Origin: Tribonema minus
Taxonomy: Eukaryota > Sar > Xanthophyceae > Tribonematales > Tribonemataceae
Assembly (NCBI GenBank): GCA_017506865.1
Contig: JAFCMP010000003.1
Location: 62,001 to 126,000 of the forward strand
Direction of reading: 5' to 3'
Length of the DNA: 64,000 bases
Part shown: positions 1-64,000 of the stretch, one piece after another
How positions within the stretch are numbered: position 1 is the stretch's first letter
How the letters are laid out: every line of letters begins with the position of its first letter
Notes under the pieces: generated by a model
What the model was told of the DNA's origin: nothing
Database searches by the model: none
The model's input: only the letters and a program-made list of their open reading frames with translations
Program-made: the position numbers and the translations under genes

Positions 1-409
1 TGAGGTTCAGGGCCACGTTGGTGATCGCTCCTCCAAAAATGGTGATGTTGCTGAGTGGGATGGCGTACTTCGGATGGAATCTCATGATGAGGACGAAGAT
101 TGGCACCAGTATCCCTCCGCCACCGATGCCACCTCCAGCTGCGATCATGAGACCGATGATCGCTGCAAAGATGCCCGCCTTGTCCCAGGCATCAAGTGGC
201 AAGAGTTTTTTGTGGTGTGACTGCCCTGGCAGAGCGATAGGCTCGTCAGCAAGGAACCGCATGCCTTCGAAATTGTCATGGTGGCCATTGGATGTGCTGT
301 TGGCTCTGTCGACAGCGGCGAGCACCAGAAACAGTGCAGCCAACGGGAGCAGGCAAAGGGCTACCCGTGCGTAGGCAGGCTGCGCCCTTCGCTCCATATG
401 ACCGGCCAT
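1..409 (-). CDS. TauE/SafE-family membrane anion exporter, N-terminal part (cut by window edge)
   Basis: The minus strand reads openly from an ATG at 409-407 to base 1, giving about 136 residues that continue beyond the window. The N-terminus has a hydrophobic stretch (VALCLLPLAALFLVLAAV) that looks like a signal peptide, then a polar lumenal stretch. From about residue 82 comes a Gly-rich helix (AAGGGIGGGGILVPIFVLI) followed by MRFHPKYAIPLSNITIFGGA. That order is typical of plant- and protist-type TauE/SafE proteins, a family linked to export of sulfite, sulfonates and related anions. An in-frame stop upstream of 409 supports this start. Family assignment is from recognised motifs; substrate and membrane are unknown. 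No intron is visible in the part present. Confidence 0.8.
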   Translation of the reverse strand, partial: MAGHMERRAQPAYARVALCLLPLAALFLVLAAVDRANSTSNGHHDNFEGMRFLADEPIALPGQSHHKKLLPLDAWDKAGIFAAIIGLMIAAGGGIGGGGILVPIFVLIMRFHPKYAIPLSNITIFGGAITNVALNL

Positions 410-2442
410 GGCACCTCGTTCGCAAGAGCGGCACGCGGATGCGGTACACCCCTTTCAGCCCAGCTGCATGGCTGCAGCCTACAGGTGCTCTTCAGAAGTT
501 TAAAAAACTTGAACTTAAACCTCAACATCACGCGCCGTTCTGCGACTCGCACAGAGACTCACTCGTAAGACTACATTATCTGTTAGGTGTGTACGTTGCG
601 TTGCAGATGTGGCAACTGGCATAGTGACAGTGAATGTGGCAGGGTGCGTTACAGCAATGCTGCGGCGTCGGGCCCCCTCGCCTGACACTCTAAGTAGGAC
701 CAGCAGCAACTTGTGCAGGGTAAGAATCTAAGGGGTCTGGGGGATCTGAGGGCAGTCTTATATCATATATGTGCAGACATTCTACAAAGGCAAATGTGAG
801 TAGGCAACATACAAGACCCAGAAACAACTTTGCAATGAAACGCAGAGAAGAGAGGACCAGGACCAGCAATTGTTGAACACATCCATGGTCAGAAAGCAAG
901 ATCATCAAAAGTTCTCCACAGCGATCACTCTCGAGCTGCTGTGGGCAGTCATCTTAGTCGCCTATTAACATGCCAGCACTGTCGCAGACAACATGTTGGA
1001 TGTACTGCTGGTATGCGACCAGACATAAAACAAACACCCACCGCTGCACACACCACAGACTGTACAACATATTGTCAGAGGACTCGGAGCCATCCACAAT
1101 AGATGTGTATGCACCTTCCCCACATGGCCGAATTCACTGCACACCCTCACCATGCACTGGCAGGTGAGGGTGGTGCCAGCTTTGATGGCTTGCTTTTTCA
1201 ACAAGGACAGGCTGCGTTTGATGCGGCTGCAGCAGATCAATTGCTTAGACTGGTGCAGTGTCTGAAGATGGCCCAGACAGATGCGTCATAAACGGCTCCT
1301 CTCCGCCAGCGCTGTGTGTGGGCCAGCCAGGCTTGCCTGCCTTGACTGCCTCTGAGACCGCAGACCTCACAAGTCCTTCAGCGGGTGGGGCAGACCCTCA
1401 ATGCAGTTGCCGCAAGTATTGTGCTGGCAAGCGCCTGTGGGACAGTTGACAGCTCAGGGTCTGCATACTCCCTGGTGGTGCCGCCTCATGACGCGCAGCA
1501 ACGGCGACATTTAAGGTTGGGGTTGACAACACCACGCACTACAGTCATGGCCCTCTGACAAAGTCCTCTTCAATGACGCGCCTGTTCTCCATGTGGTTCA
1601 TGAGGGTCCTGCACAACGGCAAGAGACCAAGCACAAAACCAGAGAGTGCTGCGCCTCAGCAGGTGGCATACATGCCAGAGGACTGCACCAGACGTTTTGC
1701 GCAAGACCTACTGGGCGGTACCGCAAGGGAGTGCGTGCATAGCACTGCATACGCATACTCCACGTAAACATGCACATCAGAGTGCCTGTAAAGTTTTAAG
1801 CCAGCAGTACATACATGCATACGTATGAGGAACCCGCACGTCCAGACTTGGCGCCCTCTTGCGACGCATGCAATGTCACGCCACACCACAGTACCTTGAC
1901 ACTTGAAGCATGTGAAAAGAGTTCCGCCGCCGCATCTGAAATGAAATATTGGCAAGCGCTCTGCAAACACACAGTGCTGCCCACCTGTACCGGTCCAGTC
2001 GTCTTTGCTTGAGCTTGTGCAGGCAGCAGATGCCCTGGGTGACGAAGCACAGCACAGCAACGGTAGAGCGTCATCAGTGACATCTTGAAGTTGATACAAG
2101 TGGTTGCTTTCATGGCAAGCCTGGTAGTAGACGCAGTGCTGCAGATGCTGGTCAAGCTGCGGAGGCGGGTCGTCAGTGACAACTTGTAGTTGATGCATCA
2201 AGTTTGAGGCATCAATGTGCAGACCTCTGCGTAAGCTATGCACCCAGTGAGAGAGAAAGCCTGCTACAGGCCAGACTTTCCTTTGAACAACTCGAAACAT
2301 CACAACGGCAATTAATATGGCCCATATCAAACGCCAACAGGCTTGTAGATGCTGACACCTTGAGGCTGACAAAACTGTCATTAACCAGAATCTGATTATC
2401 ATGCTTTATTGGCAGCTGCGCTCGGGATTAACACGTTGACAA
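410..2442. other. Spacer between the TauE-like gene and the COPI-associated-like gene
   Basis: I see no gene I can support in these 2 kb. The longest open frame (minus, 1656-2402) is not conserved-looking and overlaps a direct duplication: a module around cagtgacatcttgaagttga at 2076 recurs with changes near 2173. Short AT-rich and ACTTCAA/TTGAAGT-type motifs are present. The left end should hold the promoter of the TauE-like gene; the right end holds the 3' UTR of the neighbouring minus-strand gene. Confidence 0.5.
2405..2410 (-). terminator. Poly(A) signal AATAAA of the COPI-associated-like gene
   Basis: The plus strand reads TTTATT, so the minus strand reads AATAAA 33 bases past the inferred stop codon at 2443-2445. 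Position and orientation fit a 3' processing signal and support the inferred last exon. Confidence 0.55.
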
Positions 2443-5400
2443 TTAGGTCTGAAGCTCTATGACCACATCAGGTAATGGCCACATCATGAGGGTTCGTGTC
2501 GCTTTTCCAGATGCTACTTCCTAGATGAAAGAAAGGAGGTGCTGATTGTTGCAGTGGTAACTTGGAAGTATGTAGTATATAGAGCTCTACGACCTTTTGA
2601 TTCGTTTTCACATGTGCCTTGCAGGGAAAAACAACCCTGCAGTCCCCTGAAGTGTCAGTGACCATGGCATGTGGGTAACGTTCTAGGGCCAAGGCGACAA
2701 TCTAAGGACAAAGCAAGGTAGAGGCCAGTGTAGAGGTGAACCCTTCGATTCAAATGGCAGTGAAGTGAAACCTTTTGTGTACATGACCATGAGGCGGGGG
2801 TTGAATACACTTGTGGTAGGTGACATGACTCAAGAGTAATACACAGAAGGCAGCTCTTGATGCAGCTGTCGTATGGCCATGCAACACGGCTGTCGTCTGG
2901 CATTGCAATGCGGCTGTCGTGCGCAGCTGTTGTGTAGCATTGCGTTTTGCGACGCCAGGATGGCCTCTATGCATGTCTGCCAACATTGGTGGGGAGTGAT
3001 CAAACGGCGTGGCAGCCATGCATCATCGCTTATGCTTCACTTCAATTTGCAGAAAGAGTTGAGCGAGACTCACCATTAGAAAGTACAGGGCCCCCACCAC
3101 CACCATGATCCAGCCCATTACATAAATGTAGAGCACTGCCACCTCATAGTCTTTAAGGTCCTTCTCCTCCTGCATCTCCAGCGTCAGCGCTCCGATGCTG
3201 CGCAAAAATGATGAAAGTTACGTGTTGGGGTTAGCGGCAAGCGAAATGAGCACCGTGCCTGCAAGTGAAACGAGTCATGTGTACTGCGTGTGTTCACATA
3301 CCCCCAACACACACTTCGCATTCATTCAAGTTCATCAAGGTGGATGAAGACTGTAATCACGCGTGGCAGCAGAACAAGTGGCGGTAGCCACAGCTGCTTT
3401 GGCTCATGTGCATTTTGTCGGCATGCAAGGCTGCACTTAAGAGCGACTCATGTTGTTACAAGGCATACCTGGCTAGCATTGGCATAAGCATGTCCAAACT
3501 AGCACCAATTGCATAGAAGCTGACACAATATATTTTGCATGTAGTCGGCATTAGTATGGCTTGAGTATACAGGCCCTAGGGCATGCCGCATCAGTACAAG
3601 CTCATGACATCGACGCATGCCATAGGTTCTTCCATTGCAGAGCATTCTACTTCGCAGTGTGACATCAGAACATGACTGGGAGGTGGCATTCTTTGAGTAT
3701 TGGCGCACTCACAATGCATACAGGAAGCCCCTTGGTACCCAGTTGCTGAACACGCTGAGCTCCCTTACAGGCTGGGTCCATTCCATCTCCGCACATATTA
3801 TGACCAGGCAGAACACGACGCAGTAGCATCGCACGGCTATTGATACAGCTGCAGCAGCGGGAGGCGGTGCACAAGCAAGAATGGGAATGAGACACGGCTC
3901 AGCAGGGCGGTGTCATTTCTGTTGAAGTTGTGAATTGAAGTTGTGAGTAAGGCAGCAAGGAGGGCACGTAGCGCAACATGACCTGCATGCTGCAGTAGGT
4001 GTAGTGCAGCGGTGGTGTGACGCACGGCAACCACAACCATTTAGCAACAAACATGGCTCACGCATAGAGACCACAAGAAAGCACCCCCCTCCTGAAGGAA
4101 TGGGGGGCGAGCGACCCGGGAACAGACAGCCTCTTTTGTAAGTTGCGCTTAAAGCAGTCAGGGACCATCACCTGAGTCAGCATTTGCTTGAATCTGAACT
4201 GTGCATCACCTCATGTTTTCTGATGCAATGAGAACATGTTATGCGCACATGTTGCGGAATTACATCTGCATTGCCATTAAGCCGTCCTGCCACACTTAGC
4301 ACATCAACACCATCACGCTCTACGATCAGCGCCAAAAGGGTTTCTGGCCCCCACCCTAAATACCATTATTAGTAAATAGCCCTAACCCTTATTAAAGTAG
4401 GGTTAATGCCTCAGGAAGTGAAGTTGCGCGTAATGGCTTTGCTTTGCTTTGAAGTGGACGATAACGTTGAAAGTAGAGACCGTCTCAAGAGCTCTGCAAG
4501 CCGCGAAGCGTGGCCGCAGGGTTGATACTGCAATGCGATACATGCCAAGCGCCACACGCTGCATGCAGTCAGCACCGCCTGTGCAGCAACAACTCGCGAG
4601 CTGGAGAGCCAGCGCCAGAATAAGCTCGCAGCTGGGTGTTGCTGCTGGGGGGACCGGCAGCTAGACCCCAGCGCGCTGATTGGTGACCGGTTGTAGCGAT
4701 ACGCACGTACGCATACCCACACCGCAAAAATTAGCAAGCCCAGATGCATCGGTACTGCGGAGACTTGCGCGCGCCATGACTTAAGAAGGCTCGCGCCCTG
4801 AAGGGTCCCTCGCCTATCAATGGCTATGCATTGCCGCGTGCACAAGACACTGATGGTGGCAACGCGCAGCACATGTGGCAACTTTGAATGCACTCACGTG
4901 TAAGGGTCTTCACGTATGCAATTACCAGTATCTGTGCCACGATCACCCCCAGCGCAACGAGCACGCACACCACGTTAAGAGTGGTGAAAGCATTGAGAAG
5001 GAAGCCGCGTTTGACGCGCCGAATCCTGTCAGAAACAAAGCACCAACGAGTGTGCCATGACAACAGATGCCAAAACTAAATCTGCTGCATTAGTGCAGGT
5101 ATGTACAATTGCATGTTGCGCACTGCACAGCGCAATCTTGAAGCCCCTCCCCCTCTCCCCTGCGCCCTGGCGGCATGGTACAAAGTTGGCACTGCCAGTG
5201 CTACTAAGGCGCAGTAGGACTGTAGCAGACAGCCAAGGCGCTACGCATCAAATAGCAGTGCACCATTCAGCACGTAGTGCATGTTGAACTTTGCATAAAT
5301 CATCAGGCGCACTGCCGCTGTGAACAAGTGAGGCGAACATATATGTAGACAGCACCAGGCATTGTGCGAACCTCCACACATTAGCGCCAACACTGGTTTC

Positions 5401-5848
5401 CATGATGCGCTGCTGGAAGCCGGTGATTGCCATGCATGGACATGGAGTCTCGTTCTAACAAGTGGCTGACTGCATCCCCCAGACAACTGTCAGAACACGT
5501 GCGTGCTGCACTCACCCGTATCTGGGCCTGACGTCTTCGTCGGAGTCCGTCGCATCCTCGTCACTTATATTACCAGTCATCAAACACAACGCCAAGCAGC
5601 AACAGCAACCGCAGGCAGCGATCCGCGGGGTAAGACTCAGCCCCTGTAGTGAGAACACCTGCATCTTGCAGCAAGCACACAGAGAAAGCGCTCTGCAAGT
5701 CTACTCACCTGAACGCGCCAACATCAGAGGATCTTCGCGTCAGATCCTCAAGTCCTGCTCCAGGATCTGCTCCTCGTGATGTTGTCAACGGCGTGGACTC
5801 GTTAGCAGGTGGGTCTCTTGCCCAAGCCAGTCTTTCGTCGTACTCCAT
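2443..5848 (-). CDS. Four-helix membrane protein, COPI-associated/TVP15-like (six exons)
   Basis: I infer exons 5848-5709, 5563-5516, 5025-4898, 3848-3713, 3197-3074 and 2520-2443, all with GT-AG borders and matching phases, giving about 217 residues. The N-terminal 60 residues are acidic and cytosolic in character (MEYDERLAWARDPP; SDEDATDSDED). Four hydrophobic segments follow: LLNAFTTLNVVCVLVALGVI, YCVVFCLVIICAEM, GFLYAFIGALTLEM and VAVLYIYVMGWIMVVVGALY. The pattern RGFLYAFIGALTLEM after FSNWVP resembles COPI_assoc/TVP15 proteins, small Golgi-vesicle membrane proteins. The family call rests on topology and motif memory, so it is moderate. The last exon is supported by a strong acceptor (ctttctttcatctag) and a nearby poly(A) signal, but it is short and the least certain. 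The intron between 3849 and 4897 hosts a dispersed repeat. Confidence 0.62.
4079..4817. repeat. Dispersed repeat, copy A, inside an intron
   Basis: This stretch matches 59166-59940 over its whole length in the same orientation, with many substitutions and small indels. One end carries a strong hairpin at 4084-4107 (six C, TCCTGAAGGA, six G). The other end carries a hairpin around CCCTGAAGGG at 4788-4815. GGCGAGCGACCC at 4106-4117 and GGGTCCCTCGCC at 4804-4815 form an imperfect 12-base terminal inverted repeat. No coding capacity is convincing, so I read it as a non-autonomous mobile element or foldback element. Confidence 0.75.
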
Positions 5849-6460
5849 CGTCTGTCAATATACGAAGGGCGTGGGGAAGCCCGAGCTGCCCAGAACTCAA
5901 GAGCAGCAAGCACTATGCAGGAGGCCTCACACCGTCGTGTGTTGGCGCAACAGGGTTTTGATTTTTTTCTTTTCAGATCTTTTCGATTGAAGTAGAATTT
6001 GAAGTTTCGTTTTGAAGCAGAATAAAGGCACTGCCCGCCTGCGGATGCTGTCATTCTGTGAGTCATGCACGTTGGGCGAAATCACAAAGGTGTGGTATGA
6101 TTGCATGGTTGCCGGTTTTTAACTGCGGCAATGCTCAGCTTGCTCAAGGGCTTTAGGTAGTGTACAGCAGGCTCTGCAGGTCACTGCTGAGTAGAGGACA
6201 GCACAGTGGCAAGACGAGTACATGAACTGGAAAGGATGTTGATGACCTTCAGCAAGCGCACCTTCAGCGAGCGTTGCATTCAAAGCAGGCGCAGCTGCGT
6301 TGTGGCGACAGCAGCGCGCTAATAGCGCAGCACTGCCAAAACGCACGTACCTCTCATCAACAAACCCTGTCAGCATGCGGGACTGAAACAACATCGCCAG
6401 GTACAGGCACACAGACATGCACGCAGCAGACACAGGACGTAGTCGGTGCTGCTTTGTTCG

Positions 6461-7676
6461 TCACGTATGTGGTGCAGGCATTTGCTGCTGTCCAGTTCTT
6501 GCCGCATCGGGCACATGCCTGAACGTCAACGAAATCCTAAGGGCACGCTCCACAACCACCTCCTCTTCCGCCACGCCCGCTTCAGGCCCGTTGACGACAC
6601 TGCAGGTGCCGCCACTGCCATCGCCAACCGCTTCCTCATGTACAAAATCGATCCCATGCGTGAAGTCCGTGTAGGCAGCGTCCGCAAACACGACCAGGCT
6701 CCTGTTGCGCAGCAGCAGCGCCTCAGTGGGGCTCAGGTCCACGCTGCCAATGTCGCCAGGGCTGCGCGGCCGCTGCGCTAGCTTGAAAACAGCGTCGCTC
6801 ATCAAGCTCAGAGTTGCAGTGCGCGGATAGTACATGGGACCATCGGTGTGCGGCATGATTCCTTGGCCAGGCTGGTACTCGTTGATCAGTACATGGTTCG
6901 GCGGCGCATGCGCAGGAAAGATGCCGCATGTGACGAGCAGTGTGCATAGCTGCTGGAGCCACGGGCACAGATCAGAGGGGTCATGGGCACGTCCGTCTGC
7001 TTGAAGTTGACCCCCCCAACATTGAAGTCGCCTGGTGCGCAGCACCGTCCAGCGTGCATGTCCCTCGGGCACTGCGTATACCTGCGAATCAGGCAGGGTC
7101 AGTGGATGCAAAAGTGAGTACTGGACAGAGTGCGTGAGGCTTATAGATATGCCGTCTCAGTTTTTCAAAACCGAAGGGGTGCAAGTGTACTTGATGGTGT
7201 TCAAGCAAATGCCAACGAAGTCGTGGCATCAATCAATGCCACATGCACGTTTCGAAGTCAGCTTCAGTCATGGTAGGCAATGGTGAGGGTAATCACCTGA
7301 AGGAATGCCTGTAAACATCAGAACTGTTCTGCAGTGAGGTGATGCCTAGCACCAGCATCATCAGCGCAAGGAGTACGCCGATCACAAAACCCGCTGGTGA
7401 ACCCACCTGCTTGATTATCTCGTCTGCAAGGCTCGCGGTGACGAAATCCGGGTTGTAGTATACAGAGGGAATGGTGCCAGTTCTGTGAGACTGAAGGTCC
7501 ACAGTTGGCACGCTGACGGGCATTGCAAACGATTGGAACGCGATGGTGTGTGCAGCTGACTCGGAAGCAGGCACGGTGCTGCATCGGCGCTGTGCTGCGG
7601 GTTGCTGTGAAGTGGGCTTCCTGCCACGAGATTTGGCCCTCTCCTCGCGATATAACGCCACGAAGTCCATGCTCAT
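6461..7676 (-). CDS. ALKBH6: ALKBH6-like Fe(II)/2-oxoglutarate dioxygenase (two exons)
   Basis: Exon 1 is 7676-7407 and exon 2 is 7081-6461, joined across a 325-base intron (CAG|gtgggt ... ttcgcag|GTATAC) in phase 0, giving about 296 residues. The join IPSVYYNPDFVTASLADEII then KQV-YAVPEGHARW then RRLQCWGG follows the order of human ALKBH6. Active-site residues are present: the Fe ligands in MPHTDGPMYYP (His-x-Asp) and the distal His in DFTHGIDF, and the 2-oxoglutarate Arg in RISLTFRHV. ALKBH6 proteins are AlkB-type demethylases/nucleic-acid binders; the substrate here is not shown. The N-terminal tail of about 50 residues is basic and longer than in animals. The first ATG is at 7676, with another at 7670 in a better context. 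The gene is divergent from the small plus-strand gene at 7790. Confidence 0.85.
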
Positions 7677-7789
7677 TGGATCACGACTCCTTGGATTCAA
7701 ACTCTGCAAAAACTTCAAGATGGCGCGTCATCCTGAAACGGGCACAGAGAGAAACACAGCACACAATTCGTGTGATCCTGGCAGCGACT
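7677..7789. promoter_or_regulatory. Probable shared divergent promoter, ALKBH6-like gene and small + gene
   Basis: Only 113 bases separate the two start codons, which face away from each other, so both 5' UTRs and the core promoters must overlap here or lie inside the opposite gene. No TATA box is obvious. Confidence 0.4.
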
Positions 7790-8618
7790 ATGAGTGATGA
7801 ACCAGCAGGAGAGAAGAAGCCGCGCACGCGCATGAACGCGGAGGAGCTGCTGGAAGAAACATCCCAGGCGATGGAGAAGGCGGTAGCTTTCCTGGAGTCG
7901 AATGGCCTGCATGCAGCGTCCGTCGAGAACGTCCGGCACCTGACGTCTGCTTTGGCATGGTCTGATGCGTTACATCTCACCCAGAGTCTGGGATTTACGA
8001 TGCCCCATATAGATCACGACGCATTCATCGTCATGCTGCTCGACACATGGGAGTGCGTGGCGCAGATGAAACTCAATTCACGGTGAGACAGAGCTTCAGA
8101 GCTCTGTTTAATGAGCTGATTGTCACATTCGCACCATTTTAGCAAACAAAAGACACTTCAATGTGCCTGCTGCAATCGTCGCCCGCTGCAGAGAATGCAA
8201 GGCCCTACTGCTTAGCCAAGATTTACAGTAACCAGCACTTTTTGCAGAGGGTGCGGTACATGGCATGTGTTGGTGCATATTCCAGATCAACAAGCAGCCC
8301 ACTGGCTGCACAGCAGCCGCCTCACACAAAGAACATGCACCGTTTGTTTTGCCTGCACTGGCCGCTCTGTCCTGCAGACGAGCATGCTACCGCAAAGTGC
8401 GAGTGCTGGAGGCCGACCAAAAAACGGACCCAGAGGTATTGGCCAAGTGGCTTGCTGACAGGGCGCGCGTAGACAAGGAGAGCGCAGCCACCAACCTCAG
8501 CTATATCAAAATGCGGCAGATATTGCGCGCTGGCGAGCCAGCTGGAAACACTGCTGGTGGTGGCGCTGCCACGACAGCAACGCAGGCGGGAGTGGCTAGT
8601 GCTGCAGTTGCTGGATGA
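7790..8618 (+). CDS. Small helical protein of unknown function (two exons)
   Basis: I infer exons 7790-8082 and 8378-8618, joined in phase 2 (CACG|gtgaga ... tcctgcag|ACGA), about 177 residues. I do not recognise a family. The N-terminal half is acidic and helical (NAEELLEETSQAMEKAVAFL). The exon junction leads into a charged helix (KVRVLEADQKTDPEVLAKWL), and the tail is Gly/Ala/Thr-rich. There is no signal peptide or membrane segment, so it is probably soluble. The start ATG has A at -3. The continuity of frame across the intron and the charged amphipathic pattern support real coding. It is divergent from the ALKBH6-like gene. Confidence 0.6.
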
Positions 8619-9194
8619 CGTTGCATTGACTTCATTCATTCATGAATTCACATTTGTACACGATCGTAGAATGTGCAGCAGTCATGCGTCCCTGGTGCAG
8701 CTGGCGCCTTCAACTTCTGGCGCAGTGTACCATGCCAGTGATTGCTTGACTGGGGATGATTGTGGCCTAACAGCAGAAATGCACAAGAAGCCCCATGAAG
8801 TGAGTCAATTGAGAATTTCCACATGATGCTGGTGCTACAACACATTCCCTACATGATCGCCTGATGTTTGATGTTTTGCTGCGCACAAAGCGCATGCTAC
8901 CTTAGTGATGCCATGCAAGCACCTGGAGGTGCCAGACGCAGCCTAGGCTTTTATGGGTTGTAACCGCACACCATTCATTCAAGCAACAGCCTGTTGCAAC
9001 TTCTGCCATCATTTGAGCAAGAGGATGCGCCCATTGTTTTTTGCCGCGCCAAGGTGGTCATGGCAATGCCCGTGTCACAGCCCCGCCGCTACCGCTGACA
9101 AGCGCGGCACCCAGCACGTGTCGACACCTGTCCCTAAATGTTGGTGGGGTTGACTAACTCTAATTGTAATCCTGACGCTGACTGCCAGTCAGGA
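8619..9194. other. Spacer after the small unknown gene
   Basis: Nothing convincing in this stretch. It is compositionally ordinary, with no conserved-looking open frame on either strand. Confidence 0.4.
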
Positions 9195-9195
9195 G

Positions 9196-9300
9196 AGTGC
9201 CCATGTGATCGCGAGGTTGCATGAGGGCAACAGAGAGGAATTGGACCCCTTTCTGAGCCATCTGGCCAAGACCACGGTGGTGGATATGAGGCTCAACCAG
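9196..9300 (+). CDS. Orphan candidate exon, gene unknown
   Basis: The stretch is bounded by an acceptor-like tgccagtcag and a donor-like CAACCAG|GTTGAG. It reads ESAHVIARLHEGNREELDPF then LSHLAKTTVVDMRLNQ without stops. The amphipathic, charged character looks coding, but I found no convincing partner exons and recognise no family. The donor lies at the centre of a perfect palindrome (9287-9311). It could be a missed exon of a neighbouring gene or a relic. Confidence 0.35.
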
Positions 9301-9311
9301 GTTGAGCCTCA
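9287..9311. repeat. Perfect 12+1+12 palindrome across a candidate splice donor
   Basis: The left arm TGAGGCTCAACC and right arm GGTTGAGCCTCA are exact reverse complements around a single A. The candidate exon end is within the palindrome, so the RNA could fold the donor into a stem. Confidence 0.9.
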
Positions 9312-9844
9312 ACACTGGTCACCACATCACAGCAGCACATGTTTGTGTTGCTATTGCTCAGCCACAATTTTATCTTTGTTTTGCTATCGCTCAGACATAA
9401 TTTGCAATCCATAGCTGCGCATGTGCACCTACAATTGCCATAGGAGCCGCTGAGAAGTCACAAAGGCTGCATCAGCAGAACACTGTGACGATGGCGCCTG
9501 CAAGCCGTGTGGCAGGCGCGTGTGCTTCCTGAACTGCTGTGCACGATGTGATAGTGTGTGCCACATTGTGTCTGCCATTCGGGCTGGCAGTCACGGCGCA
9601 GGATGCTCCAGGACCGTAGCGGTTGCGGCTGACCGTGTCACGTTGGTGCTGCGCTGATTGTGAGGCTTGTTTGAGGGTATTCGAGCTGGCCAGCACACGT
9701 GCTTAGGCAGTAGTCGGCTGCGCGTATGTCAGATTACGCGCTATGTCACGGCGCACTATTGTTGATGCTGTATTGCAGCGCGTCCCTGACCTTGACCAAT
9801 CTGCCACTCTGGGATATATGAGTCTCCGCGGCTGTTGGACCTGA

Positions 9845-9885
<41 letters not shown>

Positions 9886-10364
9886 AGTCTCACCATTTGA
9901 TCGGCGTCATCTTCCACCATGATCCATCTCGACAAGGAATAATAAAGAGAGAATAAAGTCATTTGAAGTTCATCGCTTTTGAGGAGCTGAGGTGAGGTTG
10001 AATAGGGCCCTGTGTGCCAAAGAGTTGAAAGTAAGTTTGAAGCTGCTTTGGATACCGAGAGCTGGAGGGTGTGAATGACGTGCGGCGCAGGCAAGACGTG
10101 CTAGTGCCAAGCAGGCAGCAAAGGCCTTCCTGAGAGCAGCAAGGTGAGCCTTGCCCCACCAACTGACAGGAAGTGAGCCGCAGGCAGCGGACACAGACCT
10201 TGTCGTGAGGCGGCGTGAGGCGGATTTGGTGGGGGCTTTCAGCACAAGAATCTCAGGCGGCCATAGACGGGCCTTGTCACAGGCCCTTGTGCCTTGAGCA
10301 GCACATGGATGAGCCACGGCACTACCCCTCTCGCGTCTCGCGCCCCTGCCGACACAGGTGCAAG
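9301..10364. other. Spacer with a (CAG)12 microsatellite
   Basis: No gene is supported here. The stretch holds twelve perfect CAG units at 9847-9882 and an AT-rich patch with two AATAAAG-like strings near 9940-9956. It runs up to the start codon of the P-loop gene at 10365, so its right end should include that gene's promoter. Confidence 0.5.
9847..9882. repeat. (CAG)12 microsatellite
   Basis: Twelve uninterrupted CAG units, read directly. On the minus strand it gives a poly-Leu frame that has no other coding support. Confidence 0.95.
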
Positions 10365-12368
10365 ATGGCGCTGACACTAAGGAAGGTGACCTTACTGCTC
10401 TGCGCAGCTGTAACAGGGGCACACGGCTTCTTCACTGCTGGCGGGCTGCCGGTACTGGCTCGAGCCGCAGGGTCGGCTCCGCCCACAGCGCGCCCTCTGT
10501 GCGCCGTGTCGGTCAACAAGGAGAGTACTTGAAGTACTTCGAAGTATATTATTCTCTGTGCTTCGACCTAAGCAGCAGCACCGTAAGGAGCAAAAGCGCA
10601 CAAGCATCATTAGACCCTCAAACAGCAGATTAGCTCCCTTGTGCGCCCATCTTATGATGCACTGATTTGACTCTGACGCATTGCTGCAAAACCGTTTCAA
10701 GCCAACATCTGCAGCCATGATCATACTTCCCTCTCTGTCGCCATGGTTTAAGCCGCTCTCTATGTGTGCATCTGTGATTACAACAGGACGTTATCGACAC
10801 TGTCACCAGCATACTGGCGCTCCTGGAGGGAGCAGGCCCGCAGGTCAAGGAAGGGATCAGCGCGCTTGGTGGCGATGACAAAAAGCGTGAAGAGAACATC
10901 AGAAAAGCGGCTAGCAGCGTCCACAGGAGCACTGCAGCGCTGACCGAGGCAATGCAGGGCCCCAGTCGTGTGGAGCGGGCCTGCTTGGCTGACTTTACCC
11001 GGGTGGTGGAGTTAGCGAGGACGGATGGGGAAAATCCATCTTTGATGGTGTACGGCCCCCGTGGAGTGGCAAGACCAGCATGGTGGCAGCAGCGTTGCAG
11101 GTACTAAAACCGTGTATGTGATCATTATGGTTTTCTACACCCGCATGCTATTGTGGTGGTATTTGCAGTGGCAAGGCAGTGCGGATGATGTGCGTTGCCG
11201 ACAAATGCTGCTTTGCGGCCTAGAACGACAGTTGCTGATAGCAATGTGCTATGTGCACAATGGCGCACTCCTGTCCTCTTCTCAGTATGACATGACTTCT
11301 TGAAGCCGGTGGTAGCGCAAGTGGCCACCATGTTCTTTCATCGGCGACTCAACGATGCCATCATGATAGTGTTCGCAGCTCAGTGCAATGTGACTTGTGC
11401 ACATGGAGGCGGTGGGTGCCAGTGGACTCAGCGTCTCTAGCCTCAGCCTGCTTCATGCTTGCATCACAGCTAGATGAGTATGCACCCTTTTCTCATCTGT
11501 CCTCGCAGAACTCGACTGGTGTGCTGAACGTGGCGGTTCAGGGTGACGGCACGGACTTCAACTTCGAGCAGTGCGTGGAGCGGGTGGTGTTACAGCTGGC
11601 CGGTCTTGCACGCCAGCGACCTAAGGCCGACACTGGCACACGCCTACGTGCCATCCTTTCAGCACACAAGCAAGTCTACAGCCAGCGCCGTCATCATCAT
11701 CGACATCAACGCAAACGTGCAACCGGCGCAGCTCAGCGACATGCTGCTAGCGGCGAAGCAGCTGGGGTTTGAAGAGGGGCTGGCAACGTTTGTGTTTGTC
11801 GTGTCAGCTTCGCGAAGCGCGCTGGGCCTGCCAATTGGCCTGCGGCAGCTGAGAGTGGAGGGATACAGCGCACCCGACTTCACTGAAGAAGAGGCACATC
11901 GGTACATCAAATGGCGCCTACCGGACTTTACCGGCGTCGCCGCCAACATCACCAACGTGGGAGAGCGCGCCATGGACCTGGTGGCGGTGTGCAAGGCGTG
12001 CAGGGGCGCGACATCAGCGGACAAGTGCATGGAGCAAGCGCAGGCGTACAGGGACGCGGGTATCAAGGACGCAGAACTTAAATTGGACAACTTTCTAGCC
12101 TTTGCCGAGGAGAGCGGCAGATTCCGCAGGGGGGACAGCCTCCTCTTCGTGGGGAAGCTACTGTCGGGCGATGCTGTGCTGTGCGCAAACCACGCGCGTG
12201 GCGTTTGGATTTAAGAAGACAGACGAGCTCTTTGCAGCACTGGCCCAGTGGCATGCGTTTGCAGTAGATCCTTCTGACGGTAAGATCAGCATGCCGTCGA
12301 ATTTCATGCGGACTGCAATGGAGCAGTACTTGGCAGCGGAACAGAAGAGGTGGTGGTGGCCGTTTTGA
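10365..12368 (+). pseudogene. Plastid-type P-loop ATPase, three frame breaks
   Basis: The start MALTLRKVTLLLCAAVTGAH followed by GFFTAGGLPVLARA looks like a signal peptide with Phe after the cleavage point and then a transit-like stretch. Exon 1 runs from 10365 to somewhere in 10500-10532 (donor unclear). Exon 2 is 10787-11100 and exon 3 is 11509-12368. Exon 2 ends with a Walker A (SGKTSMVAAALQ) that is one base out of frame with the preceding VYGPRG. In exon 3 the frame shifts again near 11665, before a Walker B (AVIIIDIN), and a third time near 12180, after which FGFKKTDELFAALAQW leads to a stop at 12368. Conserved ATPase motifs with broken frames suggest a recent pseudogene or sequencing indels. 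The closest recognisable type is an archaeal-style or AAA-like P-loop ATPase; substrate unknown. Confidence 0.6.
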
Positions 12369-13497
12369 GGTTGAGACATGTCGACATTTGCATGCTTATG
12401 GTGCCACGCACTGTCGCTTTGCACACAGACATACAGACATGTACGACTGGGTTCAAGTGCCTTCACTTGTGTTCTGTTCTGCGGGCAGTAGGACTAGTAA
12501 GAGGAGAATGCCATGACACGCTCAGACCTGACAGTGTACATTCGCATGCAGACAAAAAGTATGGGGTAGGAAGCACTTCAATTTGTTTTGTGTTTTCAAT
12601 TGCAGCACGCCATGCTGCGGCAGCAGCGGCGCCTGCGGGCGGCCCGCTAGCTGCAGCAATGCGCTCAGCTGCTGCAGTGGTGCCAGTGAGCGCCGCCCAA
12701 GAGGCTGATGCATAGCGGCGCGCTGCGAAGGTAGCGGCGCCGGCATGGCGCCGTGCCAGTCGCGGCGCGTGCTGCTGGTGTGGCGGCGCCGGAGCGCACC
12801 GCGCACGTACCAGTGGCACCATGGAGTGCTGCGGCAGCAGCGGCGCCTGCAGGCGCCGCTCCAGCTGCGCCGTGCACAGCTCCTGTACTGGCAGCAGCGC
12901 CAGCGGGCGCTGCTCATTTACAAGCAACAGCCTGAGCTGCGCAACACAGCGCTGCACTGGTAGCGGCGCCTGGGCACTGCAGCCCTTGTGGCATGTGCGG
13001 CTGTTGTGGCGGCACTGGGCAAGCGCTGGACATGTTCCCCTAGCAACAGGCCTGGGGCACCACGGAGAGCGGTGACCGTGTGACAGCAGCGGCACCTGCA
13101 AACTTTGAAAGCCGCGTCAGCTGCGGTGCACGCAGCTTCTCTGGCGGTGCCAGCAGCGCCGACCACACAGTCGCCGCCTAAGCCTCTGGGCCATGTCTTC
13201 GCAGTGTCAGCGGCAGCCCTGTCTTACATCGCTGTCCAGCCAGGAACCACCATTCGCACGCGCGCACGCGCATCGCGCTGCCGCCGCGCCGCCGCCGCCC
13301 GCAGCTGCCCCGCCGCCGCCGCGCCGCCGCGCGCAAGGGCTAAATAATACATTAGTAGGGCTTGCAGATTATGACGAATTTGAACACTTTGAGCTGACGA
13401 GACACAGGCAGTGAAATAGGCGACCCGATGGCAGAGGAGGCGCAATAGGTTAGGCAGCGCCGCAAGTCCGCTACCTGCTGCCCGCTGCAGCAGAGTG
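12369..13497. other. GC-rich low-complexity block upstream of the SLC4 gene
   Basis: From about 12600 to 13340 the sequence is dominated by GCAGCGGCG-like strings that read as Ala/Pro/Gly/Arg-rich peptides in several frames, with stops in each. The composition resembles the Ala-rich stretch of the LINE at 26500-27260, so it may be a decayed retroelement fragment, but I could not align it. The last 150 bases should include the promoter and 5' UTR of the SLC4 gene. Confidence 0.45.
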
Positions 13498-16400
13498 ATG
13501 GCATTCCACAGCCGCAGCGCCAGATGCGGTGGTCAGAGCATCGTTTGGAGACTCTCTGCCACAGCAATAGCAGCACTAGCATGCTGTACCAACGGCGCCA
13601 CAGGCCTCGTGGCGGGTCCTGCGCTGCCTCTGCGCCATGGCAACGTCCGAACGCAACTACTGCAGGCTCCACGAGTCCTTGGCTGTGGTCTTAGCGCACG
13701 CACTGCTGGGCAACTGACAGCCTCGCTGAGCAGCCCCAACAGATTCGTGGGTAGGTTGGCAAACCTTAGGCACCGTGCCAACAGCTGGCGGAGAAGCACC
13801 AAGCGCGTACTAGCAGGCAGCGTGGATTCGTATCTGGACTCGCTGTCGCAGCAGCCTACGGGGCAGGGCAGGAGCAGCGGCGGCGCAGGAATACTTGGAG
13901 CGCTCAGGCAATTACACTGGGGCAAGGATCTCAAACAAGACTGGTCCAATCGTCTGCCTTACTACAAGGACGACTGGAAGGCGGGGCTGACTGGCAAGAG
14001 CGTTGCAGCAGTGCTGTTCCTCTACTTCGCATGTCTGCTGCCAGCAGTTGCTTTTGGGGGAATTGCGTTTCAGGTGACTGCGGGGAGCCTGGGGGTGATC
14101 GAGTATCTGCTGGCGTGCGGCGTGTCTGGCATGACTTACGCGGTTTTCAGTGGTCAGGTGAGTGGCTCTTTCACTCGCAAAGCTGCCAGTAAATCATTAC
14201 TCTTGCATGGCTGGGCACATGAAGAAATGTTGATCAGCATGGCTGTCGGTTCAGGGCCTCTTTCTGCACTGTAACTGTCATGCACAGTAGCGCAGATGTA
14301 AGCAGTTTGCAACTGCCAACGACGTTGTTTCACAACAGCAACTGGCATTAGTACAAGAAACTGCACCTGCGCATTCAAACCGTTCTTGCGGAACGAATAC
14401 AGACTAGCTTCAGTTTTTGAATGTGATCAGAAAGCCGCGCAGGCTTTGCAAATTGCGCGATGGCAATGTTTTCGTGTACACTTTTGTGATAACAATTTAT
14501 TGCAATGTCTAGTAGGAGAGGCACTAGTGACACTGGACTATGAATATGTCAATTATTCTGGCATCAGTCATATAGCTTCAGCCATCCACATCCAGTTGAA
14601 ATATATACTGCTGTGCAGTGTTTGCATGCACAGCACACTGTCAAGCTATGGACCTATCAGGGTCAGCCTGACAGTTTGTTTTTGCACTTTGAAGATTAAG
14701 CTGAGCATCAGGGCAACACTGAGTATTCCCAGAGCGTTCCACGACAGCATTGGTGAAGTGCCTACATGAGGTGCATTACGAGCCCCAACCCTACCTCTAA
14801 CTTCTGGTGTCAAACATGTCCATGGCGCTAAACCTATCTGTAAACTAGCGCACTTGCATGGTGCGATGACGTGTTTCAATCTGCGTGAGACTGTGCTGTG
14901 TGGTGACATGTGGTTTGCTTACCCTAACCCCAACTACACTACTACTGTAAGCTCTATATGCATATAGAACTTTGCCACATCAGTCGGTGACCAACGGATC
15001 ACATCACCATCCTGTTGCTCAAAGCGCCAGTTGCAAAGCACTTGCACATTTTGGCTGTTGCATGCAAGGCTCTGTAGGCAAATCGCACACAATTACCATG
15101 CCGCATGGTCCATGCGTCAAGGAATAGCAGCTCCCATCTTAGCCATCGCTTACTGTAGTTCACATGGGGTGCATAGCGCATAAAGTGCTTTGGTGCCTGC
15201 TGAACTGGGTCTGAGCTGGCTCATGTGTTTGACTATGACATTCAGATACACGCCTGCTGTGTCTGCACTCTACTGTGTCTGTCAGCTCGATGCTAACAGA
15301 ATTGGGCGCAATTGTCAGCTCAGACTCATAGCTTTGGGTTGCCTTTGGGTTGCCCACTTAGCTGACTTTGTATACCTCATTTATGATACAGTTATGAATG
15401 TGCATCTCATATTACCTTGTTGACGTAAAAGGCGTCTTGAATACACTTTTCACCTGTGACCAAACCTATCGTTTTCCTGGCTTTCACTCACAGCTTATTT
15501 GTGATGATGTCTTTGTAAACTGTACAAATGGCTGTTCCGTCAACCCTCAGTGCTTGTGTGCATTTGACCACATTGTGGGCCATAGCTGCGAGCAATGTGT
15601 ACCCACCCTTCACCCAGCCCAGCCACTCAATAGGCATCGGCAACTATCAGAGGCGTCATTCATGAATGAACAACGTGAATGATGTTTATGGCAATGATGA
15701 TGCTCCAAGGGTGATCGGCGCCCACCGCCGCTCTGAAATGCCCTGCATAATGAAAAACGAATCAAAAAGATCGTTGAGCTCTAGGTGACAAGAGATGATT
15801 AGCCGCAAGTGCCTTACACCAATAACCGTGGTCGTAATACTACCATCAAGAGCGCTATGCCGAGACTCATCAAGTGACTCATGACTGGTGCATTGACTCG
15901 CCCCACTCTCTGCAGCCTATGACCTTCATTGGTCCAACCGGCTTGACACTGGCGTTTATGACGGCGCTCTATGGATTCACGAGTGCCATGAGCCTGCCTT
16001 TCCTGCCGGTGTACTCATGGTGCGGCGTCTGGACAAGTGGGTATATGCTGCTGCTGGCGATGGGAGGGGCCAGCAACCTCATTCGGTATGCTACGCAGTT
16101 CACGGATGACGTGTTCAACGGTGAGTCAGAGTGAGTAATCGAGTCACCTGAGTAATAGAGTCTCATGAATCGTTACAGAGCGGTTGGCAGGCACAGTCAC
16201 GGTGCCACATTGTGCATCGACGTATTGTCATCTTGCATCTTTTCTAGTAAACATGCTATGCTCTACGGTTCACATATGACATACTATTATGATTTCGTTG
16301 TTGAGTTGCATGTAATTTGGTGGACTGGAGACAGTATGCTACAATATGTGGTCTACTAGGACGTCAAACTGTAACTGGTTAGGGGCCGACAAGTATGCGG

Positions 16401-19400
16401 ACATGATGAGCAACTGTTTAGTGCTCGTGGCGTTGCGCGGGCAAGCCTTCTGGTGCGCAATGCAACAATATACTGCTGGAGAGGGGATGTGTTGAGTGGC
16501 AAGTAGCAGAGGCAGCGGCTCCTGTAATTTGAAGGAGCTACAACATGTACAACATGAAACATGCTGGGTGCGATGCACATATCCATGGCATTTTCATCAG
16601 ATGATTACATGATAGTGTTCATGCAGCAGTTGCGGTTGTGGTGTATGTTCAGTTCCATGTGTGGAGGACACATATTCAGGATATTCAGGGTCATGCAAGG
16701 AGAGTCACTTTCAGGGCCATGTAATGTGGTACTTCAAGTACGTACATGATGGAACCCCCTTGAAGCGGCAAGCGCAAGGCGGCGCCGCATAGCAGCTGCA
16801 CACACAGCACGCTGAGATGGTTGGCATCCCACTGCATGCGCACTCACGTGCTTGAAGCACTCGCAATAACTGCCTTCCAGACGTTGTCGAAGCAGAGGAA
16901 GAAGGCGGTGGCCAGGCACCAGGTCCTGGATGCAATGACATTGATAGTGTGTGGGGGAATCACTTTTGTCCTCCTTGCCATAGCCCTTGTGGAGGATGCG
17001 ATAGTGATAATCAGCAAGTACAGTTACGGGACTTTGCTGCTGTGGGCGTACTTGATGAAGTCTGGCCCTGCAGAGCAGTGACAGAGGCATGTGCACTGCA
17101 GCATATGCGCAATGCGCAACACACCGCTGCACCAGGGGTGGTTGGGCTCACTGACCAGCGATGGACCTTTTTTTTAAAAGTGGCCCCACAGGAGCAAAGC
17201 CCCGTACACGTACTTTCTCACTATCACTATCGCATCCTCCCCAAGGGCTATGCCGAGCAGGGCGATAATGATACCCCATACATACCCTAATAAGCTACCC
17301 TTGCAATCCAGGCCCTTGTGCCTGCCAGAATGGCCCCGGCTCCTTTTCCTGCAGTGACAACTACGTTTTGGAAGGCAAGAATCGAACGCCCAGCAAGTGT
17401 TGAACACACAGGATGCTGCGAGCTAATTCTGGCACTGGCTTTCTACCTGGTGTTGTTGTGGGTAGGTATAATGCAAGTGTAGGGCACAACATCAGCGGCG
17501 TTTCCTTGTGCATGCTGCAGTGCTCTCATGCGCTCACTTCACCTCACTTCTTGTCACTCAACTTGAAGTTGTCGCTGAACACTGTATATATACAACACAC
17601 TGCTCAGTGCACGGTCGCTGAGCGGCATGCAACTGCAGCTTGCATACCCACAAAGGTCAGGCAGCAGCCATTGCCGCACTCAGCTCACTCCCATTGCTAC
17701 GCGCATTCCTTAATGTCATTGCGTCACACACTGATTGTTAGATGCACTGATCCCCCCCCTCCCCCCCCCCCCCCAAACCCCCGCTCATTTTTTCCTTCAT
17801 GGTGCGCAGCACTGCTGGCCGTCAACTTCCTCTTTGAGGCCAGCCGCAGCCTCTTCAGAAATTTCCAGGACGGTTACAACAAGAGCGGCGCATTCCTGGC
17901 GCTCAACCTGGCGCTGCTCACCTACACCACAACGCGCAAGACGGTGGCTGCGCGCAACTCGCGCTACTTCAACGAGGAGATTCGGGAGTTCCTGAGGTGC
18001 GTCACACTTTGGCAGTTGAAGTTGCGTCTGGCGCCTAGGTTGCAACCTGCTTGTGGGGATGAATTTGAAGTTGGTGTTGCACCAGCTCTCTCTGCGTACG
18101 CAGTCTGCGCGTTGCTGTGCATACTATGCCAGACCAATCGTTTGCTCCCACCATGAGCTGCCTGATGGTGTCTCAACTGAAGCAGGCGTGAAGGTTAGGA
18201 GTAGAGTGTGCTTGCGTCCACATAGCGTGTTGGCAGCGAACATACTGTTTGATGTTCATTATGATGACACCATTGCTGTACAACTGCTCGTTGCTGTGTT
18301 GTTGAGCATTGTCATCACCGTGCCTCCGAGTTGCCGAGCGGGCTGTCGATGACAACATCTGTCCTGCCGTCAGCACTAAAGTCACCCCGATACTACTAGT
18401 AGGACTAGACTACTTGGCCACTCCCGTCCAACACCTTGCTACTGTAAGCCTGCCGTGCCTGCACAGTTATGGTCTGCTGTAACTGACGCACTACAGTGCG
18501 GCACCATATTACATGTGTGCTCTTCTGTAACTGCCGTAACTGATCCGCAACGCCGCAATCCCCCCCCCGGCCTTTCTCTGCATCCGCAGCGACTCTGGTC
18601 CGGTCATTGTCATCGTGGCCATGAGCCTGCTGACCCAAGTTCCGGCCCTCTCCTCCATGGGCATCGAATTTCTGAGCGTACCCTCAAAATTCATGCTGTG
18701 CGGCAGCAGACCGTGGCTGAGCCCCATGCTATCGGTGCCGCTGAATGTGAGGATGGCGTGCGCGGTGCCCGCGGTGCTGCTGACGTCGCTGTTCTTCCTG
18801 GATCAGAACATATCTTCACGCGTCGTCAACAGCCCCAAGCACAACATGAAGAAACCCCCTGCGTACCATCAGGTGAGTTTTGTGCTACATACTTGGTGCG
18901 GCGGAAGGGGACTGGGTTGAGACGTTGAAGTGAAATGTTGAAGTCTCATTGCGCGTCGTCAACAGCCCCTAGGCTCACCATGAAGAAAGCGCCTGCATAC
19001 CATCACGTGAAGTTTCTATTGCTTTGACAAGGAAGGGCTGTTGAGATACTTCAAGAAGTATTCAAGTTTGATGTTGACGCGTGGCGCGCTGGTCATGTTA
19101 CTGACTTTTACTCGCTACAAACATCATGTGGCTGTCAGGCAGCAGCATAACCCTAATCTTAGGCCTCGGGGTTGAGTGGAAGGGGGCCGCTGTGCCTTCA
19201 ACAATGCCACACTTACCTTGTTCTACCATTTTGCACCTGGGCTTGGCCGAGACACACACGGGTTGTGTGTTGCCATCGATTTTGGCCATTTGTGGCCATA
19301 CGCCTGCGTGCGTCGGTCGGATATGTTTCTGCTGCTATCGACAGGTTGCGAGTGGTACCACAAATTCACGCAGTTCAAGGCAAGCAAGCCATTTTTCTGT

Positions 19401-21734
19401 CATTCTTTGTGCCTGAACAAAAATCTGCAAACCACCAACAGTCACCTCTCACTGAAGACCTGGTCGCCTCGTCAACATGAAGCCACGCACGATCTTACAT
19501 CGCATAGCAGCCTGTGCTGATACCCATGTCTTGTTTGTGCTCCTTAAACTCATTTAGGATCTGTCAGCGCGAGCATGATCACCGGCACACTGAGTTGAAG
19601 TTGCATAGCTTGCGGACAGACACAGTGCACCTGGCGACGCTTTGCACATCTCAACACAACAACACGCACACACGCCACCTTTACTCTCTGGACAGAACCT
19701 AGGGCTACTAACCCTATCTCTAACCCTGACACCTGCCGCACCTTTGTGTACGTGTGTACAGGATCTTCTGGTGCTGGGCCTCATCACCGGCACGCTGAGC
19801 GTGCTGGGCCTGCCGTGGCAGTGCGCAGCAACGGTGCAGTCGCTCAACCACGTGCGCGCAATGAGCACTGCTGAGATCATTGACTCGCCCGACGGCTCCA
19901 AAGAAGAGGTGAGGTCGCTGCCTCCAGTAGGCATGTATGCATCGTTGTTGCGACTGTCAGCATACCTGCTGCATGACACACTTTTCTCTTTGAGAGCTAG
20001 AGCCTGACAATGGGCAGTGCTGCCATGAACCCTCGGGGGATTTGAAACTGAGGCAAACAGGCTGATGCTCGCACACATGCTTGTATGCAACAGGCAACCC
20101 TAACTCCAATTCTAAACCTGCTTGTAAGCGATTGTGCAGGGGGAATGTGCCTTGATCTGTTGGAGCGTTCTCTAGCATGCTTGCGTCTTCAAGCAGATGC
20201 TGTTTGATGGGTGGGTGGAGTCAAAAATGACACTACGTGTGGCGCATCTGTTGTTGAGCACTGCTGCGAGCCTACACAATCAGATGAAGCAGAAGCGTGA
20301 TCGCAAAGGCCCACGACCATCACTAATGCCCACAATCGTGATGAACCACCATCATTGTCGAGCACACCTGACAACTTCACTATGGCTACTTCAAGAAACA
20401 CTTGAAGTAGATGCTGCAGCGCGCCATCGTTCTGCTTGGGGTAGGGTTAGGGTCATGGTTAGACACCCCCACTAGGCGCCGCCAACCGCATGCACCCTCT
20501 GCACACGTGATGCAGGTGATCAAGGACGTGGTGGAGGCGCGCGTGACAGGCTTACAGGTTGTCTCAGCATGTGCTGGCGCGGACTCCACTCAAATGGCTA
20601 CTTCAAGCCACACTTGAAGTACTGCTGCAGACCAAAGACCCTGCTGATTACACTCCCACTCCGTCTCCGACTACATGATTCCGCTTCTTGCGCGCACACT
20701 GTGCAGGTGATCAAAGATGTGGTGGAGACGCGCGTGACAGGCTTCAGCATACACGCGCTCATCCTGGCATCAGTAGGTATGCTTCCCGTGCTAAAGCGCA
20801 TACCCATGCCCGTCGTCAGCGGCATCTTCCTGTACCTGGGCCGCAAGGTGATGAGCGGCAATGAGTTTTTGCTTCGGATTAAGGAGCTGTGCGCGGATCA
20901 GAGCCTGCTCAAGCCCAACAGCAGCGTCAAGAAAGTGGGCTACAAGACGGCGCTGGGGTACACCAGCGTACAGGTGAGGTGGACAACTTGATGTTGAAGT
21001 GACCCTAAAACCCTGACCGTAAATTCTGACTATAACCATAAGTACGGCATGGCTTTTGTGGCTTTGACTGCTTCTGATTGAGGCAATGGGGCCAGTCTCC
21101 ACTTCCCGTTGTGTTCTCACACTGTCGCAATCATTTGCCATCGGTAACTTTCTGACTTCACAGGCACTGCGTACTTCAACCCATGTGCTTTGAAGTATAA
21201 CAATGGCTTGTAGCCTGCTCTGCTGTCTTGGCAGCTGCTGTTCACCGACGTTACTAATTGCTTGTCAAACTCGCTGCTGTTGTTATGGAGCAGACAAGGC
21301 AGCATCAGACACTTACTGTAATCATTCGGACACTGCTTCTGTTACTGTAGCTGCTGAGCATTTTACTGAGCGTTGCTCACCGCCACGCACACATTATATA
21401 GTATCTGCCAAACTTGCTGCTGGTATGACGTTGAACTGACAAGGCAGCACTGGACACCTTCAGCAGTCATTACTTGGGCATTGCTATCACGGCCGTTGCG
21501 TTCATTGGCCGTACACCATTCCAACAGCTGACATCACCATTGGACTGCATCTGTTGCTTGTGTTGTTGACTGCAGCTTGGGATGCTAGGGCTGCTCTGGA
21601 CCCTCAAGAGCTTCCGGCAGACTGCCCTCTTCTTCCCAAGCGTCATTGGACTGCTAGTACTGGTCAGGCTGGCAGTGCTACCCAAACTCTTCTCGAAGGA
21701 TGCGTTAGATGAGCTAGACTCGGCAGTGGCATGA
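13498..21734 (+). CDS. SLC4-family bicarbonate/anion transporter with N-terminal targeting region (seven exons)
   Basis: Exons 13498-14157, 15916-16120, 17810-17996, 18590-18872, 19762-19908, 20707-20973 and 21576-21734 join in consistent phases to about 635 residues. The HCO3_cotransp core begins near residue 175 (LYFACLLPAVAFGGIAFQV) and includes PMTFIGPTGLTLAF, EASRSLFRNFQDGYNKSGAF, LGLPWQCAATVQSLNHVRA, RVTGFSIHALILASVGM and a C-terminus LKSFRQTALFFPSVIGLLVL...LFSKDALDELDS. The large cytosolic N-terminal domain of animal SLC4 proteins is absent. Instead about 170 residues start with a hydrophobic segment (ATAIAALACCTNGATGLVAG) followed by Arg-rich sequence, which looks like a bipartite plastid-targeting region. 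The protein would move bicarbonate, possibly into the plastid for carbon concentration; this localisation is inference. Introns carry exon-edge duplications and an inverted repeat. Confidence 0.85.
16871..17374. repeat. Inverted repeat of a decayed membrane-protein fragment in an SLC4 intron
   Basis: Arms at about 16871-17053 and 17178-17374 are diverged reverse complements separated by roughly 125 bases. Read outward-in on each strand, both arms encode a similar hydrophobic peptide (plus arm FVLLAIALVEDAIVIISKYS; minus arm IIALLGIALGEDAIVIVRKY). I do not recognise the parent protein. In the pre-mRNA the arms could form a long hairpin. Confidence 0.75.
17755..17774. repeat. Poly-C tract upstream of an SLC4 splice acceptor
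   Basis: A nearly pure C run lies about 35-55 bases before the acceptor of SLC4 exon 3 (AG at 17808-17809). It probably serves as or extends the polypyrimidine tract. Confidence 0.6.
18954..19012 (+). repeat. Degraded copy of the SLC4 exon 4 end and donor
   Basis: This intronic stretch repeats the last ~50 coding bases and the donor of exon 4 (18821-18878), with substitutions including a TAG. The copy's donor reads cacgtgaag instead of caggtgag, so it is probably inactive. Confidence 0.8.
20381..20745 (+). repeat. Tandem duplication spanning the SLC4 exon 6 acceptor
   Basis: Two units offset by about 200 bases each contain ggctacttcaag...acttgaagta and an acceptor followed by GTGATCAA(A/G)GA(T/C)GTGGTGG. 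The downstream unit (exon starting at 20707) continues into conserved transporter sequence. The upstream unit (20517 onward) reads VIKDVVEARVTGLQ and then loses homology, so it is likely a decayed exon copy or a cryptic alternative acceptor. Confidence 0.8.
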
Positions 21735-24196
21735 TGCGTCTAGTGGGCTAGTGGCCCTCAAAGGCAAATACTGAGAGCAGCTCGCACGAACTTGAACCTC
21801 GATGACTTGAACTACGACTAGTAGAGTCGCCGCGTACGCAGATGGTATCTCGAGTAGTGGTGATAGCATGCCAATGTGGAACTAATAAGCACCGCGTTTA
21901 CCTTTCTTTTCTCATGACACTTGCGCTTGCCTCCTGTGTTGCTGCTTGCTCTCACCACTGGTGTAGCAAAATGCACTGGACACCGTTTCTGTCATGTTTT
22001 GAGCACACAGCTGCAGCCGGCGCCATGGCACTCGTCGCCTTGCCAACACGTGTTCGCAAGGGGGGCCTAACCCGAACCCCCGTCTTAGGGGCTTCAATGT
22101 ATGCAATGCATCAAGTGCTGCATCTGCTTGCGCTAGGGTTAAGGTGCTCACATGCTGAACATGAATACTCTCATTGAAAGACATCATCTGGATGCACAGA
22201 AAACGCTGCACGAAATGTTGGACGATCGCAACAAATGCGTTTGGCGGAGCACCGGATCACGCTATATAGAGAGAGCTGGGCCGTGCATTGAATATGCGTG
22301 GTGTCGTGCATATTAGTGTTGACAGTGACAGTGGCTCTTGATAACTTCAGTGGTTACGGCGGTAAGCATTTGGAGTAGGGGGAAGAGTATTGTCCATGTA
22401 ACAATGGTGCAACAGGTTCAGGTGGCGGGCTGACAGATACTTTTGTCGGCAATTGCTGTACACCTGCATAGGTAACTGACCACTTCAGTTGAAAGGACTC
22501 CCAATGTGCATGCACAGCATTGTTTTCAAAAATTTTGACAGAATTGGAAAATTTCGAAAAGCATGGGGTCAGACGCTTGTACTTCGAAGTATTCTCGTTG
22601 CCTGATTGCAGCAGCACCGGAATGCACTCATTGCCAATGCCAGGGCATCACATTGATTACACGGCATTTCATCAATGAAGCGCAAGCGAACGTGTGCACA
22701 TATTCATGATTGCATCAAGCTCCGTCACTCACAGTTTTCTCTGCAATCCATCAATGTGAATGGTGACAAGGCACATGCAGACATTATTTTTTCGCTGGCT
22801 CCTACTGCTATTCTGACCCACCATTTCTCCAGTTGCTGACAACTACAACTGCAAGTGCGTCAAAGGTCTCCGCGTCAATACCACTAGGAATTCACGCTGG
22901 CATTTTCTTTCTGGAAAATTGCCATGCGTTTTGTGGACACACGATGCCATGTGGACCAGCAAGTTGAAATTTTTAACTTGCTAAGGCCGTGCAACTGCAT
23001 GAAGAGCGCTGCAACACATTATGGATATCAAAGCTCAGCCTGTACTGTTTGGTGGACTCCCCCACGCTACGTGTTGATGGCAACTTCAACCACTGCACAC
23101 ACTGTTGATCTAGAGTAGACGAGACATCTGATGTGCACAACACTGTTGATGTACGCAAGCTGCGAGTCAACTTGGATTGAGCAGGTGAGGTATGGTGAAT
23201 TCAAAGCGGCACGTTACATGTCTGCAAGACTTACGGATGCAACTGTTTGCCTGTTGAAGTTGAGAACGGTGTAAGTGCAAAACCACCCTTTTTATCACAA
23301 CTTGTCACCGCAGTAATGTAGGATGGGTGGGCTAGACCACCACCACTGGATCACCTTGACGTTTGTAACTTTATGTCATGTCAAAGTCTGCAACTTTGAA
23401 GTTTTTGTCATAGCGGAGAGTTCCACCACTCTGAACTTGATGTTTAGTACGGCTTGCACATGTAACTGTGTCACGGCCCAGCATAACCAGCACCTACCTA
23501 CTTGCTTTATCACTTCCTTACTTGCTTATTGCTTGCAGTCGAGTCTAAGTCTTGAACTCCAAGTCATGTACTTCAAGTACCCTCTCCTTGTGGTTCAGAT
23601 GCAGCATGTACTTCAACTCTGAAGCGCAATGAAAACCTCATGGCAACTCCAATGTATGCATCTCAGCTCAATGCAGTGCCGAACAGCGCCATGCGGTTTT
23701 CCCTAGACGCTCAATGAATCATGTACTTCGAAGTACCATGCAAGCTGCGGTCACTGGCGGCTACTGACACTCATAACATGCAACGCGTTTCTTGAATACA
23801 CAAAACAAAACGGCATCGCCACCTTACCCTTCGAAGCACAGTTGCCATGTTCTGAATCGGCAACGCACGCGCCCATTTGCACACACCAGCAGCAGCAAGA
23901 GGGGGCGGTAGACTGCATGGCGGAACAGAGCGTCTAGTTCATTACCTGTGATTGGCTGTCAAGTAACAAGGAGTACATACAAGCCCCGTGGGCTCTGCTG
24001 AATACAGGCAACGTGGAGTAGCCCCTATCTTGCGTCGACCGCCTGCGAAGCAAAACGTCTGTGTCTCTGTGAGCAAAAACCCCTGGGTGTGCTTACCGCA
24101 AACTTCGCTCCTCCCCCGCGTGACTGCGCCGCCAGCGCGCTCCGCTCCCGCTGTTTTCTCTCTCCTTTCTCCCGCTTCAAAGCTGAAGTAACGTGC
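21735..24196. other. Gene-poor spacer between SLC4 and TVP38-like genes (convergent 3' ends)
   Basis: No gene is supported in this 2.5 kb. It is moderately AT-rich and holds many ACTTCAAGT/TTCGAAGTA-type palindromes (near 22580, 23573, 23725). Both flanking genes end here. Confidence 0.55.
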
Positions 24197-25195
24197 CTAA
24201 TCCCACTCCTGCTCCTCCATAATGCCGGGCTCTATTTCCGCCACCGCCTTGGTCGCAATGTCCCCCACCAACTTGATGGTCGCCGCCACCGCCACCAGCC
24301 CCAGTGCGTAGCCGTACCACGGCAGCCCTCCCCCATCGCCGCCGTCCACAAGGCTGCCGAGTTGCCCTCCGCCATAGACATAGGCGATGGTGCCAGGCAG
24401 GAAGCCTAGCATGCTCGCTCCCAGGTACTCCCAAAAGGGGACGGAGGTGATGCCGTAGAGGTAGTTGGAGATGGCAAAGGGGAAGATGGGACTCAGCCGC
24501 AGCAGCAGGATGATTTTGAAGCCCTCGCGGCCGATGGCGGAGTCGATGGCCTTGAACTTGGCGTTGTCCCCCAGCAACTCCTCGACCCACTTCCTGAGAA
24601 AAGTGCGGCCCAGCAGGAAGGAGATGCCAGCTGCGATGGTGGCGCTGCAGATGACGACGGTCGTGCCCCCTACCAAACCGAAGAGGTAGCCGCTGCTGGC
24701 TGTGAGCGGCAAGGCGGGTATGGCGAGCACCTCTGCTATGACGTACAGCGCGCCGAAATAGAGGTAGCCCATGGGGCCTGCCGACTGGATCATGGTCACA
24801 CCCAGCTGTAGCACATGCGCCGGATTGTACGCCTGAGCTAATGTTGACAAGGTGGCGCTGAAGCCCTCGTCAGATGCCGACAGTGCTGCTGCTGCAGCTG
24901 CTGCCAACGCGGCGATGCCCACCGCGACGGCTCCTGCAACTTGAGGGTTAAACGCCGCCGCAGGTGCCAGCCGCTCCTTCTCCCAGTCGTCATCGGGCTT
25001 GTCAGACAAGGCCAGTGAGGATGGGCGTCGTCGCCTGAGGCTACTGCGCCCTGGGCGCAGGAAGACGCCTGTTGTTGTCGGTCTGGCAACAATGTTCCTA
25101 CACGTTGCGAGCGCCAAGGGCCGTGCTCGCTGCAGCCCTGTTTGAAAGGCATCACAGACGCAGAAGCTCACGGAAGCAGCTAGAAGAAATCTCAT
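24197..25195 (-). CDS. TVP38/TMEM64 (VTT-domain) membrane protein, plastid-type presequence, single exon
   Basis: A single open frame of 332 residues starts at 25195. The N-terminus MRFLLAASVSFCVCDAFQTG is a signal peptide with Phe directly after the likely cleavage site, followed by an Arg-rich region (SSLRRRRPSS). This fits bipartite targeting to a complex plastid. The VTT (SNARE-associated/DedA-like) core follows: GYLYFGALYVIAEVLAIPAL, LTASSGYLFGLVGGT, FLLGRTFLRKWVEELL, IILLLRLSPIFPFAISNYLY and LGFLPGTIAYVYGGGQLGS. Such proteins act in membrane and lipid homeostasis, and plants have plastid members. The absence of introns contrasts with its neighbours. The C-terminal EIEPGIMEEQEWD is acidic. 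Confidence 0.85.
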   Translation of the reverse strand: MRFLLAASVSFCVCDAFQTGLQRARPLALATCRNIVARPTTTGVFLRPGRSSLRRRRPSSLALSDKPDDDWEKERLAPAAAFNPQVAGAVAVGIAALAAAAAAALSASDEGFSATLSTLAQAYNPAHVLQLGVTMIQSAGPMGYLYFGALYVIAEVLAIPALPLTASSGYLFGLVGGTTVVICSATIAAGISFLLGRTFLRKWVEELLGDNAKFKAIDSAIGREGFKIILLLRLSPIFPFAISNYLYGITSVPFWEYLGASMLGFLPGTIAYVYGGGQLGSLVDGGDGGGLPWYGYALGLVAVAATIKLVGDIATKAVAEIEPGIMEEQEWD

Positions 25196-25324
25196 GCCAC
25201 TCGCCCCTCTGCACTACGAGTCCGTTTAGCATGTTCTCATTGTTCTGCATGCACCAGGACTTGAAGTGGAAAGGGTTGTCTGGAAGGAAGAAATGCCTTG
25301 TTTGGCGTTCCTTCGGGCTGCAAC

Positions 25325-26017
25325 AGTACGTAAACGTGGTGGACGAGGACTACACGCCGTTTCTGGGGTCCGCCGGGCCGCCGGGGAGTCGCAGGATGGA
25401 CATCGTGCTGCCTGCCGACGCCTTCCCGGTGACCGGCTACGACGACCCGACACGCCACCTACCGCTCATGGTGGACGTTACCTGCTTCGAGGCACAGGTG
25501 GCGTCGCGGGCGGCGAAGACTGCAGCAGACCCCGAGCGATGCTGCCGCGACCAAGAGGCCGCCAAGACTACCCACTATTCTGGTCATTATGATCAGAATT
25601 GCTACAAACTTGCCACATTGGCAATAGGGTCATTTGGCAGCATCGGGGAGCAGGGGCGGAAGCTGCTGGAGGCTGTGGCGACGGAGTATGCCAGCAGGAT
25701 GTCAGTGCCCGGAGGAGCGCGCCCTAAAGCTCTCAAGGGCATCGCCCTGGCGCGCTTACGCTCGGCACTGTCGGCAGCGCTCCACATGGCGTACTCTGGC
25801 CGTGTCATGACACACATGGCAGAATCCAGGGGGGGGGGGCACATGGAGGAGGACGTAGGGGAGGACCCCGAGATGCCATTTGGCGGCGGCGGCGTTTGAG
25901 CGGTTGTCGTTGCGACACTTTCAGACTGTCAAACGACATGTAGATTCCTTACAGCTAGATGCCAATCATCTGGGCTTTTTCGCGCCCTGAGCGAGAATTA
26001 ATAAAAAGTACGTAAAC
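25325..26017 (+). mobile_element. 5'-truncated LINE, copy 1, with 11-base target-site duplication
   Basis: About 670 bases (25336-26006) match the 3' end of copy 2 almost perfectly. The insert is bounded by AGTACGTAAAC at 25325-25335 and again at 26007-26017. It ends in AATAAAAA and contains only the last ~190 codons of the element's ORF (PFLGSAGPPGSRRMDIVLP onward), ending at 25899. Differences from copy 2 are few: one base in the GCCAC(A/T)TTGG stretch, a C/T after the stop, and a run of 11 rather than 10 G. The two insertions therefore look recent. Confidence 0.9.
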
Positions 26018-26185
26018 TTCGTGAAGTACGTACGTACCTACAAGAGACGGGAGTATGATGAATTCACTTGAAATGTCTCGCGCGCCACACCTGCTAAAAC
26101 TGAGATTTCGCAGCATCAGCGTAGGATGAGGAAATGCTAAGTCAACGTGCTATCACCATGCAAGTTGGTGAGCCAGCAGTGACGG

Positions 26186-28533
26186 GTACAACGCACCATT
26201 CCCACTACGCAGACAGCGCCAGCCGCCAAGGAGTGGGATCGGGTCACGCAGTGGGTGCTTGAGCACTCAATGGGCCTGCAGCCACCAGGCCAGACCTGGC
26301 GCCAGTTTGAGCAAAGTGGGGCCCACTTCCATCTGGCAGCGCACGGCCCAGCCTTACAGCAAGCGCGACTCCCAACACGGCATGGCGGCCTTGGCATTAC
26401 CAGCGCCTGCGACATCGCTGATGCTGCGTATGTGGCGGGCACGTTGCAAGCGCTGCAACCAGCACTCTCTGGATGGGCGGGGGTGCTGCAGCAGGCGGCT
26501 CCTCAAGCGGCTGCAGACAACGCTGCTGAGGATGCGGCAACACAAGCGGCACCGGCAGCAGCGGCAGCAGCACCAGCACCAGCAGCATCAGCAGCGGCAA
26601 CTGTTACAGCGGCAGCGGCGGTTGCCAGTGGAGGCGCGACCGCTCCGGCAGCGGCAACTGCATCAGCGGCTGGCCGCGCTTATGGCGCAGCCATTCCGGC
26701 AACACACGACGCAGCTGCCGCTGGATCAGGGGCCGCGGCGGCAGCACAGGCGGCACCAGCGGCACCAGCAGCAGCGGCGGCGCACGGCGCAACTACTCCG
26801 GCGGCAGCAGCAGCGGCGGCAGCAGCAGCTGCTCCAGCATCAGAGGCTGCTGCAGCAGCGGCAGCACATGTTGCACCTCAAGTGGCCTCGGCGGCATCAC
26901 TAACTGCAGCATCAACAGCAGCGGCTGCGGGCATAGGCAACACAGCTGCTACAGGCCCTACTAGCCTAAGGGCTGCTGCAGCACCTGCAACAGGAGCAGC
27001 GTTGGCAGGCGGCGCCGCAACCGTGCTGGCTGCGACAGCGGCAATGGCGGTGGCAGCGGCCAATGCGGCAGGTGCTGCACCAACACCTGCGGCAGCAGCA
27101 ACACCTCTGGCAGCAGCAGCAACGGCAGGCGGCGCAGCTGCAGCACCAGCGCACGCAGCAGCGGCAGCCGTCAATGCAGGCGCTGCGCGTTCCACACCAG
27201 CAATGCTACAAGGCGCAGCAGCAGCAGAGGTGGCGCGCCTGCCCCTCATGCGGACGATCGCCACAGCTGCCACATCTCTACGTGCAGCAACAGGTGACAA
27301 GCTGGAACATATACTGCCACCAGCGCTAACGCCACTGCAGCAGCAACCACCTACGCAGCAGCCGCCGCTGCGGCCGACAGCAGGTGGTGGCACTGGTGCG
27401 GATGCTGCTTGCGTATTTGACGCCAGTGCTCTGCAGTTGCAGTGTAGCCTGAAGCGCCCCAATCAGAGTGCGCTTGCAGATGCCGTCGCTACCGAGCTTG
27501 CAGACAAGGTGGAGGCGGACCTGCAACAGCTGCCGCAGGGCACGCAACGCACGCAAGCACTTGCTCGATTCCGGTCGCAGCGCCACATGCACTCGATCGG
27601 CATGGCATTCCTCAACGAGCCCATGTACTCCACAACGGCTTCGTTCGATGGCCTATCCTGGCAGCTGGCCGTCAAACGCGCCATCGGAGTAGAGGAGCAG
27701 ACGGCAGGCTGCAAGCTGTGCGGGAAGTCGCCGGGCGGCACCCTGCATGCACGGCTGTGTCAAGCGCCACGCGTCAAGGCGCACGACACCATCGTCCACA
27801 ATAGCGTCAAGAGGGCCACGCAGCGCATCCTGCGGCAATACCTCAAAACGGGACTGGTGGACGAGGACTACACGCCGTTTCTGGGGTCCGCCGGGCCGCC
27901 GGGGAGTCGCAGGATGGACATCGTGCTGCCTGCCGACGCCTTCCCGGTGACCGGCTACGACGACCCGACACGCCACCTACCGCTCATGGTGGACGTTACC
28001 TGCTTCGAGGCACAGGTGGCGTCGCGGGCGGCGAAGACTGCAGCAGACCCCGAGCGATGCTGCCGCGACCAAGAGGCCGCCAAGACTACCCACTATTCTG
28101 GTCATTATGATCAGAATTGCTACAAACTTGCCACTTTGGCAATAGGGTCATTTGGCAGCATCGGGGAGCAGGGGCGGAAGCTGCTGGAGGCTGTGGCGAC
28201 GGAGTATGCCAGCAGGATGTCAGTGCCCGGAGGAGCGCGCCCTAAAGCTCTCAAGGGCATCGCCCTGGCGCGCTTACGCTCGGCACTGTCGGCAGCGCTC
28301 CACATGGCGTACTCTGGCCGTGTCATGACACACATGGCAGAATCCAGGGGGGGGGGCACATGGAGGAGGACGTAGGGGAGGACCCCGAGATGCCATTTGG
28401 CGGCGGCGGCGTTTGAGTGGTTGTCGTTGCGACACTTTCAGACTGTCAAACGACATGTAGATTCCTTACAGCTAGATGCCAATCATCTGGGCTTTTTCGC
28501 GCCCTGAGCGAGAATTAATAAAAAGTACAACGC
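26186..28533 (+). mobile_element. 5'-truncated LINE, copy 2, with 9-base target-site duplication
   Basis: The element spans 26195-28524 and is flanked by GTACAACGC at 26186-26194 and 28525-28533. It starts within the reverse-transcriptase region and ends in AATAAAAA. Truncation at the 5' end, an A-rich tail and variable-length target-site duplications are hallmarks of target-primed reverse transcription. No full-length copy is in the window. Confidence 0.9.
26195..28375 (+). pseudogene. LINE ORF fragment: RT C-terminus, Ala-rich linker, CCHC finger, endonuclease-like domain
   Basis: The frame is open from the truncation point to 28375. It begins with sequence typical of the end of a LINE reverse transcriptase (LPTRHGGLGITSACDIADAA). 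An Ala-rich linker of about 240 residues (26510-27260) follows, then a conserved block (RSQRHMHSIGMAFLNEPMYS), then a zinc-finger-like CKLCGKSPGGTLHARLC with a following HDTIVHN. The C-terminal part has RRMDIVLPAD and LMVDVTC, a layout resembling restriction-like endonucleases of R2/CRE-type elements. This last assignment is inference. The catalytic RT core is missing, so the copy cannot be autonomous. In a 10-G run the frame shifts relative to copy 1, ending RGGGTWRRT instead of the longer tail seen there. Confidence 0.75.
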
Positions 28534-29226
28534 CCCCGTCTTAGCTCGACTCGTACTCGTGCCACGAATATACGCACCATCTTTGCTGTGCTCCGTGCCT
28601 GCACTGTTGCGAACAAGAACGCAACAGATGGAGCCAGCGTTCCGTAGCATGATGGTGCTTCAGAACATGGATCGGTCTTTATCTAGGTGTGAGCAGTACT
28701 TGCCTATGCTGCACACTGGATGTGGTGCAAACTCTTCAGTGTGCGTCCAAGTTGCGCACATTATCGCCCGAACGGAATGTCATAAACTCTAGCTGCATGC
28801 AGATATCAGCGATGTTCCATCATGCATGTGGTCACCCAAATGCGTGATCATCAGCGCATTGGTGTCATTCAGGCCAAACATCTGGACATGCAGGCACCGT
28901 GGCAACAGCACATGAGAGTCGCACACCTTTGTCGATCGCAGTCTCCAGAACGTAAATGATATTGGCACAAGACACAAGTTGCCTGGGGGCACACTGTACA
29001 AGGCGGCCCATTGCAGGGAGAGCCAGATGCGACGAACCGCGCAGGCTTGTGGCGGCGTGACGCTCGCGCAACATATGTGTCTATGTGCGCTGGTCTGAGG
29101 TACCATCGGTAAAGAGACACACTCAACGGGGAGAGCAGGCTCGGGGACAGCGGCAGCATGAGCGCACAGTCAATGCAGCCACTGGCACATCTAGCACAAA
29201 ACGGCCTGCCCAAGACAAAACTGGGG
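28534..29226. other. Spacer between LINE copy 2 and the elongase 3' end
   Basis: No gene is supported. The right part should be the 3' UTR of the minus-strand elongase; no clear AATAAA was found. Confidence 0.4.
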
Positions 29227-32200
29227 TCACTCGCCCTTGAGGCTTTTGGCAAAACCGTTGGTGTACAAGCCGTTGCCGTTGCCGTTGGCATGTGGTGCGC
29301 CATTAGCATTGGCGTGTGTGCCATTGCCATTGGCATACGCGCCATTGGTCTGCACGCCATTGCCATTGGCATGCAAGTCATTCGCATGATTGCCGTTTGC
29401 TGACTGACCAGACCCCTCTGTGCTGGCTGCCAACGCGTCTCCTTTGCCGTTGGCTTTAACGGCAGCGAGCCCTTTGCCCTTGTCCGACTTGAACAGTTTC
29501 CTGACAAACCTGCCCACGAAGTACTGCAGAAACAGGGCTGCGTAGCTGTGGCACAGTCACATGGCACGAAAACAACAGAGGAAAATATTGAGTGTAGCAC
29601 CAGAGTTCATGTGAGGAAATACGCAGGGAAGGGCAGTTAGCCGGGTCGGCGTAGGCGTACACATTACTTCTATGTTGTGATCCACTGTTGCCTTGATCCT
29701 GCATATGGGGTTCAGGTCAAACTTAGGGCTATGTAGCGCTCCTTCCATAGGCGCTGCATAAGAGTGGCGGGTTAATACATCCCTTACAACAGGATCTGCT
29801 GGAGCTGCAGTTGGCTGCTGAGCACGTGTATAGAGCGAGAGTGCATGTGACTGGGTACATGCCAACCACTTGAGCATGATCATGTGCATGAGCTTGCGAT
29901 ACTGCAGGAGAGAATGAGCAATTGCTTCCTCAGCGCTGATGCGCGCTGCTGTTGAGCACCACTACTACTTGTATGTACCACATACGCTATTGAGGTTGAG
30001 ATTCTCATTGTGAACAATGATCAAGTCTGAAATGAATTCACATCTTGCTGTCGGCTCTCAATCACGTGCCTCTTGACTCTGCATATGGCATCAACCTGTA
30101 CAAATCATCACATTGGCTCCTGGCAATGCAGGCATCGGCGCATATGCAAGACATGACTCGCCATCACTCCATGACTGATGTTCTGCTGCTTACAAGTATA
30201 ATCATGTAGTGGCGTGTGTGAACTGAGACTAACCGCAACTCTGCCCTCAGCCACAGGTCCCGTCATACTTGACTACTGATATTTTCTCAAGCGAATGTTT
30301 CATAAAGCCAAGTACAAGAGTATTGCCAAAGCACTCCTGTTGCTAATCATCTCTTGGCCTGTGTAGAGCACTGAGCCCTGCTTGCTTCTGCAATTCTTGA
30401 AATTCTTGCTGTGCCACATCGGGTCCAAAATCAGTGTTCTGTCACTTGGAGGTGCTGTTCACACGAGGTGCTGTTCACACCGACTGCAAAAACCGACTGC
30501 GAAAACTGACAGGCCTCTACGTGCTGATCGCAACTGTAAAAGCGCCTGTTCGTAACACTCTGTCCACGAGCATTTGTGAATGTTGACATTGTGTAATTGT
30601 TACAGCCTGTTTTGCAGCTACATGCTCACCTTGAATACATGATCGCTCCCGCCCACAAATTCCCCTTGTGCATGTACTTGTTGTGGCCCTGTGATAGTAG
30701 GATGAAGGTCGAGCAGGGCACGCCAGCAACGTTATCAGTAAGGCACACACTTTGAACCACAGCAGTAACTTCATCACATGAGTGGTGGTTGACGCTCCGG
30801 ATGTTGCGTGAAGCCACGCAGCCAAGCTCAGCAATCATGCATGGCATACAGGATCTTGATGGCAACCAAGCCTTCGTGCACTTGCAAGCTGTCATGCGTG
30901 CAAGCTGAAATGTGATAGCAGTACATACAATGCAAGTCACTACGTAAGAAGGACTTTGCAGGTGCCCAGATATACATGTTTTGGGAGCATTCAGCGAAGT
31001 CGAGGAGCCAGGCCACATACAGCACCAGGTGATATGTATTGCTGCCGAGCCTGTACTCTGCGTGCATGGTCCATGGTCTCTCCAAGATGCCCTGGCATGT
31101 AGGTTCAGCATTGATATCGGTGCCAACTCACCTTGATCTCGTAGTAGTACCAGGCAGACCCACACACAAAGATGCCCATAAACATCTGCGAAATCTGCAA
31201 GAAAACAGCACATCATCGCAAGTGCACGTGCACTCAGCGGCTGGCGTGGATGAATGTCATACATACATGCATGCCTGCAACATCTCCTTAAAAAGGGCAT
31301 GTGGACGACACAATGCAGTATGCTGGTGTGCATGCATTTTGCACTTTCCAGCAACGTGGCATTGTGAGTTGAAGCTGGCGCAACGCAGGCGGGCAAACCT
31401 GCTGTTCAAATTCGTGAGCTTCAAGACCTACGTCTACAACAGTGCTCATTGCAGCATGAGCCATGCCTCGTCCTGCTAACGGACGCAGGCGTACTTTGTT
31501 GTAACTTCAATTTCAACTTCAAGTTTGATAGGCCGCAGCAGCGCCCATTCACCAGAGGCTGGTGAGAGGCCTGCGACGCATGCACATGAACATGCGTAAA
31601 AAACAAAAAAGACCAATACAGGGCGTCTTATACTGATCCCAACCCCCACTTGCTGCGCAGCGCTACTGGAAAGTGCTGCTGTTGAGACTTTGGGATCACC
31701 TGCATGGCGGTGATGTAATAGGGCTTGCACAGCCTGATCTTCACTGCTGCCAGCGCGTAGTAGAGGTACATGACCGCGTGAACGGAGTAGTTCATGGCAG
31801 CAAAGTACAGCCCATAGGCTTCCTGATAGTAGTAGCTGCGAGGCAGGATGTGTGGTGTTAATATCAATGGTGTCCGTGCATTGCAGGCATCTTACTGTGA
31901 GTTGGTTGAGTTTGTGTAAGCCACTTGGCTCCCGATTCGCTCGGTTGCACAGCTACATGCATGCTTCAGTTGAAGGGGCACGTAGGTCAGGTGTTTGTCG
32001 ACTATCCGGGCATGAAGAAGTGCTATTGTATCAAATGATGATCAAGTGCCTGTCGTACCATACTCACCTGCATGCACGTTGTACACACAGTGCAGCTATT
32101 GTGTAGGGCATTGGCAACACCTCGCTAGCATTGCTTTGATCCAAACTTTGAATAGCATTACTTATCACTCCATCTTGGATTGCAATGAGCACGGCATCAA

Positions 32201-34361
32201 GACAATCCTAATCCTAACCCTCACAAATACTTTTAAGTATGTAGGCCAGCAGATGCTGCAGGAAAGAAGGTGGCTTTCAGTTTTAATGAATTGATTCGCT
32301 TGCAATCTGAATCAGCAGCTGCAGATGGACTGTAGGTTTATCCACTTGCAAATGCCTCCAGTATTTATTTGCAAACTGAGCCAGAGGTACCAGTCGCGTG
32401 TGCACTGCCAATGTACCTCAATGTGTGTGTATTACATTACGCTGTAACTGTGAGTGCCAGCAACACAGCGCCGCAATATGGCATTGGTCGAGTGCGGGAG
32501 CCTGACCACATCCAACAATGCTTGAGTGCATACATTTTGAACATAAAAGACAATACTAAGTGTGATTGTGAGCACCAAAGATGATGCTGGTCTTTGAATG
32601 CAATCGCCAATACCGCATCAATGGCAGAGGCCAGGCACACATCGATAAGCCGTGTGGGTGTACATTGTGGGAAGACCAGCATTAGACTATGATGCAACAT
32701 TGATGCAGCAGTCTCAATATCACTACAAAGTGTATTACATGTGCCGCATCTGTGTGTCGCATTTGTCCATCACAAAATCACCGACTTGAATTAGTGCCCT
32801 TTGTATGCACCTCAATTGCTCTCACTACTCAACCTCAATGGAGGCAAGTTTGAATGCAGCACGAAATGCTCCACTGATATTCATTATTACTTACACGACT
32901 CACAAACTGGCATGCAGGTTGAGGTTTGAGTTTGCCATGAATGTATGAGACTTCATATAGTTGGAGGTAATAGACTTAAAAAGCATTATGTTTTGAATGC
33001 AACTTTCTGTTTCATTCTATGATTTGCTGTCATTAAAGCTCTCGACCGCGGGGCAAAGGTGCTTCTGACTGGTGATTTCCCAGAGTATTCCCTTAGGTCA
33101 CTCACCTGTGCCAGCAGTAAAGCAGCACTGTTACATGGTGGTACCAGTGCAGGAAAATGAGAGGCTTCTTGCGCAATATGATGAACACCGTGTCCCCTAA
33201 TTCCGGCGTCTTGGAGTAGACAAACCACTGCAAAAACGATAATCAGCAGCCATCAAGCACGTGCGACAGAAATTGCGCAAGGGCAGCAGTGAGGTTTCAG
33301 AAATAGGAAACTGCCACAAGCGAAAATGAGTGCTGAAGAGTTCGAAGGGTGACAGACCAGCCATGTGCTCTTAGAAAAAGAAAGAAAAAACTACACCAAT
33401 GCATCATGGCAATGTGGCATACCACTCAAGAAATGATGCATCGTGCGCGGTCAAGATTGAAATGTTGGACCAATAAGAGGCTGCAAGACGACAACGTGGC
33501 GATGCATCAGTGAGAGTCCCCTCTGCGAGTAGAGAGTAGAGAGATGCTTAGCACTCTAGTCATATCCCTGGCTGAATGCCTATGTCCCCTGTCGAAAATG
33601 AAATCATTCTGAGCCTTAGCCAGTATATTGAGATGTGACAGTGGCTGATGCAAATGCTTACTCAACACAATGCCAACAGGGCCAACATCTGGTGAACTCA
33701 GTGGTTTTTTAGGTAATCGGAACGGCGACTTACCAGAGCCCAAACCCCCACTGCCCCACCACCACACCAGTCCCTGCCGTCAGCAATGATGGTGTATGTG
33801 TATCCCTCCTTGTACAGCACGTAGAACACGTGTGGTACCGTCCGCAGCGCTCCCCAGAGGCTGAAGACCGCCAGCGCCAGATTCCAGACCACCAGAGGGC
33901 CCTGTCTCAAACACAGCACACAGTCGTGGAGGAAGAAGATACGCCGGTTAGCAGAGATGTAATGCAATACGAACTGCAGATAGCTTGCTGAGTGCTGGCA
34001 GCGGCAAGGCCAGGCTCACCCTTAGGTCGAAAGCTTTGCGATTGCGCATCGCTCGCCTCCCCAGATAGACGCCTATGAGGTAGATGATGCACACGGTCAC
34101 CGGATACGTGGGCGAGACCTTCCGGAGCTGCGCCATGCCCCTGCAACTCATAAACACAGCATCAGCGGCAGCAAGGATCAGCAACGCCGTCGCATGGCAG
34201 TCTAGCGCCAGCCAGCAGAGATGTTTTGAAGGCACCTACTTGTCCATGTTAAAGTCCTTCTCGTACTCCAGATAGAAAGGCTCCAGCGCCGGGAAGACGC
34301 GCCAAATATCATAGTCCCGCCAGCCGCCTGCGAAATTGTGCCCTGGTATATAGTCAGCCAT
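29227..34361 (-). CDS. ELO-family very-long-chain fatty acid elongase with Asn-Gly-rich tail (eight exons)
   Basis: Exons 34361-34240, 34140-34020, 33901-33734, 33227-33106, 31835-31700, 31194-31132, 30688-30630 and 29545-29227 join in consistent phases to about 369 residues. ELO enzymes catalyse the condensing step of fatty-acid elongation with malonyl-CoA in the ER. The catalytic histidine box is [15 protein letters not shown] (near residues 164-178), and [20 protein letters not shown] follows. Later come [12 protein letters not shown] and [15 protein letters not shown], the usual last helices. The start [10 protein letters not shown] has a good context (GCCATGG). After the basic [12 protein letters not shown] the C-terminus carries a tail of repeated Asn-Gly units where ER-retrieval signals often lie, so its sorting may be unusual. 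Substrate chain length cannot be read from sequence. Confidence 0.88.
29240..29400. repeat. Hexanucleotide-like repeat coding the elongase Asn-Gly tail
   Basis: Imperfect units of GCCATTGGC/GCCGTTGGC type are repeated on the plus strand; on the coding strand they read Asn-Gly with Ala, His and Thr variants. The repeat stays in frame to the stop codon. Confidence 0.75.
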
Positions 34362-34991
34362 GGCCTCAAGCCACTGGAGTGGCGAAGTGCCAATTTTGAA
34401 TTCTCGTACACCCGGTGTGTGCCCTGTTCCAACGTTGGGGCGAAATCGTAGCGAATGGACACGTAGGGTGAAGGTCAACGAGAGAATGTGTACATTAGGT
34501 ATGCTTGAGAGGCCCCAAACATTGAAAGCACACCAGTATGCAGCACAAAGCTTTCATGAAAAACAACATGTTCATCTCCATATCTGTATGTAGCACAAAG
34601 TTTCATCTATGAAAAATCACATGTTCATCTCCATGACCAATACGGCCATCTCCATGTAAATGTGACACGCCTTAAAGTGGTCAATGGTCAATGTCCACTG
34701 CACTTCAGCACTTCAAAACAGCAAGGTGACCATTGATCAACGATTAGAAAGCACATGCAAGACTCAAACAGAGAGCATCATACAAAGTCCTGCCATTCAC
34801 ATGGGAGTGCGATGGAAACCATCCGAATGGACCCCTTCTGCCCCCCCCATCCTCACTCCCAGCGTACCCCCCCCTATGTCACCACCCACCACCAATCAAA
34901 TGTCTGTCACGTGCACTTGGCCCCTTGCAGCATGCGTGCAGTGCCAGGCACAGAAGCCCGTTGGCCTGTTCTCGCGCAAGCTGTGCTGTTC
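34362..34991. other. Spacer between elongase start and RPT2 stop
   Basis: No gene is seen. A direct duplication involves tagcacaaagctttcatgaa and a similar string about 55 bases later, plus a C-rich stretch near 34840-34880. It should hold the elongase promoter and the RPT2 3' UTR. Confidence 0.45.
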
Positions 34992-37900
34992 TCACAGATA
35001 CAGGCCTTCTGGCACATTGCCCTTCTTGCGGTACAGCGCCTTCTCCTTGGCTTTGACAAAGTCGTCCATGCAGACCTTCATGCGACGCTCGCGCAGCGCC
35101 AACAGCCCTGCCTCCGTGCAGATGGCCTTGATGTCCGCACCCGATAGCTCGTCCTTGGCCATGATGAACACCTCCAAGTCCACATCCTGAGCGCGATGCA
35201 AAGAAAGTTGTGGTTGATGTATTCAGACACACGCCCTTGTTGTAAGAATAACGCGCATTTGCCGCATTGCCAGCAGATGCAGCTCGTGCGTTTCAGTGCC
35301 AAACAGCGCTGACAGTTACGCAATGCTGCAAGCTACCACACAGCGGAGCGCATGACGTGAACAGTGCTGCAGCAATCACATCGCCCAACACCAAGGCCTG
35401 CGCGCGGCACTACGCAACGCTCACAGCGCTACGCGTCAAGACTTGCGCAGCGCTCAATGACAGTCACAGTGCCCAGCGATGCTGACAGCGCTCCGCATCA
35501 TCGCCAGCACAGCGCTCAACAATACGTTTGCATCACTCAGCGCGCCAAGACCTGCTCTTAGGGTAAGGGTTAAGAATTAGGGTTAGCGTCAGCAGCGCTC
35601 AGCAACAAAATAATTCTCACATCGCTGAGCGTCATGCGCCCCGTGTGGATGCCAAAGATGCGCCTCTTGGTCTTGATGTCAGGCAGCGGGAACTCAATCT
35701 TGCGGTCGATACGCCCCGGCCTGATGAGAGCGGGGTCCAGACTCTCAATCTTGTTGGTGGCCATGATAACCTTGACATCACCGCGTTCGTCGAAGCCGTC
35801 CAGTTGGTTGAGGAGCTCGAGCATGGTGCGCTGGATTTCGCGCGTGCCGCCGCTGTTGGACTCGTAGCGCTTGCTACCCACGGCGTCGATCTCGTCGATG
35901 AAGACAATGGTGGGGGACATCTGCGCATACATGGCGATGGTATAGTATGAGTCAGCTCTGTGAGTATGATGGTGCACTGCTTGTGTACTGCAGATCGTGG
36001 GAGACATCTGCATATCGCAAACAATGGTGTAGTATAGCACAAGCACAAAAAGTATCATACAGTATACTTGAAGTACCAATATAGGAACCGAGTCTCGTTT
36101 GCCCTGCTGAATATCCACGTGCTTGCCACATGGACACTGCATTGTGCAGACATTGACATACAGAGAGCAGCTACAAAAATGACAGCGCAATACTCTATGT
36201 TGGGTAGCGTCTGTATGCACGCGGCACGCCAGCCTCATGCCTCCTCACGCGCCGGACAGAGCTGCAACAGATCACATATTGTGGTATGTAGAGGGCATCA
36301 TGCAACACGCAAACAATATGGGCTGGACCAAACCCTGCACCACAATGCCGCGCAACTGCAGGGTGGTAGGGTAAATCTAAGTTGAAGTTGACAAGGAACC
36401 CTCACCTCATCGGCCACCCTGAACAGTTCCCTGACCAGCTTCGGTCCATCTCCGAGGTACTTCTGAATGAGCTCAGAGCCCACCACTCGCAGAAAGGACG
36501 CTGACGTCTGATTGGCTACTGCCTTGGCCAACAGCGTCTTCCCTGTGCCCGGCTCGCCGTATAGGATGACACCCTTGGGTGGCTTGATGCCAATATCCTG
36601 CAACGGGAAGGAGACAACAATGTGGGATGCATGTGATGGGTGGGTGGTCTGCAGTAAGAGCTGAGCGGTTTCATGATTGGTGCGCAGGTGAGCATACCGC
36701 GACTTGAATGAGATGCTTACACATTGTTGAAGCAAGCGAACAGCCAATGTAGGTGTGGACAAGTGTGGTTGAGCAACGCGCACAATGCAGCAGGTCATGC
36801 CCAGCCCTGCCTGCAACTGGCTGTGCCCTGTTATGGCTTAAGAGTGTACTATTTACATACAGCACACAATGTACAGACACATCTGTAGATAGACAGCCTA
36901 ACCCTAACCCTACCCCTAACCCTAACCCTAAGGCAGTTCCCCATGAAAGGAAAAGCGCGAAGGCATCTGTTTTGTACACACCCACGTAGCACCAATGATA
37001 TGTATGTATGTCTGACTCAATAGCGATATACCTACCCCCATACATTGGCTCACCTCATACAGCTCGGGGTGCGTGAGCGGCAGCTCCACCGCCTCCTTGA
37101 TCTCCTGAATCTGGCTCTCCAGACCGCCAATATCCGCGTAGCTCTCCAGCGGCGCCTTGTCCACCTTCATAACTGACACCATAGGGTCTGCGTCATCCCC
37201 CAGTATCCCCACCACCGACATGACTTTGTTGTGCAGCAGCACAAAGCAGCCGGGCTCGAGCAGGTCCTGGTTGACAAAGGAGAGGACGTTGACGTAGTAC
37301 TCCGGCCCGACGCTGCTGCTGACGATGGCGTGATTGTCGTCAATCATCTCTTCCAGGGCGCCCACGGACAGCGGCGAGCCGCGCAGCTCCTCCATCTGCA
37401 ATTAGGGTTAGGGTTAGGGTTTGCAATAGTGATGAAGAAATGAGGGTTAGATTTTGCTAGGTTAGGATTTGCGTTAGTGATGAAATGAGGGGTGGAGTAG
37501 CGCAGCTACGCTATCTCCGGTCAGGGTTAGGGTTAGGGCTTGAATCAGAGGTAAATATTAGGGTCAGATAAGCCCCGCGTCTGCGACTGTGGACACGTGC
37601 ACAAGGGCGGGGCTAGTAGCGGTCCCCGCGGGGTGTAGGTATGTATTGGGGTGCACAGTATGCACACCAGTGATCATGAAAGGGGCTACTCGCCGCACGC
37701 CGCTGCGCGCACTAGAAAGCAAGTGCAGCGATGTGTCATAAGACGGTGTGCTTCGTATGCAACAACAGCGGCAGCTAATGGCGATCAAAGCTGGCTGTGA
37801 TGTGGATCGCCATACACAATACACTAGCCATGCAAAAAGGCGCGCATCTGATATGCTGCAGTGGACCGCTGTAAACAGTAGCACAGTAAACAGTAGCACA

Positions 37901-38486
37901 GCAGCTGAACACCTGCAAACAGTGGTGAGTTGCACTAAAAGTGCCATTCTGGCCCGCGCTTTGATCATAGCAAGAGACAGCTATAAGTCTATCAAGCTTT
38001 ATCATTTAACATGTATGTGCATGTATGTACCTTTGCCCGCTCCTCCTGGTCCTTCTCCTCCCTGGGCTTAAAGACCTCCTGATTCTTTATGTACTCCTCC
38101 TCCAGCAGCAGGTAGTCCTTTATGCGCTCCAGTTTCAGCACTCGAAGTCGACATTTTGCGGTTGGGAACACTGCAGAAAGGCAACAGCAGCGCCACCAGC
38201 AGCAGAACGTTAGCAAATCCACCCCCCACAGCGGTCCTCTGATGCAGCTTTGAGCAGGCGGACGTTAGGCCTAGCACATCCATAGCACACACGCTGCACA
38301 TCAGCGACCCGCACCTTGTGGTGTTCGCACGGCAGCTGAGGGCCCCTTTTTCCTCTTCTTCCTGCCTGTGCGAGTAGGCGGGCGAGGCTCAAACTTCTTC
38401 TTAGGCTTCTTCTCATCCTTGTCTTGCTTGCCCCCCTGTCCTCGTCCGGGCCCCGCCCCGGGGAGACCACTTGGTCCCTGCCCCAT
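34992..38486 (-). CDS. RPT2: 26S proteasome regulatory particle AAA-ATPase subunit 4 (RPT2/PSMC1), six exons
   Basis: Exons 38486-38315, 38170-38031, 37395-37054, 36597-36406, 35920-35621 and 35186-34992 give about 446 residues, close to the 440 of human PSMC1. RPT2 is one of six ATPases that unfold substrates and open the 20S gate. The N-terminus [10 protein letters not shown] keeps the Gly-2 myristoylation context of the family. A coiled-coil region ([20 protein letters not shown]) and the OB-type domain follow. Walker A is GEPGTGKT (about residues 232-239; Glu as in plant RPT2), Walker B is [11 protein letters not shown], and the SRH is in [20 protein letters not shown]. The C-terminus GNVPEGLYL carries the HbYX-type tail that inserts in the 20S ring. 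The gene is divergent from PGK. Confidence 0.96.
35998..36038 (-). repeat. Degraded copy of the RPT2 exon 5 start and acceptor
   Basis: The sequence resembles 35911-35950, which spans the acceptor and first codons of exon 5 (atg tcc ccc). The copy lies 86 bases further into the upstream intron. Confidence 0.65.
36897..36931. repeat. Interstitial telomere-like CCCTAA array
   Basis: Five to six CCCTAA units, one reading ccctaccccta, lie in an RPT2 intron. The unit equals the TTAGGG telomere repeat. Confidence 0.9.
37401..37424 (-). repeat. Telomere-like repeat serving as polypyrimidine tract
   Basis: On the coding strand CCCTAA units run directly into attgcag|ATGGAGG, the acceptor of RPT2 exon 3. 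The pyrimidine-rich repeat therefore occupies the place of the polypyrimidine tract. Confidence 0.8.
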
Positions 38487-38691
38487 GGCTGCAGGTACTC
38501 TTCCTTTGCCCCTACAGGACCTCTTTCGCCTCTCCTAGCGTGTGCAGGCCACTTCTGCGATCCTGATCTTCAGACTTCGAGCTGGCTGTTGAGCTTTGGT
38601 TGTGCCTTACGCAAAGGGGGCATTATTTCCGCCCCCGGATCGCTAAGGCGCAAAGTTGTGATCGCAGTCAATTTCGTATCCTCGTAGCACC
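38487..38691. promoter_or_regulatory. Shared divergent promoter, RPT2 and PGK
   Basis: 205 bases separate the two start codons facing away from each other. CT-rich tracts are visible on the plus strand; no TATA box is obvious. Both genes are housekeeping genes, which fits a compact bidirectional promoter. Confidence 0.5.
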
Positions 38692-41123
38692 ATGACGGGC
38701 CCCGTGAGCACGAAGAAGAACGTGGAGGACCTCGCCGCCGCAGTTGATCTGCAGGGGAAGCGTGTGCTGGTGCGCGTCGACCTCAACGCCCCCCTCACTA
38801 AATCCGCTCCATACTCTGTCACCGATGACACCCGCCTGCGCGCTGCCCTGCCCACCATCAACTTCCTGAAGGAGCATGGCGCCAAGGTATGGAACACAGC
38901 CTTGCACTGCTACTCTCTATGCCTCAAATCTTCGTGTGTGTGTCTTGCTCCATCTTTTTTGGTGGATCTTTTGCATGTTGCTGATGATGCCGGATTCGTG
39001 CCTGCGGCGTGCCCTCAGGTCATCCTGGTCAGCCACCTCGGCCGGCCCAAGGACAAGGTTGTGGACAGCATGCGCCTCACTCCCGTTGCAGCACGCCTGC
39101 AAGAACTCCTGGGCTCAGATGTCCTCAAAACCGATGACTGCATCGGTCCCGAGGTCGAGCAGGCTATTGCCGACCTTCCTGCAGGCGGTGTTGCGTTGCT
39201 TGAGAACGTCAGGTTCCACGCAGGGGAGGAGAAGAACGACCCTGAGTTTGCCAAAAAGCTTGCGGCCCTGTGCGATGACATCTACGTCAACGATGCCTTC
39301 GGCACGGCTCACCGCGCGCACGCCTCCACCGAGGGCGTGACGAAGTTCGTCAAGCACAGCGTGTGCGGATTTCTCATGGAGAAGGAGGTACGTGCTGAAT
39401 TCAACAGCAATCTCTGGTGCGGTCACCTCTGATATTCGCTGACCAAACCGCTGATTGTGTGTTAGGGTTATGCTTTGATTCATTCCCCAATGGATTTTGG
39501 CAATAGGCCTTGGTCATGCATGAATCTCTGATCAATTGGGCATCTCAGAAATGTCTTGCATGCGTTGCAATACACCAGGTCCCTGTTTGTGAGCCATCAA
39601 CCATTGTACATAAAGACAGCTCACGATGCTGACTAATCAACAATTTCCGAACGAGCTGTGTAGTAGTCCAGTCAAACAGTGAGCAACGTGTGCGCACGTG
39701 GTGATGCTCATGTGCTGCCATTCTGTAACAAGTCATTGCGCTGCTGCTGTATTGGAAGTAGAACGAAAAGGCCTTGTGACTAGGTCCAAGCATAGTGTAT
39801 GATGATGAATCGCTGTACACTGGCACTGCACAATGTTTTAAGTACGACAGACACGAAATCAGGCTTGCCGACAAGATGTCAATTAAGTGTGCCCCATCTG
39901 AATCAACACCAAACTTCAAGTTGCATGTGAAGTAGCTCCTGAGACAGGCAGATCGCATCAAGTGCTGCTCTTAACCATAGTGGTTGGTACACATAGCCTG
40001 CATGGCCCCTTTCAGCACGTCTACTCGTGTTTACAGCCAACCAGAGCTTTTGTGAGTGCACAGTTGACTGGCCGGTTCTTAAGGCAGGAGGACATTGCGG
40101 TGCACGCCTGCGCTGGTGCTAACTTGAACCCTTTTGCACAAGTGCGTTTGCACCGGAGTTTTGCGCACATGTCTGTTTTGATACTTCGCCTCGCTTTTAC
40201 TAAATGCGCTGCAGGACACTCAAGTGCACAGCTCCTCTCTGTTGCGCCTTTGCCTGCGCTCCACTTGCGTCTTTGGACCTGAAAGCGACACACACCAGCA
40301 GTCGCAACGATGCGTCATCCTGTGATGCCTCTCTTTGGGGGTAGGGTTAGGGTTAAGGTTCCCTGCTGCGTCCCTCGTCTTGCACTTGCAATGTGCGCGC
40401 TCTACTGATTTCCACTCGCTGCGCCATCCATCATCACGCGCGCTGCGCTTGCAGCTCAAGTACCTCAAGGGCGCAGTGGACGCTCCCGTCAAGCCCATGG
40501 GCTGCATCATCGGCGGCGCCAAGGTCTCCTCCAAGATCACCGTGATCGAGGCGCTGCTGGAGAAGTGCGACATCATCATCCTCGGCGGCGGCATGATCTT
40601 CACCTTCTTCAAGGCGCAGGGCATCCCCACCGGCAAGTCACTGGTTGAAGATGAGTACGTGGAGCTGGCCAACAAGATCATGGCCGCGGCCAAGGAGAAG
40701 GGCGTGCAGGTGCTCCTGCCCACGGACGTCATCATCGCCGACAAGTTTGACAAGGACGCAGAGGCCAAGACCGTTCCCGTAACCGACATTCCCGATGACT
40801 GGATGGGCCTGGACGTCGGCCCCGACTCCATCACCACCTTCAAGGAGGCCCTGTCCACCTGCAAGACCATCGTCTGGAACGGCCCCATGGGCGTGTTTGA
40901 GTTCCCCAAGTTTGCCACGGGCACGCTCGACATTGCCAAGCTGCTGGCGGAGCTCACGGAGACGGGCGTGACCACCATCATCGGCGGCGGCGACAGCGTC
41001 GCGGCGGTGGAGCAGGCAGGCCTTGCGGAGAAGATGTCGCACATCAGCACGGGCGGAGGCGCGAGCCTGGAGCTGCTGGAGGGCAAGGTGCTGCCGGGCG
41101 TGGCGGCGCTGGAGGACAAGTGA
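38692..41123 (+). CDS. PGK: Phosphoglycerate kinase (three exons)
   Basis: Exons 38692-38886, 39019-39387 and 40455-41123 (donors AAG|gtatgg and GAG|gtacgt; acceptors ccctcag and cttgcag) give 410 residues, the usual PGK length. PGK transfers phosphate between 1,3-bisphosphoglycerate and ADP in glycolysis or the Calvin cycle. N-lobe motifs are [38 protein letters not shown] and [16 protein letters not shown]-lobe motifs are [36 protein letters not shown] and the nucleotide-binding [17 protein letters not shown], then [16 protein letters not shown]. No presequence is visible, so this looks cytosolic. The RVDLNAP variant replaces the common RVDFNVP. Codon usage in exon 3 is strongly G/C-ending, as expected for a highly expressed gene. 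Confidence 0.96.
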
Positions 41124-43062
41124 ACGGAGGACGTAACTGCTGGTATAACTGCCGCTGGCGTAACCGCTCTCGCGGCGCTGTGAGACCGGCATGCGGGCGG
41201 GGGGGGGAGGGGAGGGGGTAGCTAGTGCTGGGAATGGTTCACACATGGAGGAGCGTTGTTGGCGGGAGTGGTATGAGAAGGTGCGCTTGAGCGCCCTGAG
41301 CTATGTGTTTGACCCTAGTGGGAGGATTTTTGATTGCGCACGTGCGTGAGGGCATCATATCATAATATGCTCTGCTCTGCCTGTTTTGTCAGGCAATGGA
41401 TTCTCTGGACACAGGCATCACAGGGTACTAGTTGTATGCCAAATGCTGCGTCTGTTGCGATATGCATGCTAGCATTGTAGTCGCCTGCGCGGCTGCCTTT
41501 GACACTCTGCGCAACACGACCAGTGGCCGACATTCCCTGTGTTGAACTTGTATGTAGACTTGAAGAGGTACGTGGCTGTGCATTGTCGTGAATGCAGCTG
41601 TCTGCTTCGTATGGCCAAACTACGAACGAGTCACAGCTGCGTTGGCACGCCCTTCGATACAAATGTCACCTGTGCATTTGGTACGCCGTGTTTGGCAGTT
41701 GCAGCACCAAGGCCATGTCTGTCACTCCTCCCGTGTTCAGTGGAGCAGTGCAGGTAAAAGCAAACTGGACCTATATGGTTGGGCTGTATACTCTAGCAGC
41801 AACTTTGTGTTAATCAGGTTTTATTATTGTGGTACGACTTTAGTACATGCCATAACGTTCATGCTGTGATGAGAGTAGCTCAATGGCACGTATTGTTATT
41901 GCAGTCGTCATGACACAGGCGCTGGAGGCTGCTCGTGCCAGCTTGTGCGGAGGCATACACTTGTGAAACAGAGGACAGACTTTTGCGGCCAATGGGCACC
42001 TTGCAGTCATGCGGTACCACAACAGTATGATACCTGAGATGTACTTTTTATTAATTGTACTTGAAGGGTTGACAGTATGACACCTGAGATGTACTTTTCG
42101 TTACTTCTCGCTGAAAGGCGCGAAAAAGCCCAGATGGTGGATGTCAAGATTGCTACATGCATCATGTGTCAACTTCAAATTGTCCCAATGCGCATTGACG
42201 ATCACTTCTCAATGACAATTGCCAAGTGGCATCTACTTTCAGAATGGACATGTCGGCGCCTCGGGGCATGTTATGACCAGTAGATTCTGCGAATCATAGC
42301 AGCAGCTCGCTTAGGCATGGAAGACACTCTTTGGCGGTTGGCATGCAGCATGTGCACTTGGCACCCTGGAACATCCAGCCAGTCGCAGATCAAATGGAGT
42401 TGGCAAGCACACAGCACATGAAACACACAATAAAGGAGACATAGCTGCATCGTGATATCTGCAAGTTGCTAAAATAGGAGTACATTTGCTGCTGCCAAAC
42501 TTTCGGATCACTGGGGCCTCAAAGAGTGAAAATGTGCGCTATGAACAGCGCATCTCAGCTGCTGTCTGTGCACTGTATATGCTACATGGCACGCGACTCT
42601 ACAATTACTGGTGGTGAAATGAAACGCCTTAGCAGTAGCACCTGCAGCCCGTTGCACTAATGTGCCCTCAGCCCCCGTCCAAACCATGCCATGCAACCAA
42701 AACACACTCATCTCTCGGATCGTAGCAAATGACTCTGGGGATGGGGAGTGTGGGTCTGCTCTGCCCTGGCATCTGCCAAGTGGCAAGCTTCTCAGCTCAA
42801 TGCACGTGATGCCATTGGACCGCAACGCGGTGCGGGAGCGCGCAGCAGGCGCACTACTTCAACTTCAACACACGAGCGAAAGAGCCTGTGCCTTACAGGC
42901 TGGAGGGCTCCAAATGAATTATGTAGGTGTGAGCACCCCAGCCTGCCCCCCCCCCCCTCCCCCCTGTGTGCACAGCCAGCACCACACGCTTTGGTGGCAG
43001 GCGATGGGGGTGATGACACAAGCTGAGCACCCAAAGCACATGCTGCCTGAGCACTGCTGCGC
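41124..43062. other. Spacer between convergent PGK and NOS 3' ends
   Basis: No gene is supported. A direct duplication of agtatga(t/c)acctgagatgta occurs at about 42026 and 42076. A G-rich run lies at 41196-41217, just after the PGK stop, and a C-rich run at 42947-42964. Confidence 0.5.
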
Positions 43063-46000
43063 TCACATGCAGCGGCAGAAGTTGTTGCCGCCGCCCTTGA
43101 CCCAGGGCACCTGTGCCTCGTTCTCGAGTGTGCGCTCGTGGGCAACCTCCTCTGGGGCAGGGGACGCAGGCGCAGTGGGGCCGGGCGGGGCCTCTGCCAG
43201 CTGGCGCCCCTCCTGAGCAATGACACACAAAAAAATGACACACGCACGCAGCCTTGTGGATCTGTATTCTTTCGAAGTATGTGCGTAGGATATGCATAGG
43301 GGGACTGAGGGATCGGTACAAGGATCTTGTTGCGCGTTCAGGCACCTGCGGCCTTGCCAGCCTGACAAAAGGCATATTGGGCCGTATTATTGCAGTTGAG
43401 TTGGAGTTAAGTTATGGTCTCAAGCCCGCATGAGGTGCATACAGTCAAGAGCTAGACAATCTGGTAGGTCAATCTAACCCCAGCATTTGCTTGACAGCTG
43501 AATGAAGGTGGCCGTCTTTGAGAAGCAGATGATGGTGCGCAACGCCTGCTACACCAGTGTCTAGGAACCCAGAACCGGGCAGTTGAAGGGAGAATCCTGC
43601 TGATGCACACCTCGCTGCTGCTATGCACTGGGGACAATGTGCGGCGACAATTGCCGACACAGCATGGTTGTGCAGTATGTAGCACTCATCTGATTGGTTC
43701 TCCTCACCCTGCAATACCCTGCCTTGACCACAACAGGGCCGGCTGCTGTTGAGGGTTTGATGAAGCGTACCTTGTCTGACGTTCATTCCATAACCCTAAC
43801 CTTAACCCAATCTTAAACCTAACGTTATATGGCAGCAGTTGTATGATCAGGCGACCAGGGCATGTACAAATGTATGTGTTGACCGGGCTTGACTTGACGA
43901 AGAGCTGGGACGATGGAGTACAAGTGCAGTTCTGATTGCGTACCTGTACTTGTTTGAACCACTCAGCTCCCTGGTTGTACTTGCTCTCTGTGAACTCCGC
44001 AAACCTGTCACCGCACGCAAGCAACACATGTATGCATGTCAATGAGAGGAATGTATGGCAATGGGGGTTGGCGTTTGCCTAGCTGCGGCAACTGCATGTA
44101 CGTTTATATATCCCGTATAGCACTGTAGACTGCTTGAGTGAACTGGCTCGAACGACAACGCACACTACAACGTTCGTGAAATTGGAAACCAAAGCAAAGC
44201 AAACACAGTCACCTTCCAACACTTGACAAGGAATGTGCACACAAGGAGTCTTAAGCACTTGAAGTTTGTCCTCACTTGTCCTCGTGGTGGAGGGTGACGC
44301 CCCACGTGTCGGACTGCATGCGGCCCTCGGCCTTCATCTTGTTGAAAAAGTCAACAGCCTCCTTGCGGGCGAGGCGACCCACTGCGTGCACGGTGCGCAG
44401 CAGCTCCAGGTGCACATCGTCGGCCATCTGCACTCAGAGCATGTCAAACAGAGGGAACAGATTCATTTCAGCAAGCGCAACTGTGGGCGAGGCGACCCAC
44501 TGCGTGCACGGTGCGCAGCAGCTCCAGGTGCACATCGTCGGCCATCTGCACTCAGAGCATGTCAAACAGTTTCATTTTCAGCAAGCGCAACTGTACACTT
44601 TCAGGCAACACGTGCATCTGATTCAACTTGATATGGTGGTGCTCAGCACGCTGCCACTGCAGAGCACGTCCAAGAGAGCAAGAGCAATTCGGGTAGCACG
44701 TATGCCAGCCTCTTGCACATAAAGCTGGGGGGTACTTTAGGGGAAATTGATGCAACAGTGCTCAGCAGCTTGTGGGGCACCCAATTGCACAACATGTTGT
44801 CCTCACAGGCATCAAGCACAGAACAATCAATTACACAGAGTACCTGCCATGTCACTCAGGATGACCCCCACACTCACACACTCTTATGCTTTGCCGGAGC
44901 TCAACTGTGACTCCAACATGGAAGGCAAATACGCACCTTGCTGTCGCCACAGACGTAGTAGTGGCACTTGGGATTCTGCAGCAAGGTCCAGAGCTTCTCC
45001 CGCTGCTCCGCAATCAGGTTCTGCACGTACACCTTTTTATTGGGGTCAATGCGGCTGAAGGCCACCTGCTCACAGGCAACACAGGAGCAGAGGAGCCACC
45101 TATGGATAGTGTTCTGACGGTGTGAAGCATACATATTGTTGTTAGGGGCGGGGTTAGGTTCCATCCCCGTCACCGCGTGTGGTACAAGCACAAGTGAAGC
45201 GTCCTGCATCTATCTCTGATTGCGTTCCACAGGTTATAGAAGTTTTGATGTGCAAGGAGCTTCTCAAGCCTGACCTCAGCCGTGACTCCGTTCGTAGCAG
45301 TTATGACCTAGTCTTCACCGTGACATGCAGCTGACATGCCTCTGCTTCTGGTGCCAAAGCAACGGCCTGTCATGTGACCAATGGTGCAGGGGTGAACAAC
45401 TGCACATATTCAGGAGTGTGGTGGTAACTGCCACGGCCTCAGATTCAACTTCAACAGCAGTCACCTGCAGGTCGGTGATGATGCCAGTGCTCTCCCACTT
45501 CCGCATCTGCTCCTGGTGAAGGAAGTCAGGGGGCCCTCTGCAGCCAAAGTACACAGTGCAGGGCCCGATGCTGGACCCATTGGCCGCACCCTTGGCTGCC
45601 ACCTCACGGGCCTGTTTGTGACAACCAAAGCGTTGCACATGTGAGTAATTCAATGAGAGTGAGTAGTGAGACATGAGTCAGCTGCAGGTGACCTGACACC
45701 CTGGGACGCAATCACACGACACTCCACTTGAGTGACAACTGCTACGCCAGCTGAGAGAGAATTGTAACACTTGAGCATTGCTTTGAGTGGGGGTATCATG
45801 GCATCACAGCAACATGGTGCGTATATATGTGCATAGCTACCATCAGGACAATCTGGGGGTTTGCATTGACGGTTGCAATACATGAGAGACGCAGTATCAG
45901 GGGACGATGACACATGTCTTGTTGAACATGTATCACACATGATCACAAGCAGGGCGAGGCTTGGTATGCCCAAACCCTAACCCTAGTCCCTACCCTCACG

Positions 46001-49000
46001 TGTGCCTCAAGCTGCTTTCCAACGTTGCAAGCAGTACTAGCGAAAGCACTATACCTGCAGGAAGCCGAGCATGGGGGAGATGCCTGTGCCGGGTCCCACC
46101 ATGATGACGGGAGCACCACTCATATCCTGGGGCAGCCTGAAGGAGGATGTGCGGATGCTCAACCGGATGGTGTCCTTCCCAGCAACAGTGCTCGACAGGT
46201 AGTTGGAGCACATGCCCTTGCGCAAACGGTGCTCGGCCGCCTTGCCCTTGGCAGGAGGGATCTGTGGATGAAGTGATGTAGCGAAAAGAGAGAGGAAACA
46301 TAGATGTCATGTCAGCTCACAGGGCAGCATGCGCTCAGGGAGAGGAAACAGAGATAGTTGTCGTGTCAGCTCACAGGGGCAGCACGCGTTCGTACAGCTG
46401 AGTCGTCTTGCATTTGCATCATTCATTGTGCGGTGTCAGAAGAAACAGTAGTGGCATCCTGTCATGCATAGGAATTTCAGCAGCAGAGCCTGTCCAACAG
46501 GGATGTCAGCTGCAGGTGTCTTGGAGGACTACAATGGGAGCAGTACATATCAGCTGAGTAAAGCAAAAATTCCTCAGTTGCTGCCCTAGGGAAACTCAAC
46601 GAAAGCGTTCTAGAGCACACTGGCTCGTGCATTGCAAATCATAACAAACGTTGTCGTGCATGCGTCTGACAGCAAGGAAGCACGCCGCCGTCAACTCATG
46701 GATTCAGCAGCTTCATGTGCTGATCAAATCTTCATGTGCTGTTTTTGATCAGGCAGAAGCACCATTGCTCACCAGCACGGCCATTGTCATTCATTGAATC
46801 AGGAATTTGAACTATTGCATAGTTGAAGTACGGGCAGCAGTGCTCACCTGCAACACGCCCACGGTCAGCTGTACATCGGTGGGCCACATTTCGTGTGCCG
46901 ATGCAATACTGTAGAAGCGGGGCTTGATCTTGGTCAGTGTCTGCAGCAATCAATACAACGGCAGAATTCGTAGCGTTAGGCCGCTGCAGCGTGACAGGTG
47001 GTACTGTAACACTCTAAACAACAGCAATGGTAGAATGTCAATGCTGCCATACAGTAAGAGCTCAGGCGGATGCAGCAGATGGTTAACAGCAAGCCACGTG
47101 CAGATTGTCACGAGTCAACAAAACAGGAGACTGCTGTCACGAGACGTATACTTCAAGTTGAAGTACAAAGAGCAGTGTGAACATAGTACTTCAAACAGGC
47201 ATGAACATGCAAAGGCACTATTGATGGTCAAGTACCCGTGGAAACGCACCTTGAACATGTCGCTGAGGGTGATGGTGCTTGTTGCCTTGGGGAAGGCTTG
47301 CAGCAGCTGCGAAACTGTCACGTAAGTTGCCAGGATGTCTCTCTCCGCTGCGGCCACGGCCTTCTCACTGGACTTGTCAACCTTGAGAGACTCCAACATT
47401 GCCTCTAGGCGACCTTCCTCTGCGCGATCCGCACCTGGGCCGCTGGTTGCCCTTGAGTATAGCAGGGTCAGCAGTGCCTGTATGAAGTAGGAGTCAATAT
47501 GGCAGAACACACATGCGGTGTAAGCCACACTTAGCTGCAAAATGCAAATGCCTGTACTGTCCAGCATGCATCACATGTAGCAACCCTCAATCTAACCATG
47601 CATAGTCTGCTTTGAGCACTACAATTTAGTAGGTATTCTCACCAGCAGGTTGTTGCTGCTCGTGGCCAGATCCAGCTCCTCCATGAACACGTGCTTGACC
47701 TGAGCAGGCACAGCAAACGGGATCCTGTCGCCGGTGACATTGACCCACTGGTGCGGACTGACTTTCAGCAGCTCGCACATATCAGCAACTTCAACCACGT
47801 CGTTCTTGGGTAGAATGGCGGCGTGGTCGCCGGTGTGGTAGCGCAGCGTTGAGTTGGCGAGGTCAAACTGCAGGAAGCGCGTGCTGCGGAACGCGCCGCT
47901 GTTCTCCTCCTCCACCTGGGGGGGGGGGGGGGGGGGGGTCCAGTTAATGACATGAGGGGGGTCAGTGATAACGGCATGTTATGCCCTAGAGTTGGGTCCA
48001 TCGCAATGCCATATTATGCTCCAGCATTGGGGTTAGTGACAACGTCATATGATGCCCTAGGGTGCCTCAGGGTTCGGAGTTAGAGTCGGGCTGGCATTCG
48101 GCGTCTTGCACAGGCCCGTCCGTTGCTCCAAGATGATGGATCCAGACTTCAGATGAATAGCGGCACATAGCATTTGGTGCTGTGTTGGGATCACCCTCAA
48201 CGTAGGGTTCATTGACGGCAGCAACCGTTATCAGCAGTGCTTCAGTTAGAGGATGTGCCTTCGAACAACGTGCTGCGCAAGGGCCTGCTAGACTGTTGCC
48301 GTAAGTGCGGCAGTGCTAAGAAAGAGCAACAGTGCTCAACAATGTGCAGTACAGCATGCAATCCACATACTTCAGAAGGCAAACAATTCCATTGCAGATT
48401 GGCACTGCCCTTTTGAGCCACTGTAAATGCATGATGCCATGTGTCTCAACCCCACATCTCGCAGTCGGCAGTTACACATCGGCAGTTACGTCTGCCAGTA
48501 ACTGACCTCCAAGATCTCCGAGTTGCGCACAACGGGGCACAGCTCAAAGCCGGACGGCAGCTGCTTGCCGGCCGCCTTGGCTGCCGTGACAGCGTCATCT
48601 GTCTTTTCCAGGAGAGTCACCACCATGTCCTCCTCTTCCTGTGAGCAAAGTAGCAATGATTGAACGAGTGCGTGAATGGGGTGATGTATGATGGATGGGA
48701 TCAGTCAGGCCGTTCAGAGGGTGTGCATGTATGTCGCGCAAGTGGCGCTCATACACTGAGTGGAACAAGTCAAGCCATAGCCGACGCAACATGCCTCTGT
48801 TAAGCACATTTGTCTGTGGCTTCACCTGACAGAAAGTGCCGTTGCGTAATGCGCACTCAAGCCACCACATGGATATGCAACAGAACATCCTGCTGACGAT
48901 CTTTCACGATGTGACATGATCACTGTGCATGATTTGGCATATGATCAGTGTGCATACATACATACCTCTGAGCCACGGCCAGCTTCCTTGACCAGGTCTG

Positions 49001-52000
49001 TCAGGCCCAGCGCATTGGCCACCTGGCCTATCCATTCAGCGACTGTGTTGGCCTGGTTCTTGAGCTCATCAGCCTTGGCGATTGGCAGTAGCTCTATACC
49101 TCCCATCTTCTTCATGATGGCGTTCAGCCTGGCAACCGATGTAGAAACCAGTGGTGACAAAAGCAAATGGTGAAGCCAGGGGAGACAATGATGATGGTAT
49201 TCAGCCTGACTATGTAGTAAAAAGCAGATGGTGAAACCAGGGGATGGCAAATGGCCAGGCAATGCAATTGGTGCAGATTAGATTCATGTACAGCGGGGTC
49301 CCGCCAGCCTCTTCGCTCTTATGACCGCTCCTATATCGTCCTGATGCTCAAATAGGGCTACATCAAGCCCTAAGCTAACCCTAACCCTATACAGCGCAGA
49401 ACACTTCTGCATTTCAAGTTGCATTGGCTATCACCAGCAGCTGGTGTGAACAAGATGTGACTGCAGAAGAATGTTCACGACAGGGTTTAACGGGCGACAT
49501 GCAAGCGAAAGTGAAGTGCAGCAGTGTTGCACCTTGACCCGGACCCTACCCGATGGTTGGTTCCTAACCCTAACCCTAGCCCTAGCTTCACAGAGTACCC
49601 TCTTGAGTACAGCCCTCACTTGCACACGGAGGACTCAACACGTCCAACTCCAGGCATAGCTCCAGAGCATTTTGCAATCTGTACATCTGGCTCAGGACGT
49701 CATCACAATACTTCAAATCTATAACAAAAAATGACTCGTGCTTCAAACCATGCATCCCATATAGCAAAGCATACATACCTGGTGTCGGCGTCACCCAAAA
49801 CTGTGAACTACTACTTCAAAGTTCTTTCTGAAGTACTGGCCACAATCCCCATATGACCTATCACTTAGTGCGGCACTAGCCACTGGCCACTTGCGAGCAT
49901 TCTGATTGATGCTCATCTCGTGTGCGTGTTGCTCACTTGGTGCCGGCGAGACAGTAGTCGGGATAGACCGTAGAGCCGATGGCGAGGGTACAGAAGGTGA
50001 TGCCCTCAATCCCGCTGCGCGGCGTGGCTTGTAGCTTCTCCACAAAGGCCTTGCCGTTGCCTAGCAGAGAAAAATGTGAATCAAAGGCAAAGCATTCAGG
50101 TTGAGGTGCTGTTGAGGTTGGGTGTCACCAATTAAAACTCAACCTGCAGGAGAGTCACTGGCTTAGTAGCTTCTCCACAAAGGCCTTGCCATTGCCTGCG
50201 AGCAATCGTGATCAGTCAGCAAGCAGCGGTCAGATTTGGGAGAGCTGGTGTTGAGTCTGAGTTACAGGTGGATCAACAGAAAGACATTCAGTGCAGAGGT
50301 GGCAGACCAGCCTAGGCACGTAGCAAGCTGGATGTCTTGTGCCATTGCGTCGTGCAATTCAAGCCCCTGCGACCACGGCACATCGTGGCAATGTCGGGTT
50401 TCGGAATGACCCAAACCTCATGGTTAGGGTAGGGTTAGATGCTCCAGGCGCTCCTTTGTGTGACGATCCAAAAAATGGTAGCACGCAGACATATTTCACG
50501 AACTTCAGCCTCAATTGCGGCACACATTCACGTCAACTGACACAGGAAGTGCTCCGTACAAGCAGCCATGATCTGCGCCAGAACAACTTAAGCGTCATAC
50601 AAAGTGTTTTAGAAGTGCTAAAGCTGCTAAAGTCTGGCCTCACAACACTGCATTGAAGTGCATCTACATATATACATACCTGGTGTGTTGCCGTCGCCAA
50701 ATGTTGAAGTGATGAGAATCACAACGTCTGCGCCGCACGTCGAAAGTGTTGATGGCTCCACATTCTCCATGCATTTCTGTCACCAAGGTGGTGAGGCGCG
50801 CAGGCAGATAAGGGTGAGGTGACATGTGCGTCTGGATAAGCAACACATCGCCGATGTACATGAAACTTCAATTTGAAGTACATGTATGGTGAGGTGAGCG
50901 AGTCATCAAGGCCGACAGGTGATGCAGCGCACAAGCAGGCAACAAGGAAAGGTGTCATGTGCGTCCGAACAAAGCAACACACATCGTTGAAGTACATGCT
51001 TCGAAGAATAATTTTGACTTTGAAGTACATGTATGGTGAGATGAGGGAGTACACGTATTGTTGTATCACGCTGTCATGGCCATTGCAGCAGCGCAACACA
51101 GCTGCTTCGCATTCATCGGCTATGTGCACACCACTTTACATACATGCCTTATTGCACAGTGCAGGGCGGCAGGCTCTGCCTCCAGGATCCTAACCCTAAC
51201 ACGACCTGTCCGAACCTCCCCTTCTGGATTATGACTACTGCACAAGCACAGCGGAATATCACACACATTGTTATCGGGTATACCGCATGATGATGCTCAG
51301 CTTCTCTCAGTGACGCATGACGTAATGACTCATGACTCAGTGACTCATGACTCCGTCATCGCCGTGCTAGACGTTGGTGTGGCCGTACCACAAAATGCTG
51401 GCCATCTGCTGCACAAGGCCCCAATCAACAACTGGCGCACTCACCAAACGCAGGCCGGTATTGAAAGTGAAGTTGCTTCACCGCGCATTGCCACAAGAGT
51501 GCAGCACACTACAGCTTTTTGACCAACTCACTTACTCACTGACTCACCACGGTGGACTTGCAAGGGCGCAGCTTCTTGGCGGCGCTGTACGCGTAGCCCT
51601 CTGCGGTGCCCGTTTCAGACGCAAACAGGATCAGCAGCTTCTTGGCCGCCTGGCTGCTGGCTTTCTTGCTGGGGTCCGTCTCACTGCGGAGAACGGAGAA
51701 GGCAATTTTAACTCGCTGTCAATGACTTGTCCTGTGACTTGACTTGAGTAGGCCCAGTGACAAGTGGCTTTGCACACTTTTGAAGCGCGTGGCAGTAACC
51801 CTACCCTTACCCTGAACCCATTACATTTCAGGATGCACGCAAGCGCAGTTGTGTAGCTGCACTTGCATATAGCTGTCCAATAGAGCTGCCACAGCTCTGC
51901 CTACACATAACGTGCATAAAGCATAGGTGGGGTTAGGGTTACCCGACAGCCACGAAACATATTCTCATTGAAAGTATTACGCTTCAAACATCATCCTCGG

Positions 52001-55000
52001 AGTTGAAGTGCCGTACCTCATCTCTGAGCCGCCCATGATGTCCCAGATCTCGGCCTGGTAGCGGTACGCAGCGTGGTCCAGCACAAACTCACGCATCTCG
52101 TGGCCAAACACGGCGGTGAGGCCAGACGACAGGGGCGGCACCACTGCTCAGCAGAACAGCACAAAGAGTCAGCAGCAGTGCTCATCAGTGCAGCAACATT
52201 GTGTGCATACATGGTTGCACACATGTTTCTTAGTATATGAAGGCTTTGCAAACATTTAGATCGCAGAAAAGCCAGCACCACTGCTCAGCAAAACAGTAAG
52301 CAGCGTGATGATATTTCATGCATACACGCATGGTTGCGCACATATTCAGTGTGTACACAAGGAACTGCTTCTGCTTAGTTCGCATAAAGGCACGTTCAGC
52401 AGCCCAACAAAGCAGTGCTCAGCAGCAGCGGTGCTCAATGTGTGCGCAGGTGTTAACATGCAAACTTAGGTAAGGCTCAGGAGCGCATGTTTGCGCAGAG
52501 GCTACAACAACGGGTTGACGGCTCACAAACACACAATCATAGTGCTCAAATCTTTGAGCGCCACCAATCTTCGACCCTTAAGGTCTCAGAGTAGTTTGAG
52601 GGTCAGGAGCAGATGCTTTAGCAGCAGCGGCAACATCAGGGTGGCAGCTGACGAACACTAAATCAAAGTGCTCAGTTTTCAGGGCTTCGCCTATTCCTAG
52701 CCCTAATTGTGAAACTAATCTAAATTCATGCTCTCAAAGTAGGGTGCTGATGCTTAGGTGTCACTGCATCATCGAGTGTTAGCTCAAGACCCTTCAGCGC
52801 ACATGCTTCTGCAGGCAAAGGCTAGCAGCAGTGACCCTACATCGATCTAGCCCTCAGCAGTTGCCCATCATGTGACCCAAACATTTGATGAAGCCCAAGC
52901 AACCTGAAGGTTCACTGCAGCCCTCCCCTAGCCCCTACTTAAACCACAACTTCATTTACACTACTTCACTTACCCCATGACCATTGCGCCGGGCACTCGC
53001 GACCTGCAACGCACCAAGTACCGATACATGTCAGTGAGTCATGAGTCAATGAGATGTGAGTCGTCAAGGCAAGCATGAGTGCACCAGCAGTGGTGTGCTT
53101 GTAACAAATGCAAAGAAAGGCACGCGAGCAGATGCCCTTATATGTGCTTGCTTGCTGTTCAAGTAGGAAACACTTGTTGCTCTGATCGCACATGGACATG
53201 GCACTGATGGACAGAAGCGCAGCGCTCAACAGCACGGAAACCCTAGACATAGGGCAAGGCACCCTGCTGATACCCTAGACCTAGGGCAAGGCACGCACCC
53301 GCGCGCTTCTCTCGCAGGTCGTGTGTGATGAACTGCTGGGATGCCGTCTGGTGGTCCACAATGCTGCAGCCGTGCTTGCGGAAGGAGTGCATGACTGCAA
53401 TGTTGAGCTCCAGGAACACTTTGTCGCGCCAGAAGTTGGTGGTGGAGTCAGTGTCAAACCCCATGGCCTTGCCCAGCTCAATGCCCTGGTAAACAATGGT
53501 GTGTCAGTGGTAACAACAGCGTTTGCATGGGGTCAGGTATTTTTCTACCCAAGCAATGTTGTCAACACCATGGGGATATGCTTTGGCTGTTTGCTCTGCC
53601 ATTTGTTCTGATGTCCCCTGAGAGATGCAATGATGGCGCGAACAGTGAATTGGCTGATCACGTTTACGATGCAAGGGCATACTGCGGTTGGCCATTCGAT
53701 GTTGTGTCAACAACATGCATGAACATGCATACATGCAAAGAGAGTGAAGCATGGAGCCAGAACACTGTGGCTATCATCAGGCACCGATGTGAGAAGTCAG
53801 TCAAAGAGCTCAGGTCCACCAATTGCCAGGACGACAAAGCAGTGAATACCGCCATGATGTCATCAAACGAACATAATGAAGCAGGAAACTGTCACTCTGA
53901 CAATCTGCAGATTACCGACACACTTTCCAGCCTGCTAGGCTCAAGCTAAAGATGCGCAGGCATGACCCTGAGCCTAGGGTCTAACATTAACGAGGATGCG
54001 TACCTTGTCGTAGCGGTATGAGTCCATCAGATCCCTGCCCACTTCCGTGTTCTACGAGGGCACAAACAAGCAGCATGGTTGTGGAGCATCGTCAGAACAG
54101 AACACGAGAAGGCAGAGTGAGAATAGCAGCAAGAGTGCCCTGGGCTATACAATCGCAGAAGCATTGACATCATACACTGAAACAACGCAGCAATTTGCGG
54201 TCGAGAGTCAGACAAAAACTGCAGCATTGCAATGCATCACAGAACATACGTTAAATCACACAGTTGCAAACATTGGCTATGATAATTGAAGCGCAGTAGC
54301 ACAAGCAGCGCAAATGGCAGCAAGCACTTACCATGAACCAACCGTTGAAGGGCACAGCGGGATATTTGATGCCACCTGTAGTAAACATTGCACAAGAAGC
54401 AGCAACCTTGGTGTCAGCGCTTGTTGATGCACAAGCTGCGGTTGTGTCATAATGATGTCAAGACACCCATCCGTGGTATGATACACAGCCGACATGCCCA
54501 GTACACACCGGTACAGTACCGGTGCCGCACCAGGACATGGCACACACCGTGAAGAAAAGGAGGATGCAGTGATGAGTAAGATTCATGGAAAGCTCAGGCA
54601 AGCGGGTCATTATAATGAAGGCAGAAGACCATGTCATCATTGTGCCGTTACAGGCATCGCAAGCACAGTGGCGCAACACCCCGATATGCTGGCAGCAACG
54701 CAGGAGTAGTGCTGACTCCTTGCGTGTGCCTTTCCTCCCAATTATCCCTGCATAGCATTTTCAGGATTGCATTGTCCAACCTTTAAGAGGCATCCCTCAC
54801 GGAAAACACACATGCTTCTGTACTTGTGTAGTTTAAAGTACTACTCACCGAGGTCCATGGTGAAGCCGGTGACGGTGGGCACGACGCACCACTTCAAGTT
54901 CAACTTGACCACCTCCGGGAACTCCGGGTGCTCAATGACCACCGTGCGCACGTACTCGGGAGGGATGTGGTACATCTGTACATGGGTAGGCATGTAGGCA

Positions 55001-58000
55001 GAGCGTACAGTCACAGTCAGCACCAAATGCGGGAGGTGACGCTCACGTGCAGTTCACATGCAGTTCACACACACTGCTCAACAGTTGCGTCAAGTAGGGT
55101 TAGGGTTAGGGTTGGGGTTTGCATTGGCGGCGCACTACGTGCTGACAGCAGTGCACAGTCTCATCTCACAGGGGTGCAACAAGCGTGGTCAATGATCATC
55201 ACTTGCACCACGGAGGGGCGCGGTACATTTCGGTAATGAACTCATAAGAGCAGGTAGGTAGTACATGTAGTGTGCGTAGCAGCAGACAGCAGGGCAGGTA
55301 GGTGGCCCTACTGCTGACTGCAACATGGATTTTGCTCAAGAGGCCAGGCTTGAGCTGTTCTGTGCTGAGCGGTGCAGAGGTCAAATGGGAGGCTGTCCTG
55401 AGAAATTGCCATACGCATAGTAGTGCATAGTCAGTAATGTCCAGGGCTCGTGCTAGTGGGTAGGAGGTCCTCCTGATGTACTCGCAGATACTGCAAGGAA
55501 CAGTTACCTTTCTAACCACTTTGCAGAGTGTTTATATGTCGGAATAGCATCCTGCCAGCAGAGTCGTAGAGCAACTTCACTAGAGCACAACCACTGATAC
55601 ACGGACACCCTCACTCTCATGCATACATCCAGTGGTCAGTTGTTCATTTCCTGTCATTTCTGTCCTTCTGGTCACTCTGTATCAACTTCAACATTGCAGG
55701 AGAGTCGCACAGCAACAACTCACCCTGGCGCCCTGCCCCGGTGTCTCAATGACTATGGGCAGCACATCAAACTCGCCCCGAGGCTCAGGAGGCTGCCAGC
55801 CAAAAGAAATGAGGGCCTTGGTGAGCTCCCTGTTGGCCCTGTCGCCCATTGTTGTGCCGTCGGGCAGCTCATAGCATGCAAAGCGGATCTGCAGGAGTGA
55901 ATGACATGAAACGGAAGATAAAAATGTATGAGCTTACATGGCAGAGTCATAACCCTTTCTAGAGGTACTGTTGCAGTCACACCTGCAAGAGCAGTACAAT
56001 ACAGGTAGAGTGACTAGCAGCAGTCATGTCGTTGGACACTTGGAGCAGTACAATACAGGTAGAGTGACTAGCAGCAGTCATGTCGTTGGACACTTGGTGA
56101 ACCATCATATGTACTGGATCAGGGCCTCAGGCGACGTGGCGCTGCATCCTCCAATGACAGTACAGGTAGAGTGACTAGCAGCAGCGATGTCTTTGGACAC
56201 TTGGTGAACCATCAGATTACTTCATGTGAAGTGGTGCTGCATCTTTCTATGACAATGTAATAGAAGTACGACATGTGAACTTCAAAAGTGCAACATCATC
56301 AGTAGTGCACTCACCAGCTGCACGTTCCAGAAGCGGGGGCCCAGGCGCTCAAGGGGCCTGAGTGGCCTGAACACTGTCATGACAGCCTTGAGAGAGCCGT
56401 CAGCAGTGGCCAGGCGCTGATGTTCAAGGCACTCTGCCATCATCTCATCAGGGTCCTGCGTGGGCAGCACCAGAGGGTATGTATTTTTGTGTGTGGTTTG
56501 AGCACTGCGTCAAGCCCAGATTTGAGCTCTGCTGCACGCGCGCCTGGTCGCAAAAAGTCGGCAACTGCAGTGCCAGGTTGCCAATACAGGTAGTGAATGC
56601 AATACGCATGTGGTATGAAGTCATCTACACAGGTGGTGAATGCACATACATGCATATGCGCCTTGTAGCCAGGAAAAGTGATTGTCCTAGACTAGGTGCC
56701 AATGCTCGGAAAAATGGCGCTGCTGGCTCTGACGCAATGCCACAAATGTGTGAGTCCAGGCACATCAAACACTCTGGGCACTCAGCACAGAAGCGCCACC
56801 TTCTTCACGACTACATGCGGACACTGCACTTGATTGCACAATATGATGTGCTTACCGTGACGATGAGCCCATTTGATTGCACAAAATGATGTTCTTACCG
56901 TGACGTTGCGCCTGTCGCGCACGAGCAGGCTGTTCCATGCAATGCGGCCGATGCACTTGGCAGAGTTGCGCCAGGCCACACGCGCGCCATGCACCAGCTC
57001 CTCCTCCGTGTGCGTGTACGTGCCGCGTGACAGCACCTCGCTCTTGATGACCTGTTGACAGTTACGACAGTTACGTACTTCAATAGTGAGGCGCGTTGAT
57101 GACAATCGGCATGACAATTAATAAAATGTGCCAGCGCCTCGCTCTTGGTGACCTGTTTAGTTGCAACGTTAACATCGATATTAAAGTTACACATATGAAA
57201 CGCCATCATTATGTGAGAACAACCAAGCGCAACAACACCTCGCCCTTGACTATGTACAGTGAGACAACGTGCCACAATAGTGAAGTATAATAATCACAAT
57301 ACATTCACCGGAAGCTGTTGATTACCTGCAAAGGGGGCATGAGACAAGCACAGGTCAAAGCTTTCAGCAGCCGGTGCCCAAACATAAGCAACAGGGGACG
57401 CTTCTTGCAACCCACAGAAGTGTGAGGGTTAGGTAAGGGACATGATCACAATCCAAACCCCATGACCGTACCCTGACCCCAAGGCTAGGTTGGGGACAGT
57501 CACTGCCTACAGAACACATCAGCATCGCCACAAAGTAAAGTACAGTAGCACTGATTGCCATCGGTGGAAACGTTGCACCATTTGCACACCACCAACGACA
57601 TGCATACGAAGCCTCCATCACAACAACTGCATGACCGGCGAGAAATCTCTCAAGCACCTGCTATGCTTAGCAGGAAGTCTCAAGAACGTTCTTACCTCCA
57701 ATTCTATCAACAGCAAAAAATCTACTTCGAAGTATCGAGCAATTTCTGCAAACAGCGGGAAATCTCTGGAAAGTTCTGTACCTCCTTGCGCCGCTCCAGC
57801 GCCTTGGCACTCCATCCCTTCTCCTTTGCCACCAGCTCCACCCACTCATAGCCCTTCTTTATCACGCGCTCCACATTGAACATGGGCAGCACGACCATGT
57901 AGGCCGTGCGCTTGAAGACCGCCTCCCAGAGGAACCTCAACTTCTGACTCTCCGCTGAGTCGCCCGCGAAGGTCGGCATGTGCCTGCACATTCACATGGG

Positions 58001-61000
58001 TTGGCAAGCGAATGAATGTGGATTCATGATGAATTAACTCAAGTGGCTACAGCAGATTGAATACAGTACCATGAAGCAACCCGTTCGCGCAACTGGGCGT
58101 TGCACTGCACTATGCTGGTGTAGGTCTGTATAGCACACTATTAGTCCATGACCCTACTATCAGGACAAGTGCGATTTTCCCATTGATGATGCTGGCAATC
58201 ACGAACCTCATGACGAAATTTAAACGTTCAAATTCAACATAACACTTTTGCCATCCAGCGCAACACACTGAGCTAGGATTGTTGCAATGCAGGCAGTATT
58301 ATTTCAGACCAGAAGATGTGCATAATCTTTGCTCCCTTGCCATCAGTCGTGTAGACATGACATCTCCGGGGGGTGCCTGGCCTTCCAACGCACGCGATAC
58401 ACAAGTATGCATCTTCAAGATGGAGCGTCGGAGGTAAACAAACCTGTCAGGGGACTCTGACTCTGACTCGGCAGAGAAACTGCCCCTCACATCAGCCACC
58501 AAGATGCGCCGTGTGTGTTCCTCAGCAAGCTCAGAGCCCCAGTTGCATCCGCACACATGCCGGCATGCAACTTCGATACTGCATAACATTACCCTCGACC
58601 CTACTCACTTGTTCACTGACTCATCTACTCTGACTCATTTACAAGCACGCTCCCAGTGCTAGGCCCAGATTGTGTCCGTGCCGAGGAGCAAAATCAGAGT
58701 GTTACTTACTCAACAACTCACTTTGCAAACACGCTCCACAGTGCTCCGCCGAGTGCGTTGTGTGCGTAGGATGGTATGCCGAGCAACACGTGCTGCCTGC
58801 CGAGGCTATGCAAAATGGGCAGGGCTGCCTCAAAGTTTGGCACTGCCAGCATCACTACCTGTCAGCACAGATGCGGTAGGCAAACATGATCACACAGAGT
58901 AAGCAGTGGCAATTGCACCAACGCTCATTCTACTTTGAAGTGATGTATGGACTGGGTTGGGGTTGAGCAATGGCGCGACACGCGAGGGTGAGGGGTTAGG
59001 GTTAGCAAGCGCCTGCGAATGAGCTCTCAACGTGACCTGTACCGCAACTCAGTGCATCACAGGGCATGTATAACCCAGAATCCACTTGCAAGCAACCCAC
59101 GAGCGCCAGGCGGGACATAATCACACAAGTCTTACACAATTGGTCAACGGCTTTGAAGATACAAGGGAGCACCCCCCTCCTAAAGGAATGGGGGGCGAGC
59201 GACCCGAAAACAGCCAGCCTCTGTTTGTAAGTTGCGCTTAAAGCAAGTCAGAGACCATCAGCGCAACATTCGCTTGACTCTGCAACATGTGCATCACCTC
59301 ATGTTTTCTGTGCATCACCTCATGTTTTCTGTTGCATTGAAACATTGACATTATGTTTCCTGTTGCATTGAAATCATGTTATGCAGCATGCTGCGGGATT
59401 ACATCTGCATTACCATTAAGCCGGCTGCCACGCTTAGCACATCAACATCACCACGCTCTGGCGAGCAGCGCCAAAAAGGGTTTCTGGGCCCTAACCCTAA
59501 GTGAACCTAGCCCTAGATTAGGGTTGAAGTGAAGTTGCGTGTAACGGCTTGAAGTAGAGGATGAACTCAGAAAAAAGTAGACTTGTGAGCCCTCGAGAGC
59601 TCTGCAGGCCGCGAAGCGTGGCCGCAGGCTTGAGAGTGCAGTACGGTATGTGCTAACCGCCGCACCGCTTCATGCGCTCAGCGCCGCCTTTGCAGCAACA
59701 CCTCGCGAGCTGGAGAGCCAGCACCAGAGTCAGCTCGCCGCTTCCTGGGTGTTCCCGACTGGAGCGGCAACTAGACCCCAGCGCGCTGATTGGTGAACGG
59801 TTGTAGCGATACGCACGTATGCATACCCACACCGCAAAAATCAGCAAGCGTGGCATCACCCAGGTGCATCAGTAGTGCGGACGGAGCCTTGCGCGCGCCA
59901 TGACTTAAGAAGGCTCGCGCCCTGAAGGGTCCCTCGCCTACAAATCCTTGACCAAAATTGCAAAATACGCCACTTACAAGCGCCTTCATCTACGCCACTA
60001 CCCTGTAACGGACGCAGGCAGGCATGTATACATCTAGGGTGAGGGTTGTCACATACATACATGCATACATACAAGCGCATTGTACGCGGTAAAGCGGTAC
60101 AAATGCAGGCAACAAGGATAATTCTAGTAAGCATAATCTACGCTTCTACTCTGTACTCCTGCAGGTTGGCATGTGTACACCCAGGTAGCATGATCACATA
60201 GAAGTACATACATACCTCGAGTGCCTCAAACAAGTGGCCGGAGAGAGCGTCCATATCTGAGCGCGCGAACAGTGGGATGAGCTCCGGGTTGTTGGCAAAG
60301 AATGTGGTGTAGAAGGCCACTCCCATCTCCTTCTTGCGCCCCTCCAAGAATCTCCAGCTCTCCATGAGAATCTATGGATTCGGTGATTAAAGTTGAAGGC
60401 GCTTACAGGTGGTTACGAGCAGGCATCAGCGCTCAGCGCATTATTTGCCAGCAGGCAGTGCTCAGCAGCATGCAGCACAGCCCAGCACCCACTTGAGCCA
60501 CCAATGCATCTCGTCTCTGCGGCAGAAGGCAAACGAGGCATACACTGCTGCAGGCCTCGGATTCAGTCTGTTCAGTCAGCGATTGCACAATTCACTGGTG
60601 GCGATGCTGCCTAACCCTAGCCTCAACCACCTAAGGCAGACTGCATGCCCAAGAGTACAGCCCAGCGAAGTTCGTGCATATTTGCCGTGCATGCGTCATG
60701 ACATGCAGACTTGCAATCATATGAGTGCGACACACGCCCTGTGTCTAAGGTGACATGCCGTGCCGCCAGCACCAAACTTCAACAGTTGACGTGCGCTATT
60801 CCGCGTTTGTGTGTATTGGGCAAGCTTTCTTTTCCACTCTCAGAGGCCACATGCCCATCAACGGTGCAAGTTCAAGCAGCACCTCGTGTTGAAGTTCTCC
60901 CTCTCACCTGGAAGTTCTCCGGTACATCAAAGACATCGCTGACGTCCACAATGGCGCTGTAGGCACGCTCCATAACGACGTTGGTGAAGAACCTGTAGGC

Positions 61001-63570
61001 AGCGCTCTCCTCCCCCCTCTCCATGTCCTCCCTCTCATAGTCCTGCGTGAGGATGGACACATCGCAGAATGAGGAGCGTCACCATCACAGTCATGTGGAG
61101 CGTCACCAAAAACTGGAGCATCATCTTCACGGGCATGATGAGCATCACCACACAGTGAGAAGCTTCAACCTCAAAGTCCATAGGTGTGCGCCTGCCATGC
61201 ACCCGGGATAAGGGTCGCCGTCACAAGATTCGGCAATGTCTGCAAACATCGTGCAAGTTGCACCAACTCGCGCCGCTGCAGCCCCCCAACTTCAACACGT
61301 AACACCCCCACCCCCCACCCACCTCCTGATACGGGCTGTGCAGCAGCGCCTGCACCCACAGATTCCGCAGCGTCTCCCAGTGCTTCGCCTGCAGGCCCAG
61401 CTCCGCAAATATGCGGAAGAAGTCGTCGCCGGCGTGCGTCCACTTAGCCGCTGCTGCTCCCTCCAGCACACTCCGATAAGCCTCGCGCCCGATCTCCTCC
61501 GTGTGGCGGTGGAGCGTGCGCACGCAGCCGTCGAGCGCTGCCATCATTTGCTCCTGGAAGTTGTCGGCGGCGGGCCCAAACTGCGTGGCCATCTCTGTGA
61601 GTGGGCGCGCGGGGGGGGGGGGGGGGGTAACAGTCAGCTACTGTAACTGGTGTTAGCCGTCACTGTGGTGAGCAACGGTTGTGAGCCCTCGTGCAGCAAG
61701 GGCGCAGTATGCAAACAAACACCATGACCATGTGTGGCTGCACACCGCCATACTTATGTACATATGTTGCCTGGCAGTTGATCCGCGTTGATCATACACT
61801 TCAAGAGGCATGCATACGAATGGGAGTATGCACAACAAACGCCAGGCAGCACATGCACTGTCTTCGAACTTGCAAGCGCAGCAACCATACCGCAAGGCCA
61901 CTTCACACATGCGTGAAAGCTTTGAAGAAGCGTGCTGAATCAAGCTAAGCTTCAAATCGCATGATGGCGTTCAACCGCTTACCAGGGTAGAGGAAGAAGA
62001 ACCGCAAGTTACACTACAAGTTGCACAATGGTGTTTCACCCGTTTACCAGGGTACAGGAAGAAGAACCGCTCTGCCAGGTACTCCATTGCAATCTCGTGC
62101 CAGGCCAGCATCTGCGTAGGGCGTGTATTGAGAAGGACTGAGCACTGCAACCAGGGACGCCTGACTGCGACACCAAGCATGTGGTGCAATGGCAGTGCTC
62201 AAAGACAATTCATAACTAGCATCAGCTGCAGTATAGTAGCAGTGCTCAAAGGCAATGCATAGGTAATGCGCGTCAGCTGCGTGTGCACCAGGCGCTGCAT
62301 TGCCAAGGAACGGCTGGCAGGCATCCTGCCAGTGCTCAGCTGCAGTTGAAATTGGCCTGCTTGCCACCAATGTCCTTGAGGATCGCATGACAATGATGCT
62401 ATGTTGAGAGAGCGATGCATGCAGCTGAGAGAGCGATGCATGCAGCTGACGCAGTTGCAAGATGCATGCTGCAACCGCATGTTGCCTTGGCTCAAGTGCA
62501 GTGCGCTGCAGCACAGTTGAGAGGCTGTGTTTCACACAACCAAGTTCATCAACTCAAGTTCATTTATGCAGCCCCTTTACTACATGTAACATACCTACCT
62601 GAGCAAAACGGCACAGGGGGTTGGTATTGCAGCATACATGCTATAGTACACATGACTACCCACACAGCAGCGATCGACACCAACATACCTTGTTGTACGA
62701 GTCCTTCACAATCACAATCTCCACATCCGTGAGCGGATGCTCAGCAGCCATCGCCCTCACCCCGCCCAGCGTCGCCGCCTTCATATCGCGCGTGATCTTA
62801 GACGTCGCCTCCGCGTGCGCCTTCAGCAGTGCCGCGACACGGTTCTTGTGCACATCCGCATCGCGCTTCACCGCGATGGCAGCACTCACCCCCCTGACTA
62901 CCTTCTCAATGACCAGCGCGAAAGTGGCTTTCATGCCCTGCGCGCCGCCCCACGGCAGCGCCACGTCCGCCTTGACATAGTCCACGTCATCGCGGTCAAA
63001 GTGCGCGAGCGGGAGCAGCTCGCCTGCGGCAGCGTCGTCCCACAGGCTCGACCCCTCCGGCTTCATCTGAAAGATGACGACGACGCGCTCCTCCGCCGCG
63101 GGCTGCAGGTGCAGCGGCCACGTGAGCACGTCCTGCTGCGGCAGGTCCTCCTGACGAACCAGGACGTCGCCCAGCATGACGCGCATGCGCAGGCGGAAGT
63201 CGCGCCCGCGCCCCTCCACACCGCTCAGCGCCACCTCCGTGACAGTGAGCACCTGGTTCTCGGCCAGCTGCGTCAGCTTGCGAGTCGAGGGGGCCTGGTC
63301 CCCCTTGACCAGAAAGGGGATGCCATCTTCGCCTATGGTGGGCGCGACAAAGGGGCACTTGCGGCCCGCAGCGGCCACGTCTTTGGGGGGCACCGTTGTG
63401 GTTCTGCGCGGCTCCAGGGACGCGCTGCCGTTGAGCGATGCTTCACCGTTGAGCGCTGCCTCACCGCTGAGCGCTGCTGCATCACCGTTGGGCGCTGCTG
63501 CACTGCCATTGGGCGCTGCTGCGCTGCCGTTGGGCAGCGCGCCGCCGTTGATTGCCGTGTCTGCGCCCAT
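43063..63570 (-). CDS. NOS: Nitric oxide synthase with N-terminal globin region (31 exons)
   Basis: Inferred exons: 63570-62689, 62111-62048, 61594-61323, 61042-60908, 60371-60216, 58858-58722, 58578-58444, 57983-57782, 57051-56899, 56455-56315, 55888-55724, 54975-54849, 54375-54332, 54051-54004, 53485-53299, 53003-52974, 52143-52017, 51683-51548, 50776-50680, 50060-49937, 49128-48966, 48638-48507, 47915-47643, 47477-47250, 46940-46848, 46261-46055, 45611-45465, 45065-44937, 44427-44276, 44004-43944, 43212-43063. All phases agree, giving about 1,698 residues. It makes NO and citrulline from arginine with NADPH. A globin domain (452-590) has [16 protein letters not shown] and proximal-type His near 526 ([12 protein letters not shown]). 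The oxygenase has [13 protein letters not shown] (heme Cys near 694), NGWFMNTEVG (arginine-binding Glu) and QWSWVVPP. Then FMN ([13 protein letters not shown]), FAD ([10 protein letters not shown]) and NADPH ([20 protein letters not shown]) domains. The calmodulin-binding linker is very short. Exon 7's acceptor is the least certain. Confidence 0.93.
44367..44600 (-). repeat. 118-base tandem duplication covering a NOS exon start
   Basis: Two units offset by 118 bases (from 44367 and from 44485) share an identical stretch of about 85 bases that spans the acceptor and first ~60 coding bases of exon 29. The unit upstream in transcription (44485-44569) keeps the acceptor and ATGGCCGACG but lacks the rest of the exon. 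Confidence 0.92.
47921..47939 (-). repeat. Poly-C tract at NOS exon 23 acceptor
   Basis: On the coding strand an unbroken C run ends at the AG of the acceptor (cccag|GTGGAGG). It is the whole polypyrimidine tract. Confidence 0.85.
50031..50199 (-). repeat. NOS exon 20 start and its degraded copy
   Basis: The exon start and acceptor at 50031-50064 recur at 50165-50199 with few changes (gttgcctag versus attgcctgc). The copy reads GNGKAFVEK like the exon but its acceptor is changed to ctcgcag. Confidence 0.85.
50810..51045. repeat. Diverged tandem duplication in a NOS intron with TTGAAGTACATG motifs
   Basis: Two units about 140-150 bases apart each contain catgtgcgtc...aagcaacacatcg and a palindromic ttgaagtacatgtatggtga. 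Each contains a short inverted pair of ACTTCAA/TTGAAGT or TTCGAA type. Confidence 0.7.
51311..51353. repeat. TGACTCA-rich tandem repeat
   Basis: Repeated units of tgactcatgactcagtg lie in a NOS intron; related TGACTCA/TGAGTCA clusters occur near 53030 and 58610. Confidence 0.7.
55985..56210. repeat. Minisatellite in a NOS intron (54-base unit plus a third diverged copy)
   Basis: Two near-identical 54-base units containing acaggtagagtgactagcag and gttggacacttgg are followed, after about 60 bases, by a diverged third copy at 56153-56208. Confidence 0.85.
56830..56868 (-). repeat. Copy of the NOS exon 9 end and donor
   Basis: The stretch matches 56874-56912 (exon 9 end, cgtcacg|gtaagaaca). The copy keeps a donor-like cacg|gtaagc and lies inside the downstream intron. 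Confidence 0.8.
57128..57160 (-). repeat. Copy of the NOS exon 9 start and acceptor
   Basis: The stretch matches 57030-57060 (acceptor aacag and GTCATCAAGAGCGAGG), here with an acceptor ctaaacag and GTCACCAAGAGCGAGG. It could still work as an acceptor. Confidence 0.8.
59166..59940. repeat. Dispersed repeat, copy B, inside a NOS intron
   Basis: This matches copy A (4079-4817) from gcacccccctcct to ccctgaagggtccctcgcct in the same orientation. Relative to A it has a local duplication of gtgcatcacctcatgttttc near 59287-59330. Both copies sit in introns of minus-strand genes. Confidence 0.75.
61611..61627 (-). repeat. Poly-C tract upstream of NOS exon 3 acceptor
   Basis: A C run on the coding strand lies about 16-33 bases before the acceptor cactcacag|AGATGG. 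Confidence 0.8.
61977..62010 (-). repeat. Copy of the NOS exon 2 end and donor
   Basis: The coding strand reads ggttcttcttcctctaccctg followed by gtaagc, repeating exon 2's end at 62041-62075 (donor gtaaac). The copy has the better donor and could be a cryptic site. Confidence 0.85.
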
Positions 63571-64000
63571 GGATCCGGCGCGTTGAGCACTGGGCGGCTC
63601 TGCACGCCGCTGTCCCGTTGCTGCGCAGCAGCAGCAGCAGCAAACAGCAGGAGGCAGACCATCATCAGGTCAAGGTGATGGCGTATTTCAGTGTGCGTGT
63701 TGCGTTGCGCGCGCACACAGCGTGGCATGTACAGCTTGTCATCAGAAGGCATTTCATGCGTCGGCATGCAACATCAGGACTGAAGGAAGCCAAGGGAGTT
63801 CGCAAGGCTAACGATGATTGAGCACTGACTTCGACAACCGATCAAAGTCACTGGCAACTCCGATCGCAAAGCATTCATCAAAAGAGAGTTCAATTCAAAG
63901 TCGACGTAAGCTGTATCATATGTGGTCCAGACCACGATTGCACCAGCGCACTGAGCCACATGCCAGCGCGGTTTCTGATGATTATGGTCCTCCCCGAAAG
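63571..64000. other. Upstream region of NOS
   Basis: No gene is seen. A short CAG run lies at about 63629-63645. The stretch should hold the NOS promoter and 5' UTR. Confidence 0.45.

What the first reader, a model, noticed from the sequence alone, without database searches (positions are those of the whole stretch)
43063..63570. A eukaryotic nitric oxide synthase fused to a globin region
Seen: the chain of exons stays in phase from the N-terminal region through globin-like sequence ([29 protein letters not shown]) into a complete NOS oxygenase and reductase. Known: a globin-NOS fusion is described in the cyanobacterium Synechococcus PCC 7335. Inference: the globin could dioxygenate NO to nitrate or handle O2/NO at the site of synthesis, and the fusion in an intron-rich algal gene may reflect gene transfer or wider ancestry.
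Basis: partly seen in the sequence, partly recalled or inferred. Interest (0 to 1): 0.88.

Follow-up and report, generated by a model that had tools for sequence, protein, structure and literature searches.

The report
Algal six-domain globin–nitric oxide synthase gene
An alga carries a long, intron-rich gene for an enzyme that makes nitric oxide and, through a built-in haemoglobin-like part, can probably turn it into nitrate; it has the same layout as an enzyme known from cyanobacteria and stands beside two sister copies.

Summary
Window 63570..43063 (- strand) reads as 30 exons joined by 29 of 29 GT-AG introns in one frame, 1653 aa. An intact paralogue nearby (NOS2, 91.5% identical) keeps the exon phases and every domain shows dN/dS below 1, so the globin exons belong to the gene. 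It is not an animal-type NOS with a globin added: it has the Synechococcus syNOS layout of C2-like domain, pseudoglobin, haem globin, oxygenase, flavodoxin, FNR and C-terminal tail. The C2 call rests on fold and position; sequence alone is not significant. Best mechanism, inferred from syNOS: arginine to NO at the oxygenase, NO to nitrate at the globin, Ca2+ acting through C2 rather than calmodulin. N-terminal globin-NOS was already reported in diatoms, so 'eukaryotic globin-NOS' is not new. What I did not find described is a eukaryotic gene with all six domains, clustered with a second intact copy and a third without a reductase found. Free trees put it outside the cyanobacteria; AU tests leave this open (p 0.063 and 0.145).

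The parts
62689..63570 (-). Exon 1 (aa 1-294): low-complexity N-terminus, C2-like domain (aa 100-227, window about 63273-62890), linker L1, first helix of the pseudoglobin
   Evidence: Model; AF2 with 11 prokaryotic rows mean pLDDT 80.7, eight strands; top Foldseek and VIA matches are syNOS
62048..62111 (-). Exon 2 (aa 295-315): pseudoglobin
   Evidence: conserved in NOS2
61323..61594 (-). Exon 3 (aa 316-406): pseudoglobin; split by an extra intron in NOS2
   Evidence: aligns with syNOS 218 onward; for the split
60908..61042 (-). Exon 4 (aa 407-451): end of pseudoglobin
60216..60371 (-). Exon 5 (aa 452-503): haem globin, TyrB10 = Y472, PheCD1 = F486
58722..58858 (-). Exon 6 (aa 504-548): haem globin, proximal HisF8 = H526
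57782..57983 (-). Exon 7 (aa 549-616): last globin helix and linker into the oxygenase; no Cys in it, so no animal-type zinc motif seen there
52017..57051 (-). Exons 8-16 (57051-56899, 56455-56315, 55888-55724, 54975-54849, 54375-54332, 54051-54004, 53485-53299, 53003-52974, 52143-52017): NOS oxygenase; haem Cys C649, Arg-binding Glu E868, pterin-site Trp W912 and W914
   Evidence: Pfam NO_synthase 428.4 bits; residues
48966..51683 (-). Exons 17-20 (51683-51548, 50776-50680, 50060-49937, 49128-48966): FMN flavodoxin domain
   Evidence: Pfam Flavodoxin_1 69.3 bits
44276..48638 (-). Exons 21-28 (48638-48507, 47915-47643, 47477-47250, 46940-46848, 46261-46055, 45611-45465, 45065-44937, 44427-44276): FAD/NADPH FNR domain
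   Evidence: Pfam FAD_binding_1 85.5 and NAD_binding_1 57.8 bits
43944..44004 (-). Exon 29 (aa 1584-1604): syNOS-type C-terminal tail [20 protein letters not shown]
   Evidence: phmmer alignment to syNOS runs through syNOS residue 1465; native tail ranks first among the 4576 rows scored out of 5001 (5000 shuffles) against a profile of 17 prokaryotic tails
43063..43212 (-). Exon 30 (aa 1605-1653 and stop): extension ending [15 protein letters not shown]
   Evidence: same last 15 residues in NOS2

Best explanation
A nuclear algal gene for a syNOS-type, six-domain NOS/NO-dioxygenase. Shown here: one in-frame 30-exon gene model, its domain order (C2 by fold only), catalytic residues, tail and conserved paralogue. 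Inferred from the cryo-EM and biochemistry of syNOS: it works as a homodimer; electrons run NADPH to FAD to FMN to the oxygenase haem of the other subunit, and arginine gives NO. The FAD module alternatively reduces the globin haem, which with O2 turns NO into nitrate. The C2 domain, tied by a long linker, moves between the two haem sites in response to Ca2+, and the C-terminal tail holds the closed state. No calmodulin site is seen, though no predictor for one was run. Net effect: a regulated choice between NO signalling and arginine-to-nitrate nitrogen recycling.
For: Gene and exons. Paralogue with conserved exon phases and GT-AG sites. Purifying selection: dN/dS 0.35 C2, 0.12 pseudoglobin, 0.09 globin, 0.06 oxygenase, 0.19 Fld, 0.10 FNR. 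Catalytic residues. C2 fold. The C2 basic patch of syNOS (K35, K37, R81) is basic at the aligned places in NOS1 (R, R, K) and NOS2 (R, R, R), counted by hand. Tail. Linker between oxygenase and flavodoxin as short as in the cyanobacterial rows shown. Mechanism of syNOS: PMC12922734, sections 10, 12, 14, 15 and 16 read.
Against: No transcript or enzyme assay. The C2 match is not significant by sequence: against a profile of 10 prokaryotic C2s, NOS2 gets 3.7 bits and 7 of 2000 shuffles score higher, NOS1's only domain scores -2.7 bits, and hhalign gives probability 1.2%. A fold with three algal rows is uninformative, pLDDT 43, so the good fold depended on the prokaryotic rows. C2 Arg57 (bridge to the oxygenase) and tail Glu1454 of syNOS are not conserved by my hand alignment. 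Globin E7 looks like Leu (L494), not the Gln of flavohaemoglobins (recalled), so NO-dioxygenase competence is inferred. Pfam Globin is 0.9 bits below its cut-off. In syNOS itself Ca2+ lowers NO-dioxygenase activity only modestly and hardly changes globin reduction.
Confidence: 0.82

Rival explanations
1. Two adjacent genes, globin-like and NOS, were joined on paper by the exon model.
For: No transcript was available; the largest introns exceed 1 kb.
Against: The same order of pseudoglobin, globin, oxygenase and reductase occurs without introns in single prokaryotic ORFs; NOS2 has the same exons in the same phases with GT-AG sites, apart from one donor shifted by 3 nt and one extra intron; exon 7 holds the last globin helix and the oxygenase linker together.
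Confidence: 0.03
2. The globin no longer works as an NO dioxygenase and is a haem sensor or structural domain.
For: E7 position is Leu by my alignment; Pfam score is weak; in prokaryotic relatives the globin can be missing (L017, L020) or carry an insertion and lose HisF8 (L013), so the core enzyme may do without it.
Against: TyrB10, PheCD1 and HisF8 kept in NOS1 and NOS2, dN/dS 0.09; the syNOS globin is reported to oxidise NO to nitrate (PMC12922734, passages).
Confidence: 0.2
3. The alga acquired the gene directly from a cyanobacterium (the plastid ancestor or a later donor).
For: The solved relative and most of the fuller prokaryotic relatives are cyanobacterial; the AU test does not reject a clade of algal plus cyanobacterial rows (p 0.063 oxygenase; 0.145 long alignment).
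Against: The free trees place the algal pair outside a well-supported cyanobacterial clade (100/99 and 100/100), near Myxococcota rows with weak support (88/76 and 81/86). Long branches are present and no other algal sequences could be included.
Confidence: 0.25

Closest known systems
syNOS of Synechococcus PCC 7335 (PDB 9q05/9q06/9q15)
   Same: Domain order C2, pseudoglobin, globin, oxygenase, flavodoxin, FNR plus the C-terminal tail; short linker after the oxygenase; 44% identity over pseudoglobin to flavodoxin
   Different: Nuclear gene with 29 introns; about 90 extra N-terminal residues; C-terminal extension ending CRCM; C2 too diverged for a significant sequence match
Diatom N-terminal globin-NOS (Pseudo-nitzschia multistriata, Skeletonema, Thalassiosira), from passages of PMC4648414, PMC8728061 and PMC6104048
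   Same: Eukaryotic alga, globin N-terminal to a NOS of cyanobacterial type
   Different: No sequences at hand; the passages I saw name only globin, oxygenase and reductase parts, so C2, pseudoglobin and tail could not be compared
Green-algal NOS-globin (KnNOS2 and relatives)
   Same: NOS and globin in one protein
   Different: There the globin lies in a C-terminal extension, in KnNOS2 with an ankyrin motif
Flavohaemoglobin (Hmp)
   Same: Globin and FNR modules in one chain, expected NO dioxygenase chemistry
   Different: No NOS oxygenase, flavodoxin, C2 or pseudoglobin in Hmp (recalled)
Animal NOS (iNOS, nNOS)
   Same: Oxygenase and diflavin reductase
   Different: Animal enzymes have a calmodulin-binding linker and a zinc site, neither seen here; clade with iNOS rejected

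Membership tests
NOS (PF02898) | oxygenase domain with haem Cys, Arg-binding Glu and pterin Trp | tested here: met
   428.4 bits against 22.7; C649, E868, W912, W914; roles of residues recalled, aligned with iNOS and syNOS
syNOS-type six-domain NOS | N-terminal C2 domain | tested here: met
syNOS-type six-domain NOS | pseudoglobin between C2 and globin | tested here: met
   aligned to syNOS from residue 218 on; 28-35% identity in 19 of 19 prokaryotic rows, one of them over 55 positions only
syNOS-type six-domain NOS | haem globin with PheCD1 and HisF8 | tested here: met
   F486, H526, also Y472 at B10; Pfam Globin 21.1 bits, cut-off 22
syNOS-type six-domain NOS | no calmodulin-binding linker, no zinc motif | tested here: met
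   linker length as in the cyanobacterial rows shown; no Cys in exon 7; by reading only, no predictor was run
syNOS-type six-domain NOS | syNOS-type C-terminal tail | tested here: met
   the bridge residue Glu1454 is not kept
syNOS-type six-domain NOS | Ca2+-dependent NO synthesis and NO dioxygenase activity | not testable with these tools
   needs purified protein
Animal-type NOS | oxygenase groups with animal NOS | tested here: not met
   p-AU 0.0012 against a clade with iNOS; one animal row only
Green-algal NOS-globin | globin at the C-terminus | tested here: not met
   globin lies N-terminal to the oxygenase; feature
Diatom globin-NOS | sequence clade with diatom proteins | not tested

The most novel reading that the evidence does not exclude
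The alga holds a small NOS system rather than one enzyme: two intact six-domain enzymes with a possible lipid-anchored C-terminus (CRCM), and a third copy (NOS3) with C2, pseudoglobin, globin and oxygenase exons but no reductase found. Because NOS passes electrons between subunits, NOS3 could pair with NOS1 or NOS2 as a regulatory or dominant-negative subunit, giving a eukaryotic, calmodulin-free, Ca2+/C2-switched choice between NO and nitrate at a membrane.
Probability: 0.15. Interest if true: 0.72.

Novelty: new member of a known kind. Interest (0 to 1): 0.5.

Why it matters
If right, the whole syNOS machine, including the C2 switch and the pseudoglobin, is kept in a eukaryotic nuclear genome. 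That would mean a Ca2+-regulated NO source that needs no calmodulin and can recycle arginine nitrogen as nitrate. The three-copy cluster gives natural variants (an intact pair and a copy without a reductase found) for testing what C2, pseudoglobin, globin and tail each do. It also bears on how algae acquired NOS, since the free trees place the gene outside the sampled cyanobacteria.

Tried and rejected
Pfam finds no C2 on a draft N-terminus or on the final model. A C2 profile from 10 prokaryotic proteins does not separate NOS1 or NOS2 from shuffles (NOS2 3.7 bits, 7 of 2000 shuffles higher; NOS1 domain -2.7 bits), and hhalign gives probability 1.2%. A three-row algal profile finds nothing in the PDB at E 10. 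The three-row fold is poor. The PDB hit of the 14-row profile (98.6 bits) is driven by its prokaryotic rows and is not counted as evidence.

Viral origin: 88 stretches matched two peptide patterns in viral contigs, none a relative; no near DNA match of window 46000-63600 in phage records.

Rows dropped: of the 80 loci, 21 (L001-L021) were read as fuller relatives. L015 and L020 were left out of the 21-row alignment and of the oxygenase tree (L020 because my start pattern missed it); L005, L013, L015, L016 and L020 were left out of the long tree. Of the 59 other loci (L022-L080), 14 were used in the oxygenase tree under the label 'oxyonly'; the label is loose, as four of the 14 lie in ORFs of 1087-1103 aa and L032 (with L038, not used) also matches upstream query residues from 127 on. 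Prokaryotic proteins were cut at the first ATG of the ORF, so a missing C2 in some of them may be a wrong start. Six of 29 introns were compared between NOS1 and NOS2.

Organism: not named. A Rubisco fragment with an internal stop in its matched stretch (L095) is nearest to red-type Rubiscos, up to 80 bits against about 66-70 for plant and green-algal entries (which PDB codes belong to which organism is recalled). It hints at a red-lineage plastid. An 18S search did not complete. A paper search for a Tribonema assembly gave no answer in its listing.

Papers: PMC12922734 outline, passages and sections 10, 12, 14, 15, 16; PMC8728061 passages and section 10; PMC6104048 passages; PMC4648414 passages; PMC7554344 part 1 of 4 of the text; all others only as search listings. 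That I found no description of a eukaryotic six-domain NOS rests on searches, in an open-licence library only.

Full report
WHAT IS THERE. On the minus strand, window 63570 to 43063 holds one long gene. I assembled it from open frames and splice sites and corrected it with prokaryotic relatives. The result is 30 exons, 4962 nt of coding sequence and 1653 residues, with 29 of 29 introns GT-AG and the frame kept throughout. Pfam on the final model gives NO_synthase 428.4, FAD_binding_1 85.5, Flavodoxin_1 69.3, NAD_binding_1 57.8 and Globin 21.1 bits; the Globin cut-off is 22, and a cyanobacterial syNOS-type protein (L001) scores 20.8.

IT IS ONE GENE. The genome (158 Mb, 554 contigs) could be searched. 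The 15 NO_synthase matches listed all lie on the contig of the window, in three clusters. Fetching C3:125001-174600 showed the window gene (NOS1, minus), NOS2 (C3:131670-153808, plus) and NOS3 (about C3:168.2k to 156.9k, minus). NOS2 has 31 exons and 1658 residues and is identical to NOS1 at 1472 of 1608 aligned positions. Of 27 exons placed by homology, 27 start after AG and 26 end before GT at the expected base; the other donor is 3 nt earlier. NOS2 has one more intron, inside exon 3. dN/dS between NOS1 and NOS2 is 0.35 for C2, 0.12 pseudoglobin, 0.09 globin, 0.06 oxygenase, 0.19 flavodoxin and 0.10 FNR. Selection on all these parts, and the globin-oxygenase junction inside exon 7, argue against two separate genes.

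WHAT THE PROTEIN IS. Pseudoglobin to flavodoxin is 44% identical to syNOS. syNOS has six domains, with C2 at 1-134, pseudoglobin 179-339, globin 340-473 and oxygenase 474-852 (PMC12922734, section 10). The algal protein follows this order. Its globin keeps TyrB10 (Y472), PheCD1 (F486) and HisF8 (H526); the oxygenase keeps the haem Cys (C649), the arginine-binding Glu (E868) and two Trp at the pterin site (W912, W914) (residue roles recalled). The linker from oxygenase to flavodoxin is as short as in the cyanobacterial rows shown, so no calmodulin site is expected; no predictor was run.

THE TAIL. Exon 29 encodes a syNOS-type C-terminal tail: the PDB alignment runs to syNOS residue 1465, and the native tail ranks first among 4576 scored rows (one native, 5000 shuffles given) in a profile of 17 prokaryotic tails. 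Nair and Crane report no such similarity for the most similar eukaryotic NOS they compared, from Tribonema minus (section 12). Exon 30 adds a stretch that differs between NOS1 and NOS2, but its last 15 residues, [15 protein letters not shown], are identical; a lipid anchor is possible but untested.

HOW IT PROBABLY WORKS. From syNOS (sections 14-16): without Ca2+ the C2 domain blocks the presumed flavodoxin docking site on the oxygenase; with Ca2+ and arginine it moves about 85 Angstrom to the globin, which frees NO synthesis. The FNR is the likely reductant of the globin, which oxidises NO to nitrate. The same paper finds only a modest Ca2+ effect on NO dioxygenase activity and little on globin reduction. 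Applying this to the alga is inference. Against a full match: C2 Arg57 and tail Glu1454 of syNOS are not kept by my alignment, and globin E7 appears to be Leu. PTPS-family matches at three places (36.0, 30.8, 30.1 bits) are compatible with pterin synthesis but not specific.

RELATIVES AND ORIGIN. A scan of prokaryotic genomes kept 80 loci, of which L001-L021 match well beyond the oxygenase: cyanobacteria, Spirosoma, Myxococcota and a Natronohydrobacter MAG. In a 37-row oxygenase tree the algal pair lies with the syNOS-type rows (100/99) but outside the cyanobacteria (100/99), next to one Myxococcota row with weak support (88/76). In the 18-row long tree the cyanobacterial clade has 100/100 and the algal pair groups with two Myxococcota rows at 81/86, with long branches. 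Holding the alga with cyanobacteria is not rejected (p 0.063; 0.145), nor with the one Myxococcota row L017 (p 0.30) nor with Spirosoma (p 0.054); holding it with iNOS is rejected (p 0.0012). The donor is open.

THE CLUSTER. NOS1 and NOS2 are head to head, 6.1 kb between start codons. dS is uneven (oxygenase 0.135, FNR 0.086, globin 0.82), and the intron after exon 25 is 94% identical where the five others sampled are 48-65%. This points to gene conversion. In NOS3, 11 exons were placed, with 11 of 11 donors and 10 of 10 acceptors intact and no stop within them except one upstream of the likely start codon; in the two neighbouring stretches searched one weak match to the end of the oxygenase appeared (E 0.003) and no reductase match better than E 0.2. 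Its motifs are altered (an insertion and loss of the IGRI motif at the haem Cys, loss of PheCD1), and dN/dS to NOS1 is 0.32 over 722 codons. It may be a dying copy or a regulatory one.

VERDICT. Eukaryotic globin-NOS was known from diatoms, so the class is not new; the full architecture in an intron-rich gene cluster is the added value.

Noticed in passing
G000:C3:131670-153808 and about 168228-156907 (loci L089-L093): Two further NOS genes beside the window: NOS2 intact (31 exons, 1658 aa), NOS3 with C2, pseudoglobin, globin and oxygenase exons but no reductase found.
   Followed up: yes
L013:3886-8508: A cyanobacterial syNOS-type NOS has an EF-hand pair inserted inside its globin (Pfam EF-hand_7 E 3e-12), and the proximal His is missing in the alignment.
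   Followed up: partly
L017:4234-7779 and L020:4213-6168: Two Myxococcota relatives have the pseudoglobin and NOS but no haem globin and no recognisable C2, so the pseudoglobin can occur without the globin.
   Followed up: partly
L032:4501-7427 and L038:4501-7709: In two actinobacterial NOS loci the match also covers query residues from 127 on, which includes the globin part, so a separate globin-like gene may lie beside the NOS.
   Followed up: no
window 43063-43212: The C-terminus ends in CRCM, shared with NOS2; it could be a lipidation signal. Both intact proteins also begin with Met-Gly.
   Followed up: no
window 44545-44486: A partial second copy of the start of exon 28 ([20 protein letters not shown]) lies in the preceding intron.
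   Followed up: no
NOS1 against NOS2, oxygenase and FNR parts: Very low dS in oxygenase and FNR and high dS in globin suggest gene conversion between the copies.
   Followed up: partly
window 38662-41120 (+), 24200-25213 (-), 13420-14271 (+), 6464-7156 (-), 36931-37401 (-): Other gene pieces: phosphoglycerate kinase (two ORFs), VTT-domain membrane protein, bicarbonate-transporter-like, 2OG-Fe(II) oxygenase, proteasomal ATPase OB domain; 6 of 10 ORFs scanned had a match.
   Followed up: no
L095 (G000:C112:516888-517037): A Rubisco large-subunit fragment of red type with an internal stop in its matched stretch.
   Followed up: partly
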